Source of the DNA: Chondrosia reniformis
Taxonomy: Eukaryota; Porifera; Demospongiae; Chondrillida; Chondrillidae
NCBI GenBank assembly: GCA_947172415.1
Contig: OX359196.1
Location: 2,606,501-2,670,500, forward strand
Reading direction: 5' to 3'
DNA length: 64,000 bases
In this document: positions 1-64,000 of the stretch, in pieces
Numbering within the stretch: the first letter of the stretch is position 1
Layout of the letters: each line of letters opens with the position of its first letter
Program-made: the position numbers and the translations under genes
The notes under the pieces: generated by a model
What the model was told of the DNA's origin: nothing
What the model saw: only the letters and a program-made list of their open reading frames with translations
Database searches by the model: none

Positions 1-381
1 TATCCAAGTGACTTGGCAGATAGATGGGACACAAGTTTCCATTCCCAATGCCGACCAGCTGACCCTATATCTTTACACTCATCTTCACTTAGAATCTTTT
101 CTTTGATAAGAAAGTGCTGCAAAACTGTAAAACAATACAAAGTATTTTGGACTCCACTCCTTTTTTAACTTACACTTGACCTAACAACAGCATACACTAA
201 AGCTGTTCTTGTTGGGTAATGACTGATGGATTGAAGGTTGGGAATTTCAAACCAAAAATGCCCTTGAACAAACTGAAATCTACTAAGACCATTTTCACTT
301 ACTGCGTGTGCACTGAGGACTACACCTCCAGTCCTTCTCTGCCACACAAGGACAACGAGTGTCAAGTTTTTCTGATGTCAT
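1..381 (-). CDS. 5' end of a third CARD-like/ZU5 gene copy (unit 1), runs off the window
   Basis: Two exons are visible. The first coding exon (381 down to 303) starts at an ATG and encodes a short Cys-rich peptide with the pattern RCPCVAEKDW..C...C. It ends at a GTAAG donor in phase 1. The second exon (124 down to the window edge) follows a TTTTACAG acceptor and encodes the start of a CARD-like repeat (KILSEDECKDIGSAG type). The same exon pair occurs at 12825-12747 and at 57387-56929, so the assignment rests on paralogy. The rest of the gene lies outside the window. Function is inferred from the full-length paralogues only. The sequence up to about 1000 resembles unit 3 more closely than unit 2. 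Confidence 0.65.
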
Positions 382-845
382 TGCAATGTTCTACAATACA
401 CACCTGTACGTGGAGGTCAAGGAGATTATATCATTATATAAAAATAGATATAACTATAGAATTTCTATTTAAATAAAGGTCTTATATCGATATACTTACA
501 TATACTATGTAGTATAGAAACTTTAAGAGGAATATGACACACTTAAGTGGCTAGTAGCTACAGTACCTATACTAGGGCACCTACATATTTATATTCAACT
601 GCTCTATGTAGGTAGCTAAGGGTAAAACAGACTCTTATGGGATCATCATGTAGTGACAGACCGTATGTTGTAAAAACCTGCGCAGATAATTATACGGGCA
701 AGTAGATTCACTCACGACGAACTCGAAGACGATCCAAAAGCGAAGTAGGGTGTGTCTAGGAGGCGTGACCCTCGAAAAAATGTTCTAGAATAGGGTATTA
801 CTCGCTATCTAATTATCGTTAATCGCGATCTGTGTAGTGCGCGAA
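382..845. promoter_or_regulatory. Shared intergenic region of a divergent gene pair (unit 1)
   Basis: This 464-bp gap separates the ATG of the minus-strand CARD-like gene (381) from the ATG of DDX1 copy 1 (846). It must hold both 5' UTRs and probably a bidirectional promoter. It is almost identical to 57388-57852 and shares a GC-richer block (about 705-780, with GATCCAAAAGCGAAGTAGGG) with 13100-13200 in unit 2. Conservation of this block across all three units suggests control elements. No TATA box or known motif is claimed. Confidence 0.5.
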
Positions 846-2280
846 ATGACTGCATTTTCAGGTTATTCAAGAAACGAGTGTTAGCTAACTTATAAATAGT
901 CACAATTTGTTCCATTTTGTATATTAGAGCTTGGAGTGTTACCTGAAACAGTTCAGGCTATTGAAGAAATTGATTGGCTGTAAGTTCTGTAGCTTGTGTG
1001 ACAGCAGTTGAACCCATTTCATTCGTCTGTCCCTTTCCTTTACAGTCTCCCCACTGACGTACAAGCGGAGGCTGTCCCCCTAATACTTGGAGGAGGTGAT
1101 GTGTTGATCGTAATTCGATCTATAGGTCTCTCTACTCTCAAACAGCAGTTAATCACAGTGGTATTATCTAAGCCTGTCTCCTTCTCCTTAAATCCTTATA
1201 GGCTGCAGAGACGGGAAGTGGCAAGACTGGAGTGAGTTGTGTGTACTTGTGTGCATATTGACTGTTGGCTAATATCAATGAATAATCTAACACACCATTT
1301 CTCAAACATGCTACATCTACTTTAGAATATATGGCATATAGGGAAGTAAACCTAGTGAGAGCTTTGGACGAGGATACAAGAGTTTTCTCCTTCTTCTCTT
1401 CTCCACTGGGCCAGACAGCTGTTTCTGGGAATCCCACCATTCATCAGTGACCCTGGGAGTATGTAATGTAACTTATAAAATGTGCATCTCTGCTGTAGCT
1501 ATATTGTCTACAAGTAACTGAATGATTTGCTGGCAGTTGCTATGCAGCAGACATGTGTACATGCTATTCTTATTTATGTAGTCTATATGAGTGTGGTACT
1601 GCTGTTAGTTGCATCTGATGTCTGTGTTGTGTGATATAGGCCTTTAGTCTTCCAGTGATACAAGTGGTGTACGAAACTATAAGAGACAGAAAAGAAGGGA
1701 AAATGGGAAAAAGAAGTGGAAAATCAGGTCAGTTGACTCACATGACATATAAACTTGTACTACATGATCTACACAAACTAAAACTGTCATTTGTAGATGA
1801 ACCTGAAAAGCTTGTAATGAATGTGTACGACAGGAATGATGCTTTAGGTAAGTGTGTATTTATCATGTGACCACTTGACTCACATGCTTCTGAGCTGTAC
1901 AAGAAATGAACTAAAGAATGTGTAACAATGTATGGATTGAAAAAGGAGTTAATTGCACCCTCTGACAAGTAGACTTGATTGTAAATAGACCCATTTATCC
2001 AAAGGTTTAAGCCAGGTGCAAAGGCTATGATGTGATAGGAATAATTAATCACTTGGAGATATTATACCTGACCAACCAAGTGACCAATGTCTGATCTTGA
2101 TTGTATAATGTGACCTGTAAAGTGTGTATCTCTCCTGTAGCTATAAGTTCTGATGGTATGTATGGCTTATATTTGTAAGATGACCTGTAAAGTGTGTATC
2201 TCTGCTGTAGCTATAAGTCCTGATGGTGTGCTGTGTTAGTCTCAAGAGCACAAGTCGTGGCACGGCTGTAGATCCACTGC
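846..2280 (+). pseudogene. DDX1: DDX1 copy 1, truncated 5' fragment
   Basis: Exons match DDX1 in order: 846-861 (MTAFS), 928-979, 1046-1109 ([20 protein letters not shown]), 1202-1231 (Walker [11 protein letters not shown]), 1640-1727 and 1797-1847 (separated by a 69-bp mini-intron), then the first SPRY exon from 2211. That exon has a TAG at 2237-2239 where the other copies read CAG. It breaks off near 2278 and joins unrelated sequence. The third exon ends in Ile (ATC) instead of Met before its donor. No helicase motif beyond motif I remains, so this is a dead fragment left by a segmental duplication. DDX1 is otherwise an ATP-dependent RNA helicase of RNA processing and the tRNA ligase complex. 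Confidence 0.85.
1364..1447 (+). repeat. Locally dispersed repeat, about 90-180 bp
   Basis: A segment beginning near AGAGCTTTGGA and running through a CTTCTTCT tract to CATCAGTGACCCTGGG recurs at about 21456-21544, 22708-22800, 58364-58452 and 59618-59712 on plus, and about 27190-27300 and 33757-33873 on minus. Partial copies lie near 31245 and 48430-48520. Both orientations and both gene families host it, so it is an interspersed element and not only a by-product of the segmental duplication. No ORF, terminal repeat or poly-A tail was recognised. It may be SINE-like. Confidence 0.55.
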
Positions 2281-2499
2281 AGCCAGCTGCAAAGGGGCAT
2301 GATGTGATAGTTAGTTAATAAAAGGAAGAATGGAGGAACTACAAACTTTTTCTTTTGATGAGAGCACTATTACAAAGCATAACTGGCAAAACATTTAACC
2401 CCCTATGTGTCTGCATGCTTTAAGTCTATACTTCAAAGAAGTTTTAAAGATAATATTCCTAAGTACTTAGTTTCAGCAGACATTTCATATTCTAATCCA

Positions 2500-2904
2500 C
2501 TAACTTATAATTGTGATTGTAAAGAACATGCACAGCCACTTGAGATACAGCGGCACAACATAATTATTTCCCATAAATTTGAAGCAGATAGAAGAAATCC
2601 TTAGCAGCAGCCATTTGGTCTTACTTTTATCCTTAAGGGCATCATTTAACACACGTTTAACTATATTTGATTCTGTTAACTTCATTAGCCTATGCCAGTA
2701 CATGAGAGCCTTCAATTTTACCCTCCATCTGACTGGCATCCATCCACCTTCAATTTCTAGTGCTGTAATATGATGGTGAATGCCTACCCCCATGAAACTT
2801 CCTAATGCCCTATTCTGTGCACTACTTAGTGCTCTGCATTCAGTCATTACACCCCATACCTCTGCTCCATAGTCCATAACAGTTGTTATGATGGTGTTAT
2901 ACAA
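2500..2904 (-). mobile_element. LINE reverse transcriptase C-terminal remnant
   Basis: The minus-strand reading encodes about 134 residues including MDYGAEVWG, followed by a region where a Q precedes RALG and an E-GG-MP-RWR stretch. This resembles the segment downstream of the RT domain in CR1/Jockey-type non-LTR retrotransposons (yg.e.W ... q...l...lG). The catalytic YxDD region is absent, so it is a 5'-truncated fragment. It sits between the broken end of DDX1 copy 1 (about 2280) and the 3' end of gene A (3179). Nothing else was recognised in 2280-2500 or 2904-3178. Confidence 0.55.
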
Positions 2905-3178
2905 CCTGGTAAAGAGCAGGTACGTATTGGGGATCTATAGATCTCTACAACTATATACAGTGCACTAAAGGCTCTGTTACTCTTGGACAGGCAGTCCTGC
3001 ATCATTCCTAGCTGTCAATGATGTCTATCTCTGTTAAATATAATAATATAGATAATTTAAAGAATACAAGAATATTACTATGTATTACTGAATTTAACTA
3101 GTGGAGGTACTATGTACAGTGTGTATATACATATACGTAGTGCTAATATATACTATATAAAGGGAAAACACTCCAATT

Positions 3179-3462
3179 TTATAAACATTTGTCTTGAGCA
3201 ATTTCTTTAGCTAGTTGAGTCATATCCAGTCCTGGTTGCTTTAGCTTGTTACAGAACTCTGTCCATGTTCGATTCTTAGTGATCTCTAACCATTTATTGA
3301 GAATCAATATGCACTTGTCCTGGGGTGTTAATTCACCAGATTGTATGGAGAGGACATAGTCCTTAATACCAAGGACTATTCCTAATGGCAGCAATTTGCT
3401 GGATAGTTTGCCAACATAAGGTAATAACGTTTCTATTGTAGGTGGACCCCTCACAGCCAGCT
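3179..3462 (-). CDS. Gene A terminal exon: death domain
   Basis: After a TATACAG acceptor the exon encodes ELAVRGPPTIETLLPYVGKL and continues through a helix-rich stretch with LGIVLGIKDYVL, ILILNKWLEIT and LAKEIAQ, then a stop. The spacing of hydrophobics, the W after helix 4 and the position after a UPA-like region fit the C-terminal death domain of ZU5-UPA-DD proteins. It joins the linker exon 4344-4288 in phase 1 (G + AG = Glu). Gene B lacks this exon and uses different terminal exons. Confidence 0.7.
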
Positions 3463-6400
3463 CTGTATATATACCATACGTACATAAGAAAGTAATAAAC
3501 ATATTTGTATAATACAACTTAAGGTACATACATTCGTATACTGTATATAACTTTTTGCCTTCCTAAATAGCACACATTATTTCAATTAAGGTTCTTATTA
3601 ACTGTTAAGACTAACACATACGGTAGGCACGGAAATTATCTTTACATTCCGTAAGGTACTACCTTAGGAACTACCTGGTAGGAACCAGGTAGTACCCTGT
3701 AGGACTCGGGTACTTCGCGAGGGTAATTGTAAAGTACCCGTACTAAAATAAAAGTACCTTTTCAACCGATAAGTACCTCAAAAGTACGTCGATCGTACGA
3801 TCGTAAAAAGTACCCGTATTTTTGATCGGTATTCACCGAGCGCAATGTGTAAATAGCTAGTTGCTATAGGGGGCTCAATGACACACGAGCTGTTAATAGT
3901 TTGGTATTTAATAGCCTTTCGAGGCTGTCTAAAACTACCCAGTTCCTCCATAAAAGTAATACTATTTTACCCTGATAGTACCTTAATCGTTGCTACAACG
4001 CAAACGCTAGTACTGGTAGCTTTTTAAAACTACCAGTACTTATTTTCAAATACCGGTACTTCATTTTCAAATACCGGTACTCTGAATCAATGTTCGGGTA
4101 GTTACAACTACCCACGTAAAGATAATTGCCGTACCTACCGTAGTGACGCTTTTCAGTTCAGCAATAAACATGAAGCAGAGCATAAACTAGAGTAAGCTGG
4201 CTAGATCTGAGATTTTTTAAAGTACATTTTTGGCAAACAGTGAAGAATGTACATAATTAGAATAATTAGTATATAAGCTGTGCATACCTTGCTGATCTTT
4301 TGTTGGATTTGCTTTAGCTCCTGAACCATCCTTGAAGGTTGAACCTACATTCAACAAGAGTACATTTTAAGAGGAACTAATTGACAGATCAAACAAATTA
4401 AAAACTTACCTTTTGTGGAAAGATTACAATGAAAACTGAAACCGTCAATAGATTTAACTCCTTGTAGAGACACATTTTCATAAGGTGGATCTTTAGAAGT
4501 GGACCCACAATTTGGTACAAGAGTGAGAAATGGAGGATACAACTCTACTTTAAAGTCATCTTTTAATTTCTTTTTATTTCCAATTTGATAAACAATATCT
4601 TCCTTCTCAATCTGTAAACACAATACAAGGCCAATCCATGATACTAAATAAGTGAACGGAAATACATGTTGCTAGTTATATCACTTTAATTAACATTCCA
4701 AAGGAAGACATACGTACGTATGTATGTATACACTCATAGGATACAATATTTTCAAAAGTATAGATTTTGCATTCCTAATGTGAATTTTGTATATCTCAGT
4801 TGGTGATCTCTTTAACTACATTAGTATAATAGAGGGTTATACACACAATTCACCTTAAGGGACAAACTAAATTAAAAGTGAAATGATTTAAGTATATAGA
4901 TTACTCCTTTAAGTTTGAAAACCTCAAGGTAAATCACCATTTTATTCATAGTGTCCTTCAAATGGAGACTTCAGTGTATAATAATTTTAAGGCAGATACT
5001 GGTAGCAAAAATAAAGAAAAGCATCTTTAGACGCTTTCCCAGTCGAAAGATACTCCAACTAAAAGATAAGTTTTACGCAGTTAGAAGAAATCCATATTCT
5101 ATTAATATTAATTAAATTTGAATGATAATACATTAATTTACCCCTTTTAGGTTATATACACTATACAGCAATAGTCATTGAAATTCCTCAGAATACCTCT
5201 ATTTTAAACGATTACATATTGCATTTGCATATGGAATCCTGTGTACTACTAACCTGTAAAGGTCCAGTAATTACACCATGGCAACCAGGCTCCAGCTTAT
5301 ACTTCAATATTTCTCCCCCTTCCAAAAATTTGAAGTGACAAGACTGTCCAACTCTGCTAAACACTTTCCAATACTTTTCTAATATCTAGAGGATGCACAT
5401 ATAAGTTAAGTAAAACCAGAAAACATTTCTAGAAAAGGAAAACCAAACCTTGATCCAAACATTATGTTTGTAAGTAGCAGAAATTCGTGTGGTTATACTA
5501 GTATCCTTTGACTCCCACTTCCAAGCAGAAGCAAGATACTCAAAAGTATCATTTAAACGTGAAGCTTTAGTAAAGAGGGTGCAGTGTCCTGTGATGAAGA
5601 AATCCCTGCCATTACCTGCCCCTTCATAGTCCTCAAATGTGAACTTGTTATTCACAGGAGAGTGAGGTGCCATCATCATCTTCACTCTGTCAGCGTCTGC
5701 ACTCCAGTGAGGAAGGTGGAGGGTGATGGGACTCTCGATGTCTTTACTGTTGTAGTGGATATACACCACAGGGCTGGCCAGTTTATAACCATCTGGTGCC
5801 ACCAGAGGTCCATCCATTATAATACCATATCTGATCTGCACCTTCTTCTCAGCAACAGCTCCCTCTGGTACCTCCAGATAAGTGACGTCACTCTCCACCG
5901 GTCTGTCCCCTTTCGGTTCCAAACGAAACCTTCCTCCAGTTTGGTCTACTTGAAGAGACTGTAACCCAAATGGGATCCAACACAGCTGGTCTAGTAGCTC
6001 TTCATGCTCTGTGAATTAGACAATGTAACAGAAGCAGTATTCATACATATGAGGATACTTGGGTCCTAATTAATAATTAATATATGTATTGCACACATAC
6101 ATACAACACTATACAAACCTAATTCATGAGGGGAGGGGTCATCAGGTTCTTTTGGATCCAGTGACTCATCACCAGACACTAGATAGCTCTATCAAAGCAA
6201 TTGATACATAATATTTAGTACGTAACTACTAAATGACAATGTAGTTTTAACACTTTCTTACATGCATACCTTTTGAAGTATCTTTTGTTTCTCAGAGAAA
6301 GTTGTTACTGGGTCCATAAACTTTGATTTAATTGACTCAATTGATTTGGAAGACTTCAATTGTTTGGTACCAAAAATGGCTACAATCATAAAAATCAATT

Positions 6401-9400
6401 ACTCCAATAATAAATTTTCACAATTATGTAGTTAAACTTACTGTCTTCATATTCTTCTGGTGACCATATACTTTCAGACTGTATAAGTGTGGAAGGATGA
6501 GACATTAACTTATATAGTTAATAAGTATATATATATATATATAAAGTAAATACAAAAGTAATGGCAGAAACTGTTGCTTGACTATATTATTAGTCTTATT
6601 ACTGAAGCATAATATTAGCAATTTCATTAAACCAGCTATTCAATGACCTTAAAATTCAGCTTTGTTAAACTTTCCAAACTGCGTTTTACAAATTAAAATG
6701 TCACTAAATACATACATCGTAAATAGTCAACTGAAATATGGGAATGTATACTGTTCAGTGGAATGTTCAAATTTATGATTTGGCAGATTTTATTTTGCAT
6801 GGTTCTTCAATCATGCATACATACAATGATGAAGTTAAATATCAAACAGTCTGTAGCTGAGGTTAGCCTTTACAGTCTGTTCACACAGAGCAGTAAGCAT
6901 CATTGACAAAATCCTGAATGGAAACACTTCTAACAGTAGAATATGTATATTCACCTTTGTCTTAAAATGTGGAGTTGAAAAGGAGGTCTGACTATAGCCA
7001 TGTGTCCTGAAGGTTGCAGTTGCAGGTCGAGGTTCATATATTCTACTTAGAACTACAGCTGAAAAATCTTTCTCCTTCAATATTCTCTTAAATTCCTCTT
7101 CTTTCAACTGATCTTCCCAAAATATTTGTATGATTTCTAGAGAGAAAATATTATACTAGAAGGTACACAAGTAAACAGTATAAAATTAAGAGCACACTCC
7201 TGCAGTGTAACCACTTTGACTGTAGAAGTCTTTTCTTAGCATACCTATACCTACCTACATATAGCCACTCAAAATGACTAGTGCAACCTTATAAAGCTAT
7301 AGATGTTGCTTTTGTAGAGTGTTTGTAGATCAAAGGGATTCCGCTAAATGTAATTTAAAACCATTCTAATCTTTCTATATCCACATATAATGTAAACAAA
7401 TTAAATGTAACTGCTCTTGAGATATTAATGACATCACAACAACACAAGGTGATAGAGAGATAGTCACTAGCTTAAACTAATACTTCAGTTGAGTTGTGAA
7501 AATGAATACTCCATCATATACACTTTTAAACTGATTAACCATCTAACACAGTAACCTAGATCCTAATGGTGACCTGGTATACACAGCAGGATCCAGAATT
7601 CAGAAATTATACCTAATCTATATTATAACTTATCTATAATGCTTGCTCATCATATGTGACTGACCATGCTAAAAGGTACATATTTGTGCAACTTTACTGA
7701 AATTTTACTTACTGGAAGAATGCCATTTTTATTGTATAAACAAAACAATGGGATATAAATAACCAAAATTAATGTATTACATCTTTATTATACATATAGA
7801 GTTGTACGAGAAAACTAAACTAAACTTTCTCGTCTTTATGCAATAATAAATAGTTCAAACCATAATAACTTAAAATTTGTAACACATATGACACTTTAAT
7901 TATGGTATTCATTAGAATACAGAATTCTATTGAATGATACAAAAACACATTTCTGTCAGAAAACCAAGAGTGTATACTTATTCACATGGACGGTCACATT
8001 GTCTATAAGAAAATGCACACACTGAAATATACTTAACAGAATATTGATTCATTCTTTGTGGATACTCTCTTGTACTAACCTCCTAACCTCTTCCCTAACT
8101 CATAGGATCCATCAAGTATATCTTGGTATGCTATTGCTACAGAGTCTGAAATAGATCCAAAAAAATATCTGGGGTAGTAATCTTTAAGTCTGTCAGTAGA
8201 GTGTCCTCTTGCTATAGTATTTTCTGTATAATTATCAACTTCTCCAATTACAACTAATGGAAGGACCATGCAGGAATAGGATGTAAAGATTACTTCAGCA
8301 TTAGAGGTTCAGTGGATAACATTTTCCCTAACCTTTCAATTTCTGCAACAATACACCTTCTTCATGGATATCATAGTACCATTTAAATGGGAATTTTTTT
8401 AAGCAAACAACCTCTGCAACCACCAAAGAGACTGTATGAAATATTCAAACATTACCTTCACACATTCAGTAATCATACATCGCTTGTATACTTACAACAT
8501 AGGTGAGCCGGTAGCTTCTGTAGAATTTGTAATTTGTTCAGGTATCCTTTACTAGTCAGATCAACTAGAGCTACAGACAGCTGTAATTCTTTACTTTGAA
8601 GCAACACTTTGGACAGAACTGTATCAATGTTGTACATGTAACAGAGATGTGATATTAATTGAGCATCAAATGATAATCAATTGGAAATTAAGCGATTGTA
8701 AACACATTCATAATAATGAACTACTTTAATTTTGATATATTGGAGGTTTTATAAATTGGCTTATCAATAGTTGAATGCTCAAGTATATTCTCAATTTGAC
8801 ATTACAAAAGGGTATGAATAGACACAGGTAAAGTATACAATTTAGCTCAAGTGTGGCAGCTTAACTGAACATGTAAGGTTGAGAGTGTTACACACAGGTT
8901 ACTCCAGCTAACAGACTGACTCACCTTGTAATGCTTGAAAGGCCTTCCTGTCAAAGTGCTCCTTTTCAAGATACTGAATCACTTTTTTGATATCCTCAAA
9001 TGGCTTAACTAACAGACAAAAGACTAGCCTCAGTTCCCATTTCCATATCCAAATATCTGAGACTACAAATTTGCAAATTTTGAAATAAATGTGACCGTCC
9101 ATGCGAAAAGGGGCATTTTGGCGTATGCAACGGAAATTGCGTTTTTGCTATCATTTGAAAGGGTTTCCGAAGTACTAGCGAATGGTGTAATCGGAAGTGT
9201 CATAGCTGTTACGGATCCGAAGTTACGACACTTTGAAATAGAACCGTTGCCAAACTCAATGTGTAAAACAGCTTTACTTCCGTTTAGTTAATAATATGAT
9301 GACATCATTGATTGCGCAATCTCAAGCAAATCAAATCAAAACAATCGAACGATAATGATATTCACCGTTCCGTATATAGAACAAAATGGCGTATTTCCGG

Positions 9401-12400
9401 TAGCTTCTATTTAATAAGATCGGATTTACCACACAAAGAAGACCGAAATAACGACGGCGACATTGGGAAAGGTTAGAGAAAGGAATATTTAATGATATTA
9501 TAAGAAAATCGCACTTTTGACCATTTTGCCACGACGTTTTTAAAACGCCCGTATTGAACATATTGCTACAGCGCGAATATGCCCCTTTTCGCATGGACGG
9601 TCACAAATGTACATATATCTGAAATGTATGGCTATTCCCAATTTCAGTTGTGTCAATACGTACATGCTTTTGGCCGTAGAACAATTTTGAATATTACAGT
9701 AGTGACTACTACGGTATTATCAATAAATACTTATACTGACTGACGGTAGCTACTATTTACTATGTATCTGAAACACATGAAGCCTAGTTTAAAATCCTTT
9801 CTATAATGGTACACACTTTGTATTGTTTCCAGAGTAAACAAAATATCATTTAATTAAAAACAATGTACTCAGTGGGAAAAGCTTACGTACCGTATATCTT
9901 TTAAAGCTTGAGAAGTGTATTTGATCATTTGATACTTTATGTAGAAACAACAACACAGTGTTGTTCATGAATGTTAAGCCTTACCTTTTAGCTTTGATAC
10001 CTCTTCACTATTCTTTTCGTGCCTCCTTAACAACTCTTCAATCCTCTCCATATCTGAGACTGATTTGTTGGAGGCATTTATAAAACTGTAATCTCCGTAC
10101 TTTCTTACTTCATCTTCTGTGAGCAATCTCTCTTCATATAGTGATTTGAATGCTATATACAGTATATATATACAGGAAGAAACTAGACAGAATATAGTTC
10201 AAATACAATACATACATTGGCAAGCTGAACTGCTTATTAATGGTTGTACGTAAATATGTAAATATGAAGAACCTTATAATATACGTAGAAGTCGATATTA
10301 AGACGGTTTAATGGGTGAAAGTTTATCAACACAATTAGATTATAATTTAGTTGGAAATTGAAACAAACTGTATGAATATTCTAACATTTAATCGATTAGA
10401 AATGTTTAATCTCTATGATATCAAAACAAGTTCTACACAAACCAGCAAATAATCCATGTAAAATGGCTATTTAATTGGACTTTTTATTTTGCTATTGAAA
10501 TAATATCATGTTAATTGTCAAATACTAAAACTTGGAACTGTTTCACAACAGTAAGATCACAATAACATAAGAATATGTTTAATATTATGCAAGTCGTTGA
10601 AGCATGCACCTTGTATCCTACTATCGACGCTGTCTAGAAGATAATATGCTTGCTATACCATTCTGCCACCTCATAGCTAGATTTGGCCATAATTGGGTGC
10701 TTTCTCAATACATGTATAAAAGAATTTGATGTTTCACTACATTTTTAAATTCTTACATTAGAAACGTTTAATCTTCTACAAGAGCTTGCACATTTGGGGT
10801 CCCATGCCATATTCAACAAATCACATTAATGTAATAAAATCCATAACATTCTACAAATATTTAAACTTGGAACTGTTTCACAACAGTAAGATCACAATTA
10901 CATAAGAATATGTATACTCAGAGTAACTTACTCTTCAAACACGGCCAGAAAGAACTGTCAAACCTCTCCTTCTCAAGAAACTGGACTGTTTCTTGGATAT
11001 TTTCAATTGGCTTGACAGAAAAATGAGATACAAGCTTCCTTTTCCAATCTCCTCTAGCTAAAGCTATATCTTTACACTCCTCTTCACTTAGGACTTTGTC
11101 TTCATGATGAAAATGATGCAAAACTGTTGAAAGAGCAAACATTTTACTCAAACAGATGAAAAGAAGACAGAGTCAATGTAACCTTGAATAACTCATTAAC
11201 AGATTTACATACCTTTATACTCAAACTGAAGTGACTTTACAAAATAATATGAAACACACTGAAACATACATTAGTGGAGAGACATTAGTTTAACTATAGT
11301 GTTATCTCATTTCATTAGAAAACATCCTATAATATTTTGCAACTCGTTCAGACATGCACATTGTATTCTACTATCGACGCTATCTAGAATATAATATGCT
11401 TGCTATACCATTCTGCCACCTCATAGCTAGATTTGCCCATATTTGGGTGTTTTCTCAATACATGTATAAAAGAATTTGACATTTCACTACATTCTTAAAT
11501 TCTTACATTAGAAACGTTTAATCTTCTACAAGAGCTTGCACATTTGGGGTCCCATGCCATATTCAACAAATCACATTAATGTAATAAAATCCATAACATT
11601 CTACAAACATTTAAACTTGGAACTGTTTCACAACAGTAAGATCACAATTACATAAGAATATGTATACTCAGAGTAACTTACTCTTCAAACACAGCAAGTA
11701 ATCACTCTAAAACCTCTCATTCTCAAGGAACTGGACTGTTTCTTGGATATTTTCAATTGGCTTGACAGACAGATGAAATACAAGCTTCCTTTTCCAATCT
11801 AGAATTCCAGCTAAAGCTATATCTTTACACTCCTCTTCACTTAGGACTTTGTCTTCATGATGAAAATGATGCAAAACTGTTGAAAGAGCAAACATTTTAC
11901 TGACACAGATGAAATGAAGCCAGAATCAATGCAACCTTGAATAAATCATTAACAGGTGCACATACCTTTATACTCAAACTGAAGTGACTTTACAAAATAA
12001 CATGAAACACACTGACATGCATGCAAATGCATTAGTGGAGAAGACATTATTTTAACTACATATGTTTACTTATAGCGTTATTTCATTTCATAGAAAACAT
12101 CTTAAAATACAATACAAAAACAATGAATCAAACATAGAGCTCCATAGAGATGAGACACATAATTCTGAACAAGCACACAGTAGATGGCGTTGATTTTAGA
12201 TAATGTAACAATGAACGCTACACGTACGTAAGAAACTAACATGTAAGTACAAAAGAGCTATTTACTGTTATTCTTCCTCTTATGTACCACAATTGTTACA
12301 TTTCCTAGCACTTCAGCAGTTGCCTTGTAATGCAGATAATATTGTTATTGCATTAAGAGCCACTTATTTCTATTAAAGACATGGATTCTCTCAACTTTAC

Positions 12401-12825
12401 ACTATTTCTCATGTCAGATGAAACAGATGAAATATACTATAAGTGTTTCAGTTTAGTGAATGATGATGATGTTTCAACGGCTTGCATAGTGATTATCCCA
12501 AAAGGGCAACAAACACAGATTATTGGGAAAAGTGGTATCATGCTTTATTTTGTAGGCATGCATTACACATGATGATTTCAATCCAAGTAAAATAGCATAA
12601 AATATCTCAGATTACTTTGACCTAACTAGTAGTAACAGCATACACTACAGCTAGCATTCTTGTTGGGTAATGACTAATGGATTGAAGGTTTGAAGACCAA
12701 GATGTTCCTAAACAAACTGAAATGTACTGAAAACATATTCACTTACCGTACTTGCACTGAGGACTACACCACCAGTCCTTCTCTGCCACACAAGGACAAC
12801 GAGTGTCAAGTTTTTTTGATGACAT
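3179..12825 (-). CDS. Gene A: CARD-like / ZU5 / UPA-like / death-domain protein
   Basis: Spliced gene read from high to low coordinates. Proposed exons: 12825-12747 (ATG, Cys-rich), 11876-11682 (CARD-like, nonsense), 11123-10932 (CARD-like), 10152-9985 (helical, charged), about 9090-8925 (CARD-like, truncated by a MITE), 8618-8496, an exon ending at 8080 with an uncertain 5' side, 7136-6955, 6478-6442, 6379-6270, 6188-6119, 6008-5449 (ZU5), 5385-5254 and 4611-4410 (UPA-like), 4344-4288 (linker), 3462-3179 (death domain, stop). Phases agree wherever both boundaries are clear. The order resembles ZU5-UPA-DD proteins (UNC5, PIDD, ankyrin), with CARD-like repeats in front. No signal peptide or membrane segment was seen, so a cytoplasmic adaptor or receptor is the best guess. 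Because the CARD-like exons are phase 1-1, skipping the nonsense exon would preserve the frame. Confidence 0.65.
3621..4140. mobile_element. MITE with 26-bp terminal inverted repeats, TA target duplication
   Basis: The left end CGGTAGGCACGGAAATTATC and the right end, read in reverse, CGGTAGGTACGGCAATTATC match with two differences and continue into CTTTAC on both sides. TA lies on both flanks. The 520-bp interior has no ORF but is full of GGTAC/GTACC and palindromic pieces (for example around 3670-3700 and 3790-3810). It sits in the intron between the death-domain exon and the linker exon of gene A. The TA duplication suggests a Tc1/mariner-like or related transposase. Confidence 0.8.
4410..5385 (-). 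CDS. Gene A UPA-like exons
   Basis: Exon 5385-5254 (44 codons, phase 0-0) encodes a stretch with ILEKYWKVFSRVGQSCHF and CHGVITGPLQ. Exon 4611-4410 (202 bp) continues with IEKEDIVYQIGNKKKLKDDF and SLQGVKSIDGFSFHCNLSTK. They lie between ZU5 and the death domain, where UPA sits in UNC5 and PIDD, and look beta-rich. UPA is assigned by position and composition, not by a diagnostic motif. In gene B the second exon is 201 bp and frameshifted. Confidence 0.5.
5449..6008 (-). CDS. Gene A ZU5-domain exon
   Basis: The 560-bp exon encodes a linker (EHEELLDQLCWIPFG) and then a ZU5 domain: a glycine-containing start, LEVPEGAVAEKKVQIRYGI, the DGYKLASPVVYIHY strand pair, and the hallmark SPITLHLPHW followed by a His-rich MMAPHS segment. 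In UNC5, PIDD and ankyrins ZU5 folds with UPA and can control access to the death domain. Start phase 1 and end phase 0 match the neighbouring exons. The gene B counterpart (36257-35695) is one codon longer and fully open. Confidence 0.85.
8925..9090 (-). pseudogene. Gene A proximal CARD-like exon, 5' half lost beside a MITE
   Basis: The 3' half of the exon (…IQYLEKEHFDRKAFQALQ before a GTGAGTC donor) matches gene B exon 39192-38983. The half encoding VLDEDECKYL and its acceptor are missing. Homology resumes beyond the MITE at about 9616, inside what is upstream intron in gene B. Without an acceptor the exon is probably skipped. The gene B exon is 210 bp, so skipping keeps the frame. Confidence 0.6.
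9091..9604. mobile_element. MITE with at least 26-bp perfect TIRs
   Basis: Ends GTGACCGTCCATGCGAAAAG and its exact reverse complement continue inward as GGGCAT on both sides. AAAT flanks each end, giving a possible 4-bp target duplication. The interior has no transposase. Insertion, or a linked deletion, removed the 5' half of a CARD-like exon of gene A. Confidence 0.8.
10932..11123 (-). CDS. Gene A intact CARD-like exon (192 bp, phase 1-1)
   Basis: From a TTTCAACAG acceptor to a GTAAGTTA donor the exon is exactly 64 codons. It encodes LHHFHHEDKVLSEEECKDIA, a DWKRKLVSH helix, KPIENIQETVQFLEKERF and a final helix. The VLSEEE and later helix pattern resembles helices 2-6 of CARDs (compare the VLTDEQ region of ASC). 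CARD is inferred from this pattern. Helix 1 would have to come from the preceding exon. Confidence 0.6.
11682..11876 (-). pseudogene. Gene A CARD-like exon with in-frame stop
   Basis: Paralogue of the 192-bp exons with one extra codon (ALAGILDW). After LENERF it reads TAG instead of a sense codon, so inclusion would truncate the protein. Splice sites are preserved. It and exon 11123-10932 are the only IALA-type exons in gene A. Confidence 0.65.
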
Positions 12826-13239
12826 TGCAATGGTCTACAATACAGGATGGAGGATTTAAATAGAAATCCTATAGTTGTAACCATATTTACACAATGATAA
12901 TCTCCTTGACCTCCACGTACAGGTGTGTCTTAAAGTGCTAAAGTGTCACAAGCTTAAGCTACAGTACTTATTTCCCATCGCCTATAGATGAGCAGTGAAA
13001 TAGTACAGGCTACTACAGTATGACAGTATGATTCCTGATCATAGGAAAGGGTGGGCAGTTCATCAGACCGGTAACTAGATTATGTCACTCACGATGAACC
13101 TCGCGATGAACTGAAAGGGCGATCCAAAAAAGCGAAGTAGCTACAGGCACGTGTATGTAGGGTGTGTCTAAGAGGCGTGACCCTCAAATAGTATCTATTG
13201 TAGGGTACTACTCGCTATAATTATCGTGTAGTGCGCGAA
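12826..13239. promoter_or_regulatory. Shared intergenic region of the gene A / DDX1 copy 2 pair
   Basis: A 414-bp gap between divergent ATGs (12825 minus, 13240 plus). Its right half, with the GATCCAAAAA..GCGAAGTAG block and the AGGCGTGACCCTC segment, matches units 1 and 3. The left half differs from them. A bidirectional promoter is likely from the geometry. Confidence 0.5.
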
Positions 13240-13555
13240 ATGACTGCATTTTCAGGTTAGTCATGAAACGAGTGTTAGCTAACTTATAAATAGTCACAAT
13301 TTGTTCATGGAGTTTACGGAGGTAAACGGAGTTAATGGACGAGTGAAGGATGTACGCATATATATATATATATAATTGTATATAAGGTATACGCTATATG
13401 AAATCTCCGCGAATAGTATGCTAAAATCGATAAGAGAATCAAGTGGATTGGTTAAGCTGTTACTAGGTGATGTTTGTGCATTCAACAACGTGAACCTACG
13501 GTGGAAACGACGTTAATTCTTTCAGTTTTTATTTGCGAACAGATAGCGCTATTCA

Positions 13556-15680
13556 ATGGCAACGGGTGGTATTCCAGAGGTGTCAGCAAGCAGTAATAAC
13601 GGTGCCGTGGAGACGGCGCTTTTGTCGTTGACGCAGGTGGTGCAAACATTGCAGCAGCAGCAATTAACTTTGGGAAAGACTGTTGAGGAGCTCTCTGTTA
13701 AAGTTGCTTCGGGTCAGCCTTCGTAGGGAGATATACAGGCTACGTCTGAAGGTGAGTGTTATTCTTTTGTATGTATCGCTATGTAGGAATTTTATTATAG
13801 TGCAAATATAACTGTTGTAGGAATAGGTAGTTTGTTTTTAAAATAGTAAATAATTGCAGTATCTATTTAGTATTTATTTGGCTTAAGTTATTTAATAGGC
13901 ATTAGGATAATTTTGGTAGGAAAGTTCTTAGAAGTTGGTCAGGTAAATTATGTTAAGGCTGGGTTTTATTGGAGTTGCATATAATGGACAATATTTCACA
14001 TACTCTTATATGCTTAGGGTATAGTTATAAATTGTAATTTGGGATGGATAATTGAATGCTCTGGGGTAGTTGGTTAAGGGTTAATTCATTTTATTGCTAA
14101 ATTTGGTTACAGGAGGCATTATATATAGCTAATTTAGGTTTATATTTAAGGTTTTTGAGGTATACACATGTATAGCCACTTTTGGCACTTGGCTTTATTC
14201 TTAATGGCATGCAACTTGGGTGTGTATGATAACCACACTTGGCCATGTTCTCAATGTAATTCTTGGTAATATTAATGGTAATTGTTGGTTGGTGTATTAT
14301 AGCCACGCTTGGCATGATTAATGGCAATTGTTGGTTGGTGTATTATAGCCACACTTGGCAAGATTAATGGCAATTGTTGGTTGGTGTATTATAGCCACAC
14401 TTGGCAAGATTAATGGCAAATTGTTGATTGGTGTATTATAGCCACGCTTGGTATGATTAATGGCAAATGTTGATTGGGGTGTTATAGCCACGCTTGGCAA
14501 TATTATTTAATGGCAGTTTGATTATAGATCTTTGGCAATGTGGTGGTTTGATGGGTCTATTTGTTATAACTACGTGTGGCAAATTTTCATGGGCAATTGT
14601 TATGTATATTATAGCCATGCATACTTGGCAATATTGTTAATGACGGTTTGGAGGTACGTATATAGCCACGCTAGGCAATATTATTATTGATAGTTTGGAT
14701 GTATATGTAATATGGCTGTTCTAGCAACATTTATTAGTAATGCTCTATAATGGGTGATGTATGTAGCCACGCTTGGTAATATATTATTATTGGCAGTTGT
14801 AATGTATATGTACTATAGCCACGCTTGGCAAAATTGTTGACAGTTTTGATGGAAGGATGTAACACTAAATTTAAGTGTTATTGTTTAGATAATGGAGGGA
14901 TATGGATATGTTTGGGAATATGGTTTTTGTTGATTGATTTACGGTAGTTTGTTATTCATGGAAGTTAGAGGCGTCATTGATAAGTTATTTTGGTGTTGAT
15001 ATTTAGGTGCTTTGGTTGAAGGCACTTTGTTGGGCTTGGTGGAAGAAGGGTCCGATGATGAGACCGGGAAGAGTGATATGCCTGTTCAATCAGGAAATGG
15101 AAAGGCCAAAATGAAGGTTGGCTTTACTCCAGGGGGGGGCTTGCCAGCTGTTCCGGGGAATCTCGTTGAGAAGATCCGGGCAGGGATTTATGTGGATTTT
15201 GCATCCTTATTGCCGGAAAACATGGCAGAACAATTTAAGGACGAAAAGGAGAAGAAGAAGAAACCCATACCAGTGGAGACATTCCCTGACTGGGCCTTGT
15301 CCTTCGCCTTGTATGCCGCTACAGTTGTTGCTGAGAAGCCAGAGAAGGCATTGGAGTTATTTACTTATGTACTGGGTGTAGTTACCCGTTTGGCCAGGGA
15401 CGCTAATTTCGGTGAAACCCACTGGCTTGAATATGATATCCAATTTAGAGAAAAGGCAGCTGCTCTTTGTGGGGAAGTTAAATGGGCAGCCTTAGATCAG
15501 AATTTGCTGCAGTGGGCTAGGAAGAGTAAAATGCGTCGGCTGAATAGGACCTGTATAAGTTGGAATGCAGGTCGTTTTTGCCAGAACTACTCATGCCGCT
15601 TTGACCATATGTGCAGTACATGTGGAAGGGATCACCCAGCCATAAAGTGTAAGCGGAACAGGATGACCAATTTTCGCTAG
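13556..15680 (+). pseudogene. Ngaro ORF1 (Gag-like), spliced, with a stop in exon 1
   Basis: Exon 1 (13556-13751) begins MATGGIPEVSASSNNGAVE-like after the A1 repeat and is Gln-rich (TLQQQQ). It reaches an in-frame TAG at 13724-13726, then stays open to a GTGAGT donor. Exon 2 (15007-15680) starts after ATTTAG in matching phase and encodes about 220 residues. It ends in a Cys/His cluster, C-x4-C-x3-H-x-C-x2-C-x3-H-x4-C (FCQNYSCRFDHMCSTCGRDH), like the nucleic-acid-binding end of DIRS/Ngaro ORF1 proteins. The second ORF1 here (55996-56592, minus) has a related cluster. Confidence 0.6.
14180..14880 (+). repeat. Degenerate minisatellite in the Ngaro ORF1 intron
   Basis: Units of about 40-70 bp centred on TATAGCCACGCTTGGCA, followed by an AT-rich AATGGCAATTGTTGG-type spacer, recur about ten times. 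Copies are most regular at 14280-14490 and degenerate to the right. The array lies wholly inside the intron 13752-15006. Confidence 0.75.
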
Positions 15681-16192
15681 CCTTATACATCAATGGAGCC
15701 AAGACCTGCAGCATTTGGGGGTGTTGTTCAATCATCTACGGGAAATGCTCCTACCAGACAATAAATTGTAGATGGCTGTAGCTGGATAAATTTATGCTTC
15801 AGCTTAAATATACATGGCTTTGTATGGGATTATTAATGCCATTAGTAGCTGAATAATTTCATGTTTGCTTAATTAGCTTATGTATAACTGAACATTGTTG
15901 ATATGTAGACCATATACGGTTATTTGCATATATCTAAGTTATTTGTTGACTCCATTGAGTTAATATATATATCTGGATTAATGGATTTGGCATTGTGCAT
16001 GACATAATTATAAAATGTGGTGGTACCATTTGATTAAGCTTTATTGGTAAATGAATTGAAATGATATCTGAATTTATTCATAATTAACCGAATGGTCTTT
16101 ATAGGTATATTTAATTATTCTTTTCTATATACATATTCATACAAAGAATTGATATATAGATATATCTAACAGGTTGTTTACCTGGGGAATGC

Positions 16193-18028
16193 ATGGTTAT
16201 AAACATTTATGTGTATATTATAGGTCAGGTCTTACCAAGATGCTGTGTATCAGCACCGCTGCTTGCCAAACGATTTGTAGAGATTCAGGAGTCAGCGTCT
16301 AAATTTGCAATGGTACAACCATATATTCCAGAAGAAGCAAGACAGGTAGATACACCTTTCAAAGCTGAAGCTTGGGAGAAAGCTCTGGAGGGTCACCAGA
16401 ATAGACAATGGGTTAATCATCTGGTTAATGGGGTGAGATGTGGAGTTCGAATAGGTTATGATTATACTAGGCCATTTAGGTCTGCTAAAAACAACTGTCC
16501 CTCATCAATGGAAAAGTCAGAGGTGGTGGATGCATACTTAAATAATGAATTAGTTAAGAAACATATTGCTGGTCCATTCAGGAGAAAGTCTTTCATTGGC
16601 TGCATGGCTAATCGATTTGGGGTAATTCCTAAGTCAACTCCTGGGAAGTGGAGATTGATTGTTGATTTATCATTCCCAGAAAAAGTTAGCATCAATGATG
16701 GCATTTCTAAGGTGTCAGCTAGCATGGTCTATTCCTCTGTGGAGGACACCGCAAGGATGTTGTGGCAGGCTGGTAAAGGGGCATTAATGGCTAAGATTGA
16801 TGTTGCAAATGCCTTTCGGAATGTTCCAGTGCACCCTGATGATCGCCACCTTCTTGGCATGGTGTGGAGAGATAAATCTTATTTTGATAAACAAGTACCT
16901 TTTGGCTTAAGGTCGGCTCCAGTGTTATTTAATGCTTATGCTGATGCATTGGAATGGATTGTACGGGCTAATGGTTGCCAGAATATACTACATTACCTTG
17001 ATGATTTTTTGGTTGTAGGTAGGCCTGCTACTGATGAGTGTAGTAAATACTTAGAAATATTAATTTCTACGTGTACAATGCTAGGGGTTCCCCTGGCTGA
17101 GGATAAGATTGAAGGGCCTGAAACTAGATTAAAATTTTTGGGAATTGAAATTGATTCAGAAAGGCAAATAGCCAGTTTACCGAGTACAAAGTTATCAAAA
17201 ATTAAAGATGAATTACGCAAGTGGTCCTCCAAGAAAGCGGCAACTAGAAGGGAGTTGGAGAAATTGCTGGGTTTATTGAATTTTGCTTGCAAAGTGATTC
17301 CTCAGGGCCGCTGCTTTCTGAGGAGAATGTTCGATACATTATCAATTGCTAATAAGAAGCATCACTTTATTCGGTTAAACCTGGGTTTTAGATCTGATTT
17401 GGCTTGGTGGTCTACTTTTTGTGAGAGGTGGAATGGTGTAGGGTTTCTTCATTTAGCTCACATGGTTGTACCTTCCATTACCTTTAGCTCGGATGCTTCA
17501 GGCACCTGGGGCTGTGGGGCATTGTGGCAGTCTCAGTGGATTCAGGGTAGCTGGGATAGTAGCTGCCAGGATGTTAATATAATGATCAAGGAGTTAATTC
17601 CAATAGTATTAGCAGCCGCTATATGGGGACCTTCATGGTCAAACCACCATGTCTTATGTCAGTGTGACAATATGGCTGTAGTGCAGGCAATAAGGAAGGG
17701 TTCCTCTAAAGAACCATCAGGAATTGTGATGCATTTATTGAGATGTTTAACTTTTTTTACAGCTATTTTTCAATTTACACTTACAGCCGATCATTTGAGT
17801 GGCATTGAGAATGGCCCTGCTGATAGCATATCTCGAAATAAATTAAAATTATTCTTTACTCAGGTTCCTCAAGCAGAAAAAAGTCCTACTGTAATTCCAG
17901 ACAGCTTATGGCAGATGTTAGTCACTCATCGTCCAGATTGGCTCTCAAAGGATTGGAAGAGAATGCTCACCAATTCATTAGGCAAGGAATATCAGAGTCT
18001 ACCAGGAGATGCTACAATTCTGGCATGA
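16193..18028 (+). CDS. Ngaro reverse transcriptase - RNase H
   Basis: A long open frame of about 611 codons. The first ATG is uncertain: a TATTATAG acceptor at about 16222 suggests the start is spliced. RT motifs in order: NRFGVIPKSTPGKWRLIVDL, AKIDVANAFRNVPV, PFGLRSAPVLFNAYADALEW and the catalytic HYLDDFLVVG. RNase H follows with SSDASGTWGCGALW, KELIPIVLAA, CDNMAVVQAI and GIENGPADSISR, supplying the expected acidic residues. This RT looks catalytically intact. Its end overlaps the recombinase frame by 121 bp. Confidence 0.85.
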   Translation: MVINIYVYIIGQVLPRCCVSAPLLAKRFVEIQESASKFAMVQPYIPEEARQVDTPFKAEAWEKALEGHQNRQWVNHLVNGVRCGVRIGYDYTRPFRSAKNNCPSSMEKSEVVDAYLNNELVKKHIAGPFRRKSFIGCMANRFGVIPKSTPGKWRLIVDLSFPEKVSINDGISKVSASMVYSSVEDTARMLWQAGKGALMAKIDVANAFRNVPVHPDDRHLLGMVWRDKSYFDKQVPFGLRSAPVLFNAYADALEWIVRANGCQNILHYLDDFLVVGRPATDECSKYLEILISTCTMLGVPLAEDKIEGPETRLKFLGIEIDSERQIASLPSTKLSKIKDELRKWSSKKAATRRELEKLLGLLNFACKVIPQGRCFLRRMFDTLSIANKKHHFIRLNLGFRSDLAWWSTFCERWNGVGFLHLAHMVVPSITFSSDASGTWGCGALWQSQWIQGSWDSSCQDVNIMIKELIPIVLAAAIWGPSWSNHHVLCQCDNMAVVQAIRKGSSKEPSGIVMHLLRCLTFFTAIFQFTLTADHLSGIENGPADSISRNKLKLFFTQVPQAEKSPTVIPDSLWQMLVTHRPDWLSKDWKRMLTNSLGKEYQSLPGDATILA

Positions 18029-18919
18029 AAAGGTTTAAAAAATTTTGCATTCAGTTCTCGTTACCCTATTTACCAACATCGGATTATGCATTATTCCTTT
18101 TTGTGACATCTATGGGCAAGGAAAATGTATCTGTCAAAACTATTCGAATATATTTATCAGCTATTAGATATTTTCATATAAGCGAAAGCTTGTGGTACTG
18201 TGGTATATCACCTAGAATAGAATTATTGCTAAAGGGTATTGCTAGACAGAAACCACATATTCAGAAGGGACCGCTTATCAGGCTACCAATTACTCCAGCT
18301 ATATTAAGGTTAATTAAGAAACAATTAGCCAGGAATCCAAAAGAATTTGAGAATAGATTATTATGGGCAGCAGTTAATATTGGATTTTTTTGCTTTTCTG
18401 AGATCAGCAGAATTTTTATTAGCAGATGGGGTTCAATATGACCCATCTAGACATTTATCATTGGGTGATATCACATTCAATAATCCATTTAAGCCATCTC
18501 AGATTGCTATTAAAATAAAAGCTTCAAAAACAGACCAGGAAAGGCAAGGTACAACGGTTTATTTAAATAGCACAGGGTGTGATCTCTGTCCTGTGGCTGC
18601 TGTATTGGATTATTTAAAAATTAGAGGTCCCAGGCCTGGGATTCTTTTTATACATAAAAATGGCGGTGCTTTGACACGATCTCAGTTAGTGAAGGGTATT
18701 AGGAAAATGCTGGAGGCTTACTCAGATATCAACCCAAGGAACTATAATAGTCATAGTTTACGCATTGGAGCAGCAACTATTGCTGCTAGTACGGGAGTTC
18801 CCGAAACAGATATTAAAAGATTGGGACGATGGAAAAGTACGGCATATCAGCTATATATTCGTCCCCCTCAGTCAGAATTGACTAATATATCTAACCAGTT
18901 ACTGGAAAGGACTATTTAA
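17908..18919 (+). pseudogene. Ngaro tyrosine recombinase with one frameshift
   Basis: The first part (17908 to about 18390) gives an N-terminal SAM-like helical region (SVKTIRIYLSAIRYFHI). At a T-run around 18385-18394 the frame changes, and the second part (to 18919) carries the catalytic domain: the FLRSAE arginine, HSLRIG (H-x-x-R) and the YQLYIR tyrosine. All catalytic residues are present but split across two frames. The element therefore needs a functional relative, programmed slippage, or a corrected base call. Confidence 0.75.
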
Positions 18920-19382
18920 GTGTTATTTATTGAATGGAGATATGTGGACAATTTAGAGGATATTAATTAACTGTTATTTATTTAATGAATATAGAATATA
19001 TGCATCTATCTAGTTATTGGAGAATATTAATAATTGTCAATTTGATTTGTGTAACTATATGTATGATAATGGTTTCGTCTTTGAATATGGGGTTAAAGCC
19101 TCAAGGAAAGTTAGCATTAGTAAATCATTTGGTTGCAGTTTTTGAAGTGAGCAAAGGGCTAGTTAGTGGAGTTTAGAGATCAGAAGTATAGTGGAAAATA
19201 ACTCACGTTTTTGGTCAATGTTGAGATCGTTTTTTTTTATACACATCTGTTTTGGGCTGAGGTGAAATGTTGCCTGGGTGTATTACCAGCTGTTGTCAGG
19301 GTCCGGTTCCGTGGTTTCGTTTTTCCTATGCTTTGGGATGAATGACGCGTTACGTGATAGGTCACGTGCCGCTGTCATTTTG

Positions 19383-21004
19383 TGGAAGTCGGCACCACCC
19401 AAAGCATTGAGGGTGTGGGTCTCCTCTTTGGACCGGACCGCCAAAGCCTATCGGCATCGATGATGTCGAGGGTAAAGGTTGGGGGATGGTATTAGCCGAA
19501 AGCGAACTATAGGAGAACTGAGAGTCAGGTTTAGGATTTAAGGTGAGATCGCAAATAATCACTATACACTTGTAACGTAACGGCTGTTCATTAAATGGAG
19601 TTTACGGAGGTAAGCGGAGTTAATGGACGAGTGAAGGATGTACGCATATATATATATATATAATTGTATATAAGGTATGCGCTATATGAAATCTCCGCGA
19701 ATAGTATGCTAAAATCGATAAGAGAATCAAGTGGATTGGTTAAGCTGTTACTAGGTGATGTTTGTGCATTCAACAACGTGAACCTACGGTGGAAACGACG
19801 TTAATTCTTTCAGTTTTTATTCCCTCCCTGATACTTCCCACCCTTTAATCCTTAATAGTTGTATGTTAGTCAATTTATGGGAGTTTATAGAGGTACCAGT
19901 ACAATCAATGATTATGTTAGGTAGGGAAGTGGGTTTTTAGTAGATGGGAGTATATAGAAGGGTAGTTCTATTAGGAATAGTTTTTGTCTAGATAGTAGAA
20001 TTTGTGCAGGTTAGGTTGGGAGAGGCAAGTAGGCGAAACCGTTTCCTTATTCTCCATGGTCATTGGCCATGTGACACGGTCCAGGGATGGAAGTCGGCAC
20101 CACCCAAAGCATTGAGGGTGTGGGTCTCCTCTTTGGACAGGACCGCCAAAGCCTATCGGCATCGATGATGTCCAGGGTAAAGGTTGGGGGATGGTATTAG
20201 CCGAAAGCGAACTATAGGAGAACTGAGAGTCAGGTTTAGGATTTAAGGTGAGATCGCAAATAATCACTATACACTTGTAACGTAACGGCTGTTCATTAAA
20301 TGGAGTTTACGGAGGTAAGCGGAGTTAATGGACGAGTGAAGGATGTACGCATATATATATATATATAATTGTATATAAGGTATGCGCTATATGAAATCTC
20401 CGCGAATAGTATGCTAAAATCGATAAGAGAATCAAGTGGATTGGTTAAGCTGTTACTAGGTGATGTTTGTGCATTCAACAACGTGAACCTACGGTGGAAA
20501 CGACGTTAATTCTTTCAGTTTTTATTCCCTCCCTGATACTTCCCACCCTTTAATCCTTAATAGTTGTATGTTAGTCAATTTATGGGAGTTTATAGAGGTA
20601 CCAGTACAATCAATGATTATGTTAGGTAGGGAAGTGGGTTTTTAGTAGATGGGAGTATATAGAAGGGTAGTTCTATTAGGAATAGTTTTTGTCTAGATAG
20701 TAGAATTTGTGCAGGTTAGGTTGGGAGAGGCAAGTAGGCGAAACCGTTTCCTTATTCTCCATGGTCATTGGCCATGTGACACGGTCCAGGGATGGAAGTC
20801 GGCACCACCCAAAGCATTGAGGGTGTGGGTCTCCTCTTTGGACAGGACCGCCAAAGCCTATCGGCATCGATGATGTCCAGGGTAAAGGTTGGGGGATGGT
20901 ATTAGCCGAAAGCGAACTATAGGAGAACTGAGAGTCAGGTTTAGGATTTAAGGTGAGATCGCAAATAATCACTATACACTTGTAACGTAACGGCTGTTCA
21001 TTAA
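19383..21004 (+). repeat. Split direct repeats of the Ngaro element with an extra 705-bp unit
   Basis: B1 begins at TGGAAGTCGGCACC and ends GTTCATTAA. A begins ATGGAGTTTACGG and ends near CAGTTTTTATT. The block A-C-B (19595-20299) is repeated nearly identically at 20300-21004 (period 705). A1 at 13307-13533 matches A2/A3 apart from scattered differences such as GTAAACGG versus GTAAGCGG. Confidence 0.85.
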
Positions 21005-23445
21005 CATTTTGTATATTAGAGCTTGGAGTGTTACCTGAAATAGTTCAGGCTATTGAAGAAATTGATTGGCTGTAAGTTCTGTAGCTTGTGTGACAGCATT
21101 TGAACCTATTCCATTCGTCTGTCCCTTTCCTGTACAGTCTCCCCACTGACGTACAAGCGGAGGCTGTCCCCCTAATACTTGGAGGAGGTGATGTGTTGAT
21201 GGTAATTCGATCTATAGGTCTCTCTACTTCAAACAGCAGTTAATCAAAGTGGTATTAGCTAAACCTGTCTCCTTCTCCTTAAATCCTTATAGGCTGCAGA
21301 GACGGGAAGTGGCAAGACTGGAGTGAGTTGTGTGTACTTGTGTGCATATCAACCGTTGGCTAATATCAATGAATAATCTAACACACCATTTCTCAAACAT
21401 GCTACATCTACTTTAGAATATATGGCATATAGGGAAGTAAACCTAGTGAGAGCTTTGGACGAGGATACAAGAGTTTTCTCCTTCTTCTCTTCTCCACTGG
21501 GCCAGACAGCTGTTTCTGGGAATCCCACCATTCATCAGTGACCCTGGGAGTATGTAATGTAACTTATAAAATGTGCATCTCTGCTGTAGCTATATTGTCT
21601 ACAAGTAACTGAATGATTTGCTGGCAGTTGCTATGCAGCAGACATGTGTACATGCTATTCTTATTTATGTAGTCTATATGTGTGTGGTACTGCAGTTAGT
21701 TGCATCTGATGTCTGTGTTGTGTGATATAGGCCTTTAGTCTTCCAGTGATACAAGTGGTGTACGAAACTATAAGAGACAGAAAAGAAGGGAAAATGGGAA
21801 AAAGAAGTGGAAAATCAGGTCAGTCGACTCACATGACATATAAACTTGTACTACATGATCTACACAAACTAAAACTGTCATTTGTAGATGAACCTGAAAA
21901 GCTTGTAATGAATGTGTACGACAGGAATGATGCTTTAGGTAAGTGTGTATTTATCATGTAATCACTTGACTCACATGCTTCTGAGCTGTACAAGAAATGA
22001 ACTAAAGAATGTGTAACAATGTATGGATTGAAAAAGGAGTTAATTGCACCCTCTGACAAGTAGACTCTCCATTGTAAATAAGCCCATCTATTCAAAGGTT
22101 TGACCCAACTGCAAAGGCTATGATGTGATAGGAATAATTAATCATTGGGAGATATTATACCTGACCAACCAAGTGACCAATGTCTGATCTTGATTGTATA
22201 TATGACCTGTAAAGTGTGTATATCTGTTGTAGCTATAAGTCCCGATGGTGTGCTGTGTCAGTCTCGAGATCACAAGTCGTGGCACGGCTGTAGATCCACT
22301 CTCGGTGTCACCAGAGGACAGTACTACTACGAGGCGGAGGTGACTGACGAGGGACTATGTAGAGTTGGGTGGGCCACGCCTGCTGCCACTCTAGAACTAG
22401 GTCAGCTCGCTGGGAATGAACACTAAACTAATTTTGGGCGTGTCTGTTGTCTGTTAAAGACTTGTCTTGTGCATCTCTTCTCAGGTAAGGACAGGTTTGG
22501 ATTTGGCTTTGGAGGTACTGGAAAGAAGTCAAACCAGAGCCAGTTTGATGACTATGGAGAGGTGAGTTAGAAGCTGTTCTGAGGTCCATCTCTTTGTTAT
22601 TGTACATGGAACAACTGTAAGGTGGCGAGTAATGTAAAACACCATTTTATACATACTACATTCATTCCACAGTAAAAGGCCTATAGGAAACTAAACCCAT
22701 GTATGAGCTTTGGATGAGGATACAGGAGTCTTCTCTTTATTCTTCTGCTCCACTGGGCTAGGCAGCTGTTTCTGTGAATACCACCCTTCATCAGTGACCC
22801 TAGTTGGTGCATGGAATATTCCCTTATAGGCATTTGGCAAGAATGATGTCGTCGGATGCCTTATTGATTTGAATGAGAATGTCATATCTTTTACCAAGAA
22901 TGGTGAGTTTATGATTCAAACATAATGCAAATTGTCCATGCGTTGTATATAGTATCTTGTATACTCTGTTATTTATTGTAGGTATCTTTCTTGGAGATGC
23001 CTTTTATATTTTAGACGATTTGGCAGGTGAACCATTCTTTGCAGCTATTACTCTTAAGGTCAGTACATTGGGCTCAACCTGATGTGATAAGGATTTCTTC
23101 TAATTGCCAAACTTAACTTTGAAATGTATTTTTTTCCTGTTAACTTTCAAAGGCTTTTTCCTGCTATCCACATGTACCATTTGCTAAGGAAATTAGCTAA
23201 TTATTGTTTTAGTCATTTTGTTTTGTTTTCTTAACACATGTAATATTGTTAAGTGTTCTTTTTCTAATTTAATTAATTAGAATGCTGAAATGAAGTTTAA
23301 TTTTGGAAATGAACCTTTTAAATGTAAAGTTCCGGTAAGTTCAAGTGACCCAAGAGATATTCCCTCCCACTACCCAGTTTATAGTGACTCCATCTTGATT
23401 ATATTACAATACTCTCTATACTGTATGTGTCTCAATCTTAAGTCA

Positions 23446-23603
23446 CACTGTAATTCGGGAATTGTCTTGTTAAAATATTTTCGTGGTTGGCCCAAACCAC
23501 GAAAATTTCTTGCACAAACTTTTCCTCGTTTGTTTGTGGGAATCAAGAAATGCAGGTTTAGGCCACGAAATATTTCAACACGATAATTTCCCGAATTACG
23601 GTA
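23446..23603. mobile_element. Fold-back MITE in a DDX1 intron (copy 2)
   Basis: A 158-bp near-palindrome with ends resembling TACCGTAATTCGGGAA, one end diverged to CACTGTAATTCGGGAA. The arms (CGTGGTTTG..., CACGAAATATTT...) pair over much of the length. It is present at the same intron position in copy 3 (60358-60515), so it predates the duplication. Confidence 0.75.
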
Positions 23604-26218
23604 AATACAGGTACTGGCACCCTCTTTTATACTTTTACTTACAACTCCCATTATATACCTCCTACAGTGTCACTGCACCAGTTGAATAATGCATACTGTA
23701 TAAGTGTACTTATTCACACATGTACTGTTTAGGCTGGTTATACTGCATTTTGCAAAGCCAAGAACTTAGTACAGCCCACGAGAAAAGTAGCATATAGTAA
23801 GTTTGCACTAAGTAAATGTGTATAAGTTTAATCACAATATTCCCATTGCTAATATACATGTACCTGTACCTGTACAGGGTACGGCTCTTAAGTAATAAAC
23901 ATACGAACATATGTACATGATAGTAGCTATCTGGTATACAGGCTTATTGTAGTCTGTCATTGTGGTTGTATCTTTGACAAGTTCTTCATGTTTCATATTT
24001 ATGTAGCACCAAGAGGAGGAACTAGGCTCCCATCAGCTCTGATAATTGAGGTTAGCAGCTACGTATGTACATACGTACGTAATGCAGCTTACAGCATGAT
24101 TTGCAATTTTAACAATCATGAAAAGGTTTAGAGAAGACATACTTTTACCCAATAATGAGTACTCATTTAGCTAATTCCCTAGTTAACAAGGCTTGATCAT
24201 TGGTTATATATTGTTGTCCTTTCAAACATCCTTCATTTAAGACCCCTTGCAATTACAACAAGAAAATGATGTCATAAAACAATTTATACACAATGCATGC
24301 ACTATTTTTAACCATAGTAATGATTCCAATCCCAGCTACATAGGTTTTTATAGTCTATGGCTTTGGCTGTGGTTTGGTGGTACATACAGTAGCTACAATA
24401 AATAAAATGGCTGCCATCGGTATATGTACTCTAAGAAGATGTACTCTGCCTTTAGGCATTCAGTACACAACTTGCTAAAGTATCCACCTTTCTAATAGTG
24501 TGTTTGATAACACTATATAAGCTAACATTAGCATGGTTTCACTGCTTTTTGAAGAAAGCTTTACTGTTTAATTCTTCTCTCTACTGCAGCCCTCAAGAGA
24601 GCTACCTCAGCAGGTGTGTGGATTCACATGCATCACAAGTGCTGTACATATATGTATGCTTATCTCTGAAATGAACAATCCATTTATGTCATGTAATTGT
24701 TTTGTATTTTGCAGGGATATGCTTTCTTTTTCATTTTTTCCTTTAATCAATTAGACACACTATAATATTGTCAAATTTAAGGCTCATTTACCTGATCCGA
24801 AAGTGAAGTAAGTATGTACACATCACATTCAATATTCACTGATCTGATAGCAATCCACACTGTATTGAATGTAACAATTATAAGACATTTTTTATTAAGT
24901 ACATTGAAGCTTAGTATATAATTATACCAACATTCATCCCATATCTCAACATCTCTCTCAAAATGTAATCCTCTACTGTATGTCTGTCTAGAGTGATACT
25001 TCATAACTGACATGTCCTTCCTGCGTGCATTCTTCCCTTTAAACTGTTGTGCAGCGCTTGTCTGATGATGGGAGGAGAGAGCGCTAAGGAGCAGATAAAA
25101 CAGTTGCAAAAAGGGGTAAGAGATGTGACAAATACATGTGATGTTAGACTGATAATACAACCACAACTGTTAGCCTTTACAGTTAAATTGAAACTCTATT
25201 ATATTTTTGAGTATGTAGGTATATATACATATAAAAAACTAGTTTGAAATAACCTCTTGCCATCCTAATACTGCACCTACAGTATATACCAAATGTAATT
25301 TTGTATTGCGAGTACATAGGAAGGTGAAGAAATGTTACCTCAATTAAAGACATATTGCCTCATTACATTATTATTAGTGGTTTAATTATTGTAGTGTGTT
25401 TTAATAGTTAGAGTCCAATATACTGTAGTATATACATCCTATTAACATGTACGTACATACAGGTAGATATTGTGACAGGTACTCCTGGAAGGTTGGAGGA
25501 TCTCATCAATACAAACAGTCTAAACCTTTCCAATGTACGTACGTAAATATACAAATATGTAATCTACTAGGTGTAACCTTATCATTAACATTTCTGTTTT
25601 TTTTCTTTTTTTTCTTTTACATAGATAATGTTTTTCATATTAGATGAAGCAGTAAGTATTTACATTGAAAATATCCCTGGTTTTGTATACATATACATCA
25701 GCTCTCTCCTATCAATGATGTATTCCTTTGAATACTTTAATAAGAGTATCACCAGATATAGTCTAAACTGAATTCTAAAAGAGATGCAATTAACAGCTGC
25801 TATATGCTTGATTGCACAATAGATGTGCCAATACATATACCTGACCAATCAATTGCAAGTGACCAAAGTCTTATCTCGGCTGGCTGGGAGACCTGAGGTC
25901 CTATTAATATGGCAAACGGTGATTGACTCCCAATCATCCAAGAGGGAAAATAAAACACATATTTTGCCCATTTTAGAGCTCATCAGTGTGGTACAGTTTG
26001 TTTAGATTTGTAATTTTTTCATTGATTGCCACTCAACCAAGATAAGACTTCCCGTGTCTGGTTTGGTGTCATATCAATGATCAGCCATATAACAGCACTA
26101 TACACATGTACATACCTTTATAGGATGGTCTCCTCTCTGGTGGATACTGAGACCTGATCCAGCGGATATATGGCAAAGTACCAAAGGTATCGCCGGAAGG
26201 AAGGAGACTTCAGGTACC

Positions 26219-26678
26219 CTCTCTGACCTCCAAACTACAACATGCACACTCTCTGACCTCCAAATAAAGAACATGCACACTCTCTGAACTCCAAATAAAG
26301 AACATGCACACTCTCTGACCTCCAAATATAGAACATGCACACTCTCTGACCTCCAAATATAGAACATGCACACTCTCTGACCTCCAAATATAGAACATGC
26401 ACACTCTCTGACCTCCAAATATAGAACATGCACACTCTCTGACCTCCAAATATAGAACATGCATACTCTCTGACCTCCAAATATAGAACATGCATACTCT
26501 CTGACCTCCAAATATAGAACATGCATACTCTCTGACCTCCAAATATAGAACATGCACACTCTCTGACCTCCAAATATAGAACATGCACACTCTCTGACCT
26601 CCAAATATAGAACATGCACACTCTCTGACCTCCAAATATAGAACATGCACACTCCCTGACCTCCAAATATAGAACATT
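26219..26678 (+). repeat. 31-bp minisatellite, about 15 units, behind a DDX1 splice donor
   Basis: The unit CTCTCTGACCTCCAAATATA plus GAACATGCACA repeats head to tail starting 5 bases after the GT of the donor at 26214. The outermost units vary (ACTACAAC, AAATAAAG). Since 31 is not a multiple of 3 and the reverse strand has no stop in the unit, all three minus frames stay open. They give look-alike reading frames that are not genes. Copy 3 holds about 18 units. Confidence 0.9.
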
Positions 26679-27670
26679 ACATAGTGTTTGACTATTTACT
26701 TAATTTGAATGAAGTACTAAGTAAATGGTATTTGGCTAGTCAGGTACAATTGTGAAATTGTCTATTAACCTTTTCTATGTTTCATCTCCTGTACTAGTTG
26801 GTTGTATGTTCAGCAACTCTCCATTCTCATGAGGTGAAGAAGCTTGCAGTACGTTATCTCTTCAACCAATAGCTTACATTCTTAATACTAAAACATGACT
26901 CACAGGAGGTGTTACACCATACCTGCAGTAGTAGTAGTAGTCTTACATGTTACTCCTCATGCACGACTCCCATATGTACATACATGTACATACTTGTACT
27001 TGTAGGATAGGATAATGCACTTTCCCATCTGGATTGATCTGAAGGGAAAAGACAGTGTACCAGACACGGTTCATCATGTGGTGAGTTGTTTAACATTGAC
27101 AGTGCCATCATGACATCCACTCCATGTACATATGTATACAGTTACTACATTAACTATAATATTGTGAGATGTTGGTAGTTATAATTCATCACATAAAAAT
27201 GTGTCTCACCATCATGGCCCAGTGGGGAAGAAGATGAAAGAGAGGAAAAGAAGAAAGAAAATAAGACTCCTGTATCTTCATCCAAAGCTCTCTTCAGGTT
27301 TAGTTCCCCTATAGGCTTTTTACAGAATAGGCATAGCATGTAGGAAAATAGTGTATTAGATTTTTCATACAAAAGCTTGGGTTATTTGGACCCTTCTAAA
27401 AGATACCCAATGCTACTGATAACCATTCCAATGTAATGTTTCATATCCTTTGCAAAGGTTTTGTGCCGTTAACTTTTTTTCACTATTAAAGTGTAACTAT
27501 AAGTTAATTAAGTACAGCATTGTAGCACATAGTAATCTGTTTTTCCATGGCTCCTTATTTCTTAGGTGTGTATGGTTGATCCAGTCGGAGACACCTTGTG
27601 GCACAACTTGAGACAACATGTGCAAACTGATGGAATGCACAAAAAGGATCACTTTAAACCCGGCAACACG

Positions 27671-27765
27671 TCTAGAGGTACGTTCATCTGATGTACGTTT
27701 AGAGTACAACAGGTCTAGAGGTACGTTCATCTGATGTACGTTTAGCACAACAGGTCTAGAGGTCT
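27671..27765 (+). repeat. Tandem duplication across the donor of a DDX1 exon
   Basis: TCTAGAG|GTACGTTCATC at the exon end (27671-27677 exon) recurs about 43 bp downstream, and a third TCTAGAGGTC follows. This yields two near-identical candidate 5' splice sites. Use of the second would add intronic sequence. Confidence 0.6.
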
Positions 27766-27968
27766 ATTGCAACACTGCATATCACATTTTCCCCTGCATA
27801 ACACAGTAAAGTGTTCTGATAGTTAGTGTTTTAAACCACTATCCCGTGTGCATATTCCAGAGTGCTTATCAGAGGCAGTCAAGACACTCAAAGGGGAATA
27901 TCTGGTTCGTGCTATTGATGAGCATAAGATGGATCAGGTTTGTTTGACTTGAGTTTTTATACTGCACT

Positions 27969-28114
27969 TTGTAACTATAGCAACAGTAACAGTGAAAGTC
28001 TGTGTTTGTAACTATAGCAACAGTAACAGTGAAAGTCTGTGTTTGTAACTATAGCAACAGTAACAGTGAAAATCTGTGTTTGTAACTATAGCAACAGTAA
28101 TAGTGAAAGTCTGC
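27969..28114 (+). repeat. 37-bp intronic minisatellite, four units
   Basis: TTTGTAACTATAGCAACAGT plus AACAGTGAAAGTCTGTG occurs four times with one or two differences. It lies in the intron before the helicase motif IV exon of DDX1 copy 2. Confidence 0.85.
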
Positions 28115-28589
28115 AGTCACAAATGTGGAATCTTTGCTTGTTCTTCACAGGCAATCATATTTTGTCGCACCAAACTAGACTGTGATAACGTAGAGCAATA
28201 CATTCTGAAGCTTGGAGGAGGTGAGATTAGCCACCTGTACATCAGCTCTACCTGTAGGGGTAGTCAGTTTCCAGAGGTCTTCCTGTTTTGTATTAGGAAA
28301 GGGGATGGTCAATAAATACTCTTGTGTGTGTCTCCATGGTGACAGGAGGCCTCAGGAGAGGAAGGCCAATCTGCAGGCATTCAAAGATGGAGACGTCAGA
28401 TTTCTCATCTGTACTGATGTAGCTGCCAGAGGTATAGACGTACAAGGAATACCATTTGGTAAGCCGTGAACAAATACATATTAGACAAAATGTGACAGAT
28501 TAGAAAATGCACTTACAGACGAAGTGCAAAGCAATACCAGAGCATTTCAGTCTGTAGATCTTCCTTTGCTGAAATAGTCTCTCTCTCAT

Positions 28590-28880
28590 GTATACCATAT
28601 AGCCAGAAAATTTGGGGAGGATTTTAATTTGACAGTTTGGCAGTCTCGTGGATAACAGCCAAATTTAAATCGGTCCATATTTACATTCTCATAAAACAAA
28701 GTTACCACTGGCTACTATGATAACCAGACAAAGCAGCAGCCATTGTTGACTGGATGATGTCACAAACTAGAGCTGCAACACTGTCAAATTTAAATCCGCC
28801 AATATTCACAAGTTCGTATATACTACCCTATAGCTGAAAAATTTGAACATAATGGTTAGCCTTCAAACTGGATTTATTTG
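28590..28880. mobile_element. Possible fold-back element in a DDX1 intron
   Basis: CATATAGCCAGAAAATTTGG at the left and CCTATAGCTGAAAAATTTG at the right resemble each other. Internal AAATTTAAATC blocks occur in both orientations. The boundaries are unclear and no target duplication was found. Confidence 0.3.
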
Positions 28881-30184
28881 AATGTTGTTGATAACATGTC
28901 CATGTTGTTCACTCTCATAACTGTCTGTCTATTTTACTATAGTCATCAATGTCACCTTACCAGATGATAAACAGAATTATGTCCACAGAATTGGCAGAGT
29001 GGGGAGGGCTGACAGGTATGAAAGTGCACACGTGTAGTGTGCACTTGTGCTACCCATCTGTGTATGTGTGTACGTAGTCTGTACAGGTGTAATGATCATC
29101 TCTTAATGTATTTAGATCCATGGAAATTGTTTAATTTCTAAGTATCATAATCACTAGTTTATTACCACTCTATGTCCCTGGGAGCACTTTTAAAGGATTG
29201 CCTCCTGGGCAACCCTGGCCATGTCTATATGGACAAATAGATTCAATTCAATTTGCTTCAATTCCAAGTAGACATACATATGTACACAGAATAGAGTGAT
29301 TTTAATCTCCATCCTGTATACCACTCATCTAATCTACAAGTAATCCTCTTACTTGAAAGCCTGTAGAAGTGTATTTGTAGCCGCAGAACCCTTCCTATAC
29401 AGTGGTTTCACTATACCTTACAATTACATTCACTTTCCTCTCATACGCAGGTTGTTAGTTTTACTTTTATTTCCATATACATTGTACAATGTTTTTGTAC
29501 TAATTAGTCTTTGCAGTTAGCAGAAGAAGGAAAACATGAAGAGAACATTGTTGTGGCAATTGCAGTTCAGTAACAGAGCACTGGTGGTCATAACCAGTTG
29601 CCCTGATTCTTACATGTTTTTCCCTCTTCATGATGTTTGAGAATGATTATAACTACTTGTGGTTTGATTATCATTTCACTTATATTCATGTATGCCTTTA
29701 GAATGGGATTGGCAATCTCTTTGGTGTCTGAGGTGCCAGAGAAGGTTTGGTATCATAGCAACTGTCCCAACAGAGGAAAAGGTTGCTACAACACAACACT
29801 GCTGGAGCAGGGTGGATGTGCCATTTGGTACAATGAAAAACAGGTAATCCAGTTCTTCTGCTGCATACCTTTAGTAGAGTATGGAGCATTTGGAGGGTAC
29901 TCCCTTACAATAGGTGTCTGGAGGGTATTCCCCTATCATCAGTGCTCACTCCTCAGCTCCTCTCCACCTCCTCTGTAGTACTTGGCCGACATTGAGGAGC
30001 ACTTGGGGGAGACAATCACTCAGACTGGAAGGGATATAAAGGTACCAGTTAATGAATTTGATGGGAATGTGATCTATGGACAAAAGAGGAGCGCCAAAGG
30101 TATATAAATCAGTTTTGTATTGATAATTTGTTCGATTACAACCGAATGATTTACAATTCACCATTAAATCATTACTAAATCATT

Positions 30185-30220
30185 ACTGACATTTCGACCA
30201 CATGCTGTGGCTTTCGTCAG
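30185..30220 (-). ncRNA. Hammerhead-ribozyme-like motif
   Basis: On the minus strand CTGACGA precedes a stem CCACA-GCA-TGTGG, then GAAA and a TGTC. This matches the hammerhead core (CTGATGA - stem II - GAAA) except for one core base, T to C, and stems I and III are weak. Probably a degenerate relic in a retroelement fragment inside DDX1 copy 2's last intron. No other signal was recognised in 30100-30541. Confidence 0.3.
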
Positions 30221-30775
30221 TTTTGTGTGAAGGGCAATGAAATAGCTGGCAACTTGATCTCAATTCAAACCAATGCTTATGTTTGTTCAAGCACCACTCC
30301 TTATTTGTCATGTGCACATACCTTTTAAGGAATAGCATACAATACACAACAAGCCGATCCGGTCCAAACTCGTTGACACAATTTATGCTATGTCAATAAT
30401 AGTTCCATAAAGTACTTGTATGTAGAAAGACACTTCTCGACATATATTTTGTTTAAACAGTAACAGTAACAAGTGCTTTCAAGTGTTTGGTTAAGTTTTA
30501 GGTTTGTTATTGTGTTCCTTTCCAGATTTGTTAATCCGCAGGTGGTAACTACAAGAGTCATGTGGAGCAACTGGCACCTGCAGTTAAAGAGCTGGCGGAA
30601 ATGGAAAAGTTGGCGCAGGGTACTTTCCTGAGGATGCAAACTGGACAGTGGTTTAACTGAACACTGCCACAATAACACATTATACTGATTGTTTGCATAA
30701 GTAATAACTGTTATGCAATTGATTACTACACTTTACTGTGTGAATTTTAATAATAGAATAAGGATTTCTTCTTTC

Positions 30776-31093
30776 GATGGTGTGCTCTGTCAGTCTCGAG
30801 ATCACAAGTCATGGCACGGCTGTAGATCCACTCTCGGTGTCACCAGAGGACAGTACTACTACAAGGTGGAGGTGACTGACGAGGGACTATGTGGAGTTGG
30901 GTGGGCCACGTCTGCTGCCACTCTAGAACTAGGTCAGCTCTCTGGGAATGGACACTAAACTGCTTTTGGGCGTGTCTGTTGTCTGTTAAAGACTTGTCTT
31001 GTGTATCTCTACTCAGGTAAGGACAGGTTTGGATTTGGCTTTGGAGGTACTGGAAAGAAGTCAAACCAGAGCCAGTTTGATGACTATGGAGAG
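30776..31093 (+). pseudogene. Orphan DDX1 SPRY exon pair downstream of copy 2
   Basis: Two exons like the DDX1 SPRY pair (about 30776-30932 and 31017-31093, with GGTAAGGACAGGTTTGG after CTCAG) lie after the DDX1 stop codon. They encode [20 protein letters not shown] and [20 protein letters not shown]. No other DDX1 exons surround them and the 5' acceptor is lost. They are remnants of another duplication or of gene conversion. The sequence to 31310 continues the DDX1 intron, including the dispersed repeat. Confidence 0.8.
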
Positions 31094-31680
31094 GTGAGTT
31101 GGAAGTTGTTCTAAGGTGCATCTCTTTGTTATTGTACATGGAACAACTGTAAGTTCATTTTCATCATGAGTAATCATTTTCCTAGCTACATGCGTACTCC
31201 ATTCATTCTGCAGTAAAAGGCCTATAGGAACTAAACCTATAGTGAGAGCTTTGGATGAGGATACAATTAAAGTTCTGAGTCAGTTAGCTGTTTCTGGGAA
31301 TTCCAAAAAATGAAAACTAAACACTTCAGTTGATGAAGAATACCTAGTGATTTACTATTCTTGGATTGTACATGAAAGTATAAAAATGTGAATAATAAAT
31401 TGTTATGCATTGGTGGATCTATAGATTAAAAACTATATCAAAATGAATGAATTGATTAAGCATTAAATGATTAATGTTTACTGATACAAAAGCCAAAAAG
31501 TATTAAAAATAATGAAGTCTTAAAGAATAGATTTCTGAGACTTATTGTGACATATATATAAACATGAGAGTCCTACAGATGGAGAATATTGTAAGCAAGC
31601 ACACATGTATACGTATGTACATTTTGCACCATTCACATTTATTTACATAATTGTAGTATTTTTAATTTGTGTATGTCTTA

Positions 31681-32003
31681 CTAGTTGTAGCTTTGACCAG
31701 ATAGAAATTTGTTGATTTTGTCTGCCAGCTTTCGGTTGTTTTCGTGGTATGTACACTTTCCCAAGGCTTCAGCGGTAGCCTTTAGTTTCCTCTCACTTGG
31801 ATCACCATAAAGGATGTCATACAAAGCCTGATTGGCCAAATCCTGAGGGATAGAAGCTTTCAATGTCTCATACTGAAAAAATGTAATAATGTTATATTTT
31901 CTAAATTCGTTAGAAATCTCTCTGACATCACAGTAATTGAGCATAGTTTCTCTGATATCCTCTAAAAAGGCCTGGACTTCTCTAGGTTTCTTCTCTTTAA
32001 TAA
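31681..32003 (-). CDS. Gene B terminal exon 2, death-fold-like
   Basis: After CTGTTAG the exon encodes VIKEKKPREVQAFLEDIRET and continues through ALYDILYGDPSERKLKATAE to a stop. It is all-helical by composition and clearly related to terminal exon 33442-33135: shared P-x-E-(V/I)..FL near the start, L(Y/F)..L..DP....LK..A..L in the middle, and a final N..K.A..I..FL. Phase matches the linker exons (G + TT = Val). It is a DEATH-superfamily candidate. I could not assign CARD, DED or DD. Confidence 0.55.
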
Positions 32004-35000
32004 CTAACAGAATAGAATACATTTATCAGGCTTCATTAACAAGATTATTAAGGTTTAAAGTTTAAAAGTGCATTCAGTGAAATTCTATTAATATGTAACT
32101 GGGATAAGTATTCTCCCTTACTATGTACATAATAGAATAGAATTCGAACGATTTCTTCTAACTGTGTCCAGCATATGTATATATCTTTTTAAAAGATTCA
32201 TCTTTTAAAAATTGAGTGTTTTGAGTGGGAACCAATGTCTATAAAAAGAGAACACCTACAAAGTAACTTCAGTCACTGATCGAAGAAGACCTTCGGGGTC
32301 GAAACGTCTGATGGTTATGGAATTCAACCACCTGCGGTTGCCCTGGCAACGAAGTATATAAGCTACGTATACATATATACCTTACTGAACTTTTATTGGA
32401 TTTGCTTTAGCTCCCGAACCATCCTTGAAGGTTGAACCTATATTCAACAAGTGTACATTCTAAGAGGAACTAATTTTACAGTTTAGAAAAACTTGTATAT
32501 ACCTTTTAAATTTTGTAGTAATTTCATCATCTTTTACAGTATAATATACGTATACCTAATGTATACTGTATACCTATTTATATAGTAAATATTTGCGATG
32601 CTTAGTTTATAAACATAAAAAAATACTGTGAAAATGCAAGGGAAATGTAGTTTTTAGATTTTTGTTTATACTTAAGGGTCGAAACGTCTGACGGTTATGA
32701 AATTCAACCACCTGCAGTTGCCCCGGCAATGGAGTATATAAGCTACATATACTACCTTGCTGAACTTGGAACTGTACTTTTATTTAAATTAGCTCCTTGA
32801 CCATCCTTGAAGGTTGAACCTACGTACATTCACCAAGTGTACATTCTAAGAGGAACAAATTTTACATGTACATTTTAGAAAAAACTTATATACCTTTTAA
32901 ATTTTGTAGTAATTTCATCATCTTTTACAGTACGTATATAATACGTATGTACCTAATGTATACTGTATACCTATTTATATAGTAAATATTTGTGATGCTT
33001 AGTTTATAAACATAAAATTACTTTGAAAATGCAAGGGAAATGTAGTTTTTAGATTTTTGTTTATAAAACAACAAAAAAATATTTGCAAATGAGTTAGTAA
33101 CAATATGGTGATATATTTAATGACAGACCAAACATTAACAGCTTTGCAAGAATATCCCAATTAATGTTGCAAATGTTTTGTTTGAGTTAGTAGTTTCTGA
33201 GGCATTCTTAAGAACCTTAGCAGCTCCTTTAAGTGTCTCTGGAGCAGGGTCGTTGCATAGAAACTGATAAAAGAGACGATTAGACTCAGCTACACTTTGG
33301 GACGACTCCAGTTGTTGCTTTTGTCCTGCACTTATAACATGTTCACGTTCCAGATCAGTGCACACAGCTTTGGCATTACAGAACTTTATGCATCCATCAT
33401 TGTGTTGGTCCAAGAAGTTGATAATTTCTTGTGGGCTTTTTACTGTGTAAACATAAATTCTCGTCTAAATAATATCTTCTTGATATAGAAGTTTCATGTT
33501 TATACAAAAGTCACTAGCCCAAGAATAGATAACTATATAAGTCTCATTCTGTAAGAGGATGATTCTGAAAAGTTATCATATTTCTTAGTCTTTTTAGTGT
33601 ACCAGTTAAATAAGGTTAAATATTCTAAACACTAAACAGAGTATGAACTAGAATAAATTGCGTGTTCATATTTGAGAGGATTAGAGGTATCAGCAGAGGG
33701 TAAGTAATTTAAAGCAACCTTATTGCTAAACGGTGAAGAATGCATGACCAAGGTAAAGTTCAAGAAAAAGACAAAGATTCCCAGGACCACTGATGAAGGG
33801 TGGAATTCCCAGAAGCAGCTGTCTGGCCCAGTGAAGCAGAAGAAGAAAGAGAAGACTCTTCTATCTTCATCCATAGCATGTAGGAAAATGGTGTATTAAA
33901 CTTTTCATATATAAGTAGAATCAAAGTATATACATATATAGAATACCTTGCTGATGTCTTGTTAGAGTTGCTTTAGCTCCTGAATCATCCTTGAAGGTTG
34001 AACCTACATGCAATAGCTGTAGCTTTTAAGAGGAACTAATTTACAGATCAAATAAATTAAAAACTTACCTTTTGTAGAAAGATTACAATGAAAACTGAAA
34101 CCGTCCTTAGATGTAACTCCTTGTAGAGACACATTTCATAAGGTGGATCTTTAGAAGTGGACCCACAATTTGGTACAAGTGTGAGAAATGGAGGATACAT
34201 CTCTACTTTAAAGTCATCTTTTAATTTCTTTTTATTTCCAATTTGATACACAATATCTTCCTTCTCAATCTGTATACAAGGCCAATCCATCATAAATAAG
34301 TGTCACTGAACGGAAACACATGCATTTTGCTAGTTATATCACTTTAATTAACATTCCAAAGGAAGACATATAAAAAGTATAAGTCTTGCATTCCTAATGT
34401 GAATTTGGTATATCTCAGTTGGTACCCATTTTAACTACATATGTATAATAGAGGGCTATACACACAATTCACCTTAAGGACAGACTAAATTAGAAGCAAA
34501 ATTATTTAAGTATATAGATTACTCCTTTAAGTTTGAAAACCTCAAAGTAAATGACCAGCTTTCAAGGTGTCCTTCAAATGGAGACTTCAGTGTATATAAA
34601 TTTTAAGGCATGTAAACCTCAAATACTGGTAGCAAAAATAAAGAAAAGCATCTTTAGACGTTCTACAAGTTGAAAGATGCTTCAACTAAAAGATAAGTTT
34701 GACGCAGTTAGAAGAAATCCATATTCTATAAATATTAGTTAAATTTGGATAATACATTAATTTACCCCTTTTAACCCTTTATGCGCGAGTGACGCATATT
34801 TGCGTCTAATAATTAGGTATGGTCAATAGCGAGTGACGCATATTTGCGTTCAAGGTAACAGCGGCTTATTTGTAGCGCAATCTACAGTGGTACGCGCAAG
34901 TACTGCAGCCGAAACGTTGGTGATACCAAGACTAAAGACGGAGGTTTATTTGAGCGCCTTATTCTGCTTACCACGCTTCACTTGACGGTTTGGTAAACAA

Positions 35001-38000
35001 TTTGTTTGAGGCTACGACGCTTCTCCAATGTTCTAGGGCTTTGAAAAGACTACATAAAGATATACCGTTACAAAAGGATAACCAGGGGTCTTCCTGACCG
35101 AATTTGCTTCCGTAGATAGTCAGAGAAAGCTTCTTATCCGAAGGAACTTAGAAAACATAGCCGTGCTTACTTTCTTCACTAAAAGAGGTAATATCTCGAA
35201 AATTAGAGCATCTTAGAAGCCAATAGAGCAACAAAATATGGCTAAAAATCGGCATCAAAGTTTTACCGTCATAAAGAGTTGCCACATTCCTATGGAGGTG
35301 ACGAATTTTAATTCCTGCCTCATGGTGTCCTCGTGACAATTAAATATCGCTTCTGGAGATTATTACGCCCACGTAATTATCTCGCGCATAAAGGGTTAAG
35401 TTATATACACTATACAGCAATAGTCATTGAAATTCCTCAAAACACATCCATTTTAAACTATTACATGTAGTTGTATATGGAATCCTGTGTACTACCAACC
35501 TGTAAAGGTCCAGTAATTACACCATGGCATCCAGGCTCCAGCTTATACTTCAATATTTCTCCCCCTTCCAAACATTTGAAGTGACAAGACTGTCCAACTC
35601 TGCTAAAAACTTTCCAATACTTTTCTAATATCTAGAAGGATGCATATAAGTTAAGTAAAACCAGAAAACATTTCTAGAAAAAGAAAACACGAACCTGGAT
35701 CCAAACATTATGTTTGTAAGTAGCAGCTATTCGTGTCGTTATACTAGTATCCTTTGACTCCCACTTCCAAGCAGAAGCAAGACACTCAAAAGGATCATTT
35801 AAACGTGAAGCTTTAGTAAAGAGGGTGCAGTGTCCTGTAATGAGGAAATCCCTGCCATTACCTGCACTTCCATAGTCCTCAAATGCAAACTCGTCATTCA
35901 CAGGAGAGTGAGGTGCCATCATCATCTTCACTCTGTCAGCGTCTGCACTCCAGTGAGGAAGGTGGAGGGTGATGGGACTCTTGATGTCTTTACTGTTGTA
36001 GTGGATATACACCACAGGGCTGGCCAGTTTATAACCATCTGGTGCCACCAGAGGTCCATCCATTATAATACCATATCTGATCTGCACCTTCCTCTTCTCA
36101 GCAACAGCTCCCTCTGGTACCTCCAGATGAGTGACATCACTCTCCACCGGTCTGTCCCCTTCTGGTTCCAAACTGAACCTTCTTCCAGTTTGGTCTACTT
36201 GAAGAGACTGTATCCCGAATGGGATCCAACACAGCTGGTCTAATTGCTCTTCATGTTCTGTGCGTTAGAGAATGTAACAGAAGCAGTATTCATACATATG
36301 AGGATGCTTGGGTCCTCCATACACACATACATACAACACTATACACACCTAATTCATGAGGGGAGGGGTCATCAGGTTCTTTTGGATCCAGTGACTCAAA
36401 AACAGAGGCTAGAGAACTCTAACAAAGCAATTGATACATAATATTTAGTAACTACTAAATGACAATGTAGTTTTAATTGACACTTTCTTACTTACCTTCT
36501 GAAGTATCTTTTGTTTCTCAGAGAAAGTTGTTACAGAGTCCATAAACTTTGATTTCATTGACTCAATCGATTTGGGAGACTTCAATTGTTCGGTACCAAA
36601 AATGGCTACAATCATTAAAATTAATTACTCTTAATTATTTAATAATGAACTTTCACAATTATGTAGTTAAACTTACTGTCATCATATTCTTCTGGTGACA
36701 ATATGCTACTAGACTGTATATGTGTGGGAAGATGAGACATTAAATAACTTATATATAGTTAATAAAGGCATGTATTCTAGCACACAAAGTAATGGCAGAA
36801 ACTGCTGCTTGATTATATTATTAGTTTTATTACTAAAGCATAATATTAGCAATTTTATTAAACCAGCTATTTAGTGACCTTAAAATTCAGCATTATTAAA
36901 CTTTCCAAACTGAGTTTTACAAATTAATTATCACTATGTACATACATTGTAAATAGTCAACTGAAATATGGGAATGTATGCTGTTTAGTGGATTAATGTT
37001 CAAATTTATGACAATTGTCTGTGTGAACTGTAAAGACTAACCTAGCTACAAACTGTTTGATAGTATTGTAGCAAAACAAAATCTGCCAAGTCAGGGCAGT
37101 AAGCATCATTGACAAAATCCTGAATGGAAACACTTGTAACAGTAGTATGTATATTCACCTTTGTCTGAAGGTGTGGAGTTGAAAGGGAGGTCATATAGCC
37201 ATGTGTCCTGAAGGTAGTTGCATGTCGAGGTTGATATATTCTACTACTTGCAGCTTGCTTAGCATGTTGAATTGCTGAAAAATCTTTATCCTTCAATATT
37301 CTCTTAAATTCCTCTTCTTTCAACTTATCTTCCCAAAACATTTTTATGATTTCTAGAGTGAAATATTATACTAGAATGTGCACAAGTAAACAGTATAAAA
37401 TTAAAAGTACACATTAAGGAAACTCCTGCAGTGTAACCACTTTGACTGTAGAAGTGTCTTGTTAACATTTCCACTACCCATACCTACCTATATATAGCCA
37501 GTATAACTACTCAATGATTGATGCACTTGCATATATACAACCCTAGTCGCTAGCTTCAACTAATACTTCAGTTGAGTTGTGAAAATTTATACTCTATCAT
37601 ACTCACTTAAACACCATTCATCATATACACTTAACTTAAAATCTAATAAGATGATCGACCATCTAATGCAGTCAGATAAACTAGATCCTAATGGTGACCT
37701 GATACAGCAGGATGCAGAATTCAGATATTATAACTTATCTATAATGTTTGCTCATCATATGTGACTGACCATGATAAAAGGTATACATACATATTTTTGC
37801 AACTTTATCAAAATTTTACTTAATAGAAGAATGCCTTTTTAATCGTATTTATGGATATAACCAAATGTATATATGTCAATTTAAGCTGCCATTGAGAAAA
37901 TGGAACAAATTTAAAACTTTAATGTTTAATTTCTTGTTTATGCAATAGCAAACAATTCATTAATGTATATGATACTTCCGATTGTGGTATTCATGGAAAT

Positions 38001-41000
38001 TCTATTGAATGATACCAAGAACACATTTCTGTTGGAAACCAAAAGTGTATACCTATTAGCATGACTAAGAAAATGTACACATTGAAATATACTTAACAGA
38101 ATATTGACTTATTCTTTGTGGATACTCTCTTGTACTAACCTTCTAACTTCTTCCCTAACTCAGAGGGTTCACCAAATATTCGATGGTATGCCCATTCTAC
38201 AGAATCTGACATAGATCCATAATAGTAAAAGTCTTTAAGTCTGTCAGTAAAGTGTCCTCTTGCTGTAGTATTTTCTGTATATTTCCCAACTTCTCCAATT
38301 ACAACTAATGGAAGGACCATGCAGGAATAGGATGTAAAGATTGCTTCAACATTAGAGGTTCAGTGGATAACACTTTCCCTAACCTTTCAATTTCTGCAAC
38401 AATACACCTTCTTCATGGATATCATAGTACTGTTTAAATTTGATATTATTAAAGGAAATAATCTCTGCAACCACCAAAGAGACTGTATGAAGAAATGAAA
38501 CCATTACCCTCACACATTCAGTAATCATACATCACTTGTATACTTACAATAAAGGTGGGATGGTAGCTTCTGTAGAATTTGTAATCTGTTCAGGTATCCT
38601 TTACTAGTCAGATCAACAAGAGCTCCAGGCAGATGTAAATCTTTACTTTGATACAATACTTTGGACAGAACTGTATCAATGTTGTACATGTAATAGAAAT
38701 GTCATATTAATTGAGCATCAAATGATAATCAATTGGAAATTAAGTGATTGTAAACACATTCATAATAACGAACTACTTTGCTGAATTGATTTTGATAGAT
38801 TTATAAATTGATTTATCAAAAGCAGAATAATTGAATACTTAGTACATTCTCATTTTGACATTACAAAGGTTATGAATAGACACGGGTAAAGTATACAATT
38901 TAGCTCAATTGTGGCAGCTTAACTGAACATGTAAGGTTGACAGTGTTACACACAGGTTACTCCAGCTAACAGACTGACTCACCTTGTAATGCTTGAAAGG
39001 CCTTCCTGTCAAAGTGCTCCTTTTCAAGAAACTGAATCACTTCTTTGATATCCTCAATTGGCTTAACCCACAGACATGACACTAACCTCCGATTCCATTC
39101 CCATTCCCATTCCCATTCCCATCTATCTGAGATTAAATATTTGCACTCATCCTCATCCAAGACCTTTGCTTTGTGTTGACAATACAGCAGAACTGATAAA
39201 GAGAGCAGTTGTGGTTAGTACCAGTGATACATTTTAAAATTGAACTTTACTGAACTCCACTCAAGCTGTATATACTGAAAGGTTTAGCATTTTAAACCAT
39301 GCAATTTTACTTTTGAGATATCATTTATTTTGTGTAATTATTACTTCATTATAATGGTCCAGAGATTATATCTGAAAATTAAAATTAAAATGTATGGCTA
39401 TTCCCAATTTCACTTGTGTCAATACATGTTTATGCAGAACAGTTTTTGAAAGTTACATTATCAATATATACTTATACAGACTGAGTCTTAGTGGCTATTT
39501 AGTATCTGAAACACATGAAGTCTACTTTAACTCTAGTACATAATACGTAAAATAAAGAATACATATTACGCATATTAATTACCTAAGTTTACTTATAGTG
39601 TTATTTCATTTCATAGAAAACATTCTTAAAATATTATGCAAGCTGTTGAGGCATGCACCTTGTATCCTACTATCGACACTCTCTAGATTAGCTGAAGATA
39701 ATATGCTTGCTATACCATTCTGCCACCTCATAGCTAGATTTGTCCATAATTGGGTGCTTTCTCAATACATGCATAAAAGAATTTGATGCTTCACTACATT
39801 CTTAAATTCTTACATTAGAAACGTTTAATCTTCTACAAGACCTTGCACATTTGGGGTCCCATGCCATATTCAACAAATCACATTATTGTAATAAAATCCA
39901 CAAACATTTATAAACTTGGAACTATTTCACAACAGTAAGATCACAACACAGGATCAAATGTCAGGTTTCAGAAGACATGAAACCTATTTGAAACTTCTTG
40001 AACAGCCAGGTTTCAAAGGGTGCTCAAGCGTGTGCTAATAGATTAATTTCACATCTTGCAAATTTTAACAGCCCCCTTTCATTCAGTTTTATACTTATTT
40101 TAATACCTTTTGAAACCTGGCTGTTCAAAGAGTTTCAAATACGTAGGTTTCATGCCTTCTGAAACCTGACATTTGATCCTGTGCAATTACATAAGAATAT
40201 GTAAACTCAGAGTAACTTACTCTTCAAACACAGCAAGTAATCACTGCCAAACCTCTCCTTCTCAAGGAACTGGACTATTTCTTGGATATTATTAATTGGT
40301 TTGAGAGTCAAATGAGATACAAGCTTCCCTTTCCAATCTCCTCTAGCTAAAGCTATATCTTTACACTCTTCTTCACTCAGGACTTTGTCTTCATGATGAA
40401 AATGATGCAAAACTGTTGAAAGAGCAAACATTTTACTGACACAGATGAAAAGAAGACAGAGTCAATGTAACCTTGAATAACTCATTAACAGGTGCACATA
40501 CTTTATACTCAAACTGAAGTGACTTTACAAAATAACATGAAACACACTGACACATACATTAGTGGAGAGACATTATTTTAACTATAGTGCTATCACATTT
40601 CATTAGAAAACATCCTTTAATATTACGCAAGTCGTTGAGGCATGCACCTTGTATCCTACTATCGACACTATCTAGATTAGCTGAAGATAATATGCTTGCT
40701 ATACCATTCTTCCACCTCATAGCTAGATTTGTCCATAATCGGGTGCTTTCTCAATACATGTATAAAAGAATTTGATGTTTTACTATATTCTCAAATTACA
40801 TTAGAAACGTTTAATCTTCTACAAGAGCTTGCACATTTGGGAACCCATGCCATATTCAACAAATCACATTAATGTAATAAAATCCATAACATTCTACACA
40901 CATCTAAACTTGGAACTGTTTCACAACAGTAAGAACACAATTACATAAGAATATGTATACTCAGAGTAACTTACTCTTCAAACACTGTAAGTAATCACTG

Positions 41001-44000
41001 TAAAACCTCTCCTTCTCAAGGAATTGGACTGTTTCTTGGATATTTTCAATTGCTTTGACAGACAAATGAAATACAAGCCTCTTTTTCCAATCTACTCCAG
41101 CTAAAGCTATATCTTTACACTCCTCTTCACTTAGGACTTTGGCTTCATGACGAAAATGATGCAAAACTGTTGAAAGAGTAAACATTTTATTGACACAGAT
41201 GAAAAGAAGACAGAGTCAATGCAACCTTGAATAACTCATTAACAGGTGCACATACCTTTATACTCAAACTGAAGTGACTTTACAAAATAACATGAAACAC
41301 ACTGACATATACATTAGTGGAGAGACATTAGTTTAACTATACTGCTATCTCATAGTGTTATCTCACTTCATAGAAAACATCCTTTAATATTATGCAAGCC
41401 GTTGAGGCATGCACCTTGTATCCTACTATCGACACTATCTAGATTAGCTCAGATAAAATGCTTGCTCTACCATTCTCCCACCTCATAACTAGATTTGTAC
41501 ATAATCGGGTGCTTTCTCAATACATGTATAAAAGAATCTGATGTTTCACTACATTCTTAAATTCTTACATTAGAAACGTTTAATCTTCTGCAAGAGCTTG
41601 CACATTTGGGGTTCCATGCCATATTCAACAAATCACATTAATGTAATATGTAAATTCCATAACATTCTACAAACATTTAAACTTGGAACTGTTTCACAAC
41701 AGTAAGTTCACAATTACATAAGAATATGTATACTCAGAGTAACTTACTCTTCAAACACTGCAGGTAATCACTGCCAAACCTCTCTTTCTCAAGGAACTGG
41801 ACTGTTTCTTGGATATTTTCAATTGGCTTGACAGACAGATGAGATACAAGCTTCCTTTCCCAATCTCCTCTAGCTAAAGCTATATCTTTACACTCCTCTT
41901 CACTTAGGACTTTGTCTTCATGACGAAAATGATGCAAAACTGTTGAAAGAGCAAACATTTTACTGACACAGATGAAAAGAAGAGAGTCAATGTAACCTTG
42001 AATAACTCATTAACAGGTGCACATACCTTTATACTCAAACTGAAGTGACTTTACAAAATATATAACATGAAACACACTGACACATACATTAGTGGAGAGA
42101 CATTAGTTTAACTATAGTGTTATCTCATTTCATTAGAAAACATCATTCAATATTACGCAAGTCATTGAGGCATGCACCTTGTATCCTACTATCAACACTA
42201 TCTACATTAGCTGAAGAGAATATGCTTGCTATACCATTCTTCCATCTCATAACTAGATTTGTACATAATTGGGTGCTTTCTCAATACATGCATGTATAAA
42301 GGAATTTGAAGTTTCACCACATTCTTAAAGTCTTACATTAGAAACACTTAATATTCTAGAAGAACTTATACATTTGGGGTTCCATGCCATATTCAACAAA
42401 TCACATTAATGTCATAAAATCCAAAACATTCTAAAAATATTAAACCTTGGAACTGTTTCACAACAGTAAGAACACAATTACATAAGAATTATGTATACTC
42501 AGAGTAACTTACTCTTCAAATACGGCAAGAAATAACTGTCAAACCTTTCCTTCTCAAGGAACTGGACTGTTTCTTGCATATTTTTAATTGGTTTGAGAGT
42601 CAAATGAGATACAAGCTTCCTTTTCCAATCTACTCCAGCTAAAGCTATATCTTTACACTCCTCTTCATTTAGGACTTTGGCATCAGGACGAAATGATGCA
42701 AAACTGTTGAAAGAGCAAACATTTTACTGACACAGATGAAAAGAAGACAGAGTCAATGCAACCTTGAATAACTCATTAACAGGTGCACATACCTTTATAC
42801 TCAAACTGAAGTGACTTTACAAAATAACATGAAACACACTGACAAATACATTAGTGGAGAGACACTATTTTAACTAGGTTTACTTAAGTCTTAATTATGA
42901 TCTCATTTCATTAGAAAACATTCTTAAAATATTATGCATACCGTTGAAGCATGCACCTTGTATCCTACTATAGACACTATCTAGATTAACTGAAGATAAT
43001 ATGCTTGCTTTACCATTCTGCCACCTCATAGCTAGATTTGTCCATAATCGGGTGCTTTCTCAATACATGTATAAAAGAACTTAATGTTTTACTATATTCT
43101 TAAATTACATTAGAAACGTTTAATCTTCTACAAGACCTTGCACATTTGGGGACCCATACCATATTCAACAAATCACATTAATGTAATAAAATCCATAACA
43201 TTCTACACACATCTAAACTTGGAACTGTTTCACAACAGTAAGATCACAATTACATATAAGAATATATATACTCAGAGTAACTTACTCTTCAAATACGGTA
43301 AGAAATAACTATCAAACCTCTCCTCCTCAAGGAACTGGACTGTTTCGTGGATATTTTCAATTGCTTTGAGAGACAAATGAAATACAAGCTTCCTTTCCCA
43401 ATCTACTCCAGCTAAAGCTATATCTTTACACTCCTCTTCATTTAGGACTTTGGCTTCATGACGAAAATGATGCAAAACTGTTGAAAGAGCAAACATTTTA
43501 CTGACACAGATGAAAAGAAGACAGAGTAAATGCAACCTTGAATAACTCATTAACAGGTGCACATACCTTTACACTCAAACTGAAGTGACTTTACAAAATA
43601 ACATGAAACACACTGACACATACATTAGTGGAGAGACATTATTTTAACTATGTTTACTTATAGTCTTAATTATGATCTCATTTCATTAGAAAACATTCTT
43701 AAAATATTATGCAAGCCGTTGAAGCATGTACCTTGTATCCTACTATCGACACTATCTAGATTAGCTGAAGATAATATGCTTGCTATACCATTCTGCCACC
43801 TCATAACTAGATTTGTACATAATTGGGTGCTTTCTCAATACATGTATAAAAGAACTTGAAGTTTCACCACATTCTTAAAGTCTTACATTAGAAACAATTA
43901 ATATTCTAGAAGAACTTGTACATTTGGGGTTCCATGCCATATTCAACAAATAACATTAATGTAACAAAATCCATAACATTCTACACACATCTAAACTTGG

Positions 44001-47000
44001 AACTGTTTCATAACAGTAAGATCACAATTACATAAGAATAAGTATACTCAGAGTAACTTACTCTTCAAATACGGCAAGAAATAACTATCAAACCTCTTCT
44101 TCTCAAGGAACTGGACTGTTTCGTGGATATTTTCAATTGCTTTGAGAGACAAATAAAATACAAGCTTCCTTTCCCAAACTCCTTCAGCTAAAGCTATATC
44201 TTTACACTCCTCTTCACTTAGGACTTTGTCTTCATGACGAAAATGATGCAAAACTGTTGAAAGAGCAAACATTTTACTGACACAGATGAAAAGAAGAGAG
44301 TCAATGTAACCTTGAATAACTCATTAACAGGTGCACATATCTTTTATACTCAAACTGAAGTGACTTTACAAAATATATAACATGAAACACACTGACACAT
44401 ACATTAGTGGAGAGACATTAGTTTAACTATAGTGTTATCTCATTTCATTAGAAAACATCATTCAATATTACGCAAGTCGTTGAGGCATGCACCTTGTATC
44501 CTACTATCGACACTATCTAGATTAGCTGAAGATAATATGCTTGCTATACCATTCTGCCACTTCATAACTAGATTTGTACATAATTGGGGGCTTTCTCAAT
44601 ACATGCATGTATAAAGGAATTTGAAGTTTCACCATATTCTTGAAGTCTTACATTAGAAACACTTAATATTCTAGAAGAACTTATACATTTGGGGTTCCAT
44701 GCCATATTCAACAAATCACATTAATGTAATAAAATCCATAACATTCTAAAAACATTAAACCTTGCACAGGTGCCATATGACTGATCTGCGTGTTTTTACA
44801 TTTTTTTATAAACACTTTTTAAAGCAAGTTTCGTTCTAACAGAAACGATTTGCTAACTTAAACTGGTATACATCGAAGTGCTTATTTAAATGTCAGCGAA
44901 ATGAAAAATTTGAGCGAGATTGAACAACCAATATCGAAGATATAACGAGTTAAAAAGGGCCGATTTTAAATCTCTCAGACACTATGCACTTAGTCTAGGA
45001 AAAAGCTAGAACTATGTTCTATACTTTATTGGAAAGGTTACAATGTATTCTAACAAAATTAAGAAGTCCGTTTCGATTCGCACATCCGTTGAGAAGAAAA
45101 CTGTGAAAATACACTTTTAATAGATTAGTAAATCCTATTTAATCTTTCATATCTTGGAAAATAAAGCTCAGACGCAAACGGACTTCTTAATTCTTACTAA
45201 ATGACACTCACTGAACCCATTGAAGCTGACTACACGACTATGAGGATCTTCTAACTTAAGCGCATAGGCAATTTTCCTTCACTTCTGCAACAGACGCCAT
45301 TTCTTAACATTTAAATCATATTCATTAGCAAATAAGTTTATTCATGGGATGATTTACACATTTGAAACGCAAACGGTGAAATTTTATAGCCGGATGTTAA
45401 TATTGCGCAAATCCTAAGTTGTGTAACTGGTATACATGTATGTATGTATGTTGACGCAAGTGATCGAGGATCGCCGTAAGGTGTTATTCACACTAAGGAT
45501 CGCCAATTTCCGAATTTTCGTCTACAACAGAGAAGATTATACCCCCCAAAAAAGGCAAGAGGGATATCAGTCAATAATCAGATTGCTCTGAAGTTCAACT
45601 GCGGCTTTGCAAGAGTTGCTGCATACGAATTATTCGTTAACAAAAGGTACGTAAAAAGTAAGTATTCGACGATAGCCAGAGAAGTGAATCATTTTATAGC
45701 TTTACATTAATTGTATAATACAATACGTACGAAGTGAGACGATTAAATAAAACATTAATAGGATACGAAGTGAGACGATTATAAGACAATGATACGAAGC
45801 GAGATGATTATATACGATATGTAAATCAATTAAGCCAAAGGATGCTATTTAACAATGGACGATTTTAAATTCCTTCCGGTGTGTAACCGATAACACTAAA
45901 TGACGCATTCACTCTTAACGATTGAAAACGAAAATTCTTTATTAATTAGCGCTTGTTACGTGTTGATCGCTATAAGGCAGCCTATCCCTAAGGAACAGTC
46001 ATAAGGTACCAGTGTGGAACTGTTTCACAACAGTAAGAACACAATTATTTAAGAATATGTATACTCAGAGTAACTTACTCTTCAAATACGGCAAGAAATA
46101 ACTGTCAAACCTTTCCTTCTCAAGGAACTGGACTGTTTCTTGGATATTTTTAATTGGTTTGAGAGTCAAATGAGATACAAGCTTCCTTTTCCAATCTACT
46201 CCAGCTAAAGCTATATCTTTACACTCCTCTTCATTTAGGACTTTGGCTTCATGACGAAAATGATGCAAAACTGTTGAAAGAGCAAACATTTTACCGACAC
46301 AGATGAAAAGAAGACAGAGTCAATGCAACCTTGAATAACTCATTAACAGGTGCACATACCTTTATACTCAAACTGAAGTGACTTTACAAAATAACATGAA
46401 ACACACTGACACATACATTAGTGGAGAGACACTATTTTAACTAGGTTTACTTAAGTCTTAATTATGATCTCATTTCATTAGAAAACATTCTTAAAATATT
46501 ATGCATACCATTGAAGCATGCACCTTGTATCCTACTATAGACACTATCTAGATTAGCTGAAGATAATATGCTTGCTTTACCATTCTGCCACCCCATAGCT
46601 AGATTTGTCCATAATCGGGTGCTTTCTCAATACATGTATAAAAGAACTTGATGTTTTACTATATTCTTAAATTACATTAGAAACATTTAATCTTCTACAA
46701 GACCTTGCACATTTGGGGACCCATGCCATATTCAACAAATCACATTAATGTAATAAAATCCATAACATTCTACACACATCTAAACTTGGAACTGTTTCAC
46801 AACAGTAAGATCACAATTACATATAAGAATATATATACTCAGAGTAACTTACTCTTCAAATACGGTAAGAAATAACTATCAAACCTCTCCTCCTCAAGGA
46901 ACTGGACTGTTTCTTGGATATTTTCAATTGCTTTGAGAGACAAATGAAATACAAGCTTCCTTTCCCAATCTACTCCAGCTAAAGCTATATCTTTACACTC

Positions 47001-50000
47001 CTCTTCATTTAGGACTTTGGCTTCATGACGAAAATGATGCAAAACTGTTGAAAGAGCAAACATTTTACCGACACAGATGAAAAGAAGACAGAGTCAATGC
47101 AACCTTGAATAACTCATTAACAGGTGCACATACCTTTATACTCAAACTGAAGTGACTTTACAAAATAACATGAAACACACTGACACATACATTAGTGGAG
47201 AGACATTATTTTAACTATGTTTACTTATAGTCTTAATTATGATCTCATTTCATTAGAAAACATTCTTAAAATATTATGCATACCGTTGAAGCATGCACCT
47301 TGTATCCTACTATCGATGCTATCTAGATTAGCTGAAGATAATATGCTTGCTATACCATTCTGCCACCTCATAACTAGATTTGTACATAATTGGGTGCTTT
47401 CTCAATACATGTATAAAAGAACTTGAAGTTTCACCACATTCTTAAAGTCTTACATTAGAAACACTTAATATTCTAGAAGAGCTTGTACGTACATTTGGGG
47501 ACCCATGCCATATTCAACAAATCACATTAATGTAATAAAATCCATAACATTCTACACACATCTAAACTTGGAACTGTTTCACAACAGTAAGATCACAATT
47601 ACATAAGAATATGTATACTTAGAATAACTTACTCTTCAAACACTGCAAGAAATAACTGTCAAACCTCTTCTTCTCAAGGAACTGGACTGTTTCTTGGAAA
47701 TTTTCAATTGGCTTGACAGACAGATGAGATACAAGCTTCCTTTCCCAATCTAATGCAGCTAAAGCTATATCTTTACACTCCTCTTCACTTAGGACTTTGT
47801 CTTCATGATGAAAATGATGCAAAACTGTTGAAAGAGCAAACATTTTACTGACACAGATGAAAAGAAGACAGAATCAATGCAACCTTGAATAACTCATAAA
47901 CAGGTGCACATACCTTTATACTCAAACTGAAGTGACTTTACAAAATAACATGAAACACACTGACACATACATTAGTGGAGAGACATTATTTTAACTAAGT
48001 TTACTTATAGTGTTATCTCACTTCATTAGAAAATATCCTTGAAATATTATACAAAAACAACTAATCAAACGTAGTGCTCCAAAGAGACAAGACACATAAT
48101 CCTGGACAAGTAGACAGTCGATGTCTTTGATTTTAGATAATGTAACAATGAAAGTTACATCAGAGTCTTTAGTTTTCTCTCCAGAGTCTGTCTTTATTTC
48201 ACAAGTAATTAGGTATTCCAGAATATGTAGTGACTTCTCCAGTTTTCAGGCTAAAAGTTTGCAGTTATGCAGTAGGCTTATTAAGCAGGGTTACAAATAC
48301 TTTAAACTAAAATCAACCTTTAAAACCTTCCTATCCCGGCAGCCTCTAGTTAGAATCAAGTATAAGAAAAAAGTAGCTAGTATGCTTAAGGACTGTCTTG
48401 TGTTACCCCACATTGTGTTACCCCACCTCCTAAGCTCTCTTCAGGTTTAGTTCCCCTATAGGCTCTTTTACAGAATAGGCATAGCATGTAGGAAAATAGT
48501 ATCTTAAATTTTCATGTAAGAAATTTTGTCATAAGGTACAAAAGGGCTATCTACTATTATTCTTCTTCTTATGCAATAGCCTTAATTTGATATATATAAT
48601 ACAGTAATGATGAACATCCAATGATGCCCAATGACATTACGTACATCCGTTTACAGAATAGAGAGGACTATATTATCAACTTGCAAGTTTTGCAGACTTT
48701 CACTTCTTTAATGATTCATTTTACAAAATATACACTTGACTTGACACTAAAATAAGTTGCTAAAAGAACAACATTTAGAGAAATTTTAATAAGCAGTGTA
48801 ATATTTATACACAGTAGGAAGTCAATTATCTGAACACATCGGGTCCGAAGGGTGTTCGGATAATCGATTGTTTGAATAATTGAAGTTCTGACTCCAACAG
48901 CATTGAAAATACATGTTTGCAAACATAAATAATAAAATTGAACACAAAATAACTTTATTAGGTACATATGAGGGTTACAACTTGGCAAAGTAATCATCAA
49001 TTTTTAAGCATTTGTCGTTTATTCTATCGTTATTTGTTCTTCTAATTAACCAATCTTCATAGTTATCGGTTAGCTTTGTCGTTTTCCCTTACGTTGTTTG
49101 GGTTGACGTTTGACACTTATCGTTTACGGATAAATTCCTGACGTTTCCAATTTTTGTTTCCTGATTAAACCAATATACTCGTGTCGTTATTGGTTTACCT
49201 TTTTCGTTTCACTGTTACCTTTTTTGGCGCGTACTGTAAGTGGGCGTGGAGTCCGGAAATGGCATTCGGTTAATCGACGTATTCGGTTAAGTGATGTCCG
49301 GATAATCAACGTTCTACTGTATAGTAAAATGTATAGAAAGTACAAAGTGTCAAGTGTGTTTAGCTTTTATAGTTTGCCTCCACAATTACAATCTATAGTA
49401 TATATGTACATTAATTACACAATTCACACCTCTTTTAAAGCTTAAAAGAGTATTTATTGTGACAGTCATATATTTGTATATAAAGTCAATGTAGAGTACA
49501 ATTATCTACTACTCAAACTAAACAGGCCACTTCTGCTTCTATTAAAATTAAACTGGACATTACAGACCCCTATAATGACTGATTAGTGGAATACTCAGAT
49601 ACGTACTAAGATACTTTAGATATGTTCATACATATATACGTATCTACATGGATTATCATAATGGTTTGCATAGTGACTATCCTATGCAAAACGGCAACAA
49701 ACACGTATGGGAAAAGTGATATAATACTTTTTGTATAATGTATATATGTATGCAAAGTGGTATCATGCTTTATTTTGTATATGCGTGCATTACACATGAT
49801 GATTTCAATCCAAGTAAAATAGCATAAAATATCTCAGGTTTTACTCATTAAAGCAAGATATAGAGCCAATCACATTTAGTATAACTACCAAAAAACACAT
49901 GTACACTTGCAGGAACCTTGTATCCTACTATCTGACACTATCTAGATTAGCTTACTCTTCAATGGCTCCAAGCAATCACTGTCAAACTCTGCTTCCTCAA

Positions 50001-53000
50001 GGAATTTGACCACTTCTTGGGTGTATCCAAGTGACTTGGCAGATAGATGGGACACAAGTTTCCATTCCCAATCCCGACCAGCTGATCCTATATCTTTACA
50101 CTCATCTTCATTTAGAATCTTTTCTTTATGATGACAGTGCTGCAAAACTGTAAAACAATGGAAAATCCATATAGACTGTAGATTATACATACATTAACAT
50201 TTAACTGTAAATTGGCAGAATATTATCTCATCTTCAGAGTGTGGAATGGTTTCCTGCTTTCTAGCTTAGATTCTGGTTCCATAGTCAGTAGGTTCAATCT
50301 AAGTACCACAATGTTACATTTCCTAGCACTTCAGCAGTTGCCTTGTAATGCGGATAATAATATTATTGCATTATGAGCCACATATTCTATTAAAGACATG
50401 GATTCTCTCAACTGTACACTAGTTCTCATTTCAGATGAAAAAGATTAAAAAGTGTTTCAGTTGAGTGAATGATGATGCATGTTTCAAGAGCTTGCATAGT
50501 GATTATCCCAAAACAGCAACAAACACAGAATATTGGGAAAAGTGGTATCATGCTTTATTTTGTAGGCGTGCATTACACTTGATGATTTCAATCCAAGTAA
50601 AATAGCATAAAATATCTCAGGTTTTACTCATTAAAGCAAGATATAGAGCCAATCACATTTAGTATAACTACAAAAACACATGTACACTTGCAGGAACCTT
50701 GTATCCTACTATCTGACACTATCTAGATTAGCTTACTCTTCAATGGCTCCAAGCAATCACTGTCAAACTCTGCTTCCTCAAGGAATTTGACCACTTCTTG
50801 GGTGTATCCAAGTGACTTGGCAGATAGATGGGACACAAGTTTCCATTCCCAATCATCACCAGCTGATCCTATATCTTTACACTCATCTTCATTTAGAATC
50901 TTTTCTTCATGATGACGTGCTGCAAAACTGTAAAACAATGGAAAATCCATATAGACTGTAGATTATACATACATTGACATTTAACTGTAAATTGGCAGAA
51001 TATTATCTCATCTTCAGAGTGTTGAATGGTTTCCTGCTTTCTAGCTTAGATTCTGGTTCAATAGTCAGTAGGTTCAATCTAAGTACCACAAATGTTACAT
51101 CCTAGCACTTCAGCAGTTGCCTAGTAATGCGGATAATAATATTATTGCATTAAGAGTTACTTATTTCTATTAAAGACATGGATTCTCTCAACTGTACACT
51201 AGTTCTCATTTCAGATGAAACAGATTAAAAAGTGTTTCAGTTGAGTGAATGATGATGCATGTTTCAAGAGCTTGCATAGTGATTATCCCAAAAGGGCAAC
51301 AAACACAGATTATTGGGAAAAGTGGTATCATGCTTTATTTTGTAGGCATGCATTACACTTGATGATTTCAATCCAAGTAAAATAGCATAAAATATCTCAG
51401 GTTTTACTCATTAAAGCAAGATATAGAGCCAATCACATTTAGCATAACTGCATACAAATACACATGTACACTTGCAGGAACCTTGTATCCTACTATCTGA
51501 CACTATCTAGATTAGCTTACTCTTCAATGGCCGCAAGTAATAACTGTCAAAGTATGCTTCCTCAAGGAATTTGACCACTTCTTGGGTGTATCCAAGTGAC
51601 TTGGAAGATAGATGGGACACAAGTTTCCATTCCCAATCCCGACCAGCTGATCCTATATCTCTACACTCATCTTCACTTAGAATCTTTTCTTTATGATGAA
51701 AGTGCTGCAAAACTGTAAAACAATGAGAAATCCATACTAACTGTAAATTATCCTAAATACATTGACATTTAACTGTAAATTGGCAGAATATTATCTCATC
51801 TTCAGAGTGTGGAACGGTTTCCTTCTTTATAGCTTAGATTCTGGTACCATAGTCAGTATAGGTTCAATCTAAGTACCACAATGTTACATTTCCTAGCACT
51901 TCAGCAGTTGCCTTGTAATGCAGATAATAATGTTATTGCATTAAGAGGCACTTACAGTAGAACGTCGATTATCCGAAAGTCAATTATATGAATCGTTGAT
52001 TATCCTAACGTTGTCGCAAGATGCTGACTCAGCAAAAAATGGCCGCCAACCAACGGAAGAGAACTACTAAGTGTAGACCAGAAGCTTGAGATCTGCAAAC
52101 GATTGTAGAAAGGGGCTACTATTACTTCACTTTCGAAGGAATTGAATATTGGTAAGTCGACGATTTGTGATATAAGGCGAAATGAAGAAAAATGCGTCAC
52201 TTTTGTTGAGAAACTGCTTGCTGTTTGATTATATGTACTTTTTGATTTTACGAACAGGCCAATCCCCAATTAATTCGGATAATCAACTTTCTACCGTATT
52301 TCTATTAAAGACATGGATTCTCTCAACTGTACACTAGTTCTCATTTGAGAAGAAACATATAAACTATACTTAGCATCACCCAGGTGACATATAAAGCCTT
52401 AATTGGCCCCATTGAGGGCCTATAAGTGTATTTGCATTACATCCTACTTAATGCCTTCACGTGTAGATAATATATACATATATGCATGGGTCACCTGGCG
52501 ATGTGTCAGGTTGGTGATTGGAGCATGGTACAGGACCAGGTGGGGGCTGCCGGCATGTAATTAATAATTATATCTTTTTGTGGAAGTGAGTTAATAAATC
52601 TAGGTATGTTGAGTTACAATTAGGCTGAGTAGTTTTTTAATATATAGTGCTTTTTTGGATAGGCCTATATATAATTGTCACTTCCAATTAATGGCTTGGG
52701 TGGAATATATCATAACAGCTAGGGCTTTCACATATGTATAGGCTGTTATGGCCCAAGGAGTTTCTCCACCCAAGACATATCTGTATACCCATATACGTGT
52801 CTAATTGAATTCAGACTAACATGCCCCTTAATATACGTATATATATATAGGTACCCACGTGTCTATAAATGGAAATATAATAACCATATAGAGGTGTATG
52901 CTTATCCATATGCCAATAAACGGAAAACTAAGTATAGTCTTAAGTTGATAAATGGCTATATATACATTGTTATTTGGCAGCTGCCATAGCTTGTGAGACT

Positions 53001-56000
53001 GTTGCTAACGACTCTCTGGGAATTCGAATGTAAATTTGGTATGCGGGCGGAGCTTTTCCATCTGCCCAGTGTTTGGATAAGTGCAGCGTCCATCCCAGCC
53101 TGTGCCGCTGTGGTAGCTGTTCCTATGCGGAAGCCGTGACCCGAATATGGGGTGGGGTCTATGTCGGCTGCCTGTAGGAGAGACTTGACTTCCTTCACAA
53201 ATGTCTCTCTTGTAAGGAAGGAGCCATCGATGAATTGGAATAAGGGGCCTGCGAGCGCACCTCTCAGAGCGAGGTATGGGAGTAACGCTGTAAGGGGACA
53301 CAGGGGTTGGTTAGTCTTTCCAAGTGTAATGGTGACCCTTTGCCTGAAGGGGCTTGTCTTGGAGGCCTTAATTGTGATAAAGGCTTTTGTTGGATTGTCA
53401 TGGGAGTCAAGGGCTATGTCATTGAGGCAAAGGTGCCAGGTGGGGTCATGAGATGTGGGGGATGGTGAGCATACTTCGCCCGATCTTAGAAAACCGAAGA
53501 AGCAAACGTTCATGGCTGCCCAGATCATCAAAGTATCCGGGGAAGTAGGTGGAGCCCTCACAATGCCCCAAACGTGGCGTAGGATAGCCAGGGTAATAGG
53601 GAGGCGCACTTTCTGTGGGAGGATTGAGGTGGCCTTCCTTATACCTTTTAGCATAAGTTCAAGACCAGGGCGAATTCCATCCGGGAATGGAGTGTTAGGA
53701 CCATTGGTAATGTGGAGGTGCCGAACTGCAGCTAGGTACGTTTTGATAGTCTGCCACTTAAGGCCTTTCAATGCGAGATACGCCGAGAACAGCAGTAATT
53801 GTTGTTCTGATGCCGGGAGAGGGTGGAGGCCTGTCAGCTGGCAGAAGGTCAGGTACTGCTTTTGGCCGGAGCGGTATGTTTGGGCTGTGGATTTTGCGAC
53901 ACCTTCTCTAATGTAGTAGTTAACTGCTGTCTCCAGTTGGCTGAGAGCCAGTCTGGCGGTGGTTTCACCAAGAACAATTGGAGAAGAGTCTGAGGTATGA
54001 CTGCAGGGTCTCTGGGGGCCTCTGGAACCTGTGCAAAAAAGGCAGAGAGACGGTTACGGGATAATGCATCTGCTGGACCATTATCTTTGCCAGCAATATG
54101 GGTAGCTGATATACAGAATCGGTACTCCATGGCAAATAGGTGTAGCCCTCTGAGTAGGTGCATAACTAGAGGCTCTGTGCTTTTGCCTGATGAGATGGCC
54201 TGGACTATTGCTATATTGTCACATCTAAAGTGTATCGACAGACGATGCCATTGAGGGCCCCATGTAGCAGCGGCCAGTACAATAGGCAATAGCTCCTTCG
54301 CGGTGATGTTCTTTGGCACCCAGGTACTGGGCCAACTGCCGTGGAACCACTGATATGGGGAAGGTGACCAAGCTCCATAGCCCCATGAGCCCGATGCGTC
54401 TGAATATATCCAGACATCTGGGGATGCTGTTACCACTGGAAGTAGAAAACTGCTACCATTCCACCTTGGAAGGAATGTCCTCCACCACTGTAGGTCTGAT
54501 CGGAACTCTTTATTCAGTCGCACAAAGTGGTGGTCCTCCTTAGCAAGTTTTGACAGTTCGATTATCCTACGTACGAATATTCTACCAAAGCGGACAACCA
54601 TGGCTGGGTGATGGAGGACCCCTAGCAGGGAGAGAAGCTCCCTTTTCCTGCAGGCTTTCTTATCCTGCCAGGCATTCAAGGTGGTTTCGAGCCGCTGAAG
54701 TTTTTCTTGGGGGAGGCGTGCTGTCATGGTCTGGCTGTCCAGTTCAATGCCCAGGAACACTAGACACCTATCTGGACCTTCTACCTTTTCGGGTGCCAGG
54801 GGGACTCCCAGATCGGTGAGGACGGTTGTAGCAAGGTGGAGGGCTCGTGCTGGGGTATGTGGCTTTTCCACAAATAAGTAATGATCCAGGTAGTGGATGC
54901 AGCACTCTACGCCTCTTTCCCTTATGAGCCACTGGATCGCATCAGCCAGTGCTGTAAAAATCTTGGGTGCTGAGCGTAGGCCGAATGGTAGCCGGGTATC
55001 TAGGAAGTATTGGCCCTGCCAGTGCATGCCTAATGACCCCCAGTCCTCTGGGTGTACCGGAATGATGCGATAGGCATCTTTGATGTCGAGTTTCGAGAGT
55101 TGGGCATCCTTGCCTGCTTGTAGGATCTGTGTCACCGCCATGTCTATGGACGGGTATCGCAGGGAGCTCAGTTCCTTGGAGACACCGGTATTAACACTGC
55201 TGTCCTCTGGAAATGACAGGTCCAGGATTAGGCGCCACTTTCCTGGTTGGGATCGCTTAGGAATAACCCCAAACCTACTAACCTGCATCGGCCTCAGTGG
55301 AGGAGCTGGGAAGGGGCCTAGAATCCGCCTTTTTGACATTCCGCTAGAAGATATGCTCCCACCACCTCCGGGTGTTCATAGGCAGATGGTATGTTGCGTC
55401 TTGCGGGTTTGAGCTGCTGCCAGGAGCTCTGCAGCCCAAGTGAAAGCCATATTGAAGCCCTTCTAAGAGCCAGTGGACCAGTTGTTTGTCTGGGTAGTGC
55501 TGTAGTGCATCCCGCCATAAGGGGACAGCTAGGGGGGACGGTGCTGGTTGTGGGGGCTTGGCCATTTGCCAGTAGGGTGGAGAACGAGGAGGAGAGACTG
55601 ATAGTGCTTGGAGATCTCTTGTGTAGGCATAGTGCGGGGGACCTGCAGGGCCATGAAATGTATATGTGACAGCTACCTTGATTGCTTCTTTTTATTTATT
55701 TTATATTTTATTTTATTTTAGATATGATATAGATGTTAGAATTTGTAACGTTGCTCGCGTGCTAGACAGCCTACTCCTGACTATGCCTACATTTTTTTGT
55801 ACCGTCGTGGTCGCTGATGGGCCCATCTGCGGCGTGCTCTGATAGGCTACCTGCTTGCATGTCGATGTCCTAACGTACGTATAAATGCATGTATGTCTGG
55901 GTGAACTATGTTACTGAACATACAAAGTATCATAACTAGTAATTAAAATGGCATGCAAGCATCACCCTGACTAGACTGAGTTTGTTAAGATGTTCCTAAA

Positions 56001-57387
56001 TTGTCCTGCTCTCCGGAGCACAAAATTGGGCGGGGCGCTTCGCTGGATGAGGAAGCAAGGCTGGTGGGCCTCTCTGCCTGAATTGCATGCGCCGGCACTC
56101 TGTGTAGCGATGGCCTGGGGAGAAGCACGTGGCACACACGTGGAGAAACCTGCCCGTATCCGGGAACCTGCAGGCCCCGCTATTCCATGAGAGGCAGACA
56201 GGGGATTGTGCCCTGTTAGGGGTGTAGGGGTTGCGTGCTGGCCCCGGTGAGGATATCAATACAGAATCCCTCTGAGGAGGTTCGTCGACCCCCCAAGGAC
56301 AGGAGGCAGAACTGTGGCTGGAGCTGCAGCAGAATTGGCAAATTGCTGAGCGGCGGGTCTGGGAGGAAACAAACCTGGCATAGAGACTGGGATCCACCCC
56401 TTTCCAATCAGTGGACTTGCAGGAGGCAGCCTGGATCCCGAAGGCCCTGTCGTGGACCCGCCAGCCGTCTCCTTGAAATTGGAGATGGGCCTGAAGGATT
56501 GTGTTAGTGTATGCTGTCATTTGAGGCAGCATGCTGGTAGTCAAAGCGCCCGCTATACACAGCGTCAATACCATTTTAGCGTTATATTGCAATAGGTGCC
56601 GCCCCCACCTGGATGCTAACTCAGTTTATGTAAACATAAACTCTATTAAGAAGTGCTTCAGTTCAGTGAATGATGATGTTTCAACGGCTTACATAGTGAT
56701 TATCCCAAAAGGGCAAAAAACACAGAAAGGTCATATCATGCTTTATTTTGTACGCGTACATTACACATGACAATTTCAATCCAAGTCAAATAGCATACAA
56801 TATCTCAGGTTTTACTCTGTCATTAAAGAAAGATATAGAGCCAATCACATTTACTATAAAAACAAATACATTTGTAAACTTACAGGAACGTTGTATCCTA
56901 CCATCTGACACTATCTAGATTAGCTTACTCTTCAATGGCCGCAAGTAATCACTGTCAAAACTTGCTTCCTCAAGGAATTTGACCACTTCTTGGGTGTATC
57001 CAAGTGACTTGGCAGATAGATGGGACACAAGTTTCTCTTCCCAATACAGACCAGCTGATCCTATATCTTTACACTCATCTTCACTTAGAATCTTTTCTCT
57101 GCAATGAAAGTGCTCCAAAACTGTAAAACCATAAAAAGTATTTTGGACTCCACTCCTTTTTTAACTTACACCTGGCCTAACAACAGTAATTACCCAAGAA
57201 CAGCTTTAGTGTATCTAAAGCTGTTCTTGGGTAATGACTGATGGATTGAAGGTTGGGAATTTCAAATCAAAAATGTTCTTTAACAGACTGAAATGAACCA
57301 AGACCATATTCACTTACAGTGTTTGCACTGAGTACTACACCTCCAGTCCTTCTCTGCCACACAAGGACAACGAATGTCAGATGCCAT
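31681..57387 (-). CDS. Gene B: multi-CARD-like / ZU5 / UPA-like protein with alternative terminal exons
   Basis: Paralogue of gene A, read from high to low: exon 1 57387-57318 (MASDIRCPCVAEKDWRC); 14 CARD-like exons between 57120 and 38983; then 38670-38548, an exon ending at 38140 (5' side unclear), 37352-37159, 36713-36677, 36605-36496, 36418-36349, 36257-35695 (ZU5), 35631-35500 and 34269-34069 (UPA-like), linker exons 34003-33947, 32819-32756 and 32437-32381, and two candidate terminal exons, 33442-33135 and 32003-31681. Length is dominated by the CARD-like array. A one-base deletion in 34269-34069 shifts the frame before the terminal exons, so the deposited allele cannot encode them without correction. 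Gene B lacks the gene A exon 10152-9985. Function is inferred: an intracellular death-fold signalling protein. Confidence 0.6.
32274..32312 (+). ncRNA. Hammerhead-like motif in gene B 3' region
   Basis: CACTGATCGAAGA precedes a GACC-TTCGG-GGTC hairpin and then GAAACGTC. This is hammerhead-like with one inserted base in the CTGATGA box. A shortened copy (GGGTCGAAACGTCTGA) begins the second half of the local duplication near 32678. Such sequences occur in Penelope-like and other retroelements. Activity is doubtful. Confidence 0.3.
32283..33064. repeat. Tandem duplication of about 390 bp carrying a linker exon
   Basis: The segment from GGGTCGAAACGTCTGA (32296) to TTTTTGTTTATA (32672) recurs from about 32677 to 33064 in the same order. 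Each half contains one linker exon copy (32437-32381 and 32819-32756). The second linker has about 7 extra bases and is out of frame. Confidence 0.75.
33135..33442 (-). CDS. Gene B terminal exon 1, death-fold-like
   Basis: Acceptor TTACACAG, then (V)KSPQEIINFLDQHNDG and a helical domain ending FATLIGIFLQSC and a stop. Paralogous to 32003-31681 and in the same phase as the gene A death-domain exon. It is preceded by its own linker exon at 34003-33947, so it forms a self-contained linker-plus-terminus module. Confidence 0.55.
34069..34269 (-). pseudogene. Gene B UPA-like exon 2 with one-base deletion
   Basis: It matches gene A exon 4611-4410 but is 201 bp instead of 202. A T-run near 34133-34137 (CACATTTCAT versus CACATTTTCAT) has lost one base. 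The frame changes after DPPYE and a stop would arise in the next linker exon. Splice sites are unchanged. An assembly or allele error is possible. Confidence 0.7.
34775..35395. mobile_element. piggyBac-type MITE, TTAA duplication
   Basis: TTAA flanks both sides (34771-34774, 35396-35399). The termini CCCTTTATGCGCGAG match perfectly as inverted repeats, and the CCCTTT start with TTAA is the piggyBac signature. No transposase. Gene A carries the empty site near 5150 (CCCCTTTTAGGTTATATACAC). It lies in the intron between the two UPA-like exons of gene B. Confidence 0.85.
35500..36257 (-). CDS. Gene B ZU5 exon and first UPA-like exon
   Basis: Exon 36257-35695 (563 bp) encodes the ZU5 domain with LEVPEGAVAEKRKVQIRYGI, LASPVVYIHY and SPITLHLPHW. 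Exon 35631-35500 (132 bp) encodes the first UPA-like part. Both are open and collinear with gene A, with one extra codon (KRK) and mostly conservative substitutions. Confidence 0.8.
38983..39192 (-). CDS. Gene B membrane-distal family CARD-like exon with WE repeat
   Basis: A 210-bp exon encoding (V)LLYCQHKAKVLDEDECKY, then WEWEWEWEWNRR from a CATTCC hexanucleotide run, then KPIEDIKEVIQFLEKEHFDR. It is the last CARD-like exon before the ZU5 half and the only one with this repeat expansion. The gene A counterpart is half deleted. Confidence 0.6.
39947..40183. mobile_element. Long-TIR fold-back MITE, CAA duplication
   Basis: Inverted arms begin CACAGGATCAAATGTCAGG and extend with small gaps over roughly 70 bp each (TTTCAGAAG, CATGAAACCTA, AACAGCCAGGTTTCAAA). 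CAA flanks both ends. Removing the insert and one CAA restores the ATCACAATTACATAAG sequence seen in sister repeat units. Confidence 0.85.
40221..47824 (-). CDS. Gene B tandem array of nine IALA-type CARD-like exons
   Basis: Exons (minus, high-low): 47824-47633, 47044-46853, 46270-46079, 44253-44062, 43477-43286, 42703-42513, 41939-41748, 41166-40975, 40412-40221. Spacing is about 755-780 bp except where a 1.25-kb insertion intervenes. All are 192 bp and phase 1-1 except 42703-42513, which is 191 bp with a frameshift near its start. Each encodes VLHHF.HE.KVL.EEECKDI, a variable A(L)ARGDW/AGVDW/AEGVW segment, and an FLE..RF helix. Introns are also highly similar, so duplication is recent. The array could form a poly-CARD protein or be a set of mutually exclusive exons; sequence alone does not decide. 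Confidence 0.6.
44765..46014. mobile_element. 1.25-kb non-autonomous TIR element
   Basis: Ends CACAGGTGCCATATGACTG and, inverted, CACTGGTACCTTATGACTG agree at 16 of 19 positions. A TG doublet is duplicated at the flanks. The CCTTGGAACTG sequence of sister units is split here. No ORF was found. A short tandem repeat (ATACGAAGTGAGACGATT type, three units) lies at about 45728-45815. Confidence 0.7.
48121..48450 (+). mobile_element. Possible retroelement protein remnant in a gene B intron
   Basis: An open stretch of 109 codons includes LIKQGYKYFKLKSTFKTFLS followed by a basic segment, vaguely like the palm-to-thumb side of LINE RTs. No catalytic motif, so the call is weak. The rest of 47825-48811 shows only intron sequence and a partial dispersed repeat near 48430-48520. 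Confidence 0.2.
48812..49319. mobile_element. pogo/Tigger-type MITE
   Basis: Left end CAGTAGGAAGTCAATTATC and inverted right end CAGTAGAACGTTGATTATCC share the CAGTAGAAC..GATTATCCG terminus typical of pogo/Tigger elements. The right flank is TA. About 508 bp without a transposase. Confidence 0.75.
49956..51712 (-). CDS. Gene B second array: three IGSAG-type CARD-like exons
   Basis: Exons 51712-51521 (192 bp), 50927-50737 (191 bp) and 50147-49956 (192 bp), period about 782. They encode VLQHF/CHHKEKIL.EDECKDIG, SAGRDWEWKLVSHLS and a helix ending KFLEEA.FDS. The middle one has lost a base in GATGACAGTGC and is frameshifted at its 5' end. Their TTTTACAG acceptor and GTAAGCTA donor differ from the IALA family, so this is a separately amplified subfamily. 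Confidence 0.6.
51955..52296. mobile_element. pogo/Tigger-type MITE with visible empty sites
   Basis: CAGTAGAACGTCGATTATCC at the left and the inverted CGGTAGAAAGTTGATTATCC at the right, flanked by TA on each side. Sister repeats at 12356 and 51148 read CTTATTTCTATTAAAG without the insert. Confidence 0.85.
52956..53771 (-). pseudogene. DIRS-like tyrosine recombinase, frameshifted before the catalytic Tyr
   Basis: An open frame with FFGFLRSGEV (catalytic Arg), ITIKASKTSPFRQRV and SGHGFRIGTA (H-x-x-R). After GRWKSS the frame changes by one base (an extra C near 53041-53046), so the expected Tyr motif (AYQIYIR) lies in another frame. Related to the Ngaro recombinase at 17908-18919. Confidence 0.75.
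53849..55565 (-). pseudogene. DIRS-like RT-RNase H, two frameshifts and YLDH active site
   Basis: The N-terminal part (55565 to about 55440) encodes KQLVHWLLEGLQYGFHLG. The frame shifts near 55440 and again near 55340. The main frame (55339-53849, 496 codons) then carries SRFGVIPKR, KLDIKDAYRIIPV, PFGLRSAPKIF and HYLDHYLFV, where YLDD is expected. RNase H motifs SDASGSWGYGAW, KELLPIVLAA, CDNIAIVQAI and GKDNGPADALSR follow. Loss of the second Asp makes this RT inactive. Confidence 0.8.
55996..56592 (-). CDS. DIRS-like ORF1 (Gag-like) fragment
   Basis: About 198 codons with VCLSWNSGACRFPDTGRFLH followed by VCATCFSPGHRYTEC, a C-x2-C-x4-H-x4-C knuckle preceded by another Cys/His group. This is equivalent to the ORF1 end of the Ngaro element (CISWNAGRFC...). 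The true start is probably upstream and spliced or lost. 55570-55995 is non-coding. Confidence 0.6.
   Translation of the reverse strand: MQYNAKMVLTLCIAGALTTSMLPQMTAYTNTILQAHLQFQGDGWRVHDRAFGIQAASCKSTDWKGVDPSLYARFVSSQTRRSAICQFCCSSSHSSASCPWGVDEPPQRDSVLISSPGPARNPYTPNRAQSPVCLSWNSGACRFPDTGRFLHVCATCFSPGHRYTECRRMQFRQRGPPALLPHPAKRPAQFCAPESRTI
56929..57120 (-). CDS. Gene B first CARD-like exon (IGSAG type)
   Basis: 192 bp, phase 1-1, with (V)LEHFHCREKILSEDECKD and GYTQEVVKFLEEASFDSDYL. It is the first repeat after exon 1 and is cut off from its sisters by the DIRS-like insertion. Confidence 0.6.
57189..57235. repeat. Perfect 21-bp hairpin with 5-nt loop
   Basis: Left arm ATTACCCAAGAACAGCTTTA(G), loop TGTAT, and the exact reverse complement. 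Units 1 and 2 carry only one arm at this intron position (near 190-220 and 12640-12672), so the palindrome arose in unit 3. Confidence 0.85.
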
Positions 57388-57852
57388 TGCAATGTTCTAC
57401 AATACACACCTGTAGGTGGAGGTCAAGGAGATTATATCATTGTATAAAAACAGATATAACTATAAAATTTCTATTTAAATAAAGGTCTTATATCGATATA
57501 CTTACATATACTATGTAGTATAGAAACTTTAAGAGGAATATGACACACTTGAGTGGCTAGTAGCTACAGTACCTATACTAGGGCACCTACATATTTATAT
57601 TCAACTGCTCTATGTAGGTAGCTAAGGGTAAAACAGACTCTTATGGGATCATCATGTAGTGACAGACCGTATGTTGTAAAAACCTGCGCAGATAATTATA
57701 CGGGCAAGTAGATTCACTCACGACGAACTCGAAGACGATCCAAAAGCGAAGTAGGGTGTGTCTAGGAGGCGTGACCCTCGAATAAAATGTTCTAGAGTAG
57801 GGTATTACTCGCTATCTAATTATCGTTAATAGCGATCTGTGTATTGCGCGAA
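57388..57852. promoter_or_regulatory. Shared intergenic region of the gene B / DDX1 copy 3 pair
   Basis: A 465-bp gap between divergent ATGs, nearly identical to 382-845. It contains the GATCCAAAAGCGAAGTAGGG block common to all three units. A bidirectional promoter is inferred. Confidence 0.5.
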
Positions 57853-60800
57853 ATGACTGCATTTTCAGGTTAGTCAAGAAAGGAGTGTTAGCTAACTTAT
57901 AAATGTTCATAATTTATTCCATTTTGTATATTAGAGTTTGGAGTGTTACCTGAAATAGTTCAGGCTATTGAAGAAATTGATTGGCTGTAAGTTCTGTAGC
58001 TTGTGTGACAGCAGTTGAACCTATTTCATTCGTCTGTCCCTTTCCTGTACAGTCTCCCCACTGACGTACAAGCGGAGGCTGTCCCCTTAATACTTGGAGG
58101 AGGGGATGTGTTGATGGTAATTCGATCTATAGGTCTCTCTACTCTCAAACAGCAGTTAATCAAAGTGGTATTAGCTAAGCCTGTCTCCTTCTCCTTAAAT
58201 CCTTATAGGCTGCAGAGACGGGAAGTGGCAAGACTGGAGTGAGTTGTGTGTACTTGTGTGCATATCAACCATTGGCTAATATCAATGAATAATCTAACAC
58301 ACCATTTCAACATGCTACATCTACTTTAGAATATATGGCATATAGGGAAGTAAACCTAGTGAGAGCTTTGGATGAGGATACAAGAGTTTTCTCCTTCTTC
58401 TCTAGTCCACTGGGCCAGACAGCTGTTTCAGGGAATTCCACCCTTCATCAATGACCCTGGGAATATGTAATGTAACTTATAAAATGTGTATCTCTGCTGT
58501 GGCTATATTGTCTACAAGTAACTGAATAATTTGCTGACAGTTGCTATGCAGCAGACATGTGTACATGCTATTCTTATTCATGTAGTCTATATGTGTGTGG
58601 TACTGCTGTTAGTTGTATCTGATGTCTGTGTTGTGTGATATAGGCCTTTAGTCTTCCGGTGATACAAGTGGTGTACGAAACTATAAGAGACAGAAAAGAA
58701 GGGAAAATGGGAAAAAGAAGTAGAAAATCAGGTCAGTCGACTCACATGACATATAAACTGGTACTACATGATCTACACTAACTAAAACTGTCATTTGTAG
58801 ATGAACCTGAAAAGCTTGTAATGAATGTGTACGACAGGAATGATGCTTTAGGTAAGTGTGTATTTATCATGTAACCACTTGACTCACATGCTTCTGAGCT
58901 GTACAAGAAATGAACTAAAGAATGTGTAACAATGTATGGATTGAAAAAGGAGTTAATTACACCCTCTGACCTGTATACGTAGACTCTCCATTGTAAATAG
59001 GCCCATTTATCCAAAGATTTAAGCCAGCTGCAGAGGCTATGATGTTATAGGAATAATTAATCATTGGGAGATATTATACCTGACCAACCAAGTGACCATG
59101 TCTGATATTGTATAATGTGACCTGTAAAGTGTGTATCTCTCCTGTAGCTATAAATCCCGATGGTGTGCTGTGTCAGTCTCGAGATCACAAGTTGTGGTAC
59201 GGCTGTAGATCTACTCTCGGTGTCACCAGAGGACAGTACTACTACGAGGCGGAGGTGACTGACGAGGGACTATGTAGAGTTGGGTGGGCCACGTCTGCTG
59301 CCACTCTAGAACTAGGTCAGCTGGGAATGAACACTAAACTAATTTTGGGCGTGTCTGTTGTCTGTTAAAGACTTGTCTTGTGCATCTCTTCTCAGGTAAG
59401 GACAGGTTTGGATTTGGCTTTGGAGGTACTGGAAAGAAGTCAAACCAGAGCCAGTTTGATGACTATGGAGAGGTGAGTTGGAAGCTGTTCTGAGGTCCAT
59501 CTCTTTGTTATTGTACATGGAACAACTGTAAGGTTGCGAGTAATGTATAACACCATTTTCTACATACTACATTTATTCCACAGTAAAAGGCTTATCGGAA
59601 ACTAAACCCATAGTATGAGCTTTGTATGAGGATACAGGAGTCTTCTCTTTATTCTTCTGCTCCACTGGGCTAGGCAGCTGTTTCTGGGAATACCACCCTT
59701 CATCAGTGACCCTGGTTGGTGCATGGAATATTCCCTTATAGGCATTTGGCAAGAATGATGTCGTCGGATGCCTTATTGATTTGAATGAGAATGTCATATC
59801 TTTTACCAAGAATGGTGAGTTTATGATTCAAACATAATGCAAATTGTCCATGCGTTGTATATAGTATCTTGTATACTCTGTTATTTATTGTAGGTATCTT
59901 TCTTGGAGATGCCTTTTATATTTCAGACGATTTGGCAGGTGAACCATTCTTTGCAGCTGTTACTCTTAAGGTCAGTACATTGGGCTCAACCTGATGTGAT
60001 AAGGATTTCTTCTTATTGCCAAACTTAACTTTGAAATTTTTTTTTTTCCTGTTAACTTTCAAAGGCTTTTTCCTGCTATGCACATGTACCATTTGCTAAG
60101 GAAATTAGCTAATTATTGTTTTAGCCATTTTGTTTTGTTTTCTTAACACATGTAATATTGTTAAGTGTTCTTTTTCTAATTTAATTAATTAGAATGCTGA
60201 AATGAAGTTTAATTTTGGAAATAAACCTTTTAAATGTAAAGTTCCGGTAAGTTCAAGTGACCCAAGAGATACTCCCTCCCATTACCCAGTTTATAGTGAC
60301 TCCATCTTGATTATATTACAATACTCTCTATACTGTATGTGTCTCAATTTTAAGTCATACCGTAATTCGGGAATTGTCTTGTTAAAATATTTTCGTGGTT
60401 GGCCCAAACCACGAAAATTTCTTGCACAAACTTTTCCTCGTTTGTTTGTGGGAATCAAGAAATGCAGGTTTAGGCCACGAAATATTTCAACACGATAATT
60501 TCCCGAATTACGGTACATACAGGTACTGGCACCCTCTTTTATACTTTTATTTACAACTCCCATTATATACCTCCTACAGTGTCACTGCACCAGTTGAATA
60601 AATGCATACTGTATAAGTGTACTTATTCACACATGTACTGTTTAGGCTGGTTATACTGCATTTTGCAAAGCCAAGAACTTAGTACAACCCACGAGAAAAG
60701 TAGCATATAGTAAGTTTGCACTAAGTAAATGTGTATAAGTTTAATCACAATATTCCCATTGCTAATATACATGTACCTTTACAGGGTACAGCTCTTAAGT

Positions 60801-63800
60801 AATAAACATACGAACATATGTACATGGTAGTAGCTATCTGGTATACAAGCTTATTGTAGTCTCTCATTGTGGTTGTATCTTTGACAAGTTCTTCATGTTT
60901 TTATATTTATGTAGCACCAAGAGGAGGAACTAGGCTCCCATCAGCTCTGATAATTGAGGTTAGCAGCTATGTACATACGTACGTAATGCAGCTTACAGCA
61001 TGATTTGCAATTTTAACAATCATGAAGAGGTTTAGAGAAGACATACTTTTACCCAATAATGAGTACTCATTTAGCTAATTCCCTAGTTAACAAGGCTTGA
61101 TCATTGGTTATATACTGTTGTCCTTTCAAACGTCCTTCATTTAAGACCCCTTTGCAATTACAACAAGAAAATGATGTCATAAAACAATTGATACACAATG
61201 CATGCACTATTTTTACACAAATGTATACCTGTAACCATAGTAATGATTCCAATCCCAGCTACAGAGGTTTTTATAGTCTATGGCTTTGACTGTGGTTTGG
61301 TGGTACATACGTACAGTAGCTACAATAAAATGGCTGTCCTCAGTACACTATATATATATGTACTCTAAGAAGATGTACTCTGCCTTTAGGCATTCACTAC
61401 ACAACTTGCTAAAGTATCCACCTTTCTAATAGTGTGTTTGATAACACTATATAAGCTAACATTAGCATGGTTTCACTCCTTTTTGAAGAAAGCTTTACTG
61501 TTCAATTCTTCTCTCTACTGCAGCCCTCAAGAGAGCTAGCTCAGCAGGTGTGTGGATTCACATGCAGCACAAGTGCTGTATATATATGTATGATTATCAC
61601 TGAAATGAACAGTCCATTTATGTCATGTAATTGTTTTGTATTTTGCAGGAATATGCTTTCTTTTTCATTTTTTCCTTTAATTAATTAGACACACGATAAT
61701 ATTGTCAAATTTAAGGCTCATTTACCTGATCCAAAAGTGAAGTAAGTATGTACACACCACATTCAATATTCACTGATCTGATAGCAATCCACACTGTATT
61801 GAATGTAACAATTATAAGACATTTTTTATTAAGTACATTGAAGCTTAGTATATAATTATACCAACATTCATCCCATATCTCAACATCTCTCTCAAAATGT
61901 AATCCTCTACTGTATGTCTGTCTAGAGTGATACTTCATAACTGACATGTCCTTCCTGCGTGCATTCTTCCCTTTTAAACTGTTGTGCAGCGCTTGTCTGA
62001 TGATGGGAGGAGAGAGTGCTAAGGAGCAGATAAAACAGTTGCAAAAAGGGGTAAGAGATGTGACAAATACATGTGATGTTAGACTGATAATACAACCACA
62101 ACTGTTAGCCTTTACAGTTACATTGAAACTCTTTTATATTTTTGAGTATGTAGGTACTATATATACATTTGAAATAACCTCTTGCCATCCTAATACTGCA
62201 CCTACAGTATATACCAAATGTGATTTTGTATTGCGAGTACATAGGTAGGTGAGGAAATGTCACCTCAATAAAAGACATATTGCCTCATTACATTATTATT
62301 AGTGGTTTGATTATTGTAGTGTGTTTTATTAGTTAGAGTCCAATATACTGTAAATATATACATACTATTAACATGTATGCACGTACAGGTAGATATTGTG
62401 ACAGGTACTCCTGGAAGGTTGGAGGATCTCATCAATACAAACAGTCTAAACCTTTCCAATGTACGTAAATATACACATATATAATCTACTAGGTGTAACC
62501 TTACCATTAACCGTTTGTTTTTTTTTCTTTTTTCCTTTTCCATAGATAATGTTTTTCATATTAGATGAAGCAGTAAGTATTTACATTGAAAATATCCCTT
62601 ATCTGGTTTTGTATACATATACATCAGCTCTCTCCTATCAATGATGTATTCCTTTGAATACTTTAATAAGAGTATCACCAGATATACGTATTCTAAACTG
62701 AGTTCTAAAAGAGATACAATTAACAGCTGCTATATACTTGATTGCACAATAGATGTGCCAATACATATACCTGACTAATCAATTGCAAGTGACCAAAGTT
62801 TTATCTCGGCTGGCTGGGAGACCTGAGGTCCCATTAATATGGCAAACAGTGATTGACTCCCAATCATCCAAGAGGGGAAAAGAAAACAAAAATTTTGCCC
62901 TCTTTAGAGCTCATCAGTGTGGTATACTTTGTTTAGATTTGTAATTTTTTCATTGATTGCCACTCAACCAAGATAAGACTTCCCGTGTCTGGTTTGGTGT
63001 CATATCAATGATCAGCCATATGACAGCACTATACACATGTACATACCTTTATAGGATGGTCTCCTCTCTGGTGGATACGGAGACCTGATCCAGCGGATAT
63101 ATGGCAAGGTACCAAAGGTATCGCCGGAAGAAAGGAGACTTCAGGTACCCTCTCTGACTTCCAAACCACGTACAACATGCACACTCTCTGACCTCCAAAT
63201 ATAGAACATGCACACTCTCTGACCTCCAAATATAGAACATGCACACTCTCTGACCTCCAAATATAGAACATGCACACTCTCTGACCTCCAAATATAGAAC
63301 ATGTACACTCTCTGACCTCCAAATATAGAACATGCACACTCTCTAATCTCCAAATATAGAACATGTACACTCTCTGACCTCCAAATATAGAACATGCACA
63401 CTCTCTAATCTCCAAATATAGAACATGCACACTCTCTGACCTCCAAATATAGAACATGCACACTCTCTGACCTCCAAATATAGAACATGCACACTCTCTG
63501 ACCTCCAAATATAGAACATGCACACTCTCTGACCTCCAAATATAGAACATGTACACTCTCTGACCTCCAAATATAGAACATGTACACTCTCTGACCTCCA
63601 AATATAGAACATACACACTCTCTGACCTCCAAATATAGAACATGCACACTCTCTAATCTCCAAATATAGAACATGCACACTCTCTGACCTCCAAACTACA
63701 ACATTATATAGTGTTTGACTATTTACTTAATTTGAATGAAGTACTAAGTAAATGGTATTTGGCTAGTCAGGTACAATTGTGAAATTGTCTATTAACCTTT

Positions 63801-63885
63801 TCTAGTAAACTTTATGTTTCATCTCCTGTACTAGTTGGTTGTCTGTTCAGCAACTCTCCATTCTCATGAGGTGAAGAAGCTTGCA
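57853..63885 (+). CDS. DDX1: DDX1 copy 3, ATP-dependent RNA helicase, 3' part beyond the window
   Basis: Exons: 57853-57868, 57935-57986, 58053-58116, 58209-58238 (motif I), 58644-58731, 58801-58851, SPRY 59148-59315, 59396-59472, 59742-59814, 59894-59970, 60193-60246; 60646-60709, 60915-60958, 61524-61547 (motif Ia PSRELAQQ), 61689-61741, 61990-62050, 62389-62460 (TPGRLED), 62546-62572 and 63055-63144 (DEAD split DEA|D), 63835-63885 (SAT). The frame is open throughout if the 69-bp segment 58732-58800 is spliced out; retained, it has a TAA. Where copy 2 has a stop, copy 3 reads GGYGDL. This is the best candidate for the working gene. DDX1 unwinds RNA and RNA-DNA duplexes and works in RNA processing and the tRNA ligase complex. 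In mammals it also takes part in dsRNA sensing. Confidence 0.85.
58732..58800 (+). other. 69-bp mini-intron in DDX1 (copy 3)
   Basis: Begins GTCAGT after AAATCAG, contains ACTAAAAC as a branch-site candidate, and ends TTTGTAG. Excision joins KS to [13 protein letters not shown], matching the length of this region in human DDX1 better than retention does. Copies 1 and 2 keep it stop-free; copy 3 has TAA at 58779-58781. Equivalent segments are 1728-1796 and 21819-21887. Confidence 0.7.
60358..60515. mobile_element. Fold-back MITE in a DDX1 intron (copy 3)
   Basis: Counterpart of 23446-23603, here with both ends intact: TACCGTAATTCGGGAA and its reverse complement. Confidence 0.8.
63150..63705 (+). 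repeat. 31-bp minisatellite, about 18 units, copy 3
   Basis: Same unit and same position behind the DDX1 exon donor (63145) as 26219-26678. It carries unit variants (TCTAATCTCC, ACATGTACAC) not seen in copy 2, so the arrays have evolved separately since duplication. Confidence 0.9.
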
Positions 63886-64000
63886 GTACGTTATCTCTTC
63901 AACGAATAGCTTACATTCTTAATACTAAAACATGACTCACAGGAGGTGTTACACCATACCTGCAGTAGTAGTAGTCTTACATGTTACTCCTCATGCACGA

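Follow-up and report, generated by a model that had tools for sequence, protein, structure and literature searches.

Tandem arrays of probably CARD-derived exons in a family of ZU5 genes of the sponge Chondrosia reniformis

The window that we analysed is a 64,000-nucleotide stretch of chromosome 8 of Chondrosia reniformis (G000:C8:2606501-2670500), and genome searches covered the 117,379,552-bp, 15-contig assembly. On the minus strand, at 38983-57120, lie 14 array exons, four of the IGSAG type, nine of the IALA type and one WE exon, and we found all of them where an earlier note, made from the sequence alone, had described them. The 13 IGSAG and IALA exons follow a common 192-nt template with the acceptor ...ACAG and the donor GTAAG, and reading the exon borders bore out both the conserved AG/GT sites and the 1-1 phase claimed in that note. 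Its count of 11 template exons that are exactly 192 nt and open also holds; the other two are 191 nt long and frameshifted. Each array exon encodes a 64-residue module. Exon 1 and the array exons are:

57318-57387, minus strand: exon 1, with an ATG, 23 codons plus 1 nt, donor GTAAGT, phase 1
56929-57120, minus strand: IGSAG module exon 1, 192 nt, open
51521-51712, minus strand: IGSAG module exon 2, 192 nt, open
50737-50927, minus strand: IGSAG module exon 3, 191 nt, frameshifted
49956-50147, minus strand: IGSAG module exon 4, 192 nt, open
47633-47824, minus strand: IALA module exon 1, 192 nt, open
46853-47044, minus strand: IALA module exon 2, 192 nt, open
46079-46270, minus strand: IALA module exon 3, 192 nt, open
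44062-44253, minus strand: IALA module exon 4, 192 nt, open
43286-43477, minus strand: IALA module exon 5, 192 nt, open
42513-42703, minus strand: IALA module exon 6, 191 nt, frameshifted
41748-41939, minus strand: IALA module exon 7, 192 nt, open
40975-41166, minus strand: IALA module exon 8, 192 nt, open
40221-40412, minus strand: IALA module exon 9, 192 nt, open
38983-39192, minus strand: WE module exon, 210 nt; by our grouping no gene has more than one

The WE exon is a relative of the other array exons with an in-frame 6-nt repeat expansion, and measures 192, 198 or 210 nt in six other aligned copies of the gene, gene D, whose 5' part of this exon is disrupted, being set aside. Downstream of the array we identified the following exons:

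38548-38670, minus strand: DD1 exon, 123 nt, phase 1-1, length and AG/GT borders kept in all seven copies
38384-38482, minus strand: SLVV exon, 99 nt, phase 1-1, length and AG/GT borders kept in all seven copies
38140-38274, minus strand: FTDRL exon, 135 nt (135 or 144 nt elsewhere; 143 nt in gene B, which shifts the frame; gene E lacks the AG acceptor)
37159-37352, minus strand: FWEDK exon, 194 nt (gene A carries an in-frame stop here; no such exon was found in gene E)
35695-36257, minus strand: ZU5 exon, 563 nt, Pfam ZU5
35500-35631, minus strand: UPA-region exon 1, placed by copy alignment, without a profile match
34069-34269, minus strand: UPA-region exon 2, frameshifted by the lack of 1 nt relative to five other aligned copies
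33136-33442, minus strand: CARDc1 exon, with a stop codon at its end
31682-32003, minus strand: CARDc2 exon, with its own stop codon at its end

The ZU5 assignment rests on a Pfam score of 23.3 bits against a cut-off of 21, obtained with the whole open reading frame (35674-36264). The name UPA for the two exons that follow is taken over by us from ZU5-UPA proteins, and neither exon has a profile match to UPA; the FIIND model reaches 13.3 bits on the window gene, under its cut-off of 25.8. The stop codons in CARDc1 and CARDc2 restrict each of them to the role of a last exon, and the death-like exon of gene D likewise terminates in a stop. The gene model is incomplete, with at least one exon missing between FWEDK and the exon preceding ZU5, and among the exons scanned with Pfam in this incomplete model there was no NACHT or NB-ARC domain.

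A genome search with one module gave at least 126 places, all on chromosomes 8 and 11, so the array is not a chance arrangement. By our grouping of the positions of modules, WE, SLYEE, DD1 and ZU5, these two chromosomes hold about 19 genes, in which the array exons stand in the order IGSAG (0-10), IALA (0-9), SLYEE (0-1) and WE (0-1) and are followed by ZU5 and then by a CARD-like or death-like exon. Seven copies, A to G, were examined in detail, gene C being the window gene and gene G being covered only to ZU5; for modules beyond the stretches read, type was judged solely by identity to the query. Exon 1 aligns in all seven copies with an identical donor and length shifts of only 3 or 9 nt, and, apart from the lesions listed below, lengths modulo 3 and AG/GT borders of the downstream exons are the same throughout. 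Since these exons also keep the same order in the copies, with the same exceptions, we treat the array exons as parts of one gene. Searches of prokaryote genome and viral collections gave no confirmed relatives of the module.

The window copy itself cannot give an in-frame protein with all its modules. Exon 1 joined to the full set of 13 modules and then to the downstream exons meets a stop after residue 162, in the third module, whereas omission of both 191-nt exons leaves the frame open across 11 modules, WE, DD1, SLVV, FTDRL and FWEDK. The quality value reported for the assembly is 69.8 (PMC12181767), which makes it unlikely that these single-base frameshifts are read errors; they favour either skipping of the affected exons or decay.

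The earlier note called the modules CARD-like and proposed a profile search for a DEATH-fold. Standard profiles did not support the name: Pfam CARD (PF00619), Death and DED matched 0 of 60 modules at E values up to 10, none of 90 genomic Pfam-CARD matches fell within the array clusters, the arrays were not among the matches of the genome-wide Pfam CARD, Death and DED searches (for Death, 150 of 220 candidates were scored), and a PDB profile search with the module listed no CARD. The name did find support in comparison profiles that we built from 12 CARD, 11 Death and 6 DED stretches of the same genome, all matches of the genome-wide Pfam searches. With hhalign, 51 IALA and IGSAG modules scored 25.3 against the CARD profile (probability 57%, P 1.1e-4), compared with 9.5 against Death and 12.0 against DED, and none of 500 column shuffles of the 51-module profile reached 25.3 (best 19.8). 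All 60 modules together scored 22.2 against CARD, a value reached by 0 of 300 shuffles (best 21.5). The IALA modules alone (22.5) and the IGSAG modules alone (21.4) matched the same CARD columns, and WE (11.5) and SLYEE (16.6) alone did not match the CARD profile, nor did the modules match the gene's own C-terminal exons.

The match spans columns 25 to 73 or 74 of the 81 in the CARD profile, so that helix 1 of the six-helix bundle lies outside it. On the strength of this match to CARDs of the same genome, confined as it is to columns 25-73, we conclude that the IALA and IGSAG modules are probably CARD-derived, without helix 1 and related to CARD helices 2-5. That they are instead an unrelated small helical repeat, matching CARD by chance, seems to us rather improbable. 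Such a repeat would fit the missing Pfam and PDB matches, the hhalign probabilities of only 30-57%, the closeness of the best of the 300 shuffles, the absent helix 1 and the unmatched WE and SLYEE exons; however, it would not lead one to expect a CARD score above those for Death and DED, a match to the same columns in two subfamilies, pooled scores above both sets of shuffles, or CARD-like exons downstream in the same gene. For the latter, a profile of two CARDc1 and three CARDc2 sequences (A2) matched the sponge CARD profile at 85% (P 6e-6), and four death-like exon sequences matched the Death profile at 85%, although neither CARDc nor death-like exons have a Pfam match. By its CARDc profile the family thus has a CARD downstream of ZU5-UPA, but the window gene goes out of frame upstream of the CARDc exons.

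To describe module variation we extracted 68 exons, a set that does not include gene E's first IGSAG exon, which is truncated, and excluded seven WE exons from the module statistics. The 61 that remain (43 IALA and 18 IGSAG) comprise 42 from two contiguous stretches and 19 from small loci, the best matches of the at least 126 places; 46 are 192 nt long, 13 are 195 nt and two are 191 nt. The DNA of 192-nt exons is 91% identical within the IALA type, 90% within the IGSAG type and 71% across types, where Ka is 0.26 and Ks 0.99. Distinct peptides and pN/pS were counted on 39 IALA and 16 IGSAG exons, with stops, frameshifts and one 195-nt IGSAG exon excluded and the extra codon of the 195-nt IALA exons cut out; 38 of the 39 IALA and all 16 IGSAG peptides are distinct (54 of the 55 exons used).

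Variation is concentrated in two patches, at about residues 24-29 and 54-62 in both types, and nine variable positions are common to IALA (15) and IGSAG (12; p 3e-5). At positions chosen in the other type, replacement changes are in excess in IALA (P 0.028) and not in IGSAG (P 0.55), whereas at the remaining positions they fall below neutral in both types (P 4e-7 and 6e-4), which are thus constrained there. The ratio pN/pS is 1.3 in residues 22-37, and 0.66 and 0.50 within residues 54-64. The earlier note proposed dN/dS across the repeats as a check, with a value near 1 counting against it; pooled Ka/Ks over the exons read is 0.56 for IALA and 0.57 for IGSAG, and the eight window IALA exons come to 0.84. 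An IGSAG Ka/Ks of 3.2 was set aside, as it rests on three exons.

Exons are more diverse than their introns, with pi of 0.080 versus 0.067 in seven gene C IALA units, 0.084 versus 0.046 in four gene E IALA units and 0.079 versus 0.045 in six IGSAG units, and across these three pooled sets 1-3 indel columns lie in exons compared with 12-45 in introns. In gene C the exon excess is small, several intron bins being as variable as the exon, and the copies closely resemble one another in the stretch leading up to the acceptor. Among nine independent closest pairs, introns differ at 178 of 5106 sites (3.5%), as against 6.8% of replacement and 10.7% of synonymous sites. Because synonymous changes are raised above the intron level as well, the excess is not due to positive selection alone and suggests short-tract exchange, or homogenisation of introns with different exons retained, rather than simple positive selection. 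The pattern is clearest in a pair of gene E IGSAG exons, which differ by 10 changes within the 26 nt nearest the 3' end (patch 2) and by two in the other 166 nt, while their flanks hold one change in 250 nt upstream and eight in 500 nt downstream. All four gametes occur in 29-49% of IALA and 40-70% of IGSAG site pairs, depending on the distance bin, as exchange predicts, although recurrent mutation contributes too; whole-patch peptide haplotypes gave no full four-gamete square. Judged by their sequences, the exons look like mosaics of each other, and the evidence for selection on amino acids is mixed. Of the diversity proposed in the earlier note, the variable positions common to both types and the mosaic-like exons stand, and the replacement excess is restricted to IALA.

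Several of the seven copies carry lesions. Gene A has a stop in FWEDK; in gene B, FTDRL is frameshifted and CARDc2 degraded; gene C, the window gene, has the 1-nt deletion in UPA2 and two frameshifted modules; gene D has a disrupted WE exon; and gene E has no AG before FTDRL and lacks the FWEDK to CARDc exons in the stretch examined. Gene F carries a 6-nt insertion at the end of UPA2 and is otherwise without a lesion in the exons examined, and gene G shows none in the exons examined, which extend to ZU5 only. None of the five chromosome-8 copies has a complete and undamaged set of downstream exons. Among the 61 non-WE exons three have stops, two are frameshifted and one has lost its donor, leaving 55 free of these defects.

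The window copy is probably decaying. It is doubtful, in our view, that its array is mainly a graveyard in which unequal crossing-over adds exons to a gene no longer able to give a full protein, and the diversity reflects conversion among relics. The frameshifts in two of the 13 window modules, the UPA2 deletion relative to five copies, the damage in genes A, B, D and E and the six defective exons among the 61 are what one would expect of such relics. Yet the other 55 exons are lesion-free while the introns beside them hold many indels, replacement changes outside the variable positions are depleted, genes F and G are without a lesion over the ranges given above, and Ka/Ks is 0.46 for ZU5, 0.28 for UPA1, 0.34 for DD1 and 0.55 for WE, although it is 1.13 for SLVV.

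The introns of the array contain a shared element of 34-35 nt, which adjoins the donor of IGSAG exons and usually lies about 300 nt into IALA introns. One example is:

50697-50732, minus strand: intron element (G)CTAATCTAGATAGTGTC(A)GATAGTAGGATACAAGG, starting at the fifth base of an intron that follows an IGSAG exon

With at most one mismatch, the last 17 nt of the element have 83 matches in the genome, all 83 in the clusters of chromosomes 8 and 11 and on the gene strand, and the reversed control has 0. In comparisons of six IGSAG-IGSAG with 17 IALA-IALA introns of chromosome 8, the element was recovered in 95 of 102 pairs; every other similarity had an E of 0.27 or more. That it is kept between introns although the exons have a Ks near 1 suggests constraint; on the other hand, many last IALA exons of arrays have no element downstream, and so the element may simply travel with the duplicated unit. 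Of two possible extra exons, an open reading frame in IALA introns (ESTR...) was rejected, being frameshifted in several copies, and a 24/33-nt micro-exon at the element is disfavoured, its frame not being kept in IGSAG copies. A split of broken modules by broken downstream exons, considered as proof of skipping (Fisher p 0.083, with gene A counted as intact), is void, as gene A has a stop.

Mutually exclusive splicing in the manner of insect Dscam clusters, in which exon 1 would be joined to one of many IGSAG or IALA exons and then to WE, giving one module variant per transcript, seems unlikely to us. The modules, in 1-1 phase, are interchangeable between exon 1 and WE, their near-equal lengths and recent tandem duplication suit such a scheme, the two frameshifted modules would then do no harm, the intron element is restricted to the clusters (all 83 matches), and the same gene has two last exons with their own stops. 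However, a length of 3n forces no exclusion, two subfamilies in fixed order suit a repeat tract equally well, and the splice sites look consensus-like by eye, which favours inclusion. Moreover the element, the only candidate selector, has no partner that pairs better than shuffled elements do: in RNA duplex scans for a docking partner across four genes, with four shuffles each, the best real duplex was -25.4 and shuffles went down to -27.1, in what is a coarse scan. According to PMC6071210, clusters of mutually exclusive exons are explained by a docking/selector model. The sponge array resembles Dscam clusters in its tandem interchangeable exons and its cluster-specific intron element; it differs in that no docking site was found by the coarse scan of four genes.

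A closer parallel is offered by the HIC repeats of fungal NLR proteins, described in PMC4986451 as about 85% identical in amino acids, variable in number, exchanged within and between genes, and hypervariable at few positions. Like these repeats (Podospora nwd/HET; WD, ANK and TPR), the sponge modules are near-identical (81-85%), variable in number and mosaic-like. The fungal threshold is at least 85% identity over 100 residues, and the 64-residue modules of the window gene have within-gene identities of 0.85 for IGSAG (n=3) and 0.81 for IALA (n=8). Hypervariable positions and repeat exchange, the other marks of HIC repeats, are found in the sponge modules too, with the replacement excess in IALA only. 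Unlike the fungal repeats, which are WD, ANK or TPR repeats on NLR-type proteins, those of the sponge are probably CARD-derived, one per exon, and belong to a ZU5 protein. It is this fourfold resemblance, in near-identity, variable number, exchange and few hypervariable positions, that leads us to favour a tandem tract of modules.

CARD8 and NLRP1 are ZU5/FIIND-CARD proteins, and PIDD and UNC5 are ZU5-death proteins. The sponge gene is like them in having a ZU5 followed by a CARD or death domain, but none of the four is known to have an N-terminal array of CARD-like exons. The cleavage motif of CARD8 and NLRP1, given as SF/S in PMC3210808, was not apparent by eye in the ZU5 exon of the window. 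Another demosponge, Dysidea avara, has many CARD and DEATH domain genes, which is like the Chondrosia family. PMC12909245 names NACHT-based genes, NACHT-ZU5 among them, and its main text uses none of the terms tandem, alternative splicing or Chondrosia. In open-access literature on sponge CARD/ZU5/NLR, death domains and tandem CARD exons, the titles and abstract openings listed describe no such arrays.

We put at about even the chances that the window gene belongs to a family with a diversified recognition tract of tandem modules on a ZU5-CARD signalling protein. The family plan, as read from the sequence, consists of a short exon 1, 0-10 IGSAG exons, 0-9 IALA exons, WE, linker exons, ZU5 and a CARD-like or death-like exon. 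Modules multiply by tandem duplication, hold the frame and vary at the two patches in both types, and in an intact gene most of them would be spliced in tandem to give a repeat tract. The variable patches may contact changing partners, which could be microbial ligands, self/non-self partners or partner CARDs, and binding would be relayed via ZU5 to the CARD or death domain at the C-terminus; this domain would then recruit a DEATH-fold adaptor or caspase acting further downstream. The number of modules, their sequence and possibly their choice at splicing would supply the variety.

More tentatively, and with considerable doubt, we suggest that this could be a diversified recognition system of an early-branching animal, in which the DEATH-fold signalling module itself, and not an LRR or Ig unit, is reduced to an exon-sized partial CARD, multiplied in germline arrays and diversified in two fixed patches by gene conversion and selection; splicing, governed by the 34-35-nt element, would assemble or choose the modules and so give many variants for immunity or allorecognition. 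A sponge family that diversifies in the fungal style, through concerted evolution of near-identical repeats that are here CARD-derived exons, would connect DEATH-fold signalling with diversity of recognition. Self/non-self recognition in sponges, or tolerance of their dense symbionts, would become directly testable, as RNA reads exist (public reads from the sequenced specimen are ERR10177766, according to PMC12181767) and module number could be typed by long reads across individuals.

Of 46 genome matches to ZU5, 26 are near full length, with 82-100% identity, and lie on contigs C8, C11, C2, C7 and C10. At three C2 places, Pfam CARD and Death matches lie up to about 3.5 kb downstream, one of the three CARD matches being under the cut-off. 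In gene A, a second death-like exon lies between FWEDK and ZU5.

Array genes, the genes built around tandem CARD-like module exons, are adjoined by repeated copies of a plus-strand gene, which resembles a SPRY-containing DEAD-box helicase of the DDX1 kind.

about 57840-63000, plus strand, copy of the neighbour gene
about 1000-2500, copy of the neighbour gene
about 21000-29000, copy of the neighbour gene

The recurrence of this gene beside array genes suggests that the two have spread as pairs by segmental duplication.

Within the main array gene, two CARD-like exons downstream of ZU5 are candidate last exons, each with its own stop codon.

33136-33442, minus strand, CARDc1
31682-32003, minus strand, CARDc2

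By eye, the small linker exons upstream of CARDc1 and of CARDc2 are alike. CARDc1 has very many matches genome-wide (150 scored among 310 candidates). We also looked in the main array gene for the phase 1-1 SLYEE exon and did not find it there; this exon is present at 10 places in the array gene family.

about 9985-10151, minus strand, SLYEE exon

The conserved element of the array introns contains the palindrome ATCTAGAT (for example at 50697-50732), and its copies associated with IGSAG-type module exons carry two AGATAGT repeats.

Two regions hold open reading frames that by eye resemble reverse transcriptases and tyrosine recombinases, and are presumably DIRS-like.

about 52956-56625, minus strand, retroelement-like ORFs
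about 15000-18919, plus strand, retroelement-like ORFs

One such region is housed in the intron separating IGSAG exons 1 and 2 of the main gene. Elsewhere, low-complexity ORFs carry a short repeated unit and run open in more than one frame.

63029-63726, minus strand, low-complexity ORF
26098-26699, minus strand, low-complexity ORF
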